Shown piece after piece: positions 1 to 64,000 of a stretch of DNA of 64,000 bases (the first letter of the stretch is position 1; the number at the start of each line of letters is the position of its first letter). A model generated the notes under the pieces. The model was given only the letters and a program-made list of their open reading frames with translations. It made no database searches and was not told the origin of the DNA. Source of the DNA: Nocardiopsis sp. YSL2 (lineage in GTDB: Bacteria > Actinomycetota > Actinomycetes > Streptosporangiales > Streptosporangiaceae); NCBI RefSeq assembly GCF_030555055.1, contig NZ_JAMOAO010000001.1:744001-808000 (forward strand), given 5' to 3'. The translations under genes were made by a program, and so were the position numbers.

Positions 1-270
1 ACCGACGAGCGAGGCCGTGCGGCGCCGCGACACCCGGTCGGCGACGCGCTCGAGACGGGTGGGCGGCTCCCCCTTCCCCTCGCTCCCGGTCCGGGTCAGG
101 GCGCGCAGCACCACGCCCTCGGGGACGTCGAAGAACGGTTCCTCCCTGCGCCGGACCAGGCTGACGATCTCCACCTCGTGGCGAGCCGCCAGACCCTCGG
201 CGAGGTTGTAGACGGTACGAACGGTCCCGCCCATCCCGTAGCCGTTGGCGATGAGGAAGGCGATCTTCAA
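1..270 (-). CDS. Glycosyltransferase family 4, N-terminal part (runs off left edge)
   Basis: Only the first 90 codons are in the window. The TTG start at 268-270 overlaps the stop of the upstream gene (TTGA), so the two genes are probably translationally coupled. The protein begins with a buried strand (MKIAFLIANGYGMGG) followed by TVRTVYNLAEGLAARHEV and a strand VEIVSLVRR. This is the usual start of a GT-B fold glycosyltransferase of the GT4 type, with the glycine-rich loop after the first strand and an NLAEGL helix. The expected role is sugar transfer from a nucleotide-sugar onto a surface polymer or small molecule at the cytoplasmic membrane. The C-terminal donor-binding domain lies outside the window, so donor and acceptor cannot be named. 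Confidence 0.75.
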   Translation of the reverse strand, partial: MKIAFLIANGYGMGGTVRTVYNLAEGLAARHEVEIVSLVRRREEPFFDVPEGVVLRALTRTGSEGKGEPPTRLERVADRVSRRRTASLVG

Positions 271-1097
271 CGGCCACCGCCGGCGTGCTCGACCGCCAGG
301 AGCGAGAGTTCGTCCTTGACCGTGTAGTAGGGACGGATCCGCACCGCGGCGGCTCCCCCGGCCCGTTCCCCCGCGTCCACCACCGCCTCGGGGTAGACGA
401 TCTTGCGCTTCTTGCCGACGATGTCGTCGGCGTGCATGGCCAACCGCAGGCCCCGGCCGCCACCGGGTGTCCGGAGCCACAGGTCCCACTCGTTGTGCCG
501 ACGCTCGTGCTCGTGCGCGTCGGCGATCGGTGCCAGTGGGATGACGCAGTGGAACCGTGCGCCGTCGAGTTCGGCCGGAACGGCCAGCCGGCCGTCCAGG
601 CCCCGCTGCCGGGCGACGACCTCGGCGGTGTCGGCTCCCTGGTCATCGGGGGCGTAGGCGAGGACGCCCGAGACACTGACCGCTCCGGTGCCGGTGTCGA
701 CGTCGACCCAGCCCACCTCCGCGTAGGGGGTGGCGGCGGCCGAGCGCAACCGCAGCCGACCGTCCCGGTCCCGGAACGTGCGCAGTTCGCGCTCGTGCCG
801 ACCCCGGAGGTAGGTGAGCCGGTCGGCGAGGCTGAGACCGGTGTCGCGTGTGGCGAGCGGGGCCGAACGGCCCTCCCCGTCGATCCACAGCACGTCCCAG
901 ACTCCCTCCGAGATGGGCAGGCCGGCCAGGGGCGCCCGTACGCGTGCGCCCTCTCTCTCCAGGTCGGTGACGCGGATCGCGGCTTCCCCGTCCCCCCGTC
1001 TGCGCAGGGCCAGACCGGCCCCCTGGTCCCCGTGGCCGGAGTCGAGCCGGAGTTCCAGAACGTCCTCGGCGTCGATCCGGCTGAGCTCTGCTCGCAT
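267..1097 (-). CDS. Hypothetical protein upstream of a glycosyltransferase, probable cell-wall glycopolymer locus
   Basis: A 276-residue soluble protein with an ATG start behind a GGAGG ribosome site. It has no signal peptide or membrane segment. The sequence is rich in short beta-strand-like stretches (for example GVWDVLWIDGEGR, WDLWLRTPGG, IRPYYTVKDELSL), suggesting a beta-sandwich or all-beta accessory fold rather than a classical enzyme core. I recall similar all-beta segments beside or fused to glycosyl/glycerophosphotransferases of teichoic-acid-type loci in actinomycetes, but no catalytic motif is visible here. Its stop overlaps the start of the glycosyltransferase, so the two are co-translated and probably act in one surface-polymer pathway. 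The function is unknown. Confidence 0.7.
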   Translation of the reverse strand: MRAELSRIDAEDVLELRLDSGHGDQGAGLALRRRGDGEAAIRVTDLEREGARVRAPLAGLPISEGVWDVLWIDGEGRSAPLATRDTGLSLADRLTYLRGRHERELRTFRDRDGRLRLRSAAATPYAEVGWVDVDTGTGAVSVSGVLAYAPDDQGADTAEVVARQRGLDGRLAVPAELDGARFHCVIPLAPIADAHEHERRHNEWDLWLRTPGGGRGLRLAMHADDIVGKKRKIVYPEAVVDAGERAGGAAAVRIRPYYTVKDELSLLAVEHAGGGR

Positions 1098-1270
1098 GCG
1101 ACCTCCACTTCATCGCCCCGCAGCGTGACCGGTCATGTTCATGTCGGTACGACACGGGACGCGGCTTTCACTCCCGATGAGCGAGGATGGAGTGGTGTGT
1201 ACGGCCATCATGGAGCAGAGGGCGTTTGTTCCGGCTAAAGGCCGTGGTTCACGTGCGGGCGAAGGCCGTG

Positions 1271-1298
1271 GCGCGCCCGGGCGCCGGCCCGGGCGCGC
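1271..1298. terminator. GC-rich perfect hairpin
   Basis: Twelve-base perfect arms (GCGCGCCCGGGC and its complement) around a 4-base loop. It lies between the hypothetical gene start at 1097 and the cel6A stop at 1400. It probably acts as a second terminator for cel6A or insulates the two minus-strand transcripts. There is no T-tract. Confidence 0.5.
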
Positions 1299-1347
1299 GG
1301 ATCAGCCCTCCTGGCCCTGGAGGCGGGTGGAAGGGATTTCGACGGCG

Positions 1348-1378
1348 GGGTGGGACGCGCTCCGCGCCCGTCCCACCC
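1348..1378 (-). terminator. Terminator hairpin downstream of cel6A
   Basis: Ten-base perfect inverted repeat (GGGTGGGACG / CGTCCCACCC) with an 11-base loop, starting 21 bases past the cel6A stop codon. It has no clear U-tract, as is common for actinobacterial terminators. Confidence 0.6.
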
Positions 1379-1399
1379 GTGCCACGCGTGCGGGGCCGC

Positions 1400-4029
<2,630 letters not shown>

Positions 4030-4401
4030 GTGGAGTTCCTCGTTTCTCCTGGGATGTCGGCATCGGCGTCTCTGGAATATCCGCGCATGACTGATGCGCG
4101 CTCCCGAGGTCCTTTCGGGCGCGGTCTCGATCGGGTGCTTTTCATCTGTGGGGGAAGGAGGAATGTGAGACTCTACCGACGCATTTCCGCTCGGTATTCT
4201 CTTTCCGTGCCCTTCCCGCGATCGGCCGCGCGCCGTCCGCGCGGGGACGGGCGGGCCCCGGTGCGGAAGGGCGGTCTGCACGCCCCCGCCGCGGAGCACT
4301 CATCGGGGAAGATCCCCGGGTCACAGGTGGGGCGCCGGCGAAGCCGTCCGCGTACCCGGCGGCCACCGGCACAGGCCCGGGGCCGCCCGGCCGGAGACCC
4401 C
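4030..4401. other. Intergenic region, promoter of the TauE/SafE gene
   Basis: No coding sequence is supported here. A somewhat AT-richer patch around 4165-4205 could hold the promoter for the permease. No clear palindromic operator was seen. Confidence 0.4.
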
Positions 4402-5973
4402 TCAGGGGCCGGGGTGGGCGACGGCGTCGTCGGCGAGGGCGCGGCCGGCCTCGCCGTACAGGTGGTAGACCTCGTGGGCGCCCCGCCTGCGCAGTTCGGC
4501 GATCTCGTCCTCGTGGTTGACCACGCCCGCGATCGTGGCGCTGACCCCGTCCTCGCTCAACTGGTCCAGCGCCGCCAGGTTCCCTCGTTGGTGCGGCATG
4601 GCCAGGATGATGAGCTCCACCTCCGGATCGAGGCTGAGCCGGGCCCAGAAGTCGGAGTCGGTGGCGTCGCCCTCCACCACCCGGTACCCCTCCTCCCGGA
4701 GCCGGGCCACGGTCGCCGGGTCGTGTTCGACCCCGGCCGCCGGGATCCCGTGGACCCCGACGAGCCGGTCGTAGGCACCGCAGCCGACCCGGCCCATGCC
4801 CAGGACCACCGCGCGGGCGTCACCGATCTCGATGGGGCGGTCGCTCGGCAGCAGGTCGGCCCGCTCCCGGCGGACCAACCAGGGCCCGATGGCGCGGTAG
4901 ACGGACTCGCCGGCGGCGTTCAGCGGCGCGGACACCGCGAAGCTCAGCGCCACCGCCAGGGCCAGGACGACCAGCCACCGGTCGGAGAGCCATCCCTGCG
5001 AAGCGGCCAGCGCGCCGACGATGAGTCCGAACTCGGAGTAGTTGCTCAGGGTCAGGCCCGCCAGCAGGGACGTACGGGCGCGCAGCCGGGCCCACAGGAA
5101 CAGCGCGGTGAACAGCGCGCCCTTGACCGGCACCAGCAGCAGCAGGAGCAGCGCCACGGCCAGCGCCCCGGCGTCCGGCGGCCCCGTGAGGCCGATGCTG
5201 AGGAAGAAGCCGACGAGCAGCAGGTCCTTGACCGACAGCAGCGACTTGGCCAGGGGCGCGGCGTGCACGGAGGGGGCCAGCAGCAGGCCGAGGACCAGGG
5301 CGCCCAGGTCCCCCTTGATCCCCACCAGGTCGAACAGCGTGTAGCCGATGCCCAGGGCGGCGACGACGCCGAAGAGCACCTGCATGTCCCCTCGTCCGAC
5401 GCGGTCGAGCGCCGCGCGCAGCAGCGGCGCGGCGGGCACCAGCAGGACCAGGAGCAGCGCCCAGGGGCTCGGCGGGGACCCGGAGGTGGTGGACAGGAAC
5501 ACGACCGCGAAGACGTCCTGCGTGATGAGCACACCGATCGCCAGCCGCCCGTAGAGCGACCCGGACTCGCTGCGCGCCGCCAGGACCTTGACCGCGAAGA
5601 CCGTGCTGGAGAAGGACAGCGCGAAGCCGAGCAGGAGCAGCGTCCGCCAGCCCGTGCCCTCCAGCAGCGCCAGGCCCGCGAACCGCAGCACACCGATCAG
5701 CACCGAGGCCAGCAGCACGGAGACCGCCATGTGCGCGGTCGCGGTCCCCCACACTTCCCGGCGCAGCAGGGAGCGGGCGTCCAGTTTGAGCCCGATGGTG
5801 AACAGCAGCAGGACGACGCCGACGTCGGCGAAGGCCTCGAGTTCGGGGGTGGCGCGGTAGCCGAGCACGTTGAGGACGAATCCCGCCGCCAGGAACCCCA
5901 CCAGGGGCGGCAGCCGAAGCGCCAGGGCGGCGAATCCACCGATGAACGCGGCGAGGATGAACGCGGGTTCCAT
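4402..5973 (-). CDS. KefB/CPA2-family cation:proton antiporter with C-terminal TrkA-N (RCK) domain
   Basis: A 523-residue membrane protein. Residues about 1-375 form a 12-13 helix CPA2 exchanger domain. They include the early motif PPLVGFLAAGFVLNVLGY, the LLLFTIGLKLD segment, GFALSFSSTVFAVKVL with the family's S-S-T-V signature, and ITQDVFAV with the conserved Q-D of K+/H+ antiporters. Residues about 385-510 are a cytoplasmic Rossmann-type TrkA-N domain opening with ARAVVLGMGRVG, which binds NAD(H) or nucleotides and gates transport. The architecture matches YbaL/KefB-type systems used for potassium efflux, pH or electrophile stress. No KefF/KefG ancillary reductase gene is adjacent. The ATG start gives a normal first helix. 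Confidence 0.88.
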   Translation of the reverse strand: MEPAFILAAFIGGFAALALRLPPLVGFLAAGFVLNVLGYRATPELEAFADVGVVLLLFTIGLKLDARSLLRREVWGTATAHMAVSVLLASVLIGVLRFAGLALLEGTGWRTLLLLGFALSFSSTVFAVKVLAARSESGSLYGRLAIGVLITQDVFAVVFLSTTSGSPPSPWALLLVLLVPAAPLLRAALDRVGRGDMQVLFGVVAALGIGYTLFDLVGIKGDLGALVLGLLLAPSVHAAPLAKSLLSVKDLLLVGFFLSIGLTGPPDAGALAVALLLLLLVPVKGALFTALFLWARLRARTSLLAGLTLSNYSEFGLIVGALAASQGWLSDRWLVVLALAVALSFAVSAPLNAAGESVYRAIGPWLVRRERADLLPSDRPIEIGDARAVVLGMGRVGCGAYDRLVGVHGIPAAGVEHDPATVARLREEGYRVVEGDATDSDFWARLSLDPEVELIILAMPHQRGNLAALDQLSEDGVSATIAGVVNHEDEIAELRRRGAHEVYHLYGEAGRALADDAVAHPGP

Positions 5974-6183
5974 GGTCGGCTACTCCGTCGCGGTCGATCG
6001 AGGGCCACGTCTGTTCGTGTCCCTCCTTCGCCGATCCTCTCGAACAGGGCGCACACGACGGAAGCACACCCCGGTCAGGTGTCGGCTCGCGTGGACGTGT
6101 GCGAATACCGAAGGGCAGGACGCCGACCGCCGACGGGCCCCGGTGCCGACGCGCGCTCGCCGGGTCCACCCGAGGTGACGTGT

Positions 6184-6501
6184 ATGGACCTGAGCCCGGT
6201 ACCACGCCAGGCCCTCCAAGAAGCGGACGCTTGGGCCGCCCTGACCCGGCCGGGGCTCGAGCTCGCGGAGTCCGACCCGTCATGGCCGCGGAGCTTCCGG
6301 AAGCCGTCCGGCGCCCACCATCCGCTGGGAGGAGGTGGACCGCGACACCGCCCGGGCCCGACTCGACGTCGACGCATACGAGATCACGATCGCCGTCACT
6401 GGCCGGATACACACTCCCCCGGAGGATGGGATCTCGTCCAGGACTGCGGTAAGGGGCACGTGCCCATCGACTACACGCCCGACTCCGCCGATGGGATCTG
6501 A
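6184..6501 (+). pseudogene. Frameshifted remnant of a small hypothetical gene
   Basis: Coding-like sequence with GC-biased third positions is split over two frames. It starts MDLSPVPRQALQEADAWAAL (ATG at 6184), moves to a second frame reading TIRWEEVDRDTARARLDVD...ITIAVTGR from about 6315, and returns to the first frame as HSPGGWDLVQDCGKGHVPID up to TGA at 6499-6501. Removing two bases (one AC of the CACAC run near 6410) restores the second junction to TGRIHSPGGWDLVQ. The first shift lies near 6300-6315. I do not recognise the family. It is either a decayed gene or a gene with assembly errors. The rest of 5974-6569 shows nothing else I can support. Confidence 0.5.
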
Positions 6502-6569
6502 GCCGGGCCCGCGACCGATGCTGGGGACGACGTCCGCGCCACGATCCGCCGCCTCGGCCCCGTCCGTGG

Positions 6570-7889
6570 TCACCGGTCGGGGACGCGCACGGCGAGCACC
6601 GCCATGTCATCATGGCCGTCACCGGGCGCGTCGGCGACGAGCGCGCGGCACAACTCCTCGGGTGGACTGTCGGCATGGGCGGAGGCGACCTTCGCCACGA
6701 TTCCCAGCCCCCGGTCGAGCGAGTGGCGCGGATGCTCCACCAGACCGTCGGTGAAAAGGACCACCGTGGCCGACGGCGGCACCGGGTACCGGTGGTCCGG
6801 ACGTGCGGACTCAGGCTCGACACCGAGCGGAAGACCGGGATTCCCGTCCAGGTAGCGCGCACTCCCACCTGGTTCCACCAGCAGCGGGGGCAGATGTCCC
6901 CCTGTACTCCAGTGCAGCTCCCAGCTCTGACCGACAGGTTCGAGGCGGGCCAGGCAGACCGTTGTCATCGCCTCGTCCGTCGTCGCCTCGAGGGTTCGGT
7001 CGAGTACTGCCAGCACCTCACTCGGCGGTGTACGCCGATCGTAGAGAAGGGCGCGAAGCATGTTCCGGGTCTGGGCCATGGTGGCCGCGGCCAGGAGGTC
7101 GTGGCCGATCACGTCCCCGATGACCATGGCGCAGGCGCCGTCCGGCAGCAGGAGGGCATCATACCAGTCCCCACCGAGATGGCGCTGTCCGGCATGGGCG
7201 GGACGATAGCTGGTGGCGACGCCGAACGGGGAGAGGTCGGGTATCCGGGGCAGCAGGAGGCGCTGGAACCGCTCAGCGCCCGAGCGCACTTCCTCGAACA
7301 GGCGTGCGTTGTCGATGGCGACGCCAGCGGCCCCGGCCAGTGCCAGGAGCACCGCCTCGTCATGGCGGTCGAAGGGCCGCCCGTCCCAGCGGGTGGAGAG
7401 GTAGATGTTGCCGTAGGTGCGCTCACGAACCTTGATGGCCGCTCCGAGCAGGGTCCGCATCGGCGGATGCCCCGACGGGAAACCCACCGAGTCGGGGTGG
7501 GCGCCGATGTCGGCGACGCACAGCGGTTCGCTCTGGTGGATCATGCGGCCGAGCAGACCCTTGCCATGGGGGTGGTCCACTCCCGTGAGGGCCCGGAGCT
7601 CTCTCTGTTCCAACCCGAGGGGGATGAACTGGGCCAGTTCACCGCCGTCGTCCAACACACCGAGGGCTCCGTACCGGGCGCCCACGAGATCCATCGCGGC
7701 GGCCACCACGCGGCGCAGGACCGCGTCCAACTCCAGGTCCTGGCCGAGCGCGAGCACTGCCCCCAGCAGCGAGCGCAGCCTCAGTTGGGCCCGCACCAGC
7801 TCCTGCACCCGTTCGGCCACTCCCGCCAGGTCCGAGTCGTCATCGAGCCCTGGGATCCAGTCGGGTTCGCTTCCATCCCGAGAGACCAT
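6570..7889 (-). CDS. GAF domain PP2C-type (SpoIIE) serine/threonine phosphatase
   Basis: A 439-residue cytoplasmic signalling protein. The order is a short helical N-terminus with VQELVRAQLRLRSLLGAVLAL (about 20-50), a GAF sensory domain (about 50-200, with GARYGALGVLDD, HPPMRTLLGAAIKVRERTYGNIYLS and the closing AGAAGVAIDNARLFEE), then a SpoIIE/PP2C domain (about 210-438). Metal-binding aspartates are visible in LGGDWYDALLLPDG, AMVIGDVIGHDL and PGDGHDDMAVLAVRV. In Streptomyces-type genomes these enzymes dephosphorylate anti-sigma-factor antagonists and so tune alternative sigma factors. No anti-sigma gene is adjacent, so its partner is unknown. The ATG follows AAGGGGGGG. The divergent neighbour is a broken response regulator. 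Confidence 0.9.
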   Translation of the reverse strand: MVSRDGSEPDWIPGLDDDSDLAGVAERVQELVRAQLRLRSLLGAVLALGQDLELDAVLRRVVAAAMDLVGARYGALGVLDDGGELAQFIPLGLEQRELRALTGVDHPHGKGLLGRMIHQSEPLCVADIGAHPDSVGFPSGHPPMRTLLGAAIKVRERTYGNIYLSTRWDGRPFDRHDEAVLLALAGAAGVAIDNARLFEEVRSGAERFQRLLLPRIPDLSPFGVATSYRPAHAGQRHLGGDWYDALLLPDGACAMVIGDVIGHDLLAAATMAQTRNMLRALLYDRRTPPSEVLAVLDRTLEATTDEAMTTVCLARLEPVGQSWELHWSTGGHLPPLLVEPGGSARYLDGNPGLPLGVEPESARPDHRYPVPPSATVVLFTDGLVEHPRHSLDRGLGIVAKVASAHADSPPEELCRALVADAPGDGHDDMAVLAVRVPDR

Positions 7890-8060
7890 GACCCCCCCTT
7901 CGGATCAGTGCACCTAGGGACCTTCCCCTGTGCGCTCCCACAGAAGCCTCACCAGGCCTGTCGCCTACGCGACGGGCCGCCGATCCCGTGGCCGGGTGGG
8001 CGATCCGCGGGGACGGGACCACCAGGTCAGCGCCGCCGTCCCGGTGGTCGCGGGCACGTC

Positions 8061-8365
8061 GTGATCCGGGTCCTCATCGCCGACGACCACCCCGTGGTGC
8101 GCGACGGTCTGCGCGGAGCCTTCACCGCCGAGACCGACATCGACGTGGTCGGCGAGGCCGCCGACGGCCACGAGGTGCTCGACCGGGCGGACCGGCTCGG
8201 AGTCGACGTGGTCCTCATGGACCTGCGCATGCCCGTCCTGTCCGGGGTCGCGGCGACCACCGTGCCGGCATCAAGACGCACCTGCAGCACGTGTACGACA
8301 AGCCGGGCGTCCGCGACCGGGCCGCGGCGGTCGGCGAGGCCTACCGCCGCGGCCTCATCGGGTGA
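8061..8365 (+). pseudogene. Truncated NarL/LuxR-type response regulator (internal deletion)
   Basis: The GTG at 8061 opens a textbook receiver domain: VIRVLIADDHPVVRDGL, then DVVLMDLRMPVLSGVAAT with the phospho-acceptor Asp. The frame fails at about 8265. In another frame the very end of a LuxR-type helix-turn-helix appears: GIKTHLQHVYDKPGVRDRAA...YRRGLIG, stop at 8363-8365. The second half of the receiver, the linker and most of the DNA-binding domain are missing, roughly 350 bases by comparison with intact family members, and the join is out of frame. Upstream, the frame ending TGA at 8062-8064 reads VSAAVPVVAGTS. That could be the tail of a lost sensor kinase overlapping by GTGA, but this is weak. 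Confidence 0.85.
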
Positions 8366-8375
8366 GCCGGGTGGG

Positions 8376-8972
8376 CTACCAGCCCGCGTCGGGGGCCAGC
8401 TCCCGCACGGCGGGCAGCACGGCCTCCAGGACCGTCGGGAACCAGGCCGAGAAGGGGCTGTCCCCTGGCAGGACCGCCAGCTCCCAGGGGTCGGCGAACG
8501 CGATCTCGGCGACCTCTTCGGGGTCGGGGCGCGGCTCGCCGCCCACCGACCCCACGAACAGGTGGTTGTACTCCTGCTCGACCAGGCCCGAATGCGGGTC
8601 GGGGTGGTTGTAGCGCACGGTGCCGGCCTCACGCATGAGCACGGGAGCGACCCCCAGTTCCTCGGTGGTGCGCCGGGCCGCCGCCAGGAAGGGCGGCTCG
8701 CCGGGGTAGGGGTGGCCGCAGCAGGTGTTGGACCACACCCCGGGCGAGTGGTACTTGCCCAGGGCCCGGCGCTGGAGCAGCAGACGGCCCCGGTCGTCGA
8801 GCAGGAACACGGAGAACGCCCGGTGCAGCCGGCCCGGCGACACGTGCGCCGACAGCTTCTCGGCGGTCCCGATGGTCGTTCCGGACTCGTCGACCAGTTC
8901 GAGCATGATCGGTTCGCCGGGGACTCCTTCGTCGGTGGCGGTGGACGGACCGGTGGTGTGGCTGGTGGGCAT
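8376..8972 (-). CDS. idi: Isopentenyl-diphosphate delta-isomerase, type I (Nudix)
   Basis: A 198-residue Nudix-fold enzyme interconverting IPP and DMAPP, the two C5 units needed to make geranyl diphosphate. Visible signatures include HRAFSVFLLDDRGRLLLQRR, the catalytic-cysteine block WSNTCCGHPYPGE, the Nudix-like AARRTTEELG, and the downstream YNHLFVG with the C-terminal WELAVLPGDSPFSAWFP. I chose the ATG at 8972 because GGAAGGA precedes it; the ATG 24 bases upstream lacks a site. It is the last gene of the minus-strand 2-methylisoborneol set and would supply GPP for it. A strong hairpin at 9008-9041 separates it from the methyltransferase, so it may be only partly co-transcribed. Confidence 0.93.
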   Translation of the reverse strand: MPTSHTTGPSTATDEGVPGEPIMLELVDESGTTIGTAEKLSAHVSPGRLHRAFSVFLLDDRGRLLLQRRALGKYHSPGVWSNTCCGHPYPGEPPFLAAARRTTEELGVAPVLMREAGTVRYNHPDPHSGLVEQEYNHLFVGSVGGEPRPDPEEVAEIAFADPWELAVLPGDSPFSAWFPTVLEAVLPAVRELAPDAGW

Positions 8973-9007
8973 GGCGTCCTTCCGTCGGGTGGCCACGGGG
9001 CCGGGCC

Positions 9008-9041
9008 GCGCCCGCCCGGCCTGGCGTGGCCGGGCGGGCGC
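9008..9041 (-). terminator. Strong hairpin between GPP methyltransferase and idi
   Basis: Fourteen-base perfect arms (GCGCCCGCCCGGCC and its complement) with a 6-base loop. It lies 65-98 bases downstream of the methyltransferase stop and 36 bases upstream of the idi start. It could terminate or attenuate the MIB transcript before idi, or protect the upstream mRNA 3' end. Confidence 0.6.
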
Positions 9042-9105
9042 CGGAGCGGGCGCTCCGCGGGGCGGTCGGCCGTTCGACCCGCGCCACGGGGCGCCCCGGG
9101 GGTCC

Positions 9106-9969
9106 TCAGACCCGGTCGGCCGCGATGAGCAGGTAGTGGAAGCTGCCCTCCTTGTAGGCGGTCAGGAACGGCTCCTCGATGCCGGTGGCCACGGACGACC
9201 GCGCCCGCAGCTCCCAGTACGGGATGGTCGGCCCGGTGAGGTCGACGACGGAGATCGGGACGAGGTTGTTCGCCGTCATCGCCTTGAAGTACTGGCTCCT
9301 GGCGTGGATGTTGCACGTGTAGTGCTCGTCGATCCGGCTGACGGCCTTGGAACGGCCACCGGTCACGTCGTTGTAGCAGCCGGTGATGGTGACGTAGCGG
9401 CCACCGTACTCCAGCAGGCGGGCGTGCTCGGCGAACAGCTCGAACAGGTCCACGTACATGGTGGACTCGTTGTTCCAGCTGGCCCGCAGGGAGCCCGACG
9501 CGAAGCCGGTGTCGAGCATGTTGCGGAAGTGGAAGCGGACCTTGTCGGACACGCCCCGCTGCTCGGCCTGCTCGTTGGCGAACGCCACCTGCTTCTCGGA
9601 GATGGTCACGCCGTCGACGTGGCAGCCGAAGCGCTGGTTGGCCATGAAGCTGGTTCCGCCCCGGCCGGACCCGGTGTCCATGATCCGGTCATCGGGGGTG
9701 ACCGCCCCCAGGTGGTCCAGGAGGACGTCGGCCTGCGCCGTCTCCAGGCGGTGCATCTCCTCGATGATCCGCTGGTCGCGTGTCTCCGCCGGGCCCTCCA
9801 GGACCGAGGGGTCGTAGTCGCCGATCCCGTAGTGGTGGTGGAAGAGGCCGTCGACCTCGCCGAGTTTGATGTTGACGGGGTCCTTCTCGGTGTTCCAGTA
9901 CTCCGCGACGGATTCCTGGTACTGGGTGCGCAGGACCTTGGCGGTGGCGTGGGAGGAGGTCATGGTCAT
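9106..9969 (-). CDS. Geranyl diphosphate 2-C-methyltransferase
   Basis: A 287-residue SAM-dependent methyltransferase that methylates C2 of geranyl diphosphate, the first committed step to 2-methylisoborneol. It has the family's N-terminus (YQESVAEYWNTEKDPVNIKLGEVDGLFHHHYGIGDYD), the SAM-binding loop IMDTGSGRGGTSFMANQRFG, the HVDGVTISEKQVAFAN segment and the late WELRARSSVATGIEEPFLTAYKEGSFHYLLIAADRV end. All are typical of actinomycete GPP methyltransferases, and the length is normal. The ATG at 9969 has an AAGGAG site 8 bases upstream. It follows the MIB synthase gene on the same strand after about 108 bases. Confidence 0.95.
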   Translation of the reverse strand: MTMTSSHATAKVLRTQYQESVAEYWNTEKDPVNIKLGEVDGLFHHHYGIGDYDPSVLEGPAETRDQRIIEEMHRLETAQADVLLDHLGAVTPDDRIMDTGSGRGGTSFMANQRFGCHVDGVTISEKQVAFANEQAEQRGVSDKVRFHFRNMLDTGFASGSLRASWNNESTMYVDLFELFAEHARLLEYGGRYVTITGCYNDVTGGRSKAVSRIDEHYTCNIHARSQYFKAMTANNLVPISVVDLTGPTIPYWELRARSSVATGIEEPFLTAYKEGSFHYLLIAADRV

Positions 9970-10077
9970 ACGGAATGCTCCTTGCTGGTGGTCTCGGGCA
10001 GGACGGCCGACCGGACCGCGTGGGCGGACCGGGCGGGGGGAAGTGGAGGGTGCGGTGGGGTCGGGGTCGGGGTCGGC

Positions 10078-11445
10078 TCAGGCGGTCCGGTCGCCGTGGT
10101 AGCGGCCGCTGGTGGCGTGCCACTCGCGGCTGCCGCCGCACCAGGCCCACAGCCCGGCCAGGAAGCGGCCCAGCTGCGGCGAGCCGGAGAGGGCGAGCGC
10201 GGCCGCCTCGGACTCGACGGCGTGCATCATCTCGTCGTGGATCCGTACGGTGCGCTCGACCGCCTCGCGCATCGTGCACCCGTCCTCTTCGGCGATCAGC
10301 CTGGGCAGGCTGGTGTCGTCGGGGCCCTCCTTGCCCATCGAGTACAGGTCGTTGACGATCACGGTGGCCGAGCCGGCCATGGTGAACACGCGCCGTACCC
10401 GGGGGTCGGCGAACTCCTCCATGGGGAGCTCGTATCCGGCGACCGCGTCGATGAGCACCATGCAGGGCACGAAGCTGTTCTCGTGCCGGTGCATCAGGAA
10501 CTCCCACACCGGTGGCCGCCGGCCGGTGTTGCCCCAGACGCCCTCCTGGTTGTAGGCGACGAACATGATGGCCAGCTCGTGGCGCAGCCGGCGCACCTGT
10601 GTCCACGTGGCGTGGTCGGCGAGCTTGCCCAGGGCCGAGCGCAGGGCGCGCATGACCGGATCGGCCTGCACCACCCTCTCCAGCTCCGGTGCGTACTCGC
10701 GCGAGATGTGTGCCTGGTCGATGACCGAGTGGGCGATCGCCAGCCGCTGGCCGAGGAGTTCCGGCCGGAACTCCTCCACCTCACCGTCGACGTAGTGGTC
10801 GTCGACGGACCACTCCGCCAGCGCGCACCTGGCCGCCGCCAGCAGCCGTTCGGGGTCGTCGGTCTCGGGGTGGGCGAGCATGATCAGCCGGCCGAACTCC
10901 GCCCTGCGGATCATGTCGAGCTTGCCGGGGTAGATGCCCACCTCCTCGGCCCACGCGACCAGCCGCTCGTCGACCTCCTCTCCCAGGGCGCGGTCGTCGC
11001 GTACGGCCGGCGGGCAGTACAGCGCCGGAACCGCGTTGTCGTCGGCGGCGTCCGCGTCCCGGCGGGGCGGGGCGCGGTGGCCCAGGACGCGCACGGCGGC
11101 GGCCCCGGGGCCCGAGGGGGACCCGGGCAGCCGCCGGCCGCCCACCCCCGTCGGGACCGCCGCGGGCACCAAGGTCCGCGGCGCGACCGGGCGGTCGGGC
11201 AGCAGGGCCCGGGCCGCCGCGGTCCCCAGACCCGTGGGTCCGGTGGGAAGCCGGGGTGCGGCCGTGACCGCGTTCGCCCGGGCGGGCGCGACCGGCTTCG
11301 GCGGCTCGGGCACCCGGGCCGACGGTGCGCCCGGCACCAGCAGGTCCGGCGGCCCCGGGCGCACCGGGTTCGACATCAGGGCGTCCACCAGGGCCGCCAC
11401 GTCGTGCGTGGCGGCGGAGGCGGACATCCGCGACAGCAGTGACAC
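10078..11445 (-). CDS. 2-Methylisoborneol synthase (class I terpene cyclase)
   Basis: A 455-residue terpene cyclase converting 2-methyl-GPP to the earthy odorant 2-methylisoborneol. The first ~115 residues are a disordered Pro/Ala/Gly-rich tail containing RLPTGPTGLGTAAARALLP; the catalytic alpha-domain follows. Metal-binding signatures are DDHYVDG (Asp-rich motif) and the NSE triad NDLYSMGKE. Other landmarks are PPAVRDD, FGRLIMLAHPETD and the C-terminal LAGLWAWCGGSREWHATSGRYHGDR. The N-terminal tail is where related enzymes carry encapsulin-loading motifs, which fits the shell gene directly upstream (38-base gap). The GTG at 11445 follows AAGGAGGG. The protein is slightly longer than the S. 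coelicolor enzyme because of the tail. Confidence 0.95.
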   Translation of the reverse strand: MSLLSRMSASAATHDVAALVDALMSNPVRPGPPDLLVPGAPSARVPEPPKPVAPARANAVTAAPRLPTGPTGLGTAAARALLPDRPVAPRTLVPAAVPTGVGGRRLPGSPSGPGAAAVRVLGHRAPPRRDADAADDNAVPALYCPPAVRDDRALGEEVDERLVAWAEEVGIYPGKLDMIRRAEFGRLIMLAHPETDDPERLLAAARCALAEWSVDDHYVDGEVEEFRPELLGQRLAIAHSVIDQAHISREYAPELERVVQADPVMRALRSALGKLADHATWTQVRRLRHELAIMFVAYNQEGVWGNTGRRPPVWEFLMHRHENSFVPCMVLIDAVAGYELPMEEFADPRVRRVFTMAGSATVIVNDLYSMGKEGPDDTSLPRLIAEEDGCTMREAVERTVRIHDEMMHAVESEAAALALSGSPQLGRFLAGLWAWCGGSREWHATSGRYHGDRTA

Positions 11446-11483
11446 CGTCTCAGCCCTCCTTCACTGGCAGTCTCGGGCAGGGC

Positions 11484-12887
11484 TCAGGCACGCGGGCGGA
11501 CCTCGACGTCCTCCAGGATGCCGATGGCGTCGGGGACGAGCACGGCCGCGGAGTAGTAGGTGCTGACCAGGTAGGAGATGATCGCCTGGTCGTCGATGCC
11601 CATGAAGCGCGCGTTGAGGCCGGGCTCGACCTCATCGGGCAGGCCGGTCTGGTGCAGGCCGATGACGCCCTCGTTGTCCTCGCCCGTACGGATGGCGATG
11701 ATCGACGACGTGTGGTGCTCGGAGACCGGGATCTTGCCGCAGGGCAGGAGGGGGACGCCGCGCCACGCGGGCAGGTGGTGGCCGCCGACCTCGACGGTGC
11801 CCATGGTGATGCCCCGCTTGTTGCACTCCTTGCCGAAGGCGGCGATGGCGCTGGGGTGGGCGAACATGTACTGCGTGTTGCGGCGCATGCTCAGCAGGTC
11901 GTCCAGGCAGTCGGGGCTGGGCGCGCCGTTGTCGGTGTGGATCCGCTGGCTGTAGTCGCAGTTGTACAGCAGCCCGAACTCGCGGTTGTTGACGAGCTCG
12001 TTCTCCTGGCGCTCGCGCAGGGCCTCGATGGTCAGCCGCAACTGCTGCTCGGTCTGGTTCATCGGCTTGTTGTAGAGGTCGGCGACCCTGGTGTGCACGC
12101 GCAGGACCGTCTGGGCCACACTCAGCTCGTACTCGCGGGGGCGGAGCTCGTAGTCGACGAAGGTGCCGGGCAGGGCGGGTTCGCCGACGTGGCCGGAGAG
12201 CAGGGCGATGTCGGCCTCTCCGGCCTTGTTCTGTCCGTCGACCGGCCGGGCGAGGAAGCGCTCGATGTGGGCGCGCAGGGAGGGAGAGCCGTCCATGACG
12301 GCGGTGAACTCCTGGCGGGGCAGTTCGAGCAGGAGGCCGGAGGTGACCGCCTTGACGGTGCAGTCCCAGGTCGCGTCCGGGTTGAGCAGGCCGTGGTCGC
12401 CGAACTGCTCGCCGTCGGCCAGGACGCCGATCCGGGCGGGGTCCCCGTAGGGGCCCTCGGTGGTCTTGTGGACCCGGCCGTGCGCGAGGAGGTAGAGGTG
12501 GTCGGCGGGCCTGCCCTCGTGCGCGAGCACGTCACCGGGCTGGAACTCGCGCTGGGTGAAGCGGCCGGCCAGCTGACCGAGCACGCCCGCGTCGTTGTAT
12601 CCGGACAGCAGCGCCAGCTCGCCGAGCTCCTGGGGAATGACCTCGACGTTGGCGCCGGTCTGGTTGAACTGGATACGTCCGTCACCGATGGTGTAGCTGA
12701 GGCGCCGGTTGACGCGGTAGGCGCCGCCCTCGGTCTGTACCCAGGGCAGCATCCTCTGCAGCCAGCGGGAGCTCTTCCCCTGCATCTGCGGTGCGGACTT
12801 GGTGGTGGTCGCCAGGTTCCGGGCGGCCGCGGTCGCCAGACTCCGCCGCTGGTCGTTCCGGGCGTCGGGACCTACGTCGATCGACAT
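11484..12887 (-). CDS. Family 2B encapsulin shell protein with inserted cyclic-nucleotide-binding domain (EshA-like)
   Basis: A 467-residue HK97-fold nanocompartment shell protein. The N-terminal region (about 1-95) is followed by a Crp-type cNMP-binding domain (about 100-215) with the phosphate-binding-cassette-like stretch [23 protein letters not shown]...[16 protein letters not shown]. The remaining HK97-like P and A domain regions include [44 protein letters not shown] and [34 protein letters not shown]. Members of this group were long annotated as Crp/cyclic-nucleotide proteins in MIB operons (and as EshA in S. griseus), and are now known to form family 2B encapsulins that enclose terpene cyclases. 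The ATG at 12887 has a GAGGAGA site 7-8 bases upstream; the longer frame to 13118 has no good start. Confidence 0.9.
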
Positions 12888-13366
12888 CCGCTGTGTCTCC
12901 TCATGGTAGTCGCGTACCCACGCCGCGTAGCCGACCTGACGTGTGGCCGACGACGGGGCAAGGGAGGAAGAGGGTTGCGCGTGCGCGTCCACGCGCGCCG
13001 TCCACCCCGCTGGCCTGCGGTGACGGACGCTCCGTGAACCGAGGGTCACACTAGGGTCGCCCAGCGGGGCGCACAACCGATTCCGGAAGATCCCCGCGAT
13101 CTGTGTGCACACCACCACCGATCGGCGCCAACACCCACGATGCGGCCCCCGCTATGGACACACTCCGTGACCGCATCGACGCGAAGCCGACATAACGACT
13201 GTGAACTGCGAAGACGCCGCGAGGTACGGAGTGGGCCCCGGGAGGCCCGCGCCCTTCCGGCACACCCACGCAGGCCGGACACACCGACGCCTCCCCGCGC
13301 CGACGCGGGAATACCGGCCCAACCCGAGTCCGCAATGCGGCCGACCGATCGGAACGGCAGACCGGC
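12888..13366. other. Divergent intergenic region between the MIB operon and the COG0523 gene
   Basis: About 480 bases with no supported gene. It must contain the MIB operon promoter. Small frames in it have poor codon bias and no ribosome sites. No clear CRP-like or other long palindrome was recognised. Confidence 0.5.
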
Positions 13367-13394
13367 TACGATGCAGAAATGAAAACCATTCCCA
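13367..13394 (+). promoter_or_regulatory. Leaderless-type promoter with Zur-like box over the start codon
   Basis: A -10-like TACGAT (13367-13372) ends six bases before the ATG at 13379, the spacing of leaderless actinobacterial transcripts. Overlapping the start, 13380-13394 reads TGAAAACCATTCCCA, matching 12 of 15 positions of the actinobacterial Zur core TGAAAATCATTTTCA. A zinc-loaded Zur bound here would block transcription start. Confidence 0.45.
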
Positions 13395-14629
13395 CATCGG
13401 TCACGGCGGACAGGGCCCTACCCGTCACCGTGCTCTCCGGCTTCCTCGGAGCGGGCAAGACCACCCTGCTCAACCACGTCCTGGGCAACCGGGACGGGCT
13501 GCGCGTGGCGGTGATCGTCAACGACATGAGCGAGGTGAACGTCGACGCCGGGCTCGTCCGTGACGGCGGCTCGCTCTCGCGGACCGACGAACGCCTGGTC
13601 GAGATGACCAACGGCTGCATCTGCTGCACCCTGCGCGACGACCTGCTGGAGGAGGTCGGCCGCCTCGCCGACGAGGGGAGGTTCGACTACCTGCTCATCG
13701 AGTCCAGCGGGATCTCCGAGCCCATGCCCGTGGCGGCCACCTTCACCTTTCCCGGCCCGGACGGAACCCGCCTGATGGACCGGGCCCGCCTCGACACCAT
13801 GGTGTCGGTGGTCGACGCCGCCGGTTTCCTGCGCGAACTGCGCCAGGGCGACGACCTGCTCTCGCGCGGGCTCGACGCCTACGAGGACGACGAACGCACC
13901 GTCAGCGACCTGCTCATCGACCAGGTCGAGTTCGCCGACGTCCTGCTGCTGAACAAGACGGACCTGGTCACAGCCCGGGAGGCCGACGAGGTCGAGGCCG
14001 CGCTGCGCAGGCTCAACCCCCTGGCCCGGGTCCTGCGCTCCGAGCACGGCCGCACGGACGTCGGGGAGATCGTGGGCACCGGGCTGTTCGACCTGGAGCG
14101 CGCCTCCCGCGCGCCCGGCTGGGCGGCCGAGCTCAACGGCGACCACGTGCCCGAGACCGAGGAGTACGGCATCTCCAGCACGGTCTTCCGCTCCGACCGC
14201 CCCTTCCACCCGGAACGCCTGTGGTCGCTGGTCTGCGAACGCCTGGACTCCGGCGAGTTCGGCACGCTCCTGCGCTCGAAGGGCTTCTTCTGGCTGGCCA
14301 CGCGCCACCGCGTCACCGGAATGTGGTCGCAGGCCGGCCCCGTCGCGCGGTTCGAGCCCTCCGGCGCGTGGGACCCCGCGGACGCACCCCTGCTGGGCCT
14401 GCCCGACGACGAGGGCTCGGAGCCCGTGGACCCGCGCCAGGAACTGGTGTTCATCGGCACGGGGCTGCGCGGCGACGCCCTGGCCGAGTCCCTGCGCGCC
14501 TGCCTGCTCACCGACGAGGAGCTCGCCGGGACCTGGACGGACCTGGCCGACCCCTTCCCGGACTGGGACGTGGCCGGTGCGCACGCGCACGGCCACGGCC
14601 CCGGCGTCCCGTCCACGCCGCACACCTGA
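13379..14629 (+). CDS. COG0523 (CobW/YciC-like) metal-handling GTPase
   Basis: A 416-residue G3E GTPase thought to insert or deliver a metal, often zinc. It shows Walker [16 protein letters not shown] (near residue 20), Walker B-like [14 protein letters not shown], the metal-binding signature [16 protein letters not shown] (CxCC), the base-specificity motif LLNKTDLV, and a CobW C-terminal domain with [16 protein letters not shown] and [14 protein letters not shown]. The His-rich C-terminal tail [10 protein letters not shown] is typical of zinc chaperones. The upstream Zur-like box supports a role in zinc starvation rather than cobalamin synthesis, and no cob genes are near. A DUF817 membrane protein gene follows after about 50 bases and may be co-transcribed. 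Confidence 0.9.
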
Positions 14630-14678
14630 GGGCGCCCCGGGGGCGAACCCGGGGAGGTCGCCGGACATCCCACCTCCC

Positions 14679-15488
14679 ATGACCTCCACCCGAACCGCCC
14701 CTCGGCCGCTCGTGCGCCACGGCGCGGGCCAACTCCTCCGGTTCGGCTGGGCGCAGGCACGTGCGTGCGCCTTCGCCGTCGGCATCTTCGCCGGACTCGC
14801 GCTGAGCTCCGTCGTGCCCCTGCCGATCCCCCGCTACGACGCCCTGCTGATCTACGGCGTCGCCCTGACCGCGGCCTTCTGGCTCCTGCGGTTGGAGACG
14901 GGCCGCGAGGTGCTGGCCATCCTCGGCTTCCACGCCGTGGGCCTGGCGCTGGAGCTGTTCAAGGTCCACGTCGGCTCGTGGTCCTATCCCGGCGACGCCT
15001 GGACCAAGATCGGCGGCGTACCGCTCTACAGCGGGTTCATGTACGCGGCGGTCGGCTCCTACGTCGTGCGCGCCTGGCGGCTGCTCGACCTGCGGCTGGC
15101 CGGCTACCGGCCCGTGGCCACGACCGCGGTGGCCGTCCTGGTCTACGCCAACTTCTTCACCCACCACTGGCTGCCGGACGTGCGGGTGTGGCTGGCGGCC
15201 GCGCTCATCGCGGCCACCTGGCGCACCTGGGTCCACTACACGGTCGGGCAGGAGCGGTACCGGATGCCGCTGTCACTGTCCTTCCTGCTCATCGGCCTGT
15301 TCCTGTGGATCGCGGAGAACGTGTCCACCCTGCTCGGGGCCTGGTCCTACCCCCATCAGGAACAGGCCTGGGAAATGGTGCACGTGTCCAAGCTCGGGGC
15401 CTGGTCACTGCTGGTCGTGGTCTCGTTCGTGCTCGTGGCCACCTGGCGGCACGGCTTCGACCGACCCGCCACGGCCGAGCCGCGCTAG
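14679..15488 (+). CDS. DUF817 family integral membrane protein
   Basis: A 269-residue polytopic membrane protein with about seven to eight hydrophobic helices. Characteristic stretches are FHAVGLALELFKVHVGSWSYPGDAWTKIGGVPLYSGFMYAAVGSYV and a second, similar LGAWSYPHQEQAWEMVHVSKLGAWSLLVVVSFVLV; the two W-S-Y-P motifs are typical of DUF817. The function of the family is unknown. The ATG at 14679 lacks a well-placed ribosome site (GGGGAGG lies about 20 bases upstream), so the start could be a few codons off. It follows the metal GTPase on the same strand. Confidence 0.8.
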   Translation: MTSTRTAPRPLVRHGAGQLLRFGWAQARACAFAVGIFAGLALSSVVPLPIPRYDALLIYGVALTAAFWLLRLETGREVLAILGFHAVGLALELFKVHVGSWSYPGDAWTKIGGVPLYSGFMYAAVGSYVVRAWRLLDLRLAGYRPVATTAVAVLVYANFFTHHWLPDVRVWLAAALIAATWRTWVHYTVGQERYRMPLSLSFLLIGLFLWIAENVSTLLGAWSYPHQEQAWEMVHVSKLGAWSLLVVVSFVLVATWRHGFDRPATAEPR

Positions 15489-15755
15489 GCACTGTTCTCC
15501 GAACGGGTCCGATCACGCAGAGGACGCGGCCCTCGGTGTCGGCGAGCACGGTCTACCCACCCTTCCCCGGCTGGTGCTCCGGCACCGTCGTGCGCAGCGC
15601 CAGCAGCGCCTCCACCGCCCGGGAAAACCTGGCTGGCCAGGTGCGGAAAAACACGGACCTCGGGGTTGCCGAACCTCCGCAAGGAAACACCAGCGACAGG
15701 CACTCTTAGTAGTGGCCGTGCCACAGCAGGTTCACCTTTCGTGGAAGGAAAACAC
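15489..15755. other. Intergenic region with a possible minus-strand coding remnant
   Basis: The minus strand from about 15660 down to a TAG near 15550 can be read FFRTWPARFSRAVEALLALR followed by TTVPEHQPGKGG. It has coding-like codon bias but no start codon and no upstream body. It might be the tail of a deleted gene. Nothing else is supported here. Confidence 0.25.
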
Positions 15756-16088
15756 ATGTCCCTCCTCTCCCGCCTTGGCCGCACCGCCGCGGCCGGGACC
15801 GCGGCAGTCGTCCTGGCCACCCTCCTGACCCCCGCCCAGGCATCCGCCCTGGTGCTGGACTGCGACACGTTCCGCCATCACAACGACGACCACGTGGGCA
15901 TCGCCTTCTGCACCAATGAAACCAACCGCACCATGAAGTTCCGCGCCGTGGTCGTCTGCGGCTGGGCCCCGGACGTGAACGGCAACTGGGTCACCCTGCG
16001 GCCCGGGGCCTCCGGCCAGTCCCAGGGGAGGTGTTCCGTCTTCAGCACCGGAGTCGGCGCCATCGGTGTCGACGAGCGCTACGCCTGA
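15756..16088 (+). CDS. Small secreted protein, four cysteines, unknown function
   Basis: A 110-residue precursor with a Sec signal peptide (MSLLSRLGRTAAAGTAAVVLATLLTP, cleavage near AQASA-L). The mature part is about 80 residues with four cysteines (LDCDTF, AFCTNET, VVCGWAP, GRCSVF), consistent with two disulfides, and a Trp/aromatic-containing middle. A good GGAAGGAA site precedes the ATG at 15756. No family was recognised. The size and cysteine pattern would suit a small extracellular binding or inhibitor protein, but that is speculation. It stands alone; the nearest plus-strand gene upstream is DUF817. Confidence 0.75.
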   Translation: MSLLSRLGRTAAAGTAAVVLATLLTPAQASALVLDCDTFRHHNDDHVGIAFCTNETNRTMKFRAVVVCGWAPDVNGNWVTLRPGASGQSQGRCSVFSTGVGAIGVDERYA

Positions 16089-16220
16089 CGGCCGCGCAAC
16101 GGTGGGCGCGCACGCCGGAGTGCGCGTCCGACCGGGCCGGAACCGACTCCCGTGCGGCGGGGCGACCGCGGTGGAGCGTGCCATCGACCTACTCGAGCAG
16201 AACCGGGCGGTCGCGACCCG

Positions 16221-16856
16221 CTATGACCTGCGACCGGCGATGTGGGCGGGGATCCCGGTCCCCTCGGCCAGGGCGGGGTCGGGCTCGGGCTCGCCGAACA
16301 CCTGGCGGACCGGGAGCACACCGGCCCAGGTCGGCAGGGCGTAGTCCTCGTCGTCGTCCGCGGGCGGTCCGGTGCGGACCTTGACCGAGGCCTCCTCCAG
16401 CGACAGTGCCAGGACGCGCGTGGCGGCGAGCTCCTTGGCGGTGGGCGCGCGCACGGCGTCCCACTGGCCGGGCACGAGCTGCTCGGTCAGGGCCCGCAGC
16501 GCCGCCAGGCGCTCCGCCTCACCGGTGACCTCTCGCGGTGTCCCGTAGATCATCGCCGAGCGGTGGTTGACGGAGTGGTGGAAGGCGGAGCGGGCCAGGA
16601 CGATCCCGTCCAGGTGGGTGACGGTGACGCACACCTCCCCCGGGGCGCGCAGGGACCGCGCGCCCGTGGAGCCGTGCACGTAGAGGGTGTCACCGACACG
16701 TCCGTAACAGGTGGGGACCACCATGGGGGCGCCGCGGGCGATGACGCCGAGGTGGCAGACCATTCCCGTGTCGAGGAGGTCGTAGAGTTCCTGGCGGTCG
16801 GTCCGTGCCTTGTGCTTGGCGCGCCCGAGCCGGGTGCGTTCTGTCGTGGAGAGCAT
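16221..16856 (-). CDS. Pyridoxamine 5'-phosphate oxidase-family FMN-binding split-barrel protein
   Basis: A 211-residue protein of the Pyridox_ox_2/NimA-like split-barrel group. Visible features are an N-terminal TDRQELYDLLDTGMVCHLGVIARGAPMVVPTCYGRVGDTLYVHGSTGARSL block and the histidine/serine segment FHHSVNHRSAMIYGTPREVT. These are the usual FMN-contact strands, with a mobile C-terminal EASVKVRTGPP tail. The usual role is a flavin- or F420-dependent reductase; the substrate is unknown. It is transcribed divergently from a MocR/PdxR-type regulator, with only 35-68 bases between the starts. A TAGGCT -10-like element (16863-16868, minus strand) suggests a leaderless message. Confidence 0.85.
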   Translation of the reverse strand: MLSTTERTRLGRAKHKARTDRQELYDLLDTGMVCHLGVIARGAPMVVPTCYGRVGDTLYVHGSTGARSLRAPGEVCVTVTHLDGIVLARSAFHHSVNHRSAMIYGTPREVTGEAERLAALRALTEQLVPGQWDAVRAPTAKELAATRVLALSLEEASVKVRTGPPADDDEDYALPTWAGVLPVRQVFGEPEPDPALAEGTGIPAHIAGRRS

Positions 16857-16872
16857 GTGTGTCAGCCTAGGA

Positions 16873-16903
16873 AGAAGTGGCTATTACGCCCATGGCCACT
16901 TCT
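16873..16903. promoter_or_regulatory. Inverted-repeat operator between PPOX and MocR genes
   Basis: Nine-base perfect arms AGAAGTGGC (16873-16881) and GCCACTTCT (16895-16903), spaced 13 bases, lie in the divergent promoter region. Arms 22 bases (two helical turns) apart suit the GntR-type dimer of the adjacent MocR regulator, which could control both genes. Confidence 0.65.
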
Positions 16904-18370
16904 CGACGAAAACGGAAGACCACTTTGACCCGCCACACGACCGAGCCGCCCGTGCGCCTGGACCGCGGCGCCGGGGTCGCGCTCGCCGTCCAGCTCTCCG
17001 ACCAGCTGCGCGCGGCCATGGCGGAGGGGATCCTCACCGCCGGGGCCCGCCTGCCCTCCTCCCGTGCCCTCGCGACGGAACTGGGAGTGAGCCGGACCGT
17101 GGTCACCGAGGCCTACCAACAGCTCTACGCCGAGGGCTGGCTCGACGGCCGTCACGGGTCGGGCACGTTCGTGGCCGAACACGAGTCCCTGCCCGGGCGC
17201 CGATCCGCGGGACACACGGGGCCGCGGACCGCGGCGGCCACCGCGTCCCCCGCGTCGGCGACCTCCTACGGGTGGTCCCGGCACGAGGCGCGCCGACGCG
17301 GTCTGGTCGACCTGCGTCCGGGCGCGCCCTGGGTCCGCGACCACGACCTCGCCGCCTGGCGCCGGGCCTGGCGGCACGCGGCCGAGCAGCCACCGGACGA
17401 CGACCCCGACCCGCACGGCCTGCCCCGGCTGCGCGCGCTGCTGGCCGACCACCTGCGCCGCGCCCGCGGCATCCGGGTGGGGCCGGAGAACGTCCTGGTC
17501 ACGCGCAGTACCGGCAACGGGCTGGACCTGGTCGGGGCCACCCTGCTCGGGCCGGGGACGCGGGCGGGTGTGGAGGATCCCGGGTACCCCCGGGCCACGG
17601 CCGTGCTCGGGGCGCGCGGGGCGCGGACGGTTCCCTGCCGCGTCGACCACGACGGCATCGTGGTGGCGGAACTGCCACGGGACCTGTCGGTCGTCTACAC
17701 CACGCCCGCGCACCAGTACCCGCTGGGAGGACGGCTCCCCATCCCCCGCCGCGAGCACCTGCTGACCTGGGCGCGGGAGACGGGTGCCGTGGTGATCGAG
17801 GACGACTACGACTCCGAGTTCCGCTACGACGTCGCCCCGCTGCCCGCCCTGTACGGGCTCGACCCCGGTCGCGTGGTGCTCCTCGGCACCCTGTCCAAGA
17901 CCCTGTCCCCGGACCTGGGGGTGGGGTGGCTGGTCGCCGAACCGGGCCTGCTGCGGCGGGTGGCGGAGGTGCGCCGGAGCCTGTCGGACCGCACCAGCGG
18001 TCCGGCCCAGGCGGCCACCGCCCTGCTCCTGGAGCGCGGGGACCTCGACCGGCACCTGCGCCGGATGCGCCGGGAGTACGCCCGGCGCCGCGGCGTCGTC
18101 AAGGAGTTCCTGGGGCCCTACCTGACCGGGGACACCGCGGGCCTGCACGTGGCCCTCCCGCTGCCGGCGGAGGCCGTCGCGCCCGTGGTGGCCGAGGCCG
18201 CCGAGCACGGGCTCCTGGTCGACGACCTCGCCCGGACCAGCCAGGGCACGCCGTCCGTGCACGGGCTCATCCTCGGCTACGGGACGGCCCACCCCACCGA
18301 CCTGCGCCGGGGGTGCCGGACCCTCGCCGGGATCCTCGCCCGTCGCGTCGGGGGCGGGGGCCGGGCCTGA
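16892..18370 (+). CDS. MocR/PdxR-family regulator (GntR winged helix fused to aminotransferase fold)
   Basis: A regulator of up to 492 residues. The N-terminal GntR winged helix (about residues 25-90) includes LSDQLRAAMAEGILTAGARLPSSRALATELGVSRTVVTEAYQQLYAEGWL. A fold-type I aminotransferase domain (about 130-490) has VVIEDDYDSEFRYDV and the PLP-lysine region LGTLSKTLSPDLGVGWL. Such proteins sense PLP or amino-acid aldimines and regulate vitamin B6 or amino-acid genes. Three starts are possible: GTG 16877, ATG 16892, and TTG 16925, which has a GGAAG site six bases upstream. The operator covers the first two, so the TTG is a serious alternative (481 residues). It is divergent from a flavin-binding split-barrel gene, its likely target. 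Confidence 0.9.
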   Translation: MATSRRKRKTTLTRHTTEPPVRLDRGAGVALAVQLSDQLRAAMAEGILTAGARLPSSRALATELGVSRTVVTEAYQQLYAEGWLDGRHGSGTFVAEHESLPGRRSAGHTGPRTAAATASPASATSYGWSRHEARRRGLVDLRPGAPWVRDHDLAAWRRAWRHAAEQPPDDDPDPHGLPRLRALLADHLRRARGIRVGPENVLVTRSTGNGLDLVGATLLGPGTRAGVEDPGYPRATAVLGARGARTVPCRVDHDGIVVAELPRDLSVVYTTPAHQYPLGGRLPIPRREHLLTWARETGAVVIEDDYDSEFRYDVAPLPALYGLDPGRVVLLGTLSKTLSPDLGVGWLVAEPGLLRRVAEVRRSLSDRTSGPAQAATALLLERGDLDRHLRRMRREYARRRGVVKEFLGPYLTGDTAGLHVALPLPAEAVAPVVAEAAEHGLLVDDLARTSQGTPSVHGLILGYGTAHPTDLRRGCRTLAGILARRVGGGGRA

Positions 18371-18401
18371 GTCCGGTTCCGCCCCCGGCCGCGGCGGGGC
18401 C

Positions 18402-19595
18402 TCACTCGGCGACGGCCTCCGCCAGCGGTGCGTCGGTACCGTCCGCCCCGGCGGCGGGCCGGTCCAGCAGGGCCGCCGTGACGGCGATCCCCAGACCGGC
18501 CACGGCCAGGACCGCGCCGATCAGCGCGGGCGAGGTCAGGCCCAGGCCGAGGCCGATCCCGACGCCGCCCAGCCACGCGCCCCCGGCGTTGGCGAGGTTG
18601 AAGGCGGAGTGGTTGGAGGCCGAGGCCATCGTCGGCGCCCGGTCGGCCTTGTTCATCACCAGGACCTGCAGCGGGGTGGCCACGCCGAATCCGACCGCCC
18701 CCAGCACCACGACGGTGACCGCGGCGGTCCAGGGGGTGTGCACGGTGAAGGAGAACACCACCAGCACCACGGCCAGGCAGGCCAGCGCCCCGAAGATGGT
18801 GGGCCGCAGCGCCCGGTCGGCCAGCGGGCCCACGACGAGCGATCCCAGGGTCATCCCGGTGCCGAAGAGCGCCAGGATCAGGGGGACGCCCGCCGGGGAC
18901 ATCCCGGCCAGTTCGGTCATCATCGGGGAGATGTAGCTGTAGACGGCGAACACGCCGGCGAACCCGAACACCGCTGTGAGCAGGCCCAGCAGGACCTGGC
19001 GATCGCCGAGCGCGGCCATCTCGCGCCGCAGCCCGCCGCCGGGGGGCGCGGGCAGTCGGGGCACGAACGCCGCGATCGCGACGATCGCCAGCGCGCTGAT
19101 GCCCACCACGGCCAGGAACGCCGCGCGCCAGCCCATGAACTGCCCGAGGAAGGTCCCGGCGGGTACGCCGACGATGTTGGCGATGGTCAGTCCCATGAAC
19201 ATCCGCGCCACGGCGGTGGCCCGGCGGTCCGGTCCGGCCATGTAGGCGGCCACCAGCGCGCCCACCCCCAGGAAGGCGCCGTGCGGGAGGCCGGCCAGCA
19301 CCCGTGCGGCGAACACGGCGCCGTAGGAGTCGGCGACGACGGTGGCGAGGTTGCCGACCAGGAAGACGCCCATGAACAGCAGCAGGACGGTCTTGCGCGG
19401 CAGCCGTGTGCCCAGCGCGGTGAGCAGGGGCGCGCCGATCACCACACCCCCCGCGTAGGCGGAGATGAGGTAGCCGGCCGTGGAGATGGGGACGTCCAGG
19501 TCCTGGGCCACCTCGGGCAGCAGGCCCATGATCACGAACTCGGTGGTACCGATGGCGAACGCCCCGAGAGCCAGGGCGAACAGGGCCAGAGGCAT
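18402..19595 (-). CDS. MFS transporter, DHA1 family (AraJ/Cmx-type drug or sugar efflux)
   Basis: A 397-residue 12-helix major facilitator. It begins MPLALFALALGAFAIGTTEFVIMGLLPEVAQDL, the hallmark of the AraJ/Cmx/YdhP efflux group. It carries the loop 2-3 motif GTRLPRKTVLLLF and the motif C-like GVPAGTFLGQFMGWRAAFL in helix 5. The likely role is proton-driven export of a drug or metabolite; the substrate is unknown. The ATG at 19595 has an AGAAAGG site; the longer upstream frame is not membrane-like. It converges with the MocR gene (31-base gap). Confidence 0.88.
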   Translation of the reverse strand: MPLALFALALGAFAIGTTEFVIMGLLPEVAQDLDVPISTAGYLISAYAGGVVIGAPLLTALGTRLPRKTVLLLFMGVFLVGNLATVVADSYGAVFAARVLAGLPHGAFLGVGALVAAYMAGPDRRATAVARMFMGLTIANIVGVPAGTFLGQFMGWRAAFLAVVGISALAIVAIAAFVPRLPAPPGGGLRREMAALGDRQVLLGLLTAVFGFAGVFAVYSYISPMMTELAGMSPAGVPLILALFGTGMTLGSLVVGPLADRALRPTIFGALACLAVVLVVFSFTVHTPWTAAVTVVVLGAVGFGVATPLQVLVMNKADRAPTMASASNHSAFNLANAGGAWLGGVGIGLGLGLTSPALIGAVLAVAGLGIAVTAALLDRPAAGADGTDAPLAEAVAE

Positions 19596-19705
19596 GACAG
19601 TGCCTTTCTCGCGCGGAGCGCGAACGAAGAGGAGGCGGGGACGCCGGGAGAGGAGAGGGGTCGGGGCGCTTCTCGGAGCGGGACCCGGACAGGACACGGA
19701 GGTTG

Positions 19706-19719
19706 TTGGCACGTGCTAA
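19706..19719. promoter_or_regulatory. Palindrome upstream of the MFS gene
   Basis: TTGGCACGTGCTAA has 12 of 14 symmetric positions around GCACGTGC. It lies about 110 bases upstream of the MFS start and is a candidate operator for an unidentified regulator. Confidence 0.35.
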
Positions 19720-19804
19720 ATCCAGGGTGGCACCCGGACCCCGCCGAACCCAAGTCCTGGGGCTGTGATCTCCCTCGCGGCCGCCTGCCCGGCGGTGGGA
19801 CCGG

Positions 19805-20872
19805 TCAGGCCAGACCGGGGCGCGGGGCGGCCGTGCTGCTCCGGACCGCGAGTTCGGGCTCCAGCACCAGGTGCGCGCTGCGCGTGCGCCCGTCGTCGAG
19901 CCGTTCGGCCGCCGCACGCACCGCCAGCCGGGCCATCAGAGCCGCGTCCTGGCGCACGGACGTCAGGTCCAGGAACGACAGCCGGGCGGTGCGGCTGTCG
20001 TCGTAGCCGACCACCGACACGTCCTGGGGCACCCGCACGTTCGCGCGCACGAGGGTCTCCACCAGGCCGAGTGCGGACTGGTCGTTGCCCGTGATGACGG
20101 CGGAGGGCAAGGCGTCGCGCGCGAGCAGTGCCCGCGCGGCCCGTGCCCCGGCCTCCTCCGAGTAGTCGCCCGGGATCACGTCGGCCAGCGCCGCCAGTCC
20201 GTGGGCGCGCATCCCGTCGAGATAGCCGCCGACGCGCTCGGGCGCGCCCGGCAGGACCCCGCCGTCCACGTGCGCGATCCTGCGGTGCCCCAGCCCGGCC
20301 AGGTGGTCGACGGCCTTGCGCACGCCGTCGGCGTCGGCGGTGCGGACGCTGTCTGTGCCCTCGGCCCCCGTGCGCTGGCCGATCTCCACGACCGGGACGC
20401 GTTCGGCGACCGTGGCCAGGTCCGAGGGCGCCGCGGCGGACAGGCCGATGAGGATCAGGGCCTCGCAGCGCAGGCCCAGGAGGTCGTCGATCGCCTCGCG
20501 CTCCCCGCGGGTGGCCAGCAGGGCGCTCAGGACGACGCCGTAGTCCAGCGCGGCCGCCGCCGGATAGACCGCTTCGACCAGGTGGACGTCGAGCGGATGC
20601 TCCATGGTGAACAGCACGCCCACCTGACGGCTGCGCGCCCGGCGCAGCATACGGGCGGCCTTGTCGGCCCGGTAGCCGAGCTCCTCCGCGGCCTGCAGGA
20701 TCCGCTGGCGGGTCGGCGCGCTCGGCCCGGGGCTGTCGTTCATCACCAGGGACACCAGCTGGCGGGAGACCCCGACGCGTGCGGCGACGTCGGCCATCGT
20801 GGGCCGTCGGCCGGCCGGTCCCGTCCCCCCGCCGACGTCCTCGCCGTCCGTGCCGCTGCCGGTCTCGCCCAT
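19805..20872 (-). CDS. LacI-family transcriptional regulator
   Basis: A 355-residue repressor. The helix-turn-helix is at about residues 26-70 (TMADVAARVGVSRQLVSLVMNDSPGPSAPTRQRILQAAEELGYR), followed by a periplasmic-binding-protein-like effector domain. That domain has VGVLFTMEHPLDVHLVEAVYPAA, a hinge-proximal D-S-V-R region, AVITGNDQSALGLVETL and VSVVGYDDSRTARLSFLDLTSVRQD. LacI members usually bind a sugar inducer. The ATG at 20872 follows AAGGGA and adds about 25 Gly/Thr-rich residues before the HTH; an internal start at MADV is possible. It is divergent from an SDR gene with a 20-base palindrome between them, though that palindrome looks more MerR-like than LacI-like. Confidence 0.9.
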   Translation of the reverse strand: MGETGSGTDGEDVGGGTGPAGRRPTMADVAARVGVSRQLVSLVMNDSPGPSAPTRQRILQAAEELGYRADKAARMLRRARSRQVGVLFTMEHPLDVHLVEAVYPAAAALDYGVVLSALLATRGEREAIDDLLGLRCEALILIGLSAAAPSDLATVAERVPVVEIGQRTGAEGTDSVRTADADGVRKAVDHLAGLGHRRIAHVDGGVLPGAPERVGGYLDGMRAHGLAALADVIPGDYSEEAGARAARALLARDALPSAVITGNDQSALGLVETLVRANVRVPQDVSVVGYDDSRTARLSFLDLTSVRQDAALMARLAVRAAAERLDDGRTRSAHLVLEPELAVRSSTAAPRPGLA

Positions 20873-20931
20873 GCCGTCCCTTCGGTGGCCGCCCCGGTCC
20901 CGGGCCGGATCGAGCCGATGGTACTGCGCGC

Positions 20932-20962
20932 TTGACCTGGAGCGCGCTCCAGGTCCTACCGT
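20932..20962 (+). promoter_or_regulatory. Palindromic promoter of the SDR gene with 19-base spacer (MerR-type layout)
   Basis: TTGACC (20932-20937) and TACCGT (20957-20962) form -35 and -10 elements separated by 19 bases. ACCTGGAGCGCGCTCCAGGT (20935-20954), a perfect 20-base palindrome, fills the spacer. This long-spacer layout is the signature of MerR/SoxR-family activated promoters. The adjacent LacI regulator is the alternative binder. The -10 lies seven bases before the ATG, so the message is probably leaderless. Confidence 0.65.
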
Positions 20963-20969
20963 GGCGCCC

Positions 20970-21929
20970 ATGACAACACCACAGAAGCCGATCGGTTCCG
21001 GATTCGGCGCGCGCAGCACCGCCCGCGAGGTCCTGGAGGGCATCGACCTGACCGGGCGGCTCGCGGTCGTGACCGGCGGGTACTCCGGCATCGGCCTGGA
21101 GACCACCCGGGCCCTGGCCGGGGCGGGCGCACGCGTCGTCGTACCGGCCCGGCGCCCCGAGAACGCGCGCGAGGCCCTGGGCGGCCTCGAAGGGGTGGAG
21201 GTCGAGACGCTGGACCTGGCCGACCTGGACGGCGTGGCGGCCTTCGCCGACCGGTTCCTGGCGAGCGGCCGGTCCATCGACGTCCTCATCGCCAACGCGG
21301 GTGTGATGGCCTGCCCCCGCCAGGTGGTGGGACCGGGTTGGGAGTACCAGTTCGCCGTCAACCACCTGGGCCACTTCGCCCTGGTCAACCGCCTCTGGCC
21401 CGCCATCGCCGACGGCGGGGGCGCCCGAGTGGTGTCCGTGTCGTCGAGCGGCCACCGGATCACGGGGATCCGCTGGGACGACCCCTGGTTCGCGCGCGGG
21501 TACGACCGGTGGCACGCCTACGGCCAGTCCAAGTCCGCCAACGTCCTGTTCGCCGTCGAGGCCGACCGGCGCGGCGCCGAGGCCGGCGTGCGGGCCTTCT
21601 CCCTGCACCCCGGTGCGATCATCACCCCGCTCCAGCGCCACATGAGCACGAAGGAGATGGTCGACAACGGCTGGATCGACGAGGAGGGCACCGTGGCCGA
21701 TCCGTCGTTCAAGACGCCCGCACAGGGCGCGGCCACCCAGGTGTGGGCGGCCACCTCGCCCCGGCTGGCGGGAATGGGCGGGGTGTACTGCGAGGACGCG
21801 GACGTGGCCGTCCCGGCGGGCACGGATCCCGACCGCGCCGGGGTGGGCGACCATGCCGTGGACCCCGAGCAGGCCGCCCGCCTGTGGCGGTTCTCCGCCG
21901 AACTGACCGGCGTGGACGCGTTCGCCTGA
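20970..21929 (+). CDS. Short-chain dehydrogenase/reductase
   Basis: A 319-residue NAD(P)-dependent oxidoreductase of the extended-length, retinol-dehydrogenase-like SDR group. It has the nucleotide-binding motif VTGGYSGIGLETTRAL (TGxxxGxG), the IANAGVM (NAG) motif, and the catalytic set VVSVSSSGHR (Ser), the active-site Tyr and Lys in HAYGQSKSANVLFA (YxxSK), and Asn in FAVNHLGHFAL. The post-catalytic SLHPGAIITPLQRH is normal. The substrate is unknown. It is transcribed from a palindromic promoter shared with the divergent LacI gene and ends before a strong bidirectional hairpin. Confidence 0.9.
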   Translation: MTTPQKPIGSGFGARSTAREVLEGIDLTGRLAVVTGGYSGIGLETTRALAGAGARVVVPARRPENAREALGGLEGVEVETLDLADLDGVAAFADRFLASGRSIDVLIANAGVMACPRQVVGPGWEYQFAVNHLGHFALVNRLWPAIADGGGARVVSVSSSGHRITGIRWDDPWFARGYDRWHAYGQSKSANVLFAVEADRRGAEAGVRAFSLHPGAIITPLQRHMSTKEMVDNGWIDEEGTVADPSFKTPAQGAATQVWAATSPRLAGMGGVYCEDADVAVPAGTDPDRAGVGDHAVDPEQAARLWRFSAELTGVDAFA

Positions 21930-21935
21930 CCGGTA

Positions 21936-21970
21936 CCGGGGGCCGGCACGCCCGGCGGGCCGGCCCCCGG
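21936..21970. terminator. Bidirectional hairpin between the SDR gene and the small membrane protein gene
   Basis: Twelve-base perfect arms (CCGGGGGCCGGC and its complement) with an 11-base loop lie between two convergent genes and serve both. Confidence 0.7.
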
Positions 21971-21980
21971 GAAGCCCGGC

Positions 21981-22364
21981 TCAGACCAGGGCGACGACGA
22001 CTACGCCGACCGCGGCCGCCGCGAACGCGAGCGTTCCCAGGGCCGAGGCCCGGTGCGCGGCCGCCTTCTCCCGGCCGGATCGCCAGGGCAGGTCGGGCCA
22101 GCGCAGCACGGCGCCGGCGGCCGCGGCGGCGAGCAGGGCCACCAGCAGGTACCACAGCCCCTCGGGGAAGACCGTCCAGGAGACCGCCAGCAGCGCGACC
22201 ACGGTCATCAGCAGGGCGTTCCCGAACCGGTTGAGGGCGTCCCAGCGGTCCTGGAGGCGTCGGCCGCCCCGGTCGCGCCACGTCCGGAGCAGGAGCCCGG
22301 CGGACATGGTCGCCGCGACGAGGACCAGCAGGCCGCCGACGGCGTAGAGGACGGTCGTGCTCAT
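21981..22364 (-). CDS. Small integral membrane protein, unknown function
   Basis: A 127-residue protein with about four hydrophobic helices: VLYAVGGLLVLVAATMSAGLLL, ALLMTVVALLAVSW, WYLLVALLAAAAAGAVL and a C-terminal LGTLAFAAAAVGVVVVALV. A basic loop RTWRDRGGRRLQDRWDALNRFG lies after helix 1. The ATG overlaps the stop of the upstream serine hydrolase gene by one base (TGATG), so the two are translated together. No family was recognised. It probably forms an operon with the hydrolase and the ArsR-like regulator. Confidence 0.75.
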   Translation of the reverse strand: MSTTVLYAVGGLLVLVAATMSAGLLLRTWRDRGGRRLQDRWDALNRFGNALLMTVVALLAVSWTVFPEGLWYLLVALLAAAAAGAVLRWPDLPWRSGREKAAAHRASALGTLAFAAAAVGVVVVALV

Positions 22365-23431
22365 CACGCCTCCCCCAGCAGCAGGCCGAGAGCCTGGGGC
22401 TCGACGCCGGTGGCGGTGTCGGCCAGGACGACCACGGCGCGCCCGCCCTCGCGGTCCAGGGCGACCATGGTCGAGAACCCCCCGGTACCGCCGTTGTGCC
22501 AGGTGACGTCGGTCCCGCCGTGGTCGTCGACGAACCAGCCCAGCCCGACGCGGCCGCCCTCGCCGTCGTCCCAGCGCGGCCGCATCGCCTCGGCGCCCGG
22601 CGGGTCGCCGAACAGCAGGGACCGCGCCAGCAGCGCCATGTCGCCGGGGGTGGAGCGCACCCCGCCCGCGGGGGCGTAGGCGCGGGCCAGCCACGGGTCG
22701 GCCGAGCGGCCCTTGCCGTTGGTGCCCCTGATCGCCTCGGTGGGCAGTTCGGCCGGGGAGGCGGGGAGCACGGTGGCGTCCATGTCCAGCGGGTCGAGCA
22801 CCCGTGCGCGCAGCAGGTCGGCGTAGTCGGTCCCGGCACGGGCCGCGAGGGCCTGTCCGAGGACGGCCGCGCCCATGTTGGAGTAGGAGACCTCGCCGCG
22901 CCCGGAGGTGTCGGCCGCGGCCACCTGTTCGACCAGCGCGGCCACGTCGAACCGGTAGGGGTCCCGGCCCGTCATCGCGGCCGCCCAGGCCCCGAACGCG
23001 TCGCGCGGGCGCGGGGAGAGCCGGGGCAGCCCCGAGCGGTGGCCCGCCAGCTCGGCGAGGGTGACCGACGCCGCCGGAGCTCCGTCCAGGTCCAGGAGCG
23101 CGCCGAGTTCGGTGTCCTCGGACACCTCGCCGCGCTCGATCATGTCGGCGAGCAGGAGTCCGTTCAGGGCTTTGGAGACCGAGCCGATCTCGTAGGAGGT
23201 GGCGTCGTCCGCGCCGAAGTGGGCGAAGCGGGTACTCTCCCCCGCGATCTCGACGACGCTGACCCGGTCGTGGACACCGTCGGCGAACAGCGGCCGGGCG
23301 CGGTCGAGCAGCGCGGCGTCACCGGACTCGTCGGTGGACAGGGCGGGCGTGTGCGGCCGTACGAGCAGCCCGAGCACGACGACCAGGGCGGCCGCGCAGG
23401 CGGCCGTGACGGCCAGGGGTCGGGATCGCAC
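22364..23431 (-). CDS. Membrane-anchored serine hydrolase (beta-lactamase/DD-peptidase family)
   Basis: A 355-residue protein with a single N-terminal hydrophobic segment (about 8-25, LAVTAACAAALVVVLGLLV) acting as signal anchor. A class C beta-lactamase-like domain follows. The catalytic SxxK is in YEIGSVSKALNGLLLADMI, the YxN motif in VSYSNMGAAVLGQAL, and an HNG motif in VTWHNGGTGGFSTMVALD replaces the KTG triad. Likely an extracytoplasmic peptidase or esterase. The GTG at 23431 follows GAAGGAGGG; the longer frame to 23767 lies inside the upstream regulator gene and is not real. It lies 17 bases after the ArsR-like gene and overlaps the next. Confidence 0.85.
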   Translation of the reverse strand: MRSRPLAVTAACAAALVVVLGLLVRPHTPALSTDESGDAALLDRARPLFADGVHDRVSVVEIAGESTRFAHFGADDATSYEIGSVSKALNGLLLADMIERGEVSEDTELGALLDLDGAPAASVTLAELAGHRSGLPRLSPRPRDAFGAWAAAMTGRDPYRFDVAALVEQVAAADTSGRGEVSYSNMGAAVLGQALAARAGTDYADLLRARVLDPLDMDATVLPASPAELPTEAIRGTNGKGRSADPWLARAYAPAGGVRSTPGDMALLARSLLFGDPPGAEAMRPRWDDGEGGRVGLGWFVDDHGGTDVTWHNGGTGGFSTMVALDREGGRAVVVLADTATGVEPQALGLLLGEA

Positions 23432-23448
23432 CTCGCGTCCCTCCTTCC

Positions 23449-23997
23449 TCAGGGAGCGGACCGGCTCGCACCGCCCGCCGCCAGCAGGACGGTGAGCAGC
23501 GGGATGACGCGTTCGGGTGGAACGGCGTAGTGGCCGCGTCTGATGGTCGTGAGCCAGCCCGCGGCACTGAGCTGGTGGACGTGGTGGTAGATCTGCCCTG
23601 TCGTACCGAAGCCGGACAGTTCGGACAACTCGGCCACGGTGCGGGTGCCCGACCAGACGGCGTGCAGCAGTGAGAGCCGGACGGGGTGGCCCAGGGCGTC
23701 CAGGGCCGCCGCGCACTGGGACCAGTCGAGTTCGGCGAGCCGTTCCACGGGCAGTCCCTGCTGCCACTCCAGTGCGCTCTCCGCGCTCGCCCCCTCCCCG
23801 TCCCGGACCAGTCCGGCGAAGACCACCCCGCCGCGTCCGGTGGCGTGCTCGCGCAGGGCGTCGAGCGCGAAGAAGGCGTCGCCGGTCGCCGCCGCGGGCG
23901 CGGTGTCCGGGGGCCGGGGCCGCTCCGCCGCGCGGCGTTCGAGTTCGGCGACCCGCGCCTCCAGGTCCGCCAGCCGGGTGTCGTGTTCGTCGTTCAC
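23449..23997 (-). CDS. ArsR-like winged-helix regulator with N-terminal coiled coil
   Basis: A 182-residue protein. Residues about 5-28 are a heptad-like stretch TRLADLEARVAELERRAAER, an Ala/Pro linker follows, and a winged helix occupies about 95-175. The winged helix includes ALDALGHPVRLSLLHAVWSGTRTVAELSELSGFGTTGQIYHHVHQLSAAGWL. There is no metal-binding cysteine cluster, so sensing is not of the classical ArsR metal type. It heads an operon with the serine hydrolase and small membrane protein genes. The GTG start at 23997 is six bases after a TACGGT -10 element (leaderless), and a palindrome just upstream suggests autoregulation. Confidence 0.85.
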   Translation of the reverse strand: MNDEHDTRLADLEARVAELERRAAERPRPPDTAPAAATGDAFFALDALREHATGRGGVVFAGLVRDGEGASAESALEWQQGLPVERLAELDWSQCAAALDALGHPVRLSLLHAVWSGTRTVAELSELSGFGTTGQIYHHVHQLSAAGWLTTIRRGHYAVPPERVIPLLTVLLAAGGASRSAP

Positions 23998-24012
23998 ACC
24001 GACACCGTAGCC

Positions 24013-24044
24013 GGGATTACGTCATTCTGTACATCCGTAATTCC
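24013..24044. promoter_or_regulatory. Interrupted palindrome upstream of the ArsR-like gene
   Basis: GGGATTACG and CGTAATTCC arms (8 of 9 symmetric) are separated by 14 bases in an AT-rich patch 17-47 bases upstream of the GTG start. It is a likely operator of the adjacent regulator. Confidence 0.5.
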
Positions 24045-24225
24045 AGAGTTACGAGCCCTCGTCGGCGGCCTCCGCATCCTTGACCGGATCCGGGGCAACC
24101 GCTGAAACCCCGTTGGGTCCGGCCGTTCGATGATGTGGGGGAGCGCGGAACCGCGCTCGAAGAGCATCCGACAGGACGTTGTCCGGCTCGCGAGGGCCGA
24201 CGGAACGCCTGGTGAGGAGCACACA

Positions 24226-24768
24226 ATGCGAACCGGATCACCCAACGGCTGGCAGTTCTTCGCCGCGACGCTGATGATGATGATCGGCGCCGTGAACATC
24301 ATCCAGGGGCTCGTCGCCCTCATGACTCCCGGCTTCTACACCGTGGCCAGCGGCGAACTGCTCGTCCTCGAGTACGGGGCGTGGGGCCTCCTCCTCGGCG
24401 GATGGGGCGTCGTTCTGGTGGTCGCCGGCGCCGCGATCCTGTCCGGCAGCATGTGGGCACGGGTCTTCGGCATCGTGCTGGCGGCGGTGAACGCCCTCGC
24501 CCAGCTGGCCTTCCTGGTGGCCCTGCCCGTGTGGTCGGTGGTCGCGATCGCCATCGAGCTCCTGGTGATCTACGCGCTGACCGCCGGCTGGCCGGACCGG
24601 GAGATGGCGGCGGCCCGGGACGAGGCGGCCGCCGACCGGATGACCGACGACCAGCGGGCCGCCTACCGCAGCGGCCGACGCGCCGCTCACGCCAAGCCCG
24701 AGCCGACGGTACCCGCCGAGGGCACCGAGCCGGGAACGCAGGCGGGCGACCGCAGGCACACCGTCTGA
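24226..24768 (+). CDS. DUF7144-type four-helix membrane protein
   Basis: A 180-residue protein with four hydrophobic helices (WQFFAATLMMMIGAVNIIQGLVAL; GAWGLLLGGWGVVLVVAGAAIL; VFGIVLAAVNALAQLAFLV; WSVVAIAIELLVIYALTAGW) and a charged cytoplasmic tail from about 120. The W-x-x-F-A start with the N-I-I-Q-G motif and the E-Y-x-x-W-G loop match a family of actinobacterial membrane proteins of unknown function. The ATG at 24226 follows GAGGAGC. It stands alone and ends before a perfect terminator hairpin. Confidence 0.78.
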   Translation: MRTGSPNGWQFFAATLMMMIGAVNIIQGLVALMTPGFYTVASGELLVLEYGAWGLLLGGWGVVLVVAGAAILSGSMWARVFGIVLAAVNALAQLAFLVALPVWSVVAIAIELLVIYALTAGWPDREMAAARDEAAADRMTDDQRAAYRSGRRAAHAKPEPTVPAEGTEPGTQAGDRRHTV

Positions 24769-24787
24769 TCCGCCCGCTCCACGGGTT

Positions 24788-24810
24788 CCGGCCTCCGTCC
24801 CGGAGGCCGG
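24788..24810. terminator. Terminator hairpin
   Basis: Ten-base perfect arms CCGGCCTCCG/CGGAGGCCGG with a 3-base loop, between convergent genes ending at 24768 and 24832. Confidence 0.7.
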
Positions 24811-24831
24811 GGACCCGCACGCGCGCCGCGC

Positions 24832-26637
24832 TCAGGGCGCGTACAACCCCGCCAACTCGTCGCGGTACCGGTCCTGGACCACGCGCCGCCGGAGCTTGAG
24901 CGAGGGTGTCAGCTCACCCGTGCCGGGCCCCCACTCCCGGTCCAGCAGCCGGTGGCGTTTGACCTGTTCGGCGCGGCTGAGCCTCGCGTTGGCCGCCGCG
25001 ACGGCGCGGTCGACCTCCGCGAGGACGGCCGGATGCTCGGCCAGGGACCGCCCGTCGCCTGCGGTGCCGGCGCCGTGCGCGGCGGCCCAGGCCGGGGCGG
25101 CCTCCGGGTCCAGGACGAGCAGGGCCACGAGGTGGGGGCGGCCGTCGCCGTGGACGTAGGCCTGGCCGATGAGCGGATGCTCCTTGAGGGCGTTCTCGAC
25201 CGGTGAGGGAGCCACGTTCTTGCCGTGGGAGGTGATGATCAGCTCCTTCTTGCGGTCGGTGATCCACACGAACCCGTCGTCGTCGCGGCGGCCGACGTCG
25301 CCCGTGGCGAACCAGCCCTCGGCGTCGGCGGCCGGCTCGACCGTCCCGTCCGGCCGCAGGTACCCCTCGAACACCGTCGCTCCGCGCAGGAGCACCTCGC
25401 CGTCGTCGGCCACGCGCAGTTCCACCCCGTCGAGCGGACGGCCGACCGACCCCAGACGGAACCCGCTGACGGGGCTGTTGACGGTGGCGACGCCGGCGGA
25501 CTCGGTCAGTCCCCAGGCGTCCATGACGGCCAGACCCATCCCGGCCCAGAACCGGACGACGTCCAGGGGCATGGGCGCGGACGCGCTGGCCGCCCAGACC
25601 ACCCGGTCCAGGCCCACCGCGGCCAGGACGGGCGCCAGGACCTGTTCCCGCGCCCGCTCGAAGCCCTCCGCCAGGTCGTCGGGCACCTCCTCCCCGCGTT
25701 CGAGGCGGGCGACGTGCTCGGCGGCCAGGGCGCGGGCCCGTTCGAGCGCGGCGCGCCGGTCCCCGGGCAGCCGGTCCAGGCCCGCGCGCAGGGCGGAGGC
25801 CAGCTTCTCCCACACGCGCGGGACGCCGAAGAACTGGGGCGGCCGCACATGCCGCAGGACCTCGGGCAGTTGCTCGGGGTCGGCGCACAGCCACACGTGC
25901 GAGGCCCGGAACAACGGCAGGTACAGGCCCAGCATGCGCTCGGCGATGTGCGCGAGGGGCAGGTAGCAGATGTGCTCGGCGTGGTCGGGCAGGTCGACGA
26001 CCCGGTCCAGCGCGGTCGCGTTGCCGAACACGTGCCGGTGGGTCAGGACGACGCCCTTGGGATCGCCGGTGGTACCGGAGGTGTAGACGACCGTGAGCCG
26101 GTCGTCGGGGCCGGGGTCGGGCCGGGTCGCGATGGCCGGGTCGTCAGGCCCGGCGGCCGGTTCGGCGACCAGGTCCGCGTACGGCACGTGTGCGCGATCG
26201 GGGTCGGCTCCGTCCACGACGACCAGCCGTTCCAGGGGCGTGTCGGGGTCGGCGACCAGCCGCTCCCAGACCCCGGCGGACGCGGCGTCGCCGACGACCG
26301 CGAGCCGGGCGCGGCAGTGCCGTGCGATGTGGCGGACCTGGTCGGGCGCGGAGGTGGAGTAGACGGTGGTGGTGACGGCTCCGGCACGGACCAGGGCGAG
26401 GTCGCTGAGCCAGTGCTCGGGCCGGTTGCCCATCATGAGCAGGACGTGGTCCCCCGGGGCCACGCCCAGGGCCGCGTAGGCCGCCGCCAGCCGGGCGACG
26501 CTGTCACGCACCTGCGACCAGGTCAGTACGGTCCAGTCGGCGGACCCGGGTTCACGCCAGGAGAGCGCGGGCCGATCGGGCCAGGTGTCGGCGTTGCGCT
26601 GGAGGAGGTGGGCGACGGTGGGGGTGGTCGGACTCAT
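24832..26637 (-). CDS. Long-chain fatty acid:CoA ligase (AMP-forming)
   Basis: A 601-residue ANL-superfamily enzyme activating fatty acids to acyl-CoA through an acyl-AMP. Motifs are VVYTSGTTGDPKGVVLTHRHV (A3/P-loop), the LPLAHIAERM segment typical of long-chain ligases, DAWGLTESAGVATVN (A5), GWFATGDVGRRDDDGFVWITDRKKELIITSHGKNVAP (A7-A8) and the C-terminal LTPSLKLRRRVVQDRY with the catalytic lysine region. It is similar in layout to FadD15-type proteins. The ATG at 26637 follows CAGGAG. It has no obvious operon partner; the AhpD-like gene lies about 155 bases upstream on the same strand. Confidence 0.92.
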   Translation of the reverse strand: MSPTTPTVAHLLQRNADTWPDRPALSWREPGSADWTVLTWSQVRDSVARLAAAYAALGVAPGDHVLLMMGNRPEHWLSDLALVRAGAVTTTVYSTSAPDQVRHIARHCRARLAVVGDAASAGVWERLVADPDTPLERLVVVDGADPDRAHVPYADLVAEPAAGPDDPAIATRPDPGPDDRLTVVYTSGTTGDPKGVVLTHRHVFGNATALDRVVDLPDHAEHICYLPLAHIAERMLGLYLPLFRASHVWLCADPEQLPEVLRHVRPPQFFGVPRVWEKLASALRAGLDRLPGDRRAALERARALAAEHVARLERGEEVPDDLAEGFERAREQVLAPVLAAVGLDRVVWAASASAPMPLDVVRFWAGMGLAVMDAWGLTESAGVATVNSPVSGFRLGSVGRPLDGVELRVADDGEVLLRGATVFEGYLRPDGTVEPAADAEGWFATGDVGRRDDDGFVWITDRKKELIITSHGKNVAPSPVENALKEHPLIGQAYVHGDGRPHLVALLVLDPEAAPAWAAAHGAGTAGDGRSLAEHPAVLAEVDRAVAAANARLSRAEQVKRHRLLDREWGPGTGELTPSLKLRRRVVQDRYRDELAGLYAP

Positions 26638-26753
26638 CCGCACTCCTGGGGGCGTCCTCGCGAGTGTGGCCTGGAACACGGTCGACGCTAGCAGTCGGTC
26701 CCCCGCCCGTACGAGGCTTTCGGGGGGTTCCTCCCGGAAGGGGCCGCACCCGG

Positions 26754-26786
26754 CGGGGTGTGCACCGGAGCCCGGCGCACACCCCG
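26754..26786 (-). terminator. Terminator hairpin after the AhpD-like gene
   Basis: Ten-base perfect arms CGGGGTGTGC/GCACACCCCG with a 13-base loop, seven bases past the stop at 26793. Confidence 0.65.
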
Positions 26787-26792
26787 CGGCTC

Positions 26793-27239
26793 TCAGCGCC
26801 GACGCGGGTGCAGGTGCGAGGTGACCGCGAGCCGGTTGTACAGGTTGATCATCGCGATGGCGGCCATCAGCGCGGCGAGCTTCTCCTCGTCGAAGTGCTC
26901 GGCGGCCTCCCAGTAGACCTCGTCGGAGACCCCGTGCTCGCCCATCCGGGTCATCTCGTCGGTGAGAGCGAGAGCGGCCCGCTCGGCGTCGGTGAAGATC
27001 CCCTCCGCCTCGACCCACGTCGGGACCAGGAAGAGGCGCTGCTGGGTCTCGCCCTCCTGCAGGGCCCGGCGCGTGTGCAGGTCCACGCAGAACGCGCAGC
27101 CGTTGAGGACGGAGGAGCGCAGCTTCACCAGTTCGAGCAGGATCGGTTCCAGGTGCCCGGCGATGATCTTGTCGATCTCGTCGAGCTTGCCGTAGACCTC
27201 CGGAACCTTCTTGGACCAGACCACCCGTGCGTCAGCCAT
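26793..27239 (-). CDS. AhpD-like carboxymuconolactone decarboxylase-family protein
   Basis: A 148-residue alkylhydroperoxidase-core protein. The redox motif is NGCAFCVDLHTRRALQEG (CxxC with downstream His), followed by RLFLVPTWVEAEGIFTDAERAALALTDEMT and the C-terminal ALMAAIAMINLYNRLAVTSH typical of the family. The predicted role is thiol peroxidase or antioxidant activity using the CxxC pair. The ATG at 27239 is preceded by GAGGAGGCGCC. It is divergent from the MATE transporter. Confidence 0.88.
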   Translation of the reverse strand: MADARVVWSKKVPEVYGKLDEIDKIIAGHLEPILLELVKLRSSVLNGCAFCVDLHTRRALQEGETQQRLFLVPTWVEAEGIFTDAERAALALTDEMTRMGEHGVSDEVYWEAAEHFDEEKLAALMAAIAMINLYNRLAVTSHLHPRRR

Positions 27240-27428
27240 GGACGGCGCCTCCTCCAGCCTCGTCGACCCGGCCGCGCGCGTGCGCGCGGCCCTCTGGCGC
27301 CGACGCTACCAACCATCCCCACGGCCGCCCGGCAGCGGTGCGTTAGCATGCCCGACGGAGGCAGCCCCCGACACCCAGGAGTCCCGCTTGTACCGGCCGA
27401 AGGAGCGCACGACGGTCGGGGGGAGCCG

Positions 27429-28799
27429 TTGACGGTCGTCCGCTCCACGCCCGCCACGGCACCGGAGGCCGTCGGGCGCCACACGGAGGCCCGACCCTCC
27501 CTCGCCCGGCTGACCGGCCGGATCGCGGGCAGGGCGCTCCCGCTGTACCTGTCCATGCTCGCCACCACGGCGGGGGGCATGGTCACCGCGGCGGTACTCG
27601 GGCGGACGGACACCGGTGACCTGGCGGCCCACGCCCTCATCATCTCCCTCGTCAACCCGTTGCTGATGGTGGCGCAGGGGTCCCTGCGCGGAGCCATGCC
27701 CTTCGTCGCCGAGAACGACCGCGACCCGGCCGCCCTCGCCGGCGTCGTGCGCGACGGCACCTGGCTCGCACTGTGCGTGGGGCTGCTCGGCGGCTCCCTG
27801 GTCGCCGCGATCCCCCTGTGGGCACCGCCCCTGGGCGTGGCCGCGCCCACCCTGGCCGCCCTCGGCCCCTCCCCGCTGCTCATGGGGGCGTTCGTGGCCG
27901 TGGCCTCGGTGCGCTCATCCGCGGACATCGTGCTCATCGGGCTCGGCCGCACCCGCACCGTCCTGGCGCTGAGCCTGGTCTCCACCGCGCTGACCGTCAC
28001 ACTCACGCCCGCCCTGGTCCTGGGCGCGGGCCCGTTCCCGGAGCTGGGCCTGTCCGGCGCGGGCGTCACGATGCTGTTCCAGGGCACCGTCGGTCTCGCC
28101 CTGGGCCTGTACGCGTCCCGCCGCCGCACGCTCCTGCGGGGCCACCGCGTCGGCTGGGGGCCGCCACGAAGGAGGGGCCTGTGGCGGATCGCCCGGGTCG
28201 GCCTGCCCAGCGGCGCGACCCTGATGATCAAGTTCGGGGCGATGAGCGTGCTGGCCCTGGCGGTCGCCCGGGTCGGTGCTCCGGAGGCCGCCGCGCACCA
28301 GCTGCTCGTGGTCGTGGCCACGTTCGCCTTCCTGCCGGCGTCGGCCGTCGGGCAGTCGCTGGTCCCCTTCGCCGCCAAGGCGGCCGCGCGGCGCGACCGG
28401 CCCGGCGTGCGCCGGGCGGTGCTGGCGGGGTACGCGGTGGCGGTTCCGGTCGTGGCGGGCGGCGCCGCGGTGCTCTGGACGACGGCCGTGCCGCTCATGG
28501 GACTGCTGACCTCCGATCCACGGGTGGGCGCCACCGCCGTGGCGCTGCTGCCCGTGCTGTGCGCGGTGGTCGTGGCCGACGCGCTGCAGGCGCTGCCGGG
28601 GATGGGGCTGTTGGGGATCAAGCGTCCCCGGCCGTCGATGTACGCGTTCGCGGTCTGTTACGGACTACTCGCGCTGTCGGCGCTCCCGCTGGCGCGGGCC
28701 GGCGGGCTGCCCCTGCTGTGGGGCGCCTACGCGACGGCGACGTGCGGCCTGGTCATCGCCCAGGTCACCGCGTTCCGGCTGCGCTCCGCGCGGGTGTGA
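27429..28799 (+). CDS. MATE-family multidrug/metabolite efflux transporter
   Basis: A roughly 456-residue, 12-helix transporter of the MATE/DinF type. The first helix is RALPLYLSMLATTAGGMVTAAVLGRTDTGDLAAHALI. The two pseudo-symmetric halves repeat the A-x-x-H-Q-L-L pattern (PEAAAHQLLVVVATFAFLPASAVGQSLVPF). The likely role is Na+- or H+-coupled export of cationic drugs or metabolites. The start is uncertain: TTG at 27429 sits three bases after GGGGGAG, and an ATG at 27348 upstream is an alternative, giving 27 extra residues without hydrophobic character. It is divergent from the AhpD-like gene. Confidence 0.85.
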   Translation: MTVVRSTPATAPEAVGRHTEARPSLARLTGRIAGRALPLYLSMLATTAGGMVTAAVLGRTDTGDLAAHALIISLVNPLLMVAQGSLRGAMPFVAENDRDPAALAGVVRDGTWLALCVGLLGGSLVAAIPLWAPPLGVAAPTLAALGPSPLLMGAFVAVASVRSSADIVLIGLGRTRTVLALSLVSTALTVTLTPALVLGAGPFPELGLSGAGVTMLFQGTVGLALGLYASRRRTLLRGHRVGWGPPRRRGLWRIARVGLPSGATLMIKFGAMSVLALAVARVGAPEAAAHQLLVVVATFAFLPASAVGQSLVPFAAKAAARRDRPGVRRAVLAGYAVAVPVVAGGAAVLWTTAVPLMGLLTSDPRVGATAVALLPVLCAVVVADALQALPGMGLLGIKRPRPSMYAFAVCYGLLALSALPLARAGGLPLLWGAYATATCGLVIAQVTAFRLRSARV

Positions 28800-28806
28800 G
28801 CCGAGT

Positions 28807-28839
28807 GGGCCCGTGTCCCGCCCTCGGGGCGGCGGGCCC
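28807..28839. terminator. Terminator hairpin between convergent MATE and TetR genes
   Basis: GGGCCCG...CGGGCCC outer arms with an inner CCGCC/GGCGG stem lie seven bases past the MATE stop. Confidence 0.55.
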
Positions 28840-28920
28840 GTGAGCGGTCGCGCTCCTGGACACCGGTGCACCGCCCACCGCACCCGGCCGGGCGAAGCCG
28901 CATCGGCCGGGGGCCGCTGA

Positions 28921-29556
28921 TCAGGCGTGGGCGCGGAGTTCGTCGTAGACGCGGGTGAGCCCGTCCAGGAAGGCCGAGAGCGCGAGTTCGAAGCTGGCGT
29001 CGTCGATCTCGGTGGCGTGCTCGGCCAGACGGTGGGCCTGGGAGAGGTTCGGGTAGCGGTCGCGGTAGACGCGCACGTCGTCGTCGAAGCCGCGCGCGAA
29101 CGAGTTGGTGGCCGCTCCGACCACCAGGTACTTGGTGGAGGCGCCGATCATGGTGGCGTACTTGGGCGGCCACCCGGCGTTGACCAGGCCGCCGTGCACG
29201 ATGTCGGCCCGGCGCAGGGCCTCCTCCCGCCGCCCGGGACCGGAGGCGATCACCGGTACCAGGTTGGGGTGCTGCGCCAGGGCGTCGCGGTAGGAGCGCG
29301 CCCACTGGGCCAGGCCCTCGCGCCAGTTCCCGTTCTCGAAGCCGGACACGTCGATGCGGGTGGTGACGTCGTTTGCGATCTCGGTGAGCAGCTCCTCCTT
29401 GGTCCGGTAGTGGCTGTAGAGGGAGGCCGCCTGCACGTCGAGTTCCTGGGCGAGTTTGCGCATGGAGAGCCCTTCGAGCCCGTCCCTGTCGATGAGGGTC
29501 AGGGCCGCCTGGCGGATGGCGGGCTTGCTCAGGATCGGCGTCTTGGGTCGGGCCAC
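28921..29556 (-). CDS. TetR-family transcriptional regulator
   Basis: A 211-residue repressor. The N-terminal helix-turn-helix (about 10-55) reads KPAIRQAALTLIDRDGLEGLSMRKLAQELDVQAASLYSHYRTKEELLTEIA. The C-terminal ligand domain resembles the TetR_C group with a C-terminal ELALSAFLDGLTRVYDEL helix. It is divergent from an acyl-CoA dehydrogenase gene whose promoter carries a near-perfect 21-base palindrome, the probable operator. Acyl-CoA or a related thioester is the likely effector. Confidence 0.88.
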   Translation of the reverse strand: MARPKTPILSKPAIRQAALTLIDRDGLEGLSMRKLAQELDVQAASLYSHYRTKEELLTEIANDVTTRIDVSGFENGNWREGLAQWARSYRDALAQHPNLVPVIASGPGRREEALRRADIVHGGLVNAGWPPKYATMIGASTKYLVVGAATNSFARGFDDDVRVYRDRYPNLSQAHRLAEHATEIDDASFELALSAFLDGLTRVYDELRAHA

Positions 29557-29695
29557 GGAAGGATCCCCTTCTCCACTGTGGTGGACGCTCCGGGCTGTCC
29601 GGCGTCCGCGCTGATCATCGCATGCCGGTCCGCATCAGGGGCACTTCGGTCGCGCTCCCGGCGGCGCCGGGACACGAACGGGATTCGGCCCCCTC

Positions 29696-29750
29696 TTGCA
29701 CCAGCGGCGGTGGACATCGTACGCTCGAGTAACCGAACAGTGTTAGGTTA
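29696..29750 (+). promoter_or_regulatory. Promoter and TetR-type operator of the acyl-CoA dehydrogenase gene
   Basis: TTGCAC (29696-29701) and TACGCT (29720-29725) with an 18-base spacer form a plausible promoter. A 21-base palindrome at 29730-29750 (TAACCGAACA, centre G, TGTTAGGTTA, one mismatch per arm) covers the transcription start. This fits repression by the divergent TetR protein. Confidence 0.7.
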
Positions 29751-29764
29751 TTGGGGAGCAGGCC

Positions 29765-30940
29765 GTGATCGATTTCTCATTGAGCGAAGAGCAGCGCGCC
29801 GTCCGGGACTGGGTCCGGACCTTCGTGGAGCGGGAACTGATGCCGCTGGAGAACGAGGTGCTGCGCCGCGAGCGGGAGGGGCACCCCCCGGGGCTCAACG
29901 GCGACGAGCGCCGGAACCTGCAGGCCCTGGCCCGCAAGTCCGACTTCTGGGGCGTGGAGACGCCCACGGAGTACGGCGGCATGGGGCTGGACCCCATCAC
30001 CGCGGCCATCATCGAGACCGAACTCGGCCGCACCTTCCTGACCTTCAAGTTCGGCGGCGAGGCCGACAACATCCTCTACTACGCCAACGAGGAGCAGAAG
30101 GAGCGCTACCTACTGCCCACCATCGCCGGTGAGCGCAGATCCTGCTTCGCCATCACCGAGCCGGGCGCCGGCTCCGACGCCAAGGCCATCCGCACCCGCG
30201 CGGTCCGCGACGGCGACGAGTGGGTCATCAACGGGGAGAAGACCTTCATCACCAGCGGTGAGGAGGCCGACTTCGCGATGGTCTTCGCCGTGACCGACCA
30301 GGACAAGGGCGCCAACGGCGGTGTGACCTGCTTCCTCGTCGACCGGGACATGGGCTGGACCTCCGAGCCGATCGACACCATGGGTGAGCGCCGCCCGGCG
30401 TCGCTGGTCTTCCAGGACGTCCGCGTGCCGCACGCCAACATCCTCGGTGAGGAGGGCCACGGCTTCACGCTGGCGATGAAGTGGATCGGCAAGGGCCGCT
30501 ACCTGCTGCCCGCCCGCGCGCTGGGCGGCTGTGAGCGGCTGCTGGGCATGGCCATCGAGCACGCCAAGTCACGGCAGACCTTCGGCGCGCCGATCGCCGA
30601 CCGCCAGGCCATCCAGTGGATGATCGCCGACTCCCAGATGGAGATCGAGGCGCTGCGCCTGCTGGTGCTGCACGCCGCCTGGCAGGTCGAGCAGGGCCGG
30701 GACTCCCGGCACGCGCAGTCCATCGCCAAGCTCTTCGGCGGTGTGAAGGCCAACGAGATCGTCGACCGGGTGATGCAGATCCACGGCGGCATGGGGTACA
30801 CCCGCGAGCTGCCGATCGAGCGCTGGTACCGGGACCTGCGGCTGCTGCGCATCTTCGAGGGCACCGACGAGATCCAGCGCCGCACGATCGCCCGCGACCT
30901 GCTCAAGGGCCACGTGACGGTGGGCGCAACCCTCGGGTAG
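29765..30940 (+). CDS. Acyl-CoA dehydrogenase
   Basis: A 391-residue FAD enzyme oxidising acyl-CoA to the enoyl-CoA. Signatures are CFAITEPGAGSDAKAIRTRAVRDGDEWVINGEKTFITSGEEADF (FAD/acyl-binding beta domain), the helix pair around RQTFGAPIADRQAIQWMIADSQMEIEALRLLV, MQIHGGMGYTRELPIERWYRDLRLLRIFEGTDEIQRRTIARDLL with the usual catalytic Glu in the FEGT motif. The length is normal. The GTG at 29765 follows GGGGAGC. It is regulated by the divergent TetR repressor through the palindrome upstream, and a strong terminator follows. Confidence 0.93.
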   Translation: MIDFSLSEEQRAVRDWVRTFVERELMPLENEVLRREREGHPPGLNGDERRNLQALARKSDFWGVETPTEYGGMGLDPITAAIIETELGRTFLTFKFGGEADNILYYANEEQKERYLLPTIAGERRSCFAITEPGAGSDAKAIRTRAVRDGDEWVINGEKTFITSGEEADFAMVFAVTDQDKGANGGVTCFLVDRDMGWTSEPIDTMGERRPASLVFQDVRVPHANILGEEGHGFTLAMKWIGKGRYLLPARALGGCERLLGMAIEHAKSRQTFGAPIADRQAIQWMIADSQMEIEALRLLVLHAAWQVEQGRDSRHAQSIAKLFGGVKANEIVDRVMQIHGGMGYTRELPIERWYRDLRLLRIFEGTDEIQRRTIARDLLKGHVTVGATLG

Positions 30941-30957
30941 GAAGCGGGAGCAGGAAG

Positions 30958-30993
30958 GGGCCCGTGCCGTGTGTGGGAGCACGGCACGGGCCC
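30958..30993 (+). terminator. Terminator hairpin of the acyl-CoA dehydrogenase gene
   Basis: Fourteen-base perfect arms (GGGCCCGTGCCGTG / CACGGCACGGGCCC) with an 8-base loop, 18 bases past the stop. Confidence 0.8.
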
Positions 30994-31195
30994 TCCCGTC
31001 GCCCTCCACCGCCCGGGGAGCGCTTCGCGCGTGACGGGCTACCACCCTCAACCGACGCCTCCGGCGCAGCCCCGCCCTCCCGTCGCCCTCCACCGCCCCG
31101 GGGGCCGCTACGCGGCAGAGCGGGCCTACCACCCTCAACGGACGCCTCCGGCGCAGCCCCCTCCCGTCGCCCTCCACCGCCTGGAGAGCACTTCG
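30991..31195. repeat. Three tandem 84-base repeats (third truncated)
   Basis: The motif CCCTCCCGTCGCCCTCCACC starts at exactly 30991, 31075 and 31159, an 84-base period. Units 1 and 2 also share CTACCACCCTCAAC near their middles and GACGCCTCCGGCGCAGCCCC near their ends. Unit 3 breaks off where the FKBP terminator begins. Because 84 is a multiple of three, a spurious open frame runs through all units. No ribosome site or family supports coding. The array lies between two terminators of convergent genes. Confidence 0.85.
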
Positions 31196-31232
31196 CCCGC
31201 CGTCCCGCTCGAAGAGCGAGCGGGACGGCGGG
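31196..31232 (-). terminator. Strong terminator hairpin of the FKBP gene
   Basis: Sixteen-base perfect arms (CCCGCCGTCCCGCTCG and its complement) with a 5-base loop, 18 bases past the FKBP stop. Confidence 0.8.
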
Positions 31233-31250
31233 CGACGAGCGGGGCCGGTG

Positions 31251-31625
31251 CTAGCTGACGCCGACCAGGTCCACGACGAACACCAGGGTCTCGCCCGGCT
31301 TGATGACGCCGCCGGCGCCGCGGTCGCCGTAGGCCAGGTGCGGCGGGATGACCAGCTTGCGGCGTCCGCCGACGCGCATCCCCATGACACCCTGGTCCCA
31401 GCCGCTGATGACCTGGCCGGAGCCCAGGCGGAAGCGGAGCGGCTCGCCGCGGTTCCAGCTGGCGTCGAACTCCTCGCCGGAGGAGTGGGCGACGCCCACG
31501 TAGTGCACCTCGACGGTGCTGCCGTGCCCGGCCTGCTCGCCCTCACCGACCTTCTCGTCGGTGACGACCAGGTCGGCGGGCGGCGGGCCGTCGATGAAGT
31601 CGATCTCGGGACGCTCGAGCGCCAT
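31251..31625 (-). CDS. FKBP-type peptidyl-prolyl cis-trans isomerase
   Basis: A 124-residue single-domain FKBP without signal peptide, predicted to be a cytoplasmic foldase. Active-site residues are in VEVHYVGVAHSSGEEFDASWNRGEPLRFRLGSGQVISGWDQGVMGM (Tyr, Phe-Asp, Val-Ile, Trp of the FK506 pocket), then GGRRKLVIPPHLAYGDRGAGGVIKPGETLVFVVDLV. The length is normal for actinobacterial FKBPs. The ATG follows AAGGGG. It is the downstream gene after manA on the minus strand, with its own strong terminator. Confidence 0.95.
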   Translation of the reverse strand: MALERPEIDFIDGPPPADLVVTDEKVGEGEQAGHGSTVEVHYVGVAHSSGEEFDASWNRGEPLRFRLGSGQVISGWDQGVMGMRVGGRRKLVIPPHLAYGDRGAGGVIKPGETLVFVVDLVGVS

Positions 31626-31715
31626 GGTGCAACCCCTTGTCAGTGCTATGGGAACAGAGGGGCCCAGGCTATCTGCGTACGCACGCTCTCCGGTGCGGAC
31701 GGGCCGGATCGGAGG

Positions 31716-32900
31716 CTAGGACTCTCCGACCGTGGCCGCGACCACGTGCCCGTGGCCCTCGACCTTGATCGGGCCACTCCCCGCCTGCACGAACACCGAC
31801 TCCCCGCGCTGGAGGACGAGCCCCTCCCCCACCTCGGCGACCAGTTCCACCTGGCCGTGCAGGGCCAGCACCACCGACGGCCCCTCCCCGGGCAGGTGCG
31901 CGGTGATGCGCCCCGGGCCGATCTCGTGCAGCGCGAACTCGGGGGCCGAGGGCCGGAACTCCCGTCGGCCGTCCAGGAACGCGGGACGGGCGTAGGGGAT
32001 CGGCAGGACGGCGAAGTCCACCACGTCCAACAGCTCGGGGGCGTCCACGTGCTTGGCGGTCAGGCCCGCCCGGAGCACGTTGTCGGAGCTGGCCATCACC
32101 TCGACCGCGGTCCCCTGGAGGTAGGCGTGCAGGTTGCCCGCGGGCAGGTACAGCGCCTGCCCCGGCCAGAGGGTGATCCGGTTCAGCAGCAGGGACGCGA
32201 CGGCGCCGGGGTCGCCGGGATAGCGGTCGGCGAGGTCGACGACGATGTCGGTGTGCGCGCCCCGGGGCCCGGCGGAGGACCACTCCGCGACGAAGTCCCC
32301 GATCAGGCGGGCGCGGTCGGCGTCGGGCAGGGTGAGCAGCAGGGTGAGGGCCGCGCGCAGGGCGTCGTGGGTGTCGGGCAGGGCCAGACCCGCGCGGAGC
32401 CGGGCCGCGAGTTCGCAGGTCAGGCCACGCAGATCCGCCTGGGCCGCGGCCGGCTCGCGAAATCCGCACAGGGCCTCGAAGGGCTCGAGCGCGAGCAGGA
32501 GTTCGGGCTTGTGGTGGGGGTCGCGGTAGTTGCGGTGCGACGCGTCGACGGGGATCCCCCGGCGCTCCTCGGCGTCGAATCCCGCGCGGGCGCGGGCGGC
32601 GTCCGGATGCACCTGGAGGGAGAGCGGGGCCTCGGCGGCCAGGTACTTGAGCAGGAAGGGCAGCCGCGGGCCGTAGCGCTCGGCGGCGCTGCGCCCCAGG
32701 ACCCGGTCCGGGTCGTCGGCGATCAGCCGGGGCAGGGACCGCGGCCCGTCCTCGCAGTGCGCGGTGCTCGGCGCGCCGTGGTGGGCGCCCAGCCACAGCT
32801 CGGCCTGGGGTGTGCCGTCCGGTTCCGTTCCCAGCAGCCTCGGGATGGCCGTGCGGGCACCCCAGGCGTACGGCCGTACCTGGTTGGTGAGCCTGTGCAT
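31716..32900 (-). CDS. manA: Mannose-6-phosphate isomerase, class I
   Basis: A 394-residue zinc enzyme interconverting fructose-6-P and mannose-6-P for GDP-mannose and glycan synthesis. Signatures are YAWGARTAIPRLLG at the N-terminus, ELWLGAHHGAPS, the metal-binding PLSLQVHPD and DPHHKPELLLALEPFEALCGFR, LYLPAGNLHAYLQGTAVEVMASSDNVLRAGLT, and a C-terminal cupin end. The length and all zinc ligands look normal. The ATG at 32900 follows GGGGGGCGG; the longer frame to 33032 is Arg/Ser-rich and lacks a site. Confidence 0.93.
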   Translation of the reverse strand: MHRLTNQVRPYAWGARTAIPRLLGTEPDGTPQAELWLGAHHGAPSTAHCEDGPRSLPRLIADDPDRVLGRSAAERYGPRLPFLLKYLAAEAPLSLQVHPDAARARAGFDAEERRGIPVDASHRNYRDPHHKPELLLALEPFEALCGFREPAAAQADLRGLTCELAARLRAGLALPDTHDALRAALTLLLTLPDADRARLIGDFVAEWSSAGPRGAHTDIVVDLADRYPGDPGAVASLLLNRITLWPGQALYLPAGNLHAYLQGTAVEVMASSDNVLRAGLTAKHVDAPELLDVVDFAVLPIPYARPAFLDGRREFRPSAPEFALHEIGPGRITAHLPGEGPSVVLALHGQVELVAEVGEGLVLQRGESVFVQAGSGPIKVEGHGHVVAATVGES

Positions 32901-33344
32901 CCGCCCCCCGCTTTCCCGTCTGCGCGTTCTCACCCCGCCGACGTCCCCGAGCGAGGTGGGAACAGTCTCGCGAACAGCTTCAGTCCTGATCGACACGGCA
33001 CGCCCTACTCCTAGAGGTAGTGCACACTTCACCTCCTCGGTCGGGCCAGCACCCGACGACCGCGGGCCCTCGTCACGACCAAGAAGTTACTGGGAAGTAA
33101 ATCACGATCCCCAACACGTGAAAAGCACCACATGGTCACCTTCCCTGGACCGCCCGCACACGACGGAGACCCCTGCGCACAGGTCTTCCGGGCCCTTCCG
33201 GGGCCACGGAAAACCAGTGGCCGCACCCCGGCCGCCGCGCGTACCGTTTCCTGGTCGTGATCTTTCCCCGGGACGGCGGGCGGACACCTGCGCCGCCGCC
33301 CCGCGGGACCGGTCGGCGCCCGGACCGGTGGCGCGGACGACGCG
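32901..33344. other. Intergenic region upstream of manA
   Basis: About 440 bases with no supported gene. It includes an AT-richer patch at 33080-33130 with the palindrome TTACTGGGAAGTAA (33087-33100), a possible operator or promoter element. Confidence 0.4.
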
Positions 33345-33896
33345 TCAGCGCGGCCGGCGGACCTTGTCCGAGGCCTCGACGAGGCGGTCGAAGACGTCCT
33401 GGGTGAGCTGGGGGTCGGGTTGGGGAAGCCCGGCGATGGCCGCCATGTACAGGCCGTCCCCGGCCCGCAGGATGATCTCGGCGAGCACGGGGTCGGTGAG
33501 CTCCTCGTGCAGCAGCTCGCCCCACCGGGTGAACAGGTACCGCACGAGCTCGGCGGCCTCCTCCGGCATGTCCTCCTTGCTGCGCAGGGCGGCGATGACC
33601 GACCAGTAGAGCTCGCGCTCCTCCGCGCTGCGGGGCAGCGAGGTGCGCAGGAAGACGCGGACGACGCCCTCGCCGCTCTCCACCGCCTCGCGGAACTCCT
33701 CCTCGGCCAGGGCGGAGAGCCGCTCGATGAGGCCGGTGATCAGGGCCGCCTTGGACGGGAAGTGGTAGAGCAGCCCGCCCTTGGAGACCGAGGCCGCGCG
33801 GGCCACCGCCTCCAGGGTCACCCCGGAGTGGCCCTCGTCGATGAGGATGTCCTGGAGCGCGTCGAGGATGCGGTCGCGTGTGGTGGAAACGTTCAC
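33345..33896 (-). CDS. TetR-family regulator of the adjacent MFS exporter
   Basis: A 183-residue repressor. The helix-turn-helix at about 5-50 reads TTRDRILDALQDILIDEGHSGVTLEAVARAASVSKGGLLYHFPSKAALI, followed by a TetR_C-type ligand domain ending VFDRLVEASDKV. I prefer the GTG at 33896 because a TACAGT -10 element ends seven bases upstream (leaderless); a GTG three codons earlier (33905) is the alternative. It is divergent from the MFS gene, with tandem palindromic operators in between, so it should repress both genes until a drug binds. Confidence 0.9.
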   Translation of the reverse strand: MNVSTTRDRILDALQDILIDEGHSGVTLEAVARAASVSKGGLLYHFPSKAALITGLIERLSALAEEEFREAVESGEGVVRVFLRTSLPRSAEERELYWSVIAALRSKEDMPEEAAELVRYLFTRWGELLHEELTDPVLAEIILRAGDGLYMAAIAGLPQPDPQLTQDVFDRLVEASDKVRRPR

Positions 33897-33898
33897 GA

Positions 33899-33943
33899 TT
33901 GACACTGTACCGGCCGGACGGTACTGTACCGTCTGGACGGTTC
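33899..33943 (+). promoter_or_regulatory. MFS promoter with two tandem TetR operators
   Basis: TTGACA (33899-33904), a 17-base spacer and TACTGT (33922-33927) form a near-consensus promoter. Two 18-base near-palindromes of the form GTACCGnCyGGACGGTwC occupy 33907-33924 (spacer) and 33926-33943 (start site), 19 bases apart. Confidence 0.8.
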
Positions 33944-34069
33944 ACAATGGCCGGAGATCCATCTCCCGTACCGTCCCCCGCCAGGACCGGAGCCCGCGGC
34001 CTCCCGCCCCGGCGGCCGGCGCACCCGGAACCGGGCGCCGCCCCACCAGCGACACGCAAACGAGGAATG

Positions 34070-35779
34070 ATGAGCACCGCCAAGGCCGGGCACGGCACCA
34101 CCGACGCGCGCGGCGCCCAGGGCGCCGGACCGGCCCTCGCCGGACCGCGCGAGTGGGCCGCGCTCGCCGTCCTGGTCCTTCCCGTCGTCCTGATCTCGGT
34201 CGACATGACCGTGCTCGGGTTCGCCGTCCCCGAACTGAGCGAGGAACTGCGGCCCACCTCCGGACAGCTGCTGTGGATCATCGACATCTACGGCTTCGTC
34301 CTGGCCGGACTGCTGGTCACCATGGGCTCGCTCGGTGACCGCGTCGGCCGCCGACGACTGCTCATGGCGGGCTCGGCGGCCTTCGGCGCGGCCTCCCTGC
34401 TCGCCGCCCTCGCGCCCACGCCCGAGGTGCTCATCGTCGCCCGCGCCATGCTCGGTGTGGCGGGCGCGTCACTGATGCCCTCCACCCTGTCCCTGCTGCG
34501 CAACATGTTTCTGGACGCGCGCCAGCGGCTGCTGGCCATCGCCATCTGGGCGTCCGGCTTCTCCGCCGGGGCCGCCCTCGGCCCGATCCTGGGCGGCTGG
34601 CTCCTGGAGCACTTCTTCTGGGGATCGGTCTTCCTGATCAACCTGCCGGTGATGGCGCTGATCCTGGTCCTGGTCCCGCTGCTGGTACGCGAGTCGCGCG
34701 ACCCGTCGCCGGGCCGGCTGGACGTGCCCAGCGTGGCGCTGTCGCTGGGCGCGATGCTGCCCTCCGTGTACGGCGTCAAGAAGCTGGCCACCGAGGGGCC
34801 GACCCTGGTCCCGCTCGCGGCGCTGGTGCTGGGTCTGGTGCTGGGATACGTGTTCGTGCGTCGGCAGACGACGCTGGCCGACCCGCTGATCGACGTGGAC
34901 CTGTTCCGGTCCCGCGTGTTCAGCGTGGCGGTCGCCACCAACCTGATGATCGTGTTCTCGCTGGTGTCGTCGCTGTTCTTCCTGACGCAGTACCTGCAGC
35001 TGGTCCTGGGCATGTCGCCGATGCACGCCGGGTACGTCCTGGTGCCGGGGCTGGTCCTGTCCGTGCTGACCAGTTTCGTGGCCGTGCGGGTCGCCCGCAG
35101 GCTGAGCCTGGCCGCGGTCATCGCCTCGGCGCTGGTGGTCACCGCGTCCGGCTTCGCCGTGCTGGTGCTCACCTCGGCCGACGACGCCACCACGGGTGTG
35201 GTGCTGGTGGCGCTGGGCTTCGCGCTCATCGCCGCCGGGGCCGGGTTCGCCGAGACGCTGACCAACGGCGCGATCATGAGCGCCGCCCCGCCCCGGCGCG
35301 CCGGGGCCGCCTCGGCGATCTCCGAGACCGCCTACGAACTGGGCGGGGCCCTGGGCGTCGCGGTCCTCGGCAGCGTGCTGACCGCCTACTACCGGGCGAA
35401 CCTGACCGGGGTCGAGGGCGTGCCCGCGGGTGCGACCGACACCGCTCGGGAGACCCTGGGGGGTGCGGCCGACGCCGCAGCCGGGCTGAGCGGGTCCGCC
35501 GGGGCCGAACTGATGACGGCCGCGCAGAACGCGTTCACCAGCGGCATGCACCTCACCAGCGGGATCGCCGTGGTGATCGTGCTGGCGGCCGCGGTCCAGG
35601 CGTGGCTGCTGCTGCGCGGCCACGGCAACCCGGCCGTGGCGTCCGAACCCACGGCGTCGCAGGCCGAAGGGTCCACGGCCGCGGAACCCGGGGCCGCGGT
35701 GCCGGCACCCGCGGCCGACGGCACCGGGGAACCCGCCGGGGAGGGTGCCGCGCCGACGGGCCCGACCAGGAACGGGTGA
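34070..35779 (+). CDS. MFS drug exporter, DHA2 family (14 helices)
   Basis: A 569-residue QacA/SmvA-type proton antiporter. It begins after a short tail with LAVLVLPVVLISVDMTVLGFAVPELSEEL, where the D-M-T-V-L motif of helix 1 is diagnostic of DHA2. It has motif A GSLGDRVGRRRLLM and motif C-like GAALGPILGGWLLEHFFWGSVFLINLPV. The C-terminal about 60 residues are a disordered Ala/Glu/Pro tail. Likely function: export of cationic drugs or antiseptics, induced through the divergent TetR. Two adjacent ATGs (34067, 34070) follow ACGAGG; the second has better spacing. It ends before a perfect 13-base stem terminator. Confidence 0.92.
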   Translation: MSTAKAGHGTTDARGAQGAGPALAGPREWAALAVLVLPVVLISVDMTVLGFAVPELSEELRPTSGQLLWIIDIYGFVLAGLLVTMGSLGDRVGRRRLLMAGSAAFGAASLLAALAPTPEVLIVARAMLGVAGASLMPSTLSLLRNMFLDARQRLLAIAIWASGFSAGAALGPILGGWLLEHFFWGSVFLINLPVMALILVLVPLLVRESRDPSPGRLDVPSVALSLGAMLPSVYGVKKLATEGPTLVPLAALVLGLVLGYVFVRRQTTLADPLIDVDLFRSRVFSVAVATNLMIVFSLVSSLFFLTQYLQLVLGMSPMHAGYVLVPGLVLSVLTSFVAVRVARRLSLAAVIASALVVTASGFAVLVLTSADDATTGVVLVALGFALIAAGAGFAETLTNGAIMSAAPPRRAGAASAISETAYELGGALGVAVLGSVLTAYYRANLTGVEGVPAGATDTARETLGGAADAAAGLSGSAGAELMTAAQNAFTSGMHLTSGIAVVIVLAAAVQAWLLLRGHGNPAVASEPTASQAEGSTAAEPGAAVPAPAADGTGEPAGEGAAPTGPTRNG

Positions 35780-35798
35780 GCCGTCCGACCGGCTCGAC

Positions 35799-35827
35799 GG
35801 CGGCCCCGGGGACTCCCCGGGGCCGCC
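35799..35827. terminator. Terminator hairpin between convergent MFS and moeA genes
   Basis: Thirteen-base perfect arms GGCGGCCCCGGGG/CCCCGGGGCCGCC with a 3-base loop. Confidence 0.8.
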
Positions 35828-35837
35828 GCGCGTGCGT

Positions 35838-37031
35838 TCAGGGCAGGAGCAGCAGTTCGACGGGGGCACCGTCCCACCGGGGCGGGACCACCGCGTAGGC
35901 GTCGGCCAGGGCCGCGCCCCGCAGGCTGCCGGGGCGGTCGTGGCCGACCGCCCGCGCGCGTCCCCCGGCCAGGCGTACCGGCAGCAGGCGGGTGTCGCTC
36001 GCATGCGCGGCGACGTCGCCGTCCAGCGCGACCGCGCCCGCCGACCGCGTCGGGTCCCGGCGGCCCGCGAGGGCGCTGACCAGGGGCACCAGCAGAGTCA
36101 GGATCGCGACCAGCGCGGCGCCCGGGTTCCCGGGCAGGCCCACCACTGCGGTGCCGCCCCGGCGCGCCAGGACCTGGGGGTGCCCGGGACGGCAGGCGAC
36201 TCCGTCCACCACGGTGTCCGCGCCGACCTGTTCCAGCACCGCGCGCAGATGGTCGGCGGGTCCCTTGGACGAGGAACCGCACACCACGACCACGTCCGCC
36301 CCGCCGGCGGAGACCGCCTCCGCCAGCGCCGCGCGGTCGTCGCCCAGATGGCGCTCCTCACACAGTTCGGCGCCGGCCCAGCCGAGGAACCCGGGCACCA
36401 GGGGGCCGATGGCGTCGCGCACCCGCCCCTCGCCCGGCAGGCCTGAGGTGGTCAGCTCGTCGCCGGTCACCAGGACCGACACCCGTGGCAGGAGCACGGG
36501 AAGGGTGTCGTGGCCCAGCCCGGCGGCCAGGCCGAGCACGGCGGGCGTCACCCGGGCGCCACGCGTGAGGACGGTCTCCCCGGGGCCGGTCTCCTCCCCC
36601 GCCCAGCGCACGTGCCGGCCGCGCTCGATCTCGCCCCCGACGACGCCGCCGTCCAGCGCGGCGCGCTCGTAGGGCAGGACGCTCTCCGTGCCCTTGGGTA
36701 CCCGCGCGCCGGTCGCGATCTCCACGGCCTCCCCCGGCCGCAGGGCCTCACGGGTGCTCGGCGCTCCGGCGAGCTGCCTGCCGACCAGCCGCCAGGGCCC
36801 GGGCCCGGCCACCGCGTAGCCGTCCATGGCGGAGGCGTCGAAGGCGGGCAGGCCGACCAGTGCGGTGACGTCGGCCCCGAGGACACCGCCCAGGGCCCGG
36901 CCCAGCGGCAGGTCACGGGGGGCCGGTGCGAGCTCCGCGCCGAGCCGCCCGGCGGCCTCGCGGGCCCGCGGCCACTCCCTGTGCGCGCCGGGCGGATCCC
37001 CGGCCCGGGAGGCGTGGTCGCTACAGCTCAT
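35838..37031 (-). CDS. moeA: Molybdopterin molybdotransferase (MoeA family)
   Basis: A 397-residue MoeA-like protein that inserts molybdate into adenylated molybdopterin. Landmarks are LPAFDASAMDGYAVAG (substrate loop), EAVEIATGARVPKGTESVLPYE, SVLVTGDEL, VVVCGSSSKGPADHLRAVLEQVGADTVVDGVACRPGHPQVLAR and the GLPGNPGAALVAILTLLVP loop of the MoCF domain. The usual TGG-x-S is replaced by CGSSS, which occurs in divergent MoeA paralogues, so this may be a secondary copy. The ATG at 37031 follows GGGGAGA. No other molybdenum cofactor genes are adjacent. Confidence 0.88.
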   Translation of the reverse strand: MSCSDHASRAGDPPGAHREWPRAREAAGRLGAELAPAPRDLPLGRALGGVLGADVTALVGLPAFDASAMDGYAVAGPGPWRLVGRQLAGAPSTREALRPGEAVEIATGARVPKGTESVLPYERAALDGGVVGGEIERGRHVRWAGEETGPGETVLTRGARVTPAVLGLAAGLGHDTLPVLLPRVSVLVTGDELTTSGLPGEGRVRDAIGPLVPGFLGWAGAELCEERHLGDDRAALAEAVSAGGADVVVVCGSSSKGPADHLRAVLEQVGADTVVDGVACRPGHPQVLARRGGTAVVGLPGNPGAALVAILTLLVPLVSALAGRRDPTRSAGAVALDGDVAAHASDTRLLPVRLAGGRARAVGHDRPGSLRGAALADAYAVVPPRWDGAPVELLLLP

Positions 37032-37146
37032 GCGGTCTCCCCGTCGTGCGCGTGCTCCCATTGTCCACCAGGGCGCCCGTCCGCGGAGGAGGCGGGCGCC
37101 CGGAATGCTCCGCGGCACCCGCGCACCGGTCGCTTCCAGCGCCGAT

Positions 37147-37174
37147 TTGCCGTCTGCGGACTTTCCGCTAGAGT
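37147..37174 (+). promoter_or_regulatory. Promoter of the tRNA cluster
   Basis: TTGCCG, a 16-base spacer and TAGAGT, ending 53 bases upstream of the first tRNA. Confidence 0.55.
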
Positions 37175-37227
37175 TCTTATCAGCAGCACGGCGGGGGCAA
37201 CGGAAACGGGGCCCGGCCAGGCAGCAA

Positions 37228-37300
37228 GCGGACGTGGCTCAGCTGGTAGAGCATCACCTTGCCAAGGTGAGGGTCGCGGGTTCGAATCCCGTCGTCCGCT
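37228..37300 (+). tRNA. tRNA-Gly (GCC)
   Basis: 73 bases with complete cloverleaf: acceptor GCGGACG/CGTCCGC, D-loop CTCAGCTGGTAGAG, anticodon loop TTGCCAA with GCC, T-loop GGGTTCGAATCCC. CCA is not encoded. First of three tandem tRNA genes. Confidence 0.97.
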
Positions 37301-37339
37301 CGGAGAAGGCGGGAGTGAGCAGTCACTCCACGTGCACTC

Positions 37340-37410
37340 GGTGGAGTGGCCGAGAGGCGAGGCAGCGGCCTGCAAAGCCGTCTACACGGGTTCAAATCCC
37401 GTCTCCACCT
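37340..37410 (+). tRNA. tRNA-Cys (GCA)
   Basis: 71 bases: acceptor GGTGGAG/CTCCACC, anticodon loop CTGCAAA with GCA, T-loop GGGTTCAAATCCC. CCA is not encoded. Confidence 0.96.
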
Positions 37411-37424
37411 CCAACGCTTCACGC

Positions 37425-37501
<77 letters not shown>

Positions 37502-37516
37502 CGTTTGGCCAGTTCA

Positions 37517-37548
37517 GGGCATGGACCGGAGAGATCCGGGACATGCCC
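37517..37548 (+). terminator. Terminator hairpin after the tRNA cluster
   Basis: GGGCATG/CATGCCC arms with an inner CCGGA/TCCGG stem and a GAGA loop, 16 bases past the tRNA-Val 3' end. Confidence 0.6.
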
Positions 37549-37749
37549 TTCGCTGTGTCCGGCCACCGGTCGACCGCGGCGGGCGCCGCACGGTGAGCGG
37601 CCGGACCGCGGCGGCCGAACGGCCTTTGTGGCCCGGCTGCCCTCAGGAGGACGCGGCGACGGCCGGTGACGCGGAGTCGGATGGGTTCGGTCGGTCCGTC
37701 GCGCCCGGAGTGCGCACACGGGCCGGCCACCACCGGGCGCGGGCCGGCC

Positions 37750-38403
37750 TCAGCGGGCCGTGGCGTTCAGGTAGCGCAGGACCGCGGCCACCCGCCGGTC
37801 CGACCGGTCGTCCGGGGCCAGGCCGAGCTTGCCGAAGATGCTGCGGATGTGCTTGTGCACCGCGCCGTCCGTGACGGTCATCCGCTCGGCGATCGCCCCG
37901 TTGCCGAGCCCTTCGGCCATGAGGGCGAGGACGTCGCGCTCGCGGCGGCTGAGCCGGGACAGCGCGTCGTCGGTGCGCTTGTGGGCGAACAGCTGGGCGA
38001 CCACCTCCGAGTCGATGGCGGTCTGTCCGTCCGCGACCCGGCGCAGGGTGTCGACGAACCGCTCGACCCGGCCCACCCGCTCCTTGAGCAGGTAGCCGAT
38101 CCCCGACGTCCCGGTCTCCATGAGCTCGGTGGCGAACGACTGCTCGACGTAGGCGGACAGGACCAGGACCGGCAGCCCCTCACGGATCTCCCTGGCGCGC
38201 ACCGCCGCCCGGATGCCCTCGTCGGTGTGGGTGGGGGGCATCCGCACGTCGATGATGGCGAGGTCGGGCTCCTGGTCGGCCACGGCCCGGAGCAGGGCGT
38301 CGGCCTCCCCGACGGCCGCGGCGATCTCGAAGCCCTCGTCCCGGAGCAGAGCGGCCATCCCCTCGCGGAGCAGGGCGTCGTCCTCGGCGATCACGATGCG
38401 CAC
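37750..38403 (-). CDS. NarL/FixJ-family response regulator
   Basis: A 217-residue DNA-binding response regulator. The receiver domain (1-125) has VRIVIAEDDALLREGM, the phospho-acceptor Asp in DLAIIDVRMPPTHTDEG and the GIGYLLKERV lysine. A LuxR-type HTH (about 150-205) has LSRRERDVLALMAEGLGNGAIAERMTVTDGAVHKHIRSIFGKLGL. The GTG start at 38403 overlaps the 3' end of the kinase gene by 13 bases, so they are co-translated. The target genes are unknown. Confidence 0.93.
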   Translation of the reverse strand: MRIVIAEDDALLREGMAALLRDEGFEIAAAVGEADALLRAVADQEPDLAIIDVRMPPTHTDEGIRAAVRAREIREGLPVLVLSAYVEQSFATELMETGTSGIGYLLKERVGRVERFVDTLRRVADGQTAIDSEVVAQLFAHKRTDDALSRLSRRERDVLALMAEGLGNGAIAERMTVTDGAVHKHIRSIFGKLGLAPDDRSDRRVAAVLRYLNATAR

Positions 38404-39665
38404 GGCAGCTCCACCCGGATCCGTGTCGGCCCGCCCACCGGACTGTCCACAGCGAAGGTGCCGTCGTGCGCCTCGACCCGGCGCCGGATGCCCGACATTC
38501 CGGTCCCCCCGCTCTCGGTGGCACCGCCTCCGCCGTCGTCGTGGATGTGGACGTACAAGGTGTCCCCTTCTCTGTCGATCCGGATGCCGGCGCGCCCGGC
38601 CCCGCTGTGCCGGGTGATGTTGGTCACCGCCTCGGCCACGGCGAAGTAGGCCGTCGCCTCGATGGACGAGGCGACGGAGCCGAGGTCTCCGGCCTCGACC
38701 GTGCAGGGGACCGAGCAGCCCGCGGCGAGCGCGCTGAGCGCCCCCTCCAGGTCGTGGGTCTCCAGCACCGGGGGGAGGATGCCGCGTACGAGCCCGCGCA
38801 GTTCGGCCAGCGCGTCCTCCGCCGCGGTCTGCGCGCGCTCCAGGGCCGAGTCGGCCCGGGCCGGGTCCGTCTGCAGCATCCGGCGCGCGGATCCGAGCTG
38901 GATGATGACCGAGACCAGGCGGCTCTGCGCACCGTCGTGCAGCGAGCGTTCGATCCTGCGCAGTTCGGAGGTGTGCGACCGCAGGGCGGCGGCCCTCGTG
39001 ACCGTGAGTTCGGCGATCCGCTCGTTGAGGACGATCCGGGAGTGCGGCCCCAGCAGGCGGCGGCCCGGCCACGACTGGAGCCAGGCCAGACCCGGCTCGA
39101 ACCCGAACATGATCGCCCCCCAGGCGACCCCCATCAGACCCACGGCCAGGGCCGTGTACCAGTCGTGGACCGGGACGCCGATCGAGGCCCCGGCCGTGTC
39201 CGGCGGCAGCAGCCACCACCACAGGGGAAAGGTGCTGTCCCTGACCGCGATCACCGGGAGCAGGACTCCCAGGAGCCCCGTGACGAGTCCCAGCGTGGAG
39301 TGGCAGGCCAGCCATGCGAGGTCGCGTCTGACCCGCACGTCCCTGACGAGTGAGACGAGTGCCGCCACGGCGGTGCGCGGTCCGTCGTCCCCGCCCGGGG
39401 ACGGCACCGGCGGCCCCCACCGCGTGAGGCGGTGGCGTTCGCGGTCGGCGACCGCCCGGACCACCCGCAGGGCGGCGGGGAGGAAGAGCAGGCCGATGCC
39501 GAGGAGACAGGTGAGGAGGACGACGGTGAGGGCGGTGAGGGCGAACAGCGCCATCAGGGCGGTGACCAGTCCGCCGGCGAGGCGCTCCAGGCTCAGGAAC
39601 ACGGCGTTGACCCCGGTCACCACGAGTTCCCGCAGTGGCTTGGCGTCGTTGTCCTTGGGGGGCAT
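38391..39665 (-). CDS. NarL-type sensor histidine kinase with N-terminal membrane sensor domain
   Basis: A 424-residue kinase. About residues 1-215 contain four hydrophobic segments (ALMALFALTALTVVLLTCLLGIGLLFLPAAL; LGLVTGLLGVLLPVIAV; YTALAVGLMGVAWGAIMF) resembling the 'Putative sensor' membrane domain of actinobacterial kinases. The HisKA_3 dimerisation helix follows with the phospho-acceptor His in RIERSLHDGAQSRLVSVI. The HATPase domain has EAVTNITRHSGAG, HIHDDGGGG and GTGMSGIRRRVEAHDG. The signal is unknown. The ATG at 39665 follows CAGGAAG. It is cotranscribed with the response regulator. Confidence 0.93.
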   Translation of the reverse strand: MPPKDNDAKPLRELVVTGVNAVFLSLERLAGGLVTALMALFALTALTVVLLTCLLGIGLLFLPAALRVVRAVADRERHRLTRWGPPVPSPGGDDGPRTAVAALVSLVRDVRVRRDLAWLACHSTLGLVTGLLGVLLPVIAVRDSTFPLWWWLLPPDTAGASIGVPVHDWYTALAVGLMGVAWGAIMFGFEPGLAWLQSWPGRRLLGPHSRIVLNERIAELTVTRAAALRSHTSELRRIERSLHDGAQSRLVSVIIQLGSARRMLQTDPARADSALERAQTAAEDALAELRGLVRGILPPVLETHDLEGALSALAAGCSVPCTVEAGDLGSVASSIEATAYFAVAEAVTNITRHSGAGRAGIRIDREGDTLYVHIHDDGGGGATESGGTGMSGIRRRVEAHDGTFAVDSPVGGPTRIRVELPCAS

Positions 39666-39882
39666 GTCCACTTCCTGGCCGGCTCCGACTCGGCGAAACC
39701 CTACCGGCACGGGGGCTCGGCGGAGCGGGCGGCCCGAAAGAGTACAGCCTGCTGTACCAGTGCTGTTCAGCGTGCGGGATGGCTCCCCGAGGCCGGCGCT
39801 CCTAGGGTCGTGAGTGTCCCGACGAGGACGTCCCGACCGTACCCCCACCGGACCGCAGGCTCCGATTCCCAGGAGATGGCAG

Positions 39883-40125
39883 ATGAGCGACCCCTACCGC
39901 TTCGCGCAGAGCCCAGGCGACGCCGGAGGGCGTCGCGACGACGCTCCGGCAGGGGGCCGGTTCGCGGTGAGGGCCGTACTGTGGCTGCTGATCCTCCTCG
40001 GCGCCACGGCCAACGCGGTCACGTCCTTCGGCGGCTTCCATCCGCTGATCAGTGTGGGTTTCGGACTGTTGACGGTCCTGTGCATCGTCCTTCTCGTCGT
40101 GCACCACGTGCGCCACCGCAAGTAG
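39883..40125 (+). CDS. Small two-helix membrane protein
   Basis: An 80-residue protein with a polar N-terminus (MSDPYRFAQSPGDAGG), two hydrophobic helices (AVLWLLILLGATANAVTSF and LISVGFGLLTVLCIVLLVVHHV) and a short basic tail. The ATG at 39883 has CAGGAGATGGC upstream. It is divergent from the two-component system and could be its target or accessory. No family was recognised. Confidence 0.75.
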   Translation: MSDPYRFAQSPGDAGGRRDDAPAGGRFAVRAVLWLLILLGATANAVTSFGGFHPLISVGFGLLTVLCIVLLVVHHVRHRK

Positions 40126-40174
40126 GACGGCGAGGCGCGTACCGTATTAAGTACATCCTTTTATCTTCACTACT

Positions 40175-40201
40175 CCGCCCGTATATCGGGCGGATTTTTT
40201 T
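40175..40201 (+). terminator. Intrinsic terminator with T-tract
   Basis: CCGCCCG/CGGGCGG stem, 5-base loop and seven consecutive Ts, a classical rho-independent terminator and unusual for this GC-rich window. Confidence 0.9.
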
Positions 40202-40849
40202 GTGTCTTCACCAACGGTTGGCCAATACAGGCCACATCCTGCGGTAAACCCTCACCCTACTCTCATGAAACCTTTCACAGAGTAACGAACCCGGGGCGAC
40301 ACAAGGACAGGGCGCCGATCTCCGCAACGCCCTGACCCTCCATTATGGCACTCTCGGACAGTATCCGGAGCACGGAATACCACGCGACCATGGATGCGCT
40401 CCCAAACCTGGATCCGAAACGAGCCCCCGAACCGGAGACCGAGCGGCATCGACCTGTGGCCGCACCGGCAGAGCCCCCCGGCCATCCACACGTCATCGCA
40501 GGCCAGGACGCTGCCTGGATTCACATGCGCAACGTGAGTCACACAGGCATCCCTTTATCAACCATTTCTCCAGCGCCACGTTAAGCACGACTTCGACTTT
40601 TGCGCGTGAGGTCGAGCACGCCGAGCTTCGGCGCTCGGAGACACACATCGAAGCGCGACGAGCGCCATCACACCGGCATTATCCGAATTTGATTCGGAGC
40701 TCGCGAACTGTGCAGTGAGGCGCCAACCGCATCCCTTGACGCGTGCCCGGGGTATGGGGAAGTATCTGTCCGCCGGTATCGCTGACTACACCCCCTGCGA
40801 CAAACATCCCGAGGTAAACACTCATTCGTAAAACACGACGGGAGATGAC
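40202..40849. other. Low-GC leader region of the NRPS cluster
   Basis: About 650 bases, clearly poorer in G+C than the flanks, with no supported gene. A 79-codon frame at 40345-40584 lacks a ribosome site and codon bias. The region holds a 17-base palindrome at 40682-40698, and a weak TTGACG (40736-40741), 18-base spacer, AAGTAT promoter candidate. Confidence 0.5.
40682..40698. promoter_or_regulatory. Palindrome upstream of the NRPS cluster
   Basis: TCCGAAT-TTG-ATTCGGA, a perfect 7-base inverted repeat with a 3-base centre. It lies 152 bases upstream of the thioesterase start and just before the candidate -35, so it may be a pathway-regulator operator. Confidence 0.5.
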
Positions 40850-42208
40850 GTGATCGAAAACGTTTCGCGACTGTTCGAGGACCTGGCCCGAGATTGCCTG
40901 TCCCCCGGGGCCCAGCTGTCCATCTACAAGGACGGTGAGCTGCACGAGTTCACCACGGGAGTCGAGCGGGCCGGCACCGAGCGCCCCGTCACCCCCCGTT
41001 CGCGCTTCGCCTACGGATCGGTCTCCAAGATCTTCACCGCCGCCCTGGTCATGCAGCTGGCCGAGGACGAGGAGATCGACCTCGACACTCCCGTGAGCGA
41101 GTACCTCCCCGCCCGCCGGCCCGCCGCGGGGCGCCCGGCCGGTGCGGTGACCGCGCGCCAGCTCCTCAGCCACACCGCAGGCCTGGTCTCCGACCACGAC
41201 GAGGGCCCGCTCCGCTCCGCGTCCCTGCACCGCCAGGCCGCCTCCCTGCTCGAACAAGGCCCGGTCGGCACCCCCGGCACCGCCTTCTCCTACTCCAACA
41301 GCGCCTACTCCCTGGCCGCCTACCTGGTCGAGGCCGTCACCGGACAGGACTGGTGGGAGACGCTGGAATCGCATCTGGTCCTGCCCTCCGGACTGGATCT
41401 GGCCTTCGTGCACGACGCGCGCGACCCCGACGCCGTCCCGGCGACCGTCAGCGGACACACCGTCGACCTCCCCTCTCGGACGGTCACGCCGGTGGACTTC
41501 TACGTCGAGCCCGCGCTGGCCCCGGCGGGCGGCCTGGCCGGAAGCGCCACCGACCTGGTCAACTTCGGCCGCGCCTTCATGACCTCAGACGACGCGGCGC
41601 TGGACATCGACATCGCCGACCCGCGGACGCTGCACGAGATGGGGCGTTCCGTCCCCGCCGCCGACCCGTTCGGGCTGGCCGACGGCTGGGGCGCGGGCTG
41701 GGCCCTGCACCTGGCCGGCGACCGGCTCTGGTACGGCCACGACGGCACGCTCGACGGCGGTACCTGCAACGTCCGGGTGGACCCCGACGGACGCACGGCC
41801 CTGGCCCTGACCACCAACGGCACGTCCGGCCTGCGCTTCTGGGAGGAGCTGGTCACCGGTCTGCGCGAGCTGGGCCTGGACGTGGGCCACTACCGGCAGC
41901 CGACGCCCCGTAACCGATCGGCGGCCCCCGCTGAGGCGATCACCGGCCGCTACGTCAACGGCGACCTGGCGGTGGACGTCACCCGGCTCGGCTCCGACGA
42001 GTTCTGGTTCAGCCTGCCCAACGGCTTCTCCGGACCGATGACGACCACCTCCGACCTGCACTTCTCCGTTTCCATGGACGATGCCGGCGGCATGTCGTTC
42101 AGCGGCCGGTTCCTGCGCGACCCGCATGAGCCCGACTCGATCGCGTCGATGCAGTACAACGGCCGGGCCCTGCGCCGGACCCCGCTGCCGGTCCGTTCCC
42201 GCGCCTGA
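40850..42208 (+). CDS. Stand-alone penicillin-binding-protein-type thioesterase (SurE-like trans-acting peptide cyclase)
   Basis: A 452-residue cytoplasmic serine hydrolase of the beta-lactamase/PBP fold with no signal peptide. The catalytic SxxK is S57-V-S-K60 (AYGSVSKIFTAAL), the YxN motif is Y148-S-N150 (FSYSNSAYS), and H297-D-G replaces KTG (WYGHDGTLDGG). Residues about 365-452 form a lipocalin-like C-terminal domain (ITGRYVNGDLAVDVTRLG...GMSFSGRFL). Size, missing leader and motif spacing agree with PBP-type thioesterases such as SurE, which release and head-to-tail cyclise peptides from NRPSs lacking their own TE domain. It lies 99 bases upstream of an NRPS gene, and neither visible synthetase shows a TE. 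The GTG at 40850 follows GGGAGATGAC. A periplasmic DD-peptidase is unlikely without a leader. Confidence 0.82.
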   Translation: MIENVSRLFEDLARDCLSPGAQLSIYKDGELHEFTTGVERAGTERPVTPRSRFAYGSVSKIFTAALVMQLAEDEEIDLDTPVSEYLPARRPAAGRPAGAVTARQLLSHTAGLVSDHDEGPLRSASLHRQAASLLEQGPVGTPGTAFSYSNSAYSLAAYLVEAVTGQDWWETLESHLVLPSGLDLAFVHDARDPDAVPATVSGHTVDLPSRTVTPVDFYVEPALAPAGGLAGSATDLVNFGRAFMTSDDAALDIDIADPRTLHEMGRSVPAADPFGLADGWGAGWALHLAGDRLWYGHDGTLDGGTCNVRVDPDGRTALALTTNGTSGLRFWEELVTGLRELGLDVGHYRQPTPRNRSAAPAEAITGRYVNGDLAVDVTRLGSDEFWFSLPNGFSGPMTTTSDLHFSVSMDDAGGMSFSGRFLRDPHEPDSIASMQYNGRALRRTPLPVRSRA

Positions 42209-42307
42209 CGCCGCGCCCTGGCGCCGCTTCCGGCCACCGAGGTCCCCCTCGCCCCGCGGCCCCTGTCACCGGCCGGCCTCCTCCCTCCAGAACCCCAGGA
42301 GTAGATC

Positions 42308-45300
42308 GTGCTGTCCCCCCAGGACTCGTCCGACCGCACCTTCCCGGCGCTCTTCGCCGAGCGGTCCGCCCAGCGCCCCGAGGCGGTCGCGCTGTCGACT
42401 GAGGATGAGACGCTCACCTACGCGGAACTCTCCGCCCTCGTCGAGCGGCGGGCCCGCGGACTCGCCCGGCACGGCGTCCGCCCCGGGGACACGGTCGGGG
42501 TGTGCCTCGACCGCGGTCGCGAACTGGTCGTCTGCCTCCTCGCCGCCATGCGGGCCGGAGCCGCCTACCTCCCCCTGGACCCCGCCTACCCGGCCGAGCG
42601 CCTGGCGTACATGCTCTCCGACTCCGGGACGGACCTGGTCCTCACCGACGCCGCCTCGGCCGCGTCGCTGCCCGGGGGGGTCCGGGCCCTGACCGCCTCG
42701 GAGGTCGAGGGGGCCGAGCCGCTCCCCGACACCCGTCCCCTGCCCGACGACGTCGCCTACGTCATCTACACCTCCGGATCCACCGGCCGTCCCAAGGGCG
42801 TGCTGGTCACCCACCGGGGCGTGGCCGACCTGGCCGCCACGCAACGGGTCCGCATGGAGGTCGCCCCCGAGTCCCGGGTCCTGCAGTTCGCCTCGCCGAG
42901 CTTCGACGCCTCGGTGTTCGAGGTGTGCATGGCCCTGCTCAACGGGGCCGCCCTGGTCGTCCTGCCCCGGCACCTGCTGCTCGGCGAGGCGCTGGTGGCG
43001 ACCCTGCGCGACCACCGGATCAGCCACGTGACCCTGCCCCCGGCCGTGCTGCCGGGTCTCTCGCCGCAGGGCCTGTCGGACCTGCGGGCGGTGATGGTGG
43101 CGGGCGAGTCCTGCCCGGGCGAGATCGTGGACCTGTGGGCCCGCGGACGCCGGATGTACAACGGCTACGGGCCCACCGAGGCGACCGTGTGCGCGACGAT
43201 GAGCGCGCCCCTGTCCGGTGACGCGGTGCCTCCGATCGGCCGGGCCGTCGACGGCACCACGGTCCACGTTCTGGACGAGCGGCTCCGCCCGGTCGGGCCG
43301 GGCGGCACCGGGGAGCTCTACATCTCCGGTGCCGGACTGGCCCGCGGCTACCACGGCCGGTCCGGTCTCACCGCGGCCCGCTTCGTCGCCGACCCGTTCG
43401 GGCCCGCGGGGTCGCGGATGTACCGGTCCGGCGACGTCGTGCGCGTGCGCCCGGACGGCGACCTGGAGTTCCGCGGCAGGAGCGACGACCAGGTCAAACT
43501 GCGCGGCTTCCGGATCGAGCCGGGCGAGGTCGAGACCGCCGCGACCCGGGTCCCGGGAGTGGCCAACGCCGCCGTCCTGGTGCGCGAGGACCGCCCCGGC
43601 GTGCGCCGCCTGGTGGCCTACGTGGCCGGGGACCCCCACCGGCCCGTGCCGGTCGGGGAGCGGGTGCGCGCGGCCCTGGCCGAGGCGCTGCCCGCCCACA
43701 TGGTGCCGTCCGCGGTGGTGGCGCTGGAGGCTCTGCCCACCACCCCCAACGGCAAGATCGACCGCGCCCTGCTGCCCGTCCCGGAGGAGGCCGTCGCGGG
43801 ACCGGAGTACGTGGCCCCGCGCGAGGGCGCCGAACGGGTGGTCGCCGAGGAGTTCGCCTCCGCCCTGGGACTGGACCGGGTCGGTGCGCACGACGACTTC
43901 TTCGCGCTGGGGGGCGACTCGATCCTCGCCGTCCGCGCCCTGTCCCGCGTCGAGGCCCGCCTGGGCACGGCCCTGGACCGCCGGTCGGTGTTCACTCTGC
44001 CGACCCCGGCCCTGCTGGCGGCCCAGGGCGTGGGCGCCGCGGGGACCGTGCGGCCGATCGCCCGCACCGACCGGGACCGGCCCCTGCCCCTGTCGGCGGC
44101 GCAGCGCCGCCTGTGGTTCCTCCACCAGCACGACCCGGGCAGCACCGAGTACTACACGGGCAGCGCCTACCGGCTGACCGGGCGGCTCTCGGTCCGCGCG
44201 CTGCGGGACGCCCTCACCGCGCTACAGCGCCGGCACGAGGCCCTGCGCACCACCTACGCCACCACCGACGACGGACCCGTGCAGCTGGTCCGCGAGCCGT
44301 GGGACGGCCACGACCTGCTGGCGCGGTGCGATCTGAGCGGCACGGACCGGCCGGGAGGCGAGCGGCTGGCCGCGGTGCTCACCGCCGAGGTCGAGCGGCC
44401 CTTCGACCTCGTGGACGGCACCCCCTTCCGCGCCCTGCTGGTCCGGCTCGACGAGGACGAGCACGTGCTCGTGCTCAGCGCGCACCACATCGCCTGTGAC
44501 GGCTGGTCGGTGGACATCATCGGCCGGGACCTGGCGGAGCTGTACCGGGCCGCGGCGGACGGGGCACCGAGCGGGGCGGCCGGATCGGAGCGGGTCGACT
44601 ACGCCGACTTCGCGGTCTGGGAACAGGGCCGCTGGAGCGCGCACGAGGTGCGCGACCGCCTGGCGTACTGGACGCGCGAACTCGACGGGGCACGCCCTCT
44701 GGAGGTGCCCACCGACCGGCCCCGCCCCGCCACGCGGACGACCGCGGGCGCGGTGCACCGGCTGGACCTGGGCCCCGATCTGACCGGGGCGCTCAAGGAT
44801 CTGGGGCGGCGCAGCGGATCGACCCTGTTCACCACGCTCACCGCGCTCACGCAACTGCTGCTGTCCAGCGCCTCGGGCAGCCGGGACGTCACCCTCGGTG
44901 TGGCCTCGGCCGGGCGCGACCACCACCAGGTCGACGACATGGTCGGGTTCTTCGTCAATCCGGTCGTGGTCAGATCCCGGATCGATCCCGCCGCCACGGT
45001 CGGGACCCTCCTCGACCAGGTGCGCCGCACCGTCCTGGCCGCGCTCGACCACGAACTGCCCTTCGAACGGGTCGTGGACGCGGTGGCCACCGACCGCGAC
45101 CCGAGCCGGACCCCGCTCTTCCAGGCCCTCATGGTGCTCCAGAACGCCCACTCCGGGGAACTCGGCCTGCCCGGACTGGACGCGCGCCCTCTGGACCTGC
45201 CGCGAACGTCCTCCCTGTTCGACCTGGTCTTCGAGTTCACGGAGCGGGACGGGGGGCTGCGGCTCACGGTCGAGTACAACACCGACCTGTACGACGGGGA

Positions 45301-48300
45301 CCGGGTCGCCGGGCTCGCCGAGGGTCTGCGGCTGATCGCGGGCCTGCTGGTGGCCGACGCCGACCTGCCGGTGGCGCGGATCGACGTCCGCCCGGAGTCG
45401 GAGCGGCGCGCCCTCACCTCCTGGGAGGGGCACGGCCCGGTGGGTGCCACCGCCTCGGTCCCGGACGTGTTCGCCGAACAGGTCGCCCGCGATCCCGCGG
45501 GCGTGGCGGTCTCCGGTCCGGCCGGGGAGCTGTCCTACGCCGAACTCGACGCGGCCTCGGCCGACCTGGCCGTGCGCCTGCGCGTGCACGGAGCGGGAGC
45601 CGAGTCCCCGGTCCTGCTGGTCCTGGAACGGGGACCGCACGTGGTGACGGCGATGCTCGCGGTACTGCGCGCGGGTGCCGCCTACGTCCCGGTCCACGCG
45701 GACGACCCGGCCGAGCGGGTGGGGCGGCTGGCGGAGGAGACCGGGGCTGTCTGCGCGGTCACCGACGCGGTGTCCGCCGAACGCCTGCCGAACCGCCTCG
45801 GCCTGCCCGTCGTGCGCCTCGACGGCGTGGCCGGAACCGTTCCGGCGGAGGACGGGTCCGACCCCGGTGGCACCGCCTCCACCGCGGACGCCGACGCCGA
45901 CGCGGTCCACGTGGCTCCGGAGCACCTGGCCTACGTGATGTTCACGTCCGGCTCCACGGGCGTACCCAAGGGCGTGGCCGTCACGCACGACGACATCGTC
46001 CGGCTGGCGCGCGACCGGCGCTGGCGCGGTGGCGGGCACGACCGGGTGCTCTTCCACGCCTCGCACGCCTTCGACGCGGCCACCTACGAGATCTGGGTAC
46101 CCCTGCTCAACGGGGGGACGGTCGTGGTCGCCCCGCCCGAACGCCTGGACGCCGAGGGGTTCGCCGCCGTGGTCGAGCGACACGGTGTCACGGGCACGTT
46201 CGTGACCTCTTCGCTGTTCAACCTGTACGCCTCGCAGGCACCCGGCTGCTTCGCCGGGCTCCGGGAGGTGCTCACCGGGGGCGAGGCCGCCAACCCCGGT
46301 GCTCTGGAGCGCGTCCGCCGGGCGTGTCCGCACACCCTGGTCGCCAACGTCTACGGACCGACCGAGGCGACCACGTACGTCACCCGGTTCCCGTTGGAGG
46401 GCACGGGACCGGTCCCGGAGCCGGTACCGATCGGCGGTCCGCTCGACGGCACCCGGCTGCACGTCCTGGACGGGCTGCTTCGACGCACCCCCGCGGGTGC
46501 CGTGGGCGAGTTGTACATCGGTGGCGCGGGTGTGGCGCGCGGGTACTGGGGGCGGCCGGGACTGACCGCCGAGCGGTTCGTCGCCGACCCGTTCGGGTCG
46601 GGCGGTCGCCTCTACCGCACGGGCGACCTGGTGCGCTGGAACCGCGACGGCCGACTGGAGTACGTCGGCCGCGCCGACGCCCAGGTCAAGCTGCGGGGCT
46701 TTCGGATCGAACTCGGCGAAGTCGAGTCGGCGCTGCTGCGCCGTCCCGAGGTGGCCGAGGCGGTGGTGCTCGTCCACCGTTCGGAGTCGGGCGTGCGACG
46801 TCTGGTCGGCTACGTCGTGGGCGAGCGGGGACGCCTGTCCGAGGACGCGGCGGAGGAGGTGCGGGCCGCACTGGCCCGGGAGCTGCCGGCGTACATGGTG
46901 CCCCAGGTGCTGGTGGCGCTGGAGGCGATGCCGTTGAACGCCAACGGCAAGGTGGACCGGCGGTCCCTGCCCGAGCCGTCCGCCGAGAGCGGGGGTGAGA
47001 GCTTCACGGCCCCGCGGTCGGAGACGGAGCGGGTACTGGCCGAGGTGTTCGCCTCCGTGCTCGGTGTGGACCGCGTCGGCGTGCACGACGACTTCTTCGC
47101 CCTGGGCGGCGACTCGATCCTGAGCATCCAGCTGGTCTCCCGCGCCCGCCGCGCCGGGATCGCCCTCACGTCCAAACAGGTCTTCTCCCACCCTTCCGTC
47201 GCGGCCCTGGCCGAGGTCGCCGAACCCGAGAGCGGCGCGGCACCCGCTCCGACCGGACCGGTCCACGGGCCGGTGACCGCGACCCCGATCATGCGGTGGT
47301 TCCTGCGGACACACCCCGTCGCACCGGGGCACTTCAACATGTCGGTGCTGCTCGACCTGGTGGCGGACTTCGACGCCGGCGCCCTACCGCGGGTGGCCGC
47401 GGCCCTGCTGGAGCACCACGACATGCTCCGCCTCCGGATGGACGCCTCCGGGGCCTTCCGTATCGCCGGGGCCGACGGCACCGAGCCGCCCATCGAGACG
47501 GTGGACCTGTCCGACCTGCCCGGGGAGCGGGCCGAGGAGGTGCTGTCGGAACGCGTCCACGCGGCGCAGGCCTCCCTGGACCTGGCGTCCGGGCCGGTGG
47601 TGCGCATGGTGCTCTTCACCGGAGGAACCACCCCCCGCCTGCTCATCACCGCCCACCACCTCGTCGTCGACGGCGTCTCCTGGCGCGTCCTCCTCGAAGA
47701 CCTCACCACCGCCTACCGCCAGGTCCGCGAGGGCCGACCGATCGACCTCGGCCCCCGCACCACCCCCTTCCCGGTCTGGGCCGACCGGCTCGCCGAGGCC
47801 GTCCGCGAGGGCCGCTTCGACGACCAGGCCGATCACTGGACCGCCCTGGCCGACGTCGCCACCGACCTGCCCCGCGACCTCGACGGGCAGGGCAACGGCC
47901 CCATCTCCTCCCAGCGCACCGTCTCCGCCCACCTCCCGGCCGAGACCACCCAGGCCCTCCTGCGCGAAATCCCCCCGGTCTTTCGCACCCAGGTCAACGA
48001 CCTCCTCCTCGCCGCCCTGGGCCGGGTCCTCACCGCCTGGGCCGGACACGACCGCCTGCTCATCGACCTCGAAGGCCACGGCCGCGAAGACCTCTTCGAC
48101 CACACCGACCTCTCCCGCACCATCGGCTGGTTCACCACCCTCTTCCCCCACGCGGTGGGCGGCGTCCCCGACTGGGCCCACCAGATCAAGGCCACCAAGG
48201 AGGCCCTCCGCGCCGTCCCCGACCGCGGCCTCGGCTTCGGCGCCCTACGCCACCTGGGCGACGACGACCGGCGCGCCCACCTGGAACGGATCCCCGCTCC

Positions 48301-51300
48301 CGAGGTCAGCTTCAACTACCTCGGCCGCTTCGACACCCGCACAGAGACCGTGTACACCGGTCTGCGCTTGAACGCGGGCGGCGAGTACGACCCTCGGGAG
48401 GAACGCGCCCACCTGCTGGACGTGGTGGGCCGGATCGAGGACGACGCCCTCGTCTTCGACTGGATCTTCTCCGACCGGGCCCATGACCCGGCGACCATGG
48501 CCGCTCTCGCGGAGCGATTCGTCGACGCCCTGCGTGACCTGGTGGAGTTCTGCCGTCGGGAGGGTGTCGGCGGCGCCACACCCTCCGACTTCCCCCTCGT
48601 CCGCCTCGACCAGGCCGCGGTCGACCGCCTCGCCGCACCCGGAGTACAGGACATCCTGCCCCTGACCCCCATGCAGCAGGGCATGCTCTTCCACTCCCTG
48701 GCCGAGGAGGGTTCCGGGGCGGCCTACCTCGAACAGCTCACCATCCGCCTGGACGGGATCGAGGACCCCGCACGACTCGCCCGCGCCTGGCAGCACGTGG
48801 TCGACTCCACCCCCGCCCTCCGCTCCGTCCCCGCCTGGGACGCACTCGACACCCCCGTCCAACTCGTCCACGAACACACCCCCCTGCCCGTCACCGTCCT
48901 GGACTGGCGCGACCTGGACCCCGACGACCAGGAACACGCCCTGGCCGACCTGCTCACCCAGGACCAGCGAACCGGCATCGACCTCGCCCGCGGCCCCCTC
49001 ATGCGCGTCGCGGTCGCCCGCCTCACACCCTCGCGGGTGGCGCTGGTGTGGACCTTCCACCACCTGCTCCTGGACGGCTGGAGCCTGCCGCTCGTCCTGT
49101 CCGACGTCTTCACCGCCTACCGCGGCACACCCCTCCCCACCCGACCGCCCTTCCGCGACCACCTCGCCTGGACCGCCCGGCAGGACGAACAAGCCGGACT
49201 CCACCACTGGCGCGAGACCCTCACCGGCATCGAATCCCCCACCCCGCTCCCCTACGACCGCGCACCCGCGCAGGTCCACGGAACCAGCTCCTCCGCCCGG
49301 ACCGGGCACACCCTGTCCGCCGGCCTGACCGATCGGGTCCACCGGTTCGCGCGTGAGCAGGGCCTGACCGTGAACGCCCTCGTCCAGGGAGCCTGGGCCC
49401 TCCTGCTCTCCACACACTCCGGCGACACCGACATCGTCTTCGGCGCCACCACCTCCGGACGCCCCGCCGACCAACCCGACGTCGAGAACACCATCGGCAT
49501 CTTCATCAACACCCTGCCCGTACGCATCCACATCACCCCCCACACACCCGTCGCCACCTGGCTCCACACCCTCCAGGACACACTGACGGAATCCCGCCAG
49601 TACGAGCACCTGCCCCTCACCCGGCTCCAGGCGCTCTCACCCCTGCCCGGCGACACGCCCCTGTTCAACAGCCTGGTGGTGTTCGAGAACTACCCCGTGG
49701 ACGAACGGGCCGCCCAGGACCACGGCATCACGGTCCTCGGCGTCACCGCCGACGAGGCCACCAACTACCCGCTGACCCTGGTCGCCTACGACGGCGACCG
49801 GATCGACACCCAGCTCCGCTACGACCCCGACCTCTTCGACGCCGCGACGGCCGAGCGTCTACTGGCCCGCCTCGCCTTCCACGTCGAGTCCCTGGTCACC
49901 GCCCCCACGAGGCCGCTGCGGCAGTTGCCGCCGCAGACCGGCGCCGAGCGCGACGTCGTCACCGCGTGGGGAGACGGCGGACCCTCGCGGGACGAACGCA
50001 CACTCGTGGACCTCTTCGCCGAACAGGTGCGGCTGCGCCCCGACGCCCCCGCGCTCATCGGCGACGGCGCGGAGTGGAGCTACGCCGAACTGGACGCGCG
50101 CAGCGACGCCCTGGCCGCCCGCCTGCGCGGGCTCCGCGCCGGGCGCGGCTCGATCGTCGGTGCCTCGCTCCGGCGCGGACCCGGCCTGATCACCGCCCTC
50201 CTCGCGATCGTCAAGGCCGGTGCCGCCTACCTGCCCGTCGACCCCGAATACCCGGCCGAGCGCCAGGACTTCATCGTGCGCGACTCCGGGGTGCGCCTGC
50301 TGATCACCGAGGAGGACACGGAGCGCGCACAGGAGCGGCCGGACGCCGCCGTGCCGACACGCCTCACGCTCGCCGACCTGGCCGAGCGGCCGGTGCCCGC
50401 GGCGGACACGGCCGTCGCGCCCGGCCCGGACGACCTCGCCTACGTCATCTACACGTCCGGGTCGACCGGGACCCCCAAGGGCACCATGGTGACCCACCGG
50501 GGGATCGGCGCGTTCGCCGCGTCCATGGCCCACCGCTTCGGCACCGAACCCGGCTGGCGGGTCCTGCAACTGGCCTCGTCCAGCTTCGACGCCTCGGTGA
50601 TGGAGGTGCTGATGGCCTTCGGCGCGGGGGCCGCTCTGGTGGTGCCCGAGCCCGGCCCGCTGGTCGGCGAGGAACTGGCGGAGGCGCTGCTGCGCCACGG
50701 CGTCAACCTGACCATCATCCCGCCGTCCGTGCTGGCCTCCGTGCCGCCCGGGGACTTCCCGGACCTGCGCACGCTCGTGGTCGGCGCGGAGGCGTGCCCC
50801 GCCGAACTGGTCCACCGGTGGGCGCCCGGCCGCCGCATGGTGAACGCCTACGGGCCGACGGAGATCACCATCGCCGCCTCGCTCAGCGACCCGCTGGCAC
50901 CGGGGCACGCCCCGCCGATCGGCCGTCCCGTCCAGGGCGCGCGGCTGCACGTCCTCGACCGTCTCCTGCGGCCGGTCCCGACCGGTGTCGTCGGTGAGCT
51001 CCACGTCGGTGGCGCGGGTGTGGCGCGCGGGTACTGGGGGCGGCCGGGACTGACCGCCGAGCGGTTCGTCGCCGACCCCTTCGGCTCCGGCGGACGCCTC
51101 TACCGCACCGGCGACCTGGTGCGCTGGAATCACGACGGCCAGTTGGAGTACGTCGGCCGCGCCGACGCCCAGGTCAAGATCCGGGGCCTGCGCATCGAAC
51201 CCGGCGAGGTGGAGTCGGCACTGGTCGCCCTGCCCGGGGTCCGGCAGGCCGCGGTCACGGTTCGCCGGGACGCTCCCGGCGGCGCGGCCCTGGTCGGCTA

Positions 51301-54300
51301 CGTGGCGGGACAGGCCGACCCCGCCCAGGTGCGGGACCGGCTCGTCCGGACGCTGCCCGCGCACTTGGTCCCGGCGGTCATCGTGCCGGTGGAGACCATG
51401 CCGCTCACGCCCAACGGCAAGACCGACCACCGGGCGCTGCCCGCACCCGACTGGGCGGCGATGGCCGCTGCGTACGTGGCCCCGCGGTCGGAGTCGGAGC
51501 GGGTACTGGCCGAGGTGTTCGCCTCCGTGCTCGGTGTGGACCGCGTCGGCGTGCACGACGACTTCTTCGCCCTGGGCGGCGACTCGATCCTGAGCATCCA
51601 GCTGGTCTCCCGCGCCCGCCGCGCCGGGGTCACGCTCACCTCCACACAGGTCTTCTCCCACCCTTCTGTCGCGGCCCTGGCCGAGGTCGCCGAACCCGAG
51701 AGCGGCGCGGCACCCGCTCCGACCGGACCGGTCCACGGGCCGGTGACCCCGACCCCGATCATGCGGTGGTTCCTGGACTCGCGTGCGGAGGGCCCGGACG
51801 GGTTCGTCATGTCGGTGCTGCTGGACCTGGTGGCGGACTTCGACGCCGGCGCCCTGCCGCGGGTGGCCGCGGCCCTGCTGGAGCACCACGACATGCTCCG
51901 CCTGCGCCTCTCCGGCGACGGAACCCGGATCCTTCCTGAGGAGAGGGTCGAAGCGGTCCTGACGACGGTCACGGACTCCGGCGTGACGGCGGTGGAGGAG
52001 CACACCGAGCGCCTCCGTGAGCAGATCGACCTGGTGTCCGGGCCGGTGGTGCGCATGGTGCTCTTCACCGGAACAACCACCCCACGCCTGCTCATCACCG
52101 CCCACCACCTCGTCGTCGACGGCGTCTCCTGGCGCGTCCTCCTCGAAGACCTCACCACCGCCTACCACCAGACCACCAGCGGACAGCCCATCGACCTCGG
52201 CCCCCGCACCACACCCTTCCCCACCTGGGCCGACCGCTTGGCCGAAGCCACCAGAGAAGGCCGCTTCGACCACGAAACCGACCACTGGACGTCCCTCGCG
52301 GACGTGCCCGCCGACATCCCCCGCGACCACCCCAGCCAGGACAACGGCCCCGTCTCCTCACAGCACACCGTGTCCGCACAACTCTCGACCGAGACCACAC
52401 AAGCCCTTCTGCGCGAGATCCCACCGGTCTTCCGCACCCAGGTCAACGACCTCCTCCTCGCCGCCCTCGCACACGTCCTGACCTCCTGGACCGGACACGA
52501 CCGCCTCCTCATCGACCTCGAAGGCCACGGCCGCGAAGACCTCTTCGACCACACCGACCTCTCCCGCACCATCGGCTGGTTCACCACCCTCTTCCCCATC
52601 GCACTGCACACCGCCCCCGACTGGGCCACCCGGATCAGAACCACCAAGGACATGCTCCGCGCCCTGCCCAACCACGGCCTCGGCTACGGCGCCCTGCGCC
52701 ACCTCGGCTACGACCACCAGCGCACCGCACTACACCGCATCCCCGAACCACACATCAGCTTCAACTACCTCGGCCGCTTCGACACCCGAACGGAGACCGG
52801 AGCGCCCTACACCGCCATGGCCCTGGGCGGCGCAGACTCCCCCGGTACCGACCGGGCGCACCTGCTGGACGTGGTGGGCCGGGTGGTCGACGAGCGGCTG
52901 GTCCTCGACCTGGCCTACTCCGACCTGGTGCACGACGAAGGCACCGTCCAGGACCTGGCGGACGGCCTGGCCGGGGCGCTGACCGACCTGGTGGAGTTCT
53001 GTCGGGGGGAGGGCGTCGGCGGCGCCAGTCCCTCCGACTTCCCGCTCGTGCGCCTCGACCAGGCCGCGGTCGACCGCCTCGCCGCACCCGGAGTGCAGGA
53101 CATCCTGCCCCTCACCCCCATGCAACAGGGCATGCTCTTCCACTCCCTGCTGGACGAGGGCTCCTCGTACCTGGAGCAGATCACCGTGCGTCTGGACGGG
53201 ATCGAGGACCCCGCACGACTCGCCCGCGCCTGGCAGCACGTGGTCGACTCCACCCCCGCCCTCCGCTCCGTCCCCGCCTGGGACGCACTCGACACCCCCG
53301 TCCAACTCGTCCACGAACACACCGCCCTGCCCGTCACCGTCCTGGACTGGCGCGACCTGGACCCCGACGACCAGGAACACGCCCTGGCCGACCTGCTCAC
53401 CCAGGACCAGCGAACCGGCATCGACCTCGGGACAGGACCGCTGTTGCGCATCACCGTGGTGCGGTTGGCCCCGGCCCGGGTGGCGCTGGTGTGGACCTTC
53501 CACCACCTGCTCCTGGACGGCTGGAGCCTGCCGCTCGTCCTGTCCGACGTCTTCACCGCCTACCGCGGCACACCCCTCCCCACCCGACCGCCCTTCCGCG
53601 ACCACCTCGCCTGGATCACCCGGCAGGACGAACAAGCCGGACTCCACCACTGGCGCGACACCCTCACCGGCATCGAATCCCCCACCCCGCTCCCCTACGA
53701 CCGCGCACCGGAGGACGTACGGACGGCCCGTTCCAGGGTCCGTGTCGAGACGCACCTGTCCGAGGAGCGCTCCGCGGCCGTGCACCGGTTCGCGCGTGAG
53801 CAGGGCCTGACCGTGAACGCCCTCGTCCAGGGAGCCTGGGCCCTCCTGCTCTCCACACACTCCGGCGACACCGACATCGTCTTCGGCGCCACCACCTCCG
53901 GACGCCCCGCCGACCAACCCGACGTCGAAAACACCATCGGCATCTTCATCAACACCCTGCCCGTCCGCATCCACATCACCCCCCACACACCCGTCACCAC
54001 CTGGCTCCACACACTCCAGGAACAGCAGGTCACCGCTCGGCAGCACGACTACCTGCCGCTGTCGCGGATCCAGGGCGAGGCCGGGCTGCCGGGTGACACC
54101 CAGCTCTTCGACAGCCTGGTGGTGTTCGAGAACTACCCCGTGGACGAACGGGCCGCCCAGGAGCACGGCATCACGGTGGTGGACACGGACGCCGAGGAAG
54201 CCACCAACTACCCGCTCGCGCTCAGCGCGTACTCCACCGACCGGATCCGTCTGCTCATCGGCTACGAGCCCGACCACTTCGACGCCGACACCGCCGACCG

Positions 54301-56260
54301 GCTGCTCGACGACCTGTCGGAGATCCTCAACGCACTGGTCCAGGATCCGGACCGCCCCCTGGGGGCCGTGGGCGGCGCGGACGCCTCCGCCACCGCCGCC
54401 TTCACCGACGGCGCCGCACTGGACGTGCCCGAACGCACGGTGACCGAACTGTTCGCCGAACAGGTGCGGCTGCGCCCCGACGCCCCCGCGCTCATCGGCG
54501 ACGGCGCGGAGTGGAGCTACGCCGAACTGGACCGGCGGGCCGAGGAGGTGGCCGACCACCTGCGTGCCCACGGGGCCACCCACGAGTCCCGGGTGTTCCT
54601 GTCGATGCCGCGCTCGCCGCGTGTGGTCGCCGCCATGCTGGGGGTCCTCAAGGCGGGGGCCGCCTACGTCCCGCTGCACGACACCGTCCCCGCCGAGCGG
54701 ATCACGGCCCTGGCCGCCGACAACGGCGTGGACACCGCGATCGCCGACCCGGAGGCCCTGGACCTGTTCACCGGGGCCGCCCCGATCACCGTGCACCGGT
54801 ACGACGCCGACGGGATCACCGCCGTGGCCATGGAACGCACCGGCCCGCCCGCCGCCACCGGCGGCGCGGATCGCGCCGACCGGGCGGACGGGACCCCGGC
54901 CACCGCCGCACAGGTGCGGTCCCTGCCCTCCTCGGCCGCCTACGTCATGTTCACCTCCGGGTCCACGGGCACGCCCAAGGGCGTGGTGGTCGACCACCGC
55001 AACATCGTGGCCCTCACGCGCGACGGCCGGTGGCCGGGGGCGCACGATCGGATCCTGTTCCACTCCCCGCACGCCTTCGACGCGGCCACCTACGAGATCT
55101 GGGTGCCCCTGCTCAACGGCGGCACCGTCGTGGTGGCCCCCGACCACGGTGTCACCTCCGACATGGTCCGGCAGGGCGTGGCCGAGCACGGGGTGGGCGC
55201 GGTGTTCCTCACCACCGCCCTGTTCAACCTCTTCGCCCAGCAGGACCCCGGCTGCTTCGCCGGGCTGCGACAGGTGTGGACCGGCGGCGAGGCCGCCGAC
55301 CCGGCCTCGTTCACCCGTGTGCTGGAGGCCTGCGAGGACACCGAGGTCGTGCACGTCTACGGACCGACGGAGACCACCACCTTCGCGACGTGCACCCCGA
55401 TCGGCCCGGACCGGGCGCGGGACGCCGACTGCCCGATCGGCCGACCGATGGACGGTACCCGCACGCACGTGCTCGACGCGGCTCTGCGGCCGGTCCCCGT
55501 CGGCGCGGTCGGCGAGCTCTACATCGCCGGCGACGGCGTCGCACGCGGCTACGACCGCCGGCCGGGACTGACCGCCGAGCGGTTCGTCGCCGACCCCTTC
55601 GGCTCCGGCGGACGCCTCTACCGCACCGGCGACCTGGTGCGCTGGCAGGCGGACGGGCAGATCGACTTCGTCGGCCGCGCCGACGGCCAGATCAAGCTCC
55701 GCGGGTTCCGGATCGAGCTCGGCGAGATCGAGAGCGCACTGGCGGCGGGCGCGGGCGTCGCACAGGCCGCGGCGGCCGTGGTCGCCCCGCCCTCCGGCGG
55801 CCGGGTCCTGGCCGGATACCTGACCGAGTCCGCGCCCGGCGCCGTGGACACCGCGGCGGTGACCGAGGAGCTCGCCCGGTCACTGCCCGCGTACATGGTC
55901 CCCTCGGTCCTGACCGTCCTGGCGTCGCTTCCGCTCAACGCCAACGGCAAGGTCGACCGCCGGGCGCTGCCCGAGCCGGACTGGGCGCGGATCACCGAGA
56001 GCCGGTACGTCGAGCCGAGCACCCCCACCGAGGAACTCGTGGCCGAGGTCTGGGCCGACGTGCTCAAGCTCGACCGCGTCGGGCGCGGCGACAACTTCTT
56101 CGACGTCGGCGGCGACTCGGTGAAGAGCATCCAGGTCGTCGGGGAGATCCGGGAGGCCCTCGGCGTCACCGTGCCCACCCGGGCCCTGTTCGACCACCAG
56201 ACCGTCCAGGCCTACGCGGCAGCGGTCGAGGACGCGCTCATGAGCGAACCGGCGGACTGA
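42308..56260 (+). CDS. Nonribosomal peptide synthetase 1, four modules: A-T / C-A-T-E / C-A-T-E / C-A-T
   Basis: A 4650-residue multimodular synthetase. Module 1 is A (YTSGSTG near 154) and T (Ser538) with no starter C domain, so it initiates with a free amino acid. Module 2 is LCL-type C (H726-H727-x3-D731-G), A (near 1212), T (S1603), E (H1783-H1784-x3-D1788-G, with EGHGRE and FNYLGRF). Module 3 is DCL-type C (H2251), A (near 2715), T (S3093), E (H3266). Module 4 is DCL-type C (H3732), A (near 4215), T (S4604). It ends 46 residues past that Ser without E or TE. Hand-aligned specificity codes: A1 DAFTMAGVCK (aromatic, Phe-like); A2 DAYFLGVTYK (Ile/Val-like); A3 DAMIVGAIAK (hydrophobic, unclear); A4 DAYFWGVTFK (Ile/Val-like). 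The GTG follows CCAGGAG. The T-E-C blocks of modules 2/3 and 3/4 are highly alike in DNA. Confidence 0.96.
46990..54000 (+). repeat. Duplicated T-E-C block inside NRPS1
   Basis: The segment from the end of A2 through C3 (about 47000-49560) and that from A3 through C4 (about 51475-54010) are highly similar, with long stretches identical at DNA level. Examples lie around 47640-47700 versus 52085-52150, 48060-48150 versus 52500-52590, and 49370-49560 versus 53810-54000. The offset is about 4440-4470 bases, shifting slightly through small indels. The A domains between them are much less alike, pointing to module duplication or gene conversion. Confidence 0.85.
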
Positions 56261-56352
56261 CCCCTCGCGGCGCGGGCCGTCCGGTCCGCGTCCGGCGCCC
56301 TGTCCCCGCATCCTCCCAGCCACACACTCCGACCACGGCAGGAGCACGAACC

Positions 56353-59300
56353 ATGAACGACGCGCACGGAGACGCCAGCGGCACGGACCCCGATCGGGCC
56401 CGGCTGCGGGAAGAGGTCCGGCGCAGGCTGCGCGACCGGGGCAGACGGACCGACGAGGTTCCCGTCGTCGACAGGGACGCCCCCGCCGTGCTGTCCTTCG
56501 CCCAGCAGCGGCTGTGGATCCTGGACCGGATCGAGCCGGGCCGGGCCGACTACAACTCCGGCTTCGCCCTGGACCTGCGCGGCGACCTCGACACCGTGGC
56601 GCTCCGCCTGGCCCTGACCGCCCTGGTGCACCGGCACGAGTCGCTGCGCACCACGTTCACCGAGGTCGACGGGGAGGGCCGCCAGGTCGTCGGCCCGCCC
56701 GCGCCGGTCGCCCTCCCCGTCACGGAGGTCCACGGCGGGGAGGACGAGCTCGCCCGCCTCGTCGACCACCACTACGCCGCCCCCTTCGACCTCGCGGCCG
56801 GGCCGCCGCTGCGCGTGCGCCTGCTGCGGGCCGGACCGCGCCGCCACGTCCTGCTCGCCGTCCTGCACCACATCATCACCGACGGCTGGTCGCTGGGCAC
56901 GCTCCAGAGCGAACTCGACCGCCTGTACACGAGCGCGTGCGAGCATCCCGGCCTGACCGGCGCCGACCTCGCCGCGACCCTGGAGCCGCTCCCGTTCCAG
57001 TACGTCGACTACGCCGCCTGGCAGCGCGGCCGGCTCAGCGGGGACGCCTACGAGCGCTCGCTCGACCACTGGCGCAAGCGCCTGAACGGCGCGCGGCCGC
57101 TGGAGATGCCCACCGACCGCCCCCGTCCACCGGCGCGGAGCATGCGGGGGGCCGGCCACGCCTTCCGCCTGCCCTCCGGCCTGGTGACGCGGCTCACCCG
57201 GGTGGGGCGCGAGCACAACGCCAACCTCTACATGGTCCTGATGACCGCCGCCCGGATCGCCATGGCGCGCTGGACCCGCGACGACGACGTGGTCCTGGGC
57301 ACCGTCACGGCGGGCCGGGAGGACGCCCGTCTGCACGGCCTGACCGGCTTCTTCGTCAACACCCTCGCCCTGCGCGGCCGGGTCGACGAGACGCTCTCCT
57401 TCTCCGGCAGCCTCATGCGCACCCGCGACGACGTCCTGGCCGACTTCGACCACGCCGAGGTCCCCTTCGACGCCGTCGTGGACGCGGTCCTGACCGAACG
57501 CGACCCGGCGGTCCCACCGCTGGTGCAGGCCGCGGTCATCATGCAGAACGCCGGGGGCGGCGGGACGCCGTCCCTGGGCGGCCTGGACGTGCGGACGTTC
57601 CCGGTGCGGCGCGAACACGCGGTGTTCGACCTGACCCTGGAGTTCCAGGAGCAGGACGGGGAAGTCGCCGGATCCGCCGAGTACAACACCGACCTGTTCG
57701 ACGAGGCGACCGTCGCCCGGTTCGTCTCCGACCTGGTCGACGTGTTGGAGGGCGCGGGTGACAACCGTCCCCTGCGGGCCCTGCGGCCGGGCGGGCACGA
57801 GGGCGCGGGCGAGCTGTCCGGCCCCGCCGGCCCCCGTCCGCGCACTCTGACCGAGCTGGTGGCCGAGCAGGTGGCCGCCCGCCCCGAGGCCCCGGCCCTG
57901 GTCGGGTCCGACACCGAAGTCTCCTTCGCCGAGCTCGACGACCGGGCCGCCCGCGTCGCGGGGTACCTGCGCGCGCACGGTGTGCGGCGGGGCGACCGGG
58001 TCGGCGTGTGCCGGGAGCGCGGGCCGGAGTCGGCCGTGCTGTTCCTGGCCGTGGTGTACGCCGGTGCCGTCCACGTGCCGCTGGACCCGGACTATCCGGT
58101 CGACCGGCTGGCCTACATGGCCGACGACGCCGGGCTGTCCGCGGTCCTGGCGGCCCCCGGAACGGCCGACCGGTTGCCCGGATCGGTCCGCGTGCTGCAT
58201 CCGGAGGACGGCCGGGAGGGCGACCCCCTGCGCGAGGCGGTCACCGTGCACGACCCGGCGTACATGATCTACACCTCCGGGTCCACCGGGCGCCCCAAGG
58301 GCGTGGTCGTCCCTCATCACGGCATGGCGGCTCTGGCCATGACGCAGGGGCGGCTGATGGAGGTCGCTCCGGGCTCCCGGCTGCTGCAGTTCGCCTCCCC
58401 GAGTTTCGACGCGTCCGTCGCCGAGCTGCTGGTCGCGCTGCTCAACGGGGCCGCGACCGTCCTGCTCCCCCGCGCGGACCTGGCCGGGTCCGGGCTCCCC
58501 GCGGCGTTGAGCGGGCACCGGATCAGCCACGTCACCCTGCCCCCGGCCCTGCTGCCGAGCCTGGACCCGGCCGACCTGGGCCCGGTCGAGCACCTGCTGG
58601 TGGCGGGCGAGTCCTGCCCCGGCGAGCTGGTCGAGCGCTTCTCCCGGGGCCGTCGGATGTACAACGCCTACGGGCCCACCGAGTCCACGGTGTGCACCAC
58701 GATGAGCGCCCCGCTGTCCGGACCGGGCACGCCGCCCATGGGCGCGCCGGTCGCCGGGACCAGGGTCCACGTGCTCGACCGCTGGCTGCGCCCTGTGCGC
58801 GACGGCGTCCCCGGTGAGCTGTACATCAGTGGCGACGGGCTCGCACAGGGGTACTGGAACCGGGCCGGACTGACCGCCGGGCGCTTCGTCGCCGACCCCT
58901 TCGGGCCGCCCGGGTCGCGCATGTACCGGTCCGGCGACGTGGTGCGCCGCCGCCGCGACGGGGAGCTGGAGTTCCTCGGGCGGGCGGACGACCAGGTCAA
59001 GGTGCGCGGGCACCGCATCGAACCGGGCGAGGTGGAGGCCGCGCTCACCGGCCTGCCCGAGGTCGGCCGGGCGGTCGTCGTCGTCGACACGGGCGGCTCC
59101 GGGCGCAGGCTCGCCGCCTACGTGGTGCCCGCCGCCGGGGCCGCGCCCTCGCCGGCGGAACTGGCCGAACGGGCCGCCGGTGTGCTGCCCGGGTACATGG
59201 TCCCCGCCGCGTTCGTCACCGTGGACCGCATCCCGCTGACCGCCAACGGCAAGACCGACCGCCGGGCGCTGCCGCCGGTCGACTGGGCCGGACAGTCCCG

Positions 59301-62300
59301 GGCCGCCCACACCGAGCCGCGTACCCCCGCCGAACGCGGACTCGCCGCGCTGTGGTGCGACCTGCTCGGGTTGGAGCGCGTCGGGGTGCACGACGACTTC
59401 TTCCGGATCGGCGGGGACTCCGTCGGGGTGGTCAGGATGGTGGCCCGCGCCGCGGACGCCTTCGGCACGCGGCTGCCGGTGCGCACGGTCTTCGACCACC
59501 CGACCGTCGCCGAGCTGGCCGCGATGCTGTCCGCCGGAGACGACGGCACGGCCGGCGGCGACGGGGCGGCCTCCGGCCCCGTACCCGTGCCGCGCGGGCC
59601 CGACCTGCCGCTGTCGGCCGCCCAGCGCCGCCTGTGGTTCCTCGACCGGTACGAACCCGGCGGCGCGGAGTACAACTCCGGTGGCGCGCTGCGGCTCTCC
59701 GGTCCCCTGGACGCGGCCGCCCTGACCCGCGCCCTGGACGCCCTCGTCCACCGGCACGAGTCGCTGCGCACCACGTTCACCGAACACGACGGTCAGCCGG
59801 TCCAGGTCATCGGCGACCCCGCGGGCGCCCCCGCCCCGGAGACCGCCGACCTGGAAACCGTTCCGGAACCGGACCGGGAGGCCGCCCTCGACGCGGTGCT
59901 CGCCGAGTTCGTGCACCGGCCCTTCGACCTGGCACGGGGTCCGCTCTTCCGGTCCCTGCTGGTCACCCTGGGCCCCTCCGAGCACGTGCTCGCCCTGGGC
60001 ATCCACCACATCGTCGTGGACGCCTGGTCGCTGTCGGTCCTGACCCGGGAGCTCGGCGCGCTCTACCGGACCGCCGTGCGGGACGGGTCCGGCACCGGGC
60101 CGCGGGCGCTCGCCGAGCGGGCCGGGCTGCGCCCGCCCCGCCTGCAGTACGCCGACTTCGCGGCGTGGCAGGACTCCTACATGGACTCCGAGCCCTTCCA
60201 GGAGCGGATCGACCACTGGCGGGAGCTGTTGGCCGGCGCCGAGCCCCTCGACCTGCCCACGGACCGCCCGCGGCCCCCGGTGCGCCGGGGCCGGGGCGCG
60301 ACGCGCACCTTCGAGATCCCGGAGGAGACCCTGGCGGCGGTCCGGGAACTGGAGGCCACCGCCGGCGCCACCCTCTTCATGGTGCTGACCGCCGCCGTGC
60401 AGGTCGTCCTGTCCCGCTACACCGGGCAGCGCGACATCGTCCTGGGGACGGTCACCTCCGGCCGGGACCGGGCCGAGCTGGAGGACGTGGTGGGGTTCTT
60501 CGTCAACACGCTCGCGCTGCGGATGACGGTGGACGAGGGGCTCACCGGCCGCGCACTGCTCGCGACCGTGCGCGAGACCCTCCTCACCGCCTTCCAGAAC
60601 GGCGACGTCCCCTTCGACACGGTGGTGGACGCCGTCGCCCCGCGCCGCGACCCCTCCCGCCCCACGCTGGTCCAGGCCGTGGTCGCGCTGCAGAACGCCC
60701 CGGGGCAGACCTGGGAGATCGACGGGCTGACCGTGGCCGAGCAGCCACTGACCAGGCACAGCTCCCTGTTCGACCTCAGCGTGGACTTCTACGAGGACGG
60801 CGGGCGGCTGCGCGGCTCGGTGGAGTACGACACGGACCTGTTCGATCCGGAGACCGTCGACCGCTTCACCGAGCACGTGCGCCTCCTGCTCGAAGGTCTC
60901 GCGACGGCCCCCGACGCGCCGGTGTACCAGGTGGACCTGATGTCGGCGGCCGAGCGCGCCGCCCTCCTGCCCGCCGGGCGAGCGCCCGGGGCGCAGGCAC
61001 CGGCCGCCGGGGCCGGCCCGGTCGGCACAGGCCACGTCCTGGACGGGCTGTACGCGCACGGGGCCGACCTGCCGGCGCTGACCGCCGGTCCCGACACCCT
61101 GTCCTTCGGCGCGCTGAACGAGCGCGTCGACCACCTGGCCCGGCGCCTGGCCGGTGCGGGTGTCGGCCCCGGCGACCGGGTGGCCACGGTGCTGCCCCGC
61201 ACCGCCGAGGCGGTGGTCGGCCTCTTCGCGGTGCTGCGTGCCGGTGCGGCCTACGTCCCGATCGACCCGGCCGCCCCGGCCCAGCGGGCGCGCACCGTCC
61301 TGGAGCACGCGCGCGCCGGACGGATCCTCACCACGCGGGACACCGAGGAGTCCGCCCGGCGGGCCCTGGGCGGGGACGTGCCGGTCACGGTGGTGGACGC
61401 GGAGCCGGTCGAGGCCGCGGGGGCACCGGCCGCGCCGTTCAGCGACGCCGAGCGCACACGCCCCCTGCACGGCGACGACCCGGCCTACGTGATGTTCACG
61501 TCCGGCTCGACCGGGACACCCAAGGGGGTCGTGGTCACCCACGCCAACCTGTGCGCCATGGCCGCCGCCTACCGGGCCGCGGTGCTCGACGGGCCCGAGG
61601 CCGACGGCCGACGGCTCACGGCCGCGCACCTGGCCTCGTGGACCTTCGACGCCTCCTGGGACCCGTTCGTCTGGCTGTCGGCCGGCCACCACCTGCACGT
61701 GGTCGACGAGCGCACCCGCACCGACGCCGAGGCGCTGTGCGAGTACCTGGACGAGCACCGGGTGGACTACCTCGACACCACCCCGTCCTATCTGGCCCAG
61801 CTGGTCTCCGCCGGACTGCTGGCGGAGGGGCGGCACCCGCTCGCCGTACTGACCGTGGGTGCCGAGGCGCTGGACGCGGTCCTGGCCGAGCGGCTCGCGT
61901 CGGCGGGGGTCGGTGCCGTGTACAACTTCTACGGGCCGACCGAGAACACCGTGAACAGCACGGTCTGGCGCGTTCGCCCGGGTGAGCGCCCGCTGATCGG
62001 CCGACCGGTCGCCGGGACCCGCGCCGTGGTCCTCGACTCCTGGCTGCGACCCGTACCCCCGGGTGTGCGCGGCGAGCTCTACCTGGCGGGGCCGTCGCTG
62101 GCCCCGGGATACGCCGGCGCTCCCGGGGCGACCGCCGAGCGCTTCGTCGCCGACCCCTCGGGCACGGGGGAACGGCTCTACCGGACCGGGGACGTCGTCC
62201 GCTGGACCGCCGGCCTCGAACTGGAGTTCCTGGGCCGCGACGACGACCAGGTCAAGATCCGGGGGTTCCGGATCGAGCTCGGCGAGGTCGAGTCGGTGCT

Positions 62301-64000
62301 GGCGGCGCTGCCGGGCGTCCGCTCGGCGGCCGTCGTGGTCCGGGAGGACCGGCCCGGCGTCCGGCGGCTGGTCGGCTACGTCGCACCGGAGAGGGGTTCC
62401 TCGGGCGTGGACGCCGCGGCCGTCCGGGAGGGAGCCGCCCGGCGCCTGCCCGACTACATGGTGCCGACCGCCGTGGTCGTCCTGGCGGACATCCCGCTCA
62501 ACACCAACGGCAAGACCGACCGCCGGGCGCTGCCCGCGCCCTCCGACGACGCCTTCGAGACCGCCGGGTACGTCCCGCCGACCGGTTCGACCCAGGTCCT
62601 GCTGGCGCGGGCCTGGGGCGAGCTGCTGGGCATCGAGAAGGTGGGCGCCCACGACAACTTCTTCGACCTGGGCGGCGACTCGATCCTGAGCATCCAGCTG
62701 GTGTCGCGGGTGCGTGCCGCCGGGCGGGAACTGACCTCGAAGGACGTCTTCGTGCACCAGACCGTGGACGCGCTGGCGGCGGCCATGGACGCACGGGACG
62801 ACGCGGGTCCGGACCGGGAGGGCGGCGCGACCGGGCCGGTCACCGGTGCGGTCGCCCTCACTCCAGTGCAGCGCTGGTTCCTCGACACGCATCCGCGCTC
62901 TCCCGAGCACTTCGACATGTCCCTGCTGGCGGAGACCGCGCCGGGCAGCGACCCGCACCTGGTCGCCCGTGCCGCCGAGCACGTCCTGTCCCACCACGAC
63001 ATGCTCCGGCTCCGGGTCGAACGGACCGGGGAGGGCGTGCGCCAGCACCTGGACGCGGAGGCCGCCCCCGGGGCCGTCCGGGTCGTGGACGCGGCCGGGT
63101 CGCCGGAGTCCCGCGTCGAGGAACTGCTGGTCCGCGAGGCCGGCCGGGAGCGGCCCGCGACGCGCTTGGCCGAGGGGCCGCTGTTCGAGGCGGTGGTCGT
63201 GGACACCGGAGAGGCCGGCCGCCACCGGCTGCTGCTGTCGGCCCACCACATGGTGGTGGACGGGGTGTCCTGGCGGGTGGTCCTGGAGGACCTGGCCACC
63301 GCCTACGAGCAGCTTCGCGACGGGCGACCGGTGTCCCTGGGCGCGAAGACCACCCCGTTCCCGGTGTGGGCGGAGCGGCTGACCACGCTCACCCGGGAGG
63401 GCGGGTTCGACGACGACCTGCCCGCCTGGACCGCGATCGCCTCCGCCGGCGCCGCGGCCGCGTCCCTGCCCGTGGACCTGACGGAGGGCGCCAACGACGT
63501 GGCCTCCCAGCGCGTGGCCGCTTCGGAGCTGTCGGAGGAGGAGACCGGGGCCCTGCTCTCACGGGTGCCGGGGGCCTTCCGGTGCCGGATCGACGACGTG
63601 CTCCTGGCCGCGCTCGGCCGGGTCCTGGCCGGGTGGAGCGGTTCGGGGCGGATCCTGGTCGAGAAGGAGGGGCACGGGCGCGAGGACCTGTTCGAGGACG
63701 TGGACCTGTCCCGCACCGTCGGCTGGTTCACCACCATCCACCCCGTCCTGCTGGAGCTGCCCGAGGGGGCCGACTGGCCGCGGACGGTGGCCGCCGTCAA
63801 GCGCCAGTCACGGAGGGCTCCGCGCGGGATCGGGTTCGGCGCGCTGCGGTACCTGACGGAGGGCGAGGGCACCGAACCGCTGCGCGCGATGCCCGACCCC
63901 GCGGTCTCCTTCAACTACCTGGGCCGCTTCGGTGAGGGCGAGGGCCGCGCGGGCGGTCTCGTCCGCGGCTTCGCGCCGGTCCCGGGGCCGGACCACGCCC
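56353..64000 (+). CDS. Nonribosomal peptide synthetase 2 (5' part): C-A-T / C-A-T-E..., open at right edge
   Basis: At least 2549 residues with no stop to the end of the window. A basic N-terminal stretch ([22 protein letters not shown]) may be a docking element. Module 5 is LCL-type C (H172-H173-x3-D177-G), A (YTSGSTG near 640), T (S1023 in FFRIGGDSV). Module 6 is C (H1218-H1219-I-V-V-D1223-A1224, Ala instead of Gly), A (near 1715), T (S2110), then E (H2298-H2299-M-V-V-D-G, EGHGRE, FNYLGRF). The window ends within this E domain. Hand-read codes: A5 DAATLAAVCK (aromatic, Tyr/Phe-like); A6 DADDTGFVNK (two acidic pocket residues, possibly a basic or polar substrate). The ATG at 56353 has AGGAGC upstream, 92 bases after NRPS1. 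It carries positions 5 and 6 of the peptide. Confidence 0.95.

Follow-up and report, generated by a model that had tools for sequence, protein, structure and literature searches.

How does a nonribosomal peptide synthetase (NRPS) assembly line release its product when neither of its proteins carries a release domain? This question is raised by a locus in Nocardiopsis, which we examined within a 64,000-nucleotide stretch of DNA (the window; 744001-808000 of contig 1 in a genome of 6.42 Mb and 4 contigs) together with rightward sequence from the same genome. Positions beyond 64000 continue the numbering of the window. As set out below, the complete six-module cluster found there very likely makes an unacylated head-to-tail cyclic hexapeptide.

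The extent and order of the assembly line were determined by Pfam and motif analysis. NRPS 1 (42308..56260, + strand; 4650 aa) has the organization A-T / C-A-T-E / C-A-T-E / C-A-T, with five condensation-type, four AMP-binding, and four PP-binding stretches. NRPS 2 (C-A-T / C-A-T-E; 2611 aa) begins at 56353 on the same strand, runs through the window end at 64000, and stops at 64188, 188 bases further on (L006:353-8188). It contains three condensation-type, two AMP-binding, and two PP-binding stretches. As NRPS 2 stops at 64188, the assembly line comprises exactly six modules, and further modules to the right are ruled out. The original prediction had described A-first initiation, six modules so far, and E domains at positions 2, 3, and 6, all of which were confirmed, and had proposed counting modules to the right of 64000; this count gave six in total with no release domain. 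Its expectation of a rightward continuation did not hold as far as modules are concerned. No thioesterase (TE) or reductase domain was detected by Pfam in the whole of either synthetase, which excludes an integrated release domain downstream and upholds the earlier reading of a line without a TE. Instead, the C-terminal end of NRPS 2 is its last E domain.

Motif reading showed the carrier serine to be retained in all six carrier domains, including those of modules 4 and 5, and HHxxVDGVSWR to be retained in E2, E3, and E6. Module 6 carries an intact E motif (11 residues), while module 1 has no E domain. The condensation domains that follow E domains, C3 and C4, share one motif type (15 residues); C2 and C6 carry another (13 residues), to which that of C5 is similar (11 residues). 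These are the two signature types expected for condensation domains accepting D- and L-residues.

Residues were predicted from the specificity codes of the adenylation domains (all modules on the + strand, with approximate boundaries). Module 1 (A-T; 42308..44032; DAFTMAGVCK) and module 5 (C-A-T; 56353..59592; DAATLAAVCK) were called aromatic because their codes resemble that of GrsA for Phe (DAWTIAAICK). Module 2 (C-A-T-E; 44030..48532; DAYFLGVTYK) and module 3 (C-A-T-E; 48530..52987; DAMIVGAIAK) are presumably specific for Val/Ile and a hydrophobic, Leu-like residue, respectively, with both residues predicted to be made D. The residue of module 6 (C-A-T-E; 59590..64000, ending at 64188; DAWDTGFVNK) would also be made D. 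Its code includes an acid at position 278, while near position 239 the alignment needs a gap and is ambiguous; the seven nearest fetched A domains were 49-53% identical to A6. For module 4 (C-A-T; 52985..56257), Val was predicted, as its code DAYFWGVTFK is listed for Val in PMC9113097. This was the one paper matched in a full-text literature search for all six codes, and only with the module 4 code; for modules 1, 3, 5, and 6, wider code strings were also tried and gave no literature match. The predicted order is therefore aromatic1 - D-Val/Ile2 - D-hydrophobic3 - Val/Ile4 - aromatic5 - D-X6, based on code comparisons in which letters can shift with the alignment. For example, the same domain type in N. 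alborubida was read as either DAYFIGGTFK or DAYAIGGTFK, depending on the alignment.

A stand-alone TE gene (40850..42208, + strand; 452 aa) adjoins this NRPS without a cis TE, as in the SurE/Ulm16 group. Its sequence, predicted fold, and phylogeny all assign the encoded hydrolase to the PBP-type TEs. Among solved structures, it matched SurE (6ksu; E 2.7e-101; 42.5% identity over 438 residues) and Ulm16 (8fek; E 1.3e-73; 45.9% identity over 392 residues), while the next solved relative, a D-peptidase (E 7.7e-24), was weaker by about 50 orders of magnitude or more. The hydrolase carries the motifs S57-V-S-K60, Y148-S-N150, and H297-D-G, and S57, K60, Y148, N150, and H297 were invariant in all 23 alignment rows, the window's row included. 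The AlphaFold model (mean pLDDT 80.8, pTM 0.83) returned SurE as its best fold match in the PDB (E 7.3e-42; TM 0.85/0.87), followed by Ulm16 and then an esterase at E 9.1e-27. Eight strands were predicted in the model at residues 366-444, and the alignment spans nearly the full length of SurE. No leader peptide was seen by eye in the 452 residues. The leaderless serine hydrolase with SxxK/YxN/HDG motifs and a lipocalin-like tail, read earlier at the 5' end of the cluster, was thus borne out. According to PMC11735501, G235 of SurE sets C-terminal tolerance; its counterpart in the alignment is likewise a glycine, G227, if the deposited chain is taken to carry a 20-residue tag. The cyclase gene stands alone, with no second match at E 1e-60 or better in the window's genome. 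A PHROGs scan gave three matches, of which the best was to a phage tail protein annotated with lysin activity.

Phylogenetic analysis of the hydrolase against beta-lactamases, a check suggested by the original prediction, was performed twice. The first tree held 40 of the 80 named-genome loci described below and included the paralogues L003 and L004; its outgroup branches were very long, and it contained unresolved forks. For the second tree, ten of 48 rows were left out (L003, L004, L082 and L090, which contain an internal stop, and six others), and SurE and Ulm16 were added. In the resulting 40 rows, 38 PBP-type sequences including SurE and Ulm16 separated from E. coli AmpC and a PF00144 paralogue from the same genome with support of 100/99, in agreement with the proposed PBP-type TE identity. 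Both outgroup rows have long branches, so the scores carry more weight than the tree. The window's TE is one of 21 rows, mostly from Nocardiopsidaceae, that form a clade (99/99) including neither SurE nor Ulm16. One locus, L114 (named S. albidoflavus), was considered as SurE itself and rejected on comparison.

Genes flanking the TE and NRPS include candidates for regulation and export. A tRNA Gly-Cys-Val trio (37228..37501, + strand; ARAGORN) presumably marks the left end of the cluster, since conservation is lost further left. Between it and the TE lie a response regulator (37750..38394, - strand; the C-terminal part of ORF 37750-39420) with a receiver and LuxR-type helix-turn-helix read by eye, a sensor histidine kinase (38391..39848, - strand; Pfam Sensor 2.6e-26, HisKA_3 2.5e-13, HATPase_c 1.4e-8), and a small membrane protein (39814..40125, + strand) that has no Pfam family and is conserved beside the cyclase. 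About 60 bases after NRPS 2 follows MbtH (64249-64461; L006:8249-8461; PF03621, 8e-26). Also to the right of the window are a protein with weak ArsR/HTH-type Pfam matches near the cut-off (L006:8554-9513, - strand), an ABC-2 permease with a DrrA-type ATPase and an FtsX-type permease with its ATPase (all by Pfam and on the - strand), a second histidine kinase (70861-72087, + strand), and a BTAD-type regulator (72701-76051, - strand). The remark that no cluster regulator was visible had thus missed the two-component system inside the window (~37750-39848); MbtH, the transporters, and additional regulators are located shortly past its right end.

The pairing of TE and NRPS is conserved in relatives. 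An order-level search gave matches with an E-value of 1e-60 or lower in 29 of 345 genomes; 13 of these, counting that of the window, belong to the same genus as the window. A search of named genomes yielded 116 stretches encoding TE relatives, and the best 80 of 116 were kept. Beside the TE, a single long ORF contained all of the A, T, and C motifs in 74 of the 80 kept loci and at least one kind of NRPS motif in 78; the same scan found zero NRPS-type motifs in L065 and L089. Among ten TE-free control stretches (15-20 kb each), none had an ORF with more than one motif kind (0/10), and two had a single motif.

Module order was read for 11 TE loci, including that of the window. The whole six-module line was present in five (G000, which is the window's genome, G298, G099, G317, and G037), five modules were found in G102 and G089, and the remaining lines (G111, G101, G135, and G122) were interrupted by contig ends. 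The codes of the five six-module lines are similar, with a different module 1 in G037 (DAYFTGGTFK) and single-letter variation elsewhere, and all five retain the terminal E motif. Gene-by-gene comparison with five relatives revealed homologues of the histidine kinase in all five (beside the TE in four, while the best match in G317 lies ~30 kb downstream of it), of the small membrane protein upstream of the TE in all five, and of the FtsX permease and the BTAD protein in four each. An MbtH homologue was called in only two of the five, perhaps owing to gene calling. The gene caller erred on some genes (e.g. 64593-66872 and 69985-71910), such that these counts rest on named genes only. This comparison also gave no TE match in G037, yet the TE is present there (L022).

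By analogy with the established chemistry of SurE and Ulm16, we infer that the line would produce an unacylated head-to-tail cyclic peptide. Module 1 would load an L-aromatic residue without an acyl starter. Modules 2 and 3 would each add a residue that their E domains turn to D, after which module 4 would pass the chain to NRPS 2. There, an aromatic residue would be added by module 5, followed by the module 6 residue, which would be epimerized to D. Ser57 of the PBP-type TE would then accept the D-ended peptide from the final carrier domain, and attack by the free amino group of the L-residue at position 1 would close the ring. PBP-type TEs need peptides with L-first and D-last termini, as stated in PMC11735501 and PMC7459860. 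The substrate predicted here has an L N-terminus and a D C-terminus, as read from the domains (module 1 without and module 6 with E). MbtH may assist adenylation, the two-component system, the protein with weak ArsR/HTH matches, and the BTAD-type regulator are likely controls, and the DrrAB- and FtsX-type ABC transporters are likely exporters.

Other readings of the locus concern the hydrolase and the manner of release. An ordinary DD-peptidase, esterase, or class C beta-lactamase (e.g. for self-resistance) could have become a chance neighbor of the NRPS, and the hydrolase does share the Pfam superfamily of these enzymes (PF00144; 2e-62). It also matches class C beta-lactamase models weakly, but the best score of 62.7 bits is far below the NCBIfam bla_class_C cut-off of 415 bits. 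Together with the E-value gap separating SurE and Ulm16 from the next solved structure, the position of the hydrolase in their clade (100/99, against long-branched outgroups), its lack of a leader by eye, and the lipocalin-like domain in its model, this argues that such a reading is almost certainly incorrect. The genomic context argues in the same direction, as full NRPS motif sets stand beside the TE in 74/80 loci versus 0/10 controls and the neighboring NRPS has no other release domain. We therefore rejected a beta-lactamase or DD-peptidase identity on scores, structure matches, and tree. It is also conceivable that a linear hexapeptide is released, or that an enzyme elsewhere in the genome performs the release, with the PBP protein editing or hydrolyzing. 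Surugamide F, from the SurE system, was first known as a linear peptide (PMC7459860). However, L-first/D-last termini suit cyclization, the terminal E domain is kept in every complete six-module line, and the window's cyclase is the only match of its strength in the genome. We consider this alternative very unlikely.

The product could also be a nocardiamide-type cyclohexapeptide already known from Nocardiopsis, with this cluster as its missing gene set. Nocardiamides A and B are cyclohexapeptides from Nocardiopsis sp. CNX037, with L-Tyr, D-Leu, D-/L-Val, and L-Ile given for A in PMC6017543. From the window's codes, D-Val/Ile2, D-hydrophobic3, Val/Ile4, and two aromatic residues are predicted, a composition that is partly nocardiamide-like. 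The two compounds reportedly differ by Ile/Val and are said to contain Trp as sixth residue; a Val/Ile-type module 1, as found in N. kunsanensis, would suit such a difference. In contrast, module 1 of the window is aromatic and not Val/Ile, and three D-residues are predicted versus two in the nocardiamide table, making this identity unlikely. Nocardiotide A was rejected as the product, since it is reported as all-L with Ala (PMC6174345) and misfits both the composition and stereochemistry predicted here. Its biosynthesis is described as unstudied in a 2022 review (PMC9231205).

Comparison with known systems placed the putative cyclic hexapeptide pathway among related lines. The surugamide/SurE system, as described in PMC7459860, also has a stand-alone PBP-type TE, a line without a cis TE, and a terminal E domain, but it comprises 18 modules and gives two ring sizes, whereas the window has six modules on two proteins. 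Ulm16/ulleungmycin and noursamycin share the hexapeptide size, a PBP-type TE, and two-component and transport systems. Ulm16 acts on a hexapeptide. The window's TE belongs to the separate, mostly Nocardiopsidaceae clade. In S. noursei L070, a candidate for the noursamycin cluster, the TE is 81.6% identical to Ulm16, and the codes (DVAMAGAVTK, DAFWLGGTFK, and DAIMLGGIAK) are unlike those of the window. The PenA system of Streptomyces cacaoi (pentaminomycin-BE-18257) also combines a PBP-type TE with short cyclic peptides, but makes pentapeptides from two NRPSs, unlike the hexapeptide predicted here. We take the S. cacaoi TE at L065 to be PenA by name; it is nearer to SurE, at 62% identity. N. 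alborubida (G089) encodes a TE 53% identical to the window's and a similar first code in its NRPS 2 (DAATLAGVCK), but its three-module NRPS 1 lies on the opposite strand and its line totals five modules, the last of Val/Ile type.

With regard to a residue order of the desotamide, wollamide, or ulleungmycin kind, the window's codes predict aromatics at positions 1 and 5 and D-residues at 2, 3, and 6. The gene set recalls the dsa cluster of desotamide, for which PMC7459860 describes a winged-helix protein, a two-component system, and an ABC transporter. Here, the kinase and ABC transporters were assigned by Pfam, the ArsR/HTH matches were weak and near the cut-off, and the response regulator was read by eye. 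The same text characterizes the desotamide family by a SurE-type cyclase and a co-linear NRPS; the window encodes both, with co-linearity read from domains and not from a product. PBP-type TEs with co-linear NRPSs are an established kind, and as one survey reported such systems in 166 organisms (PMC7459860), the window's cluster may sit in that network unnamed. No published description of the cluster was found among the matches listed in the open-access literature searched, and its earlier designation as undescribed holds for that literature only. The chemistry is of a known kind, with five PBP-type TEs characterized in vitro according to a 2024 review (PMC11735501), and the product is probably a cyclic hexapeptide. 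PBP-type TEs serve as peptide-ring-closing biocatalysts. A complete cluster from a cyclase clade without SurE or Ulm16, with relatives that have a missing module or swapped adenylation domains, could serve in tests of how far such cyclases tolerate other end residues and ring sizes, and might prove to be the gene set that is missing for a cyclohexapeptide from Nocardiopsis.

Module loss and domain swaps are the most interesting side of this family. NRPS 1 of Nocardiopsis sp. N85 (G102) has three modules. A sliding comparison matched it to the window's modules 1 and 2 into the E domain, and from there to E3, C4, and A4, so N85 lacks module 3 and the junction falls within the E domain. Because G298 and the more distant G099, G317, and G037 all have six modules, a loss is the more parsimonious reading. 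In N. kunsanensis (G101), A1 is A2-like and most of A2 is A4-like, while T1, C2, T2, and E2 are still those of modules 1 and 2. The first code of N. xinjiangensis is the same as that of N. kunsanensis, and both contigs end early. We tentatively propose, at somewhat short of an even chance for the claim as a whole, that the Nocardiopsidaceae lines form a natural series, differing in ring size and in swapped residues, that is served by a single clade of trans-acting cyclases. From an ancestral six-module line, recombination between similar E domains would have removed module 3 in N85 (giving a predicted cyclic pentapeptide), and in N. kunsanensis the first two adenylation domains would have been exchanged for A2-like and A4-like ones, respectively. 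Each variant would nonetheless be cyclized by its TE, possibly at a C-terminal D-residue of a kind that has not been reported for such enzymes. Recombination as invoked for N85 would be permitted by the window's own sequence, where modules 2 and 3 are 92-98% identical at the DNA level along stretches of their T and following C domains, beside others of 77-86%.

Within the window, the DNA of modules 2 and 3 carries a patchwork of identity. Over their T domains and the C domains that follow (window 47008-54247), stretches of 92-98% identity adjoin stretches of 77-86%, a pattern such as gene conversion would leave. Module number itself varies among related assembly lines. Nocardiopsis sp. N85 (contig G102:C54; loci L121 and L122) has five modules and lacks a counterpart of window module 3, with the resulting join lying within an E domain. 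The product of this line is predicted to be a cyclic pentapeptide.

In N. kunsanensis (G101:C40; L128), modules 1 and 2 have had their adenylation domains replaced by ones resembling window A2 and A4, respectively, and the neighbouring domains are unaltered. N. xinjiangensis (L041) shares the altered first specificity code with N. kunsanensis, a comparison covering the module 1 code only.

A divergent five-module arrangement was found in N. alborubida (G089:C1:245000-284999; L131 and L132), where a three-module NRPS lies on one strand and the TE (the stand-alone PBP-type thioesterase) and a two-module NRPS lie on the opposite strand. Its codes are rich in Val/Ile types. Streptomonospora nanhaiensis 12A09 (L055) has the same layout within the extent of its locus.

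In NRPS 2, the C domain of module 6 carries the active-site motif HHIVVDA (window 60004-60024) rather than HHxxxDG, and its DA was kept in all six genomes compared. A tRNA Gly-Cys-Val trio (window 37228-37501) probably marks the left border of the cluster and is a possible insertion or rearrangement point.

TE loci also occurred under other record names. A locus named S. albidoflavus NRRL B-1271 (L114) contains a PBP-type TE, different from SurE, adjoining an NRPS. The record named Actinomyces israelii DSM 43320 (L050) pairs an A-first NRPS with a PBP-type TE of the window's mostly Nocardiopsidaceae clade, and the name is unexpected for such a locus. The record name Glycomyces fuscus TRM 49117 (L054) may be wrong, and the source may belong instead to Nocardiopsis.
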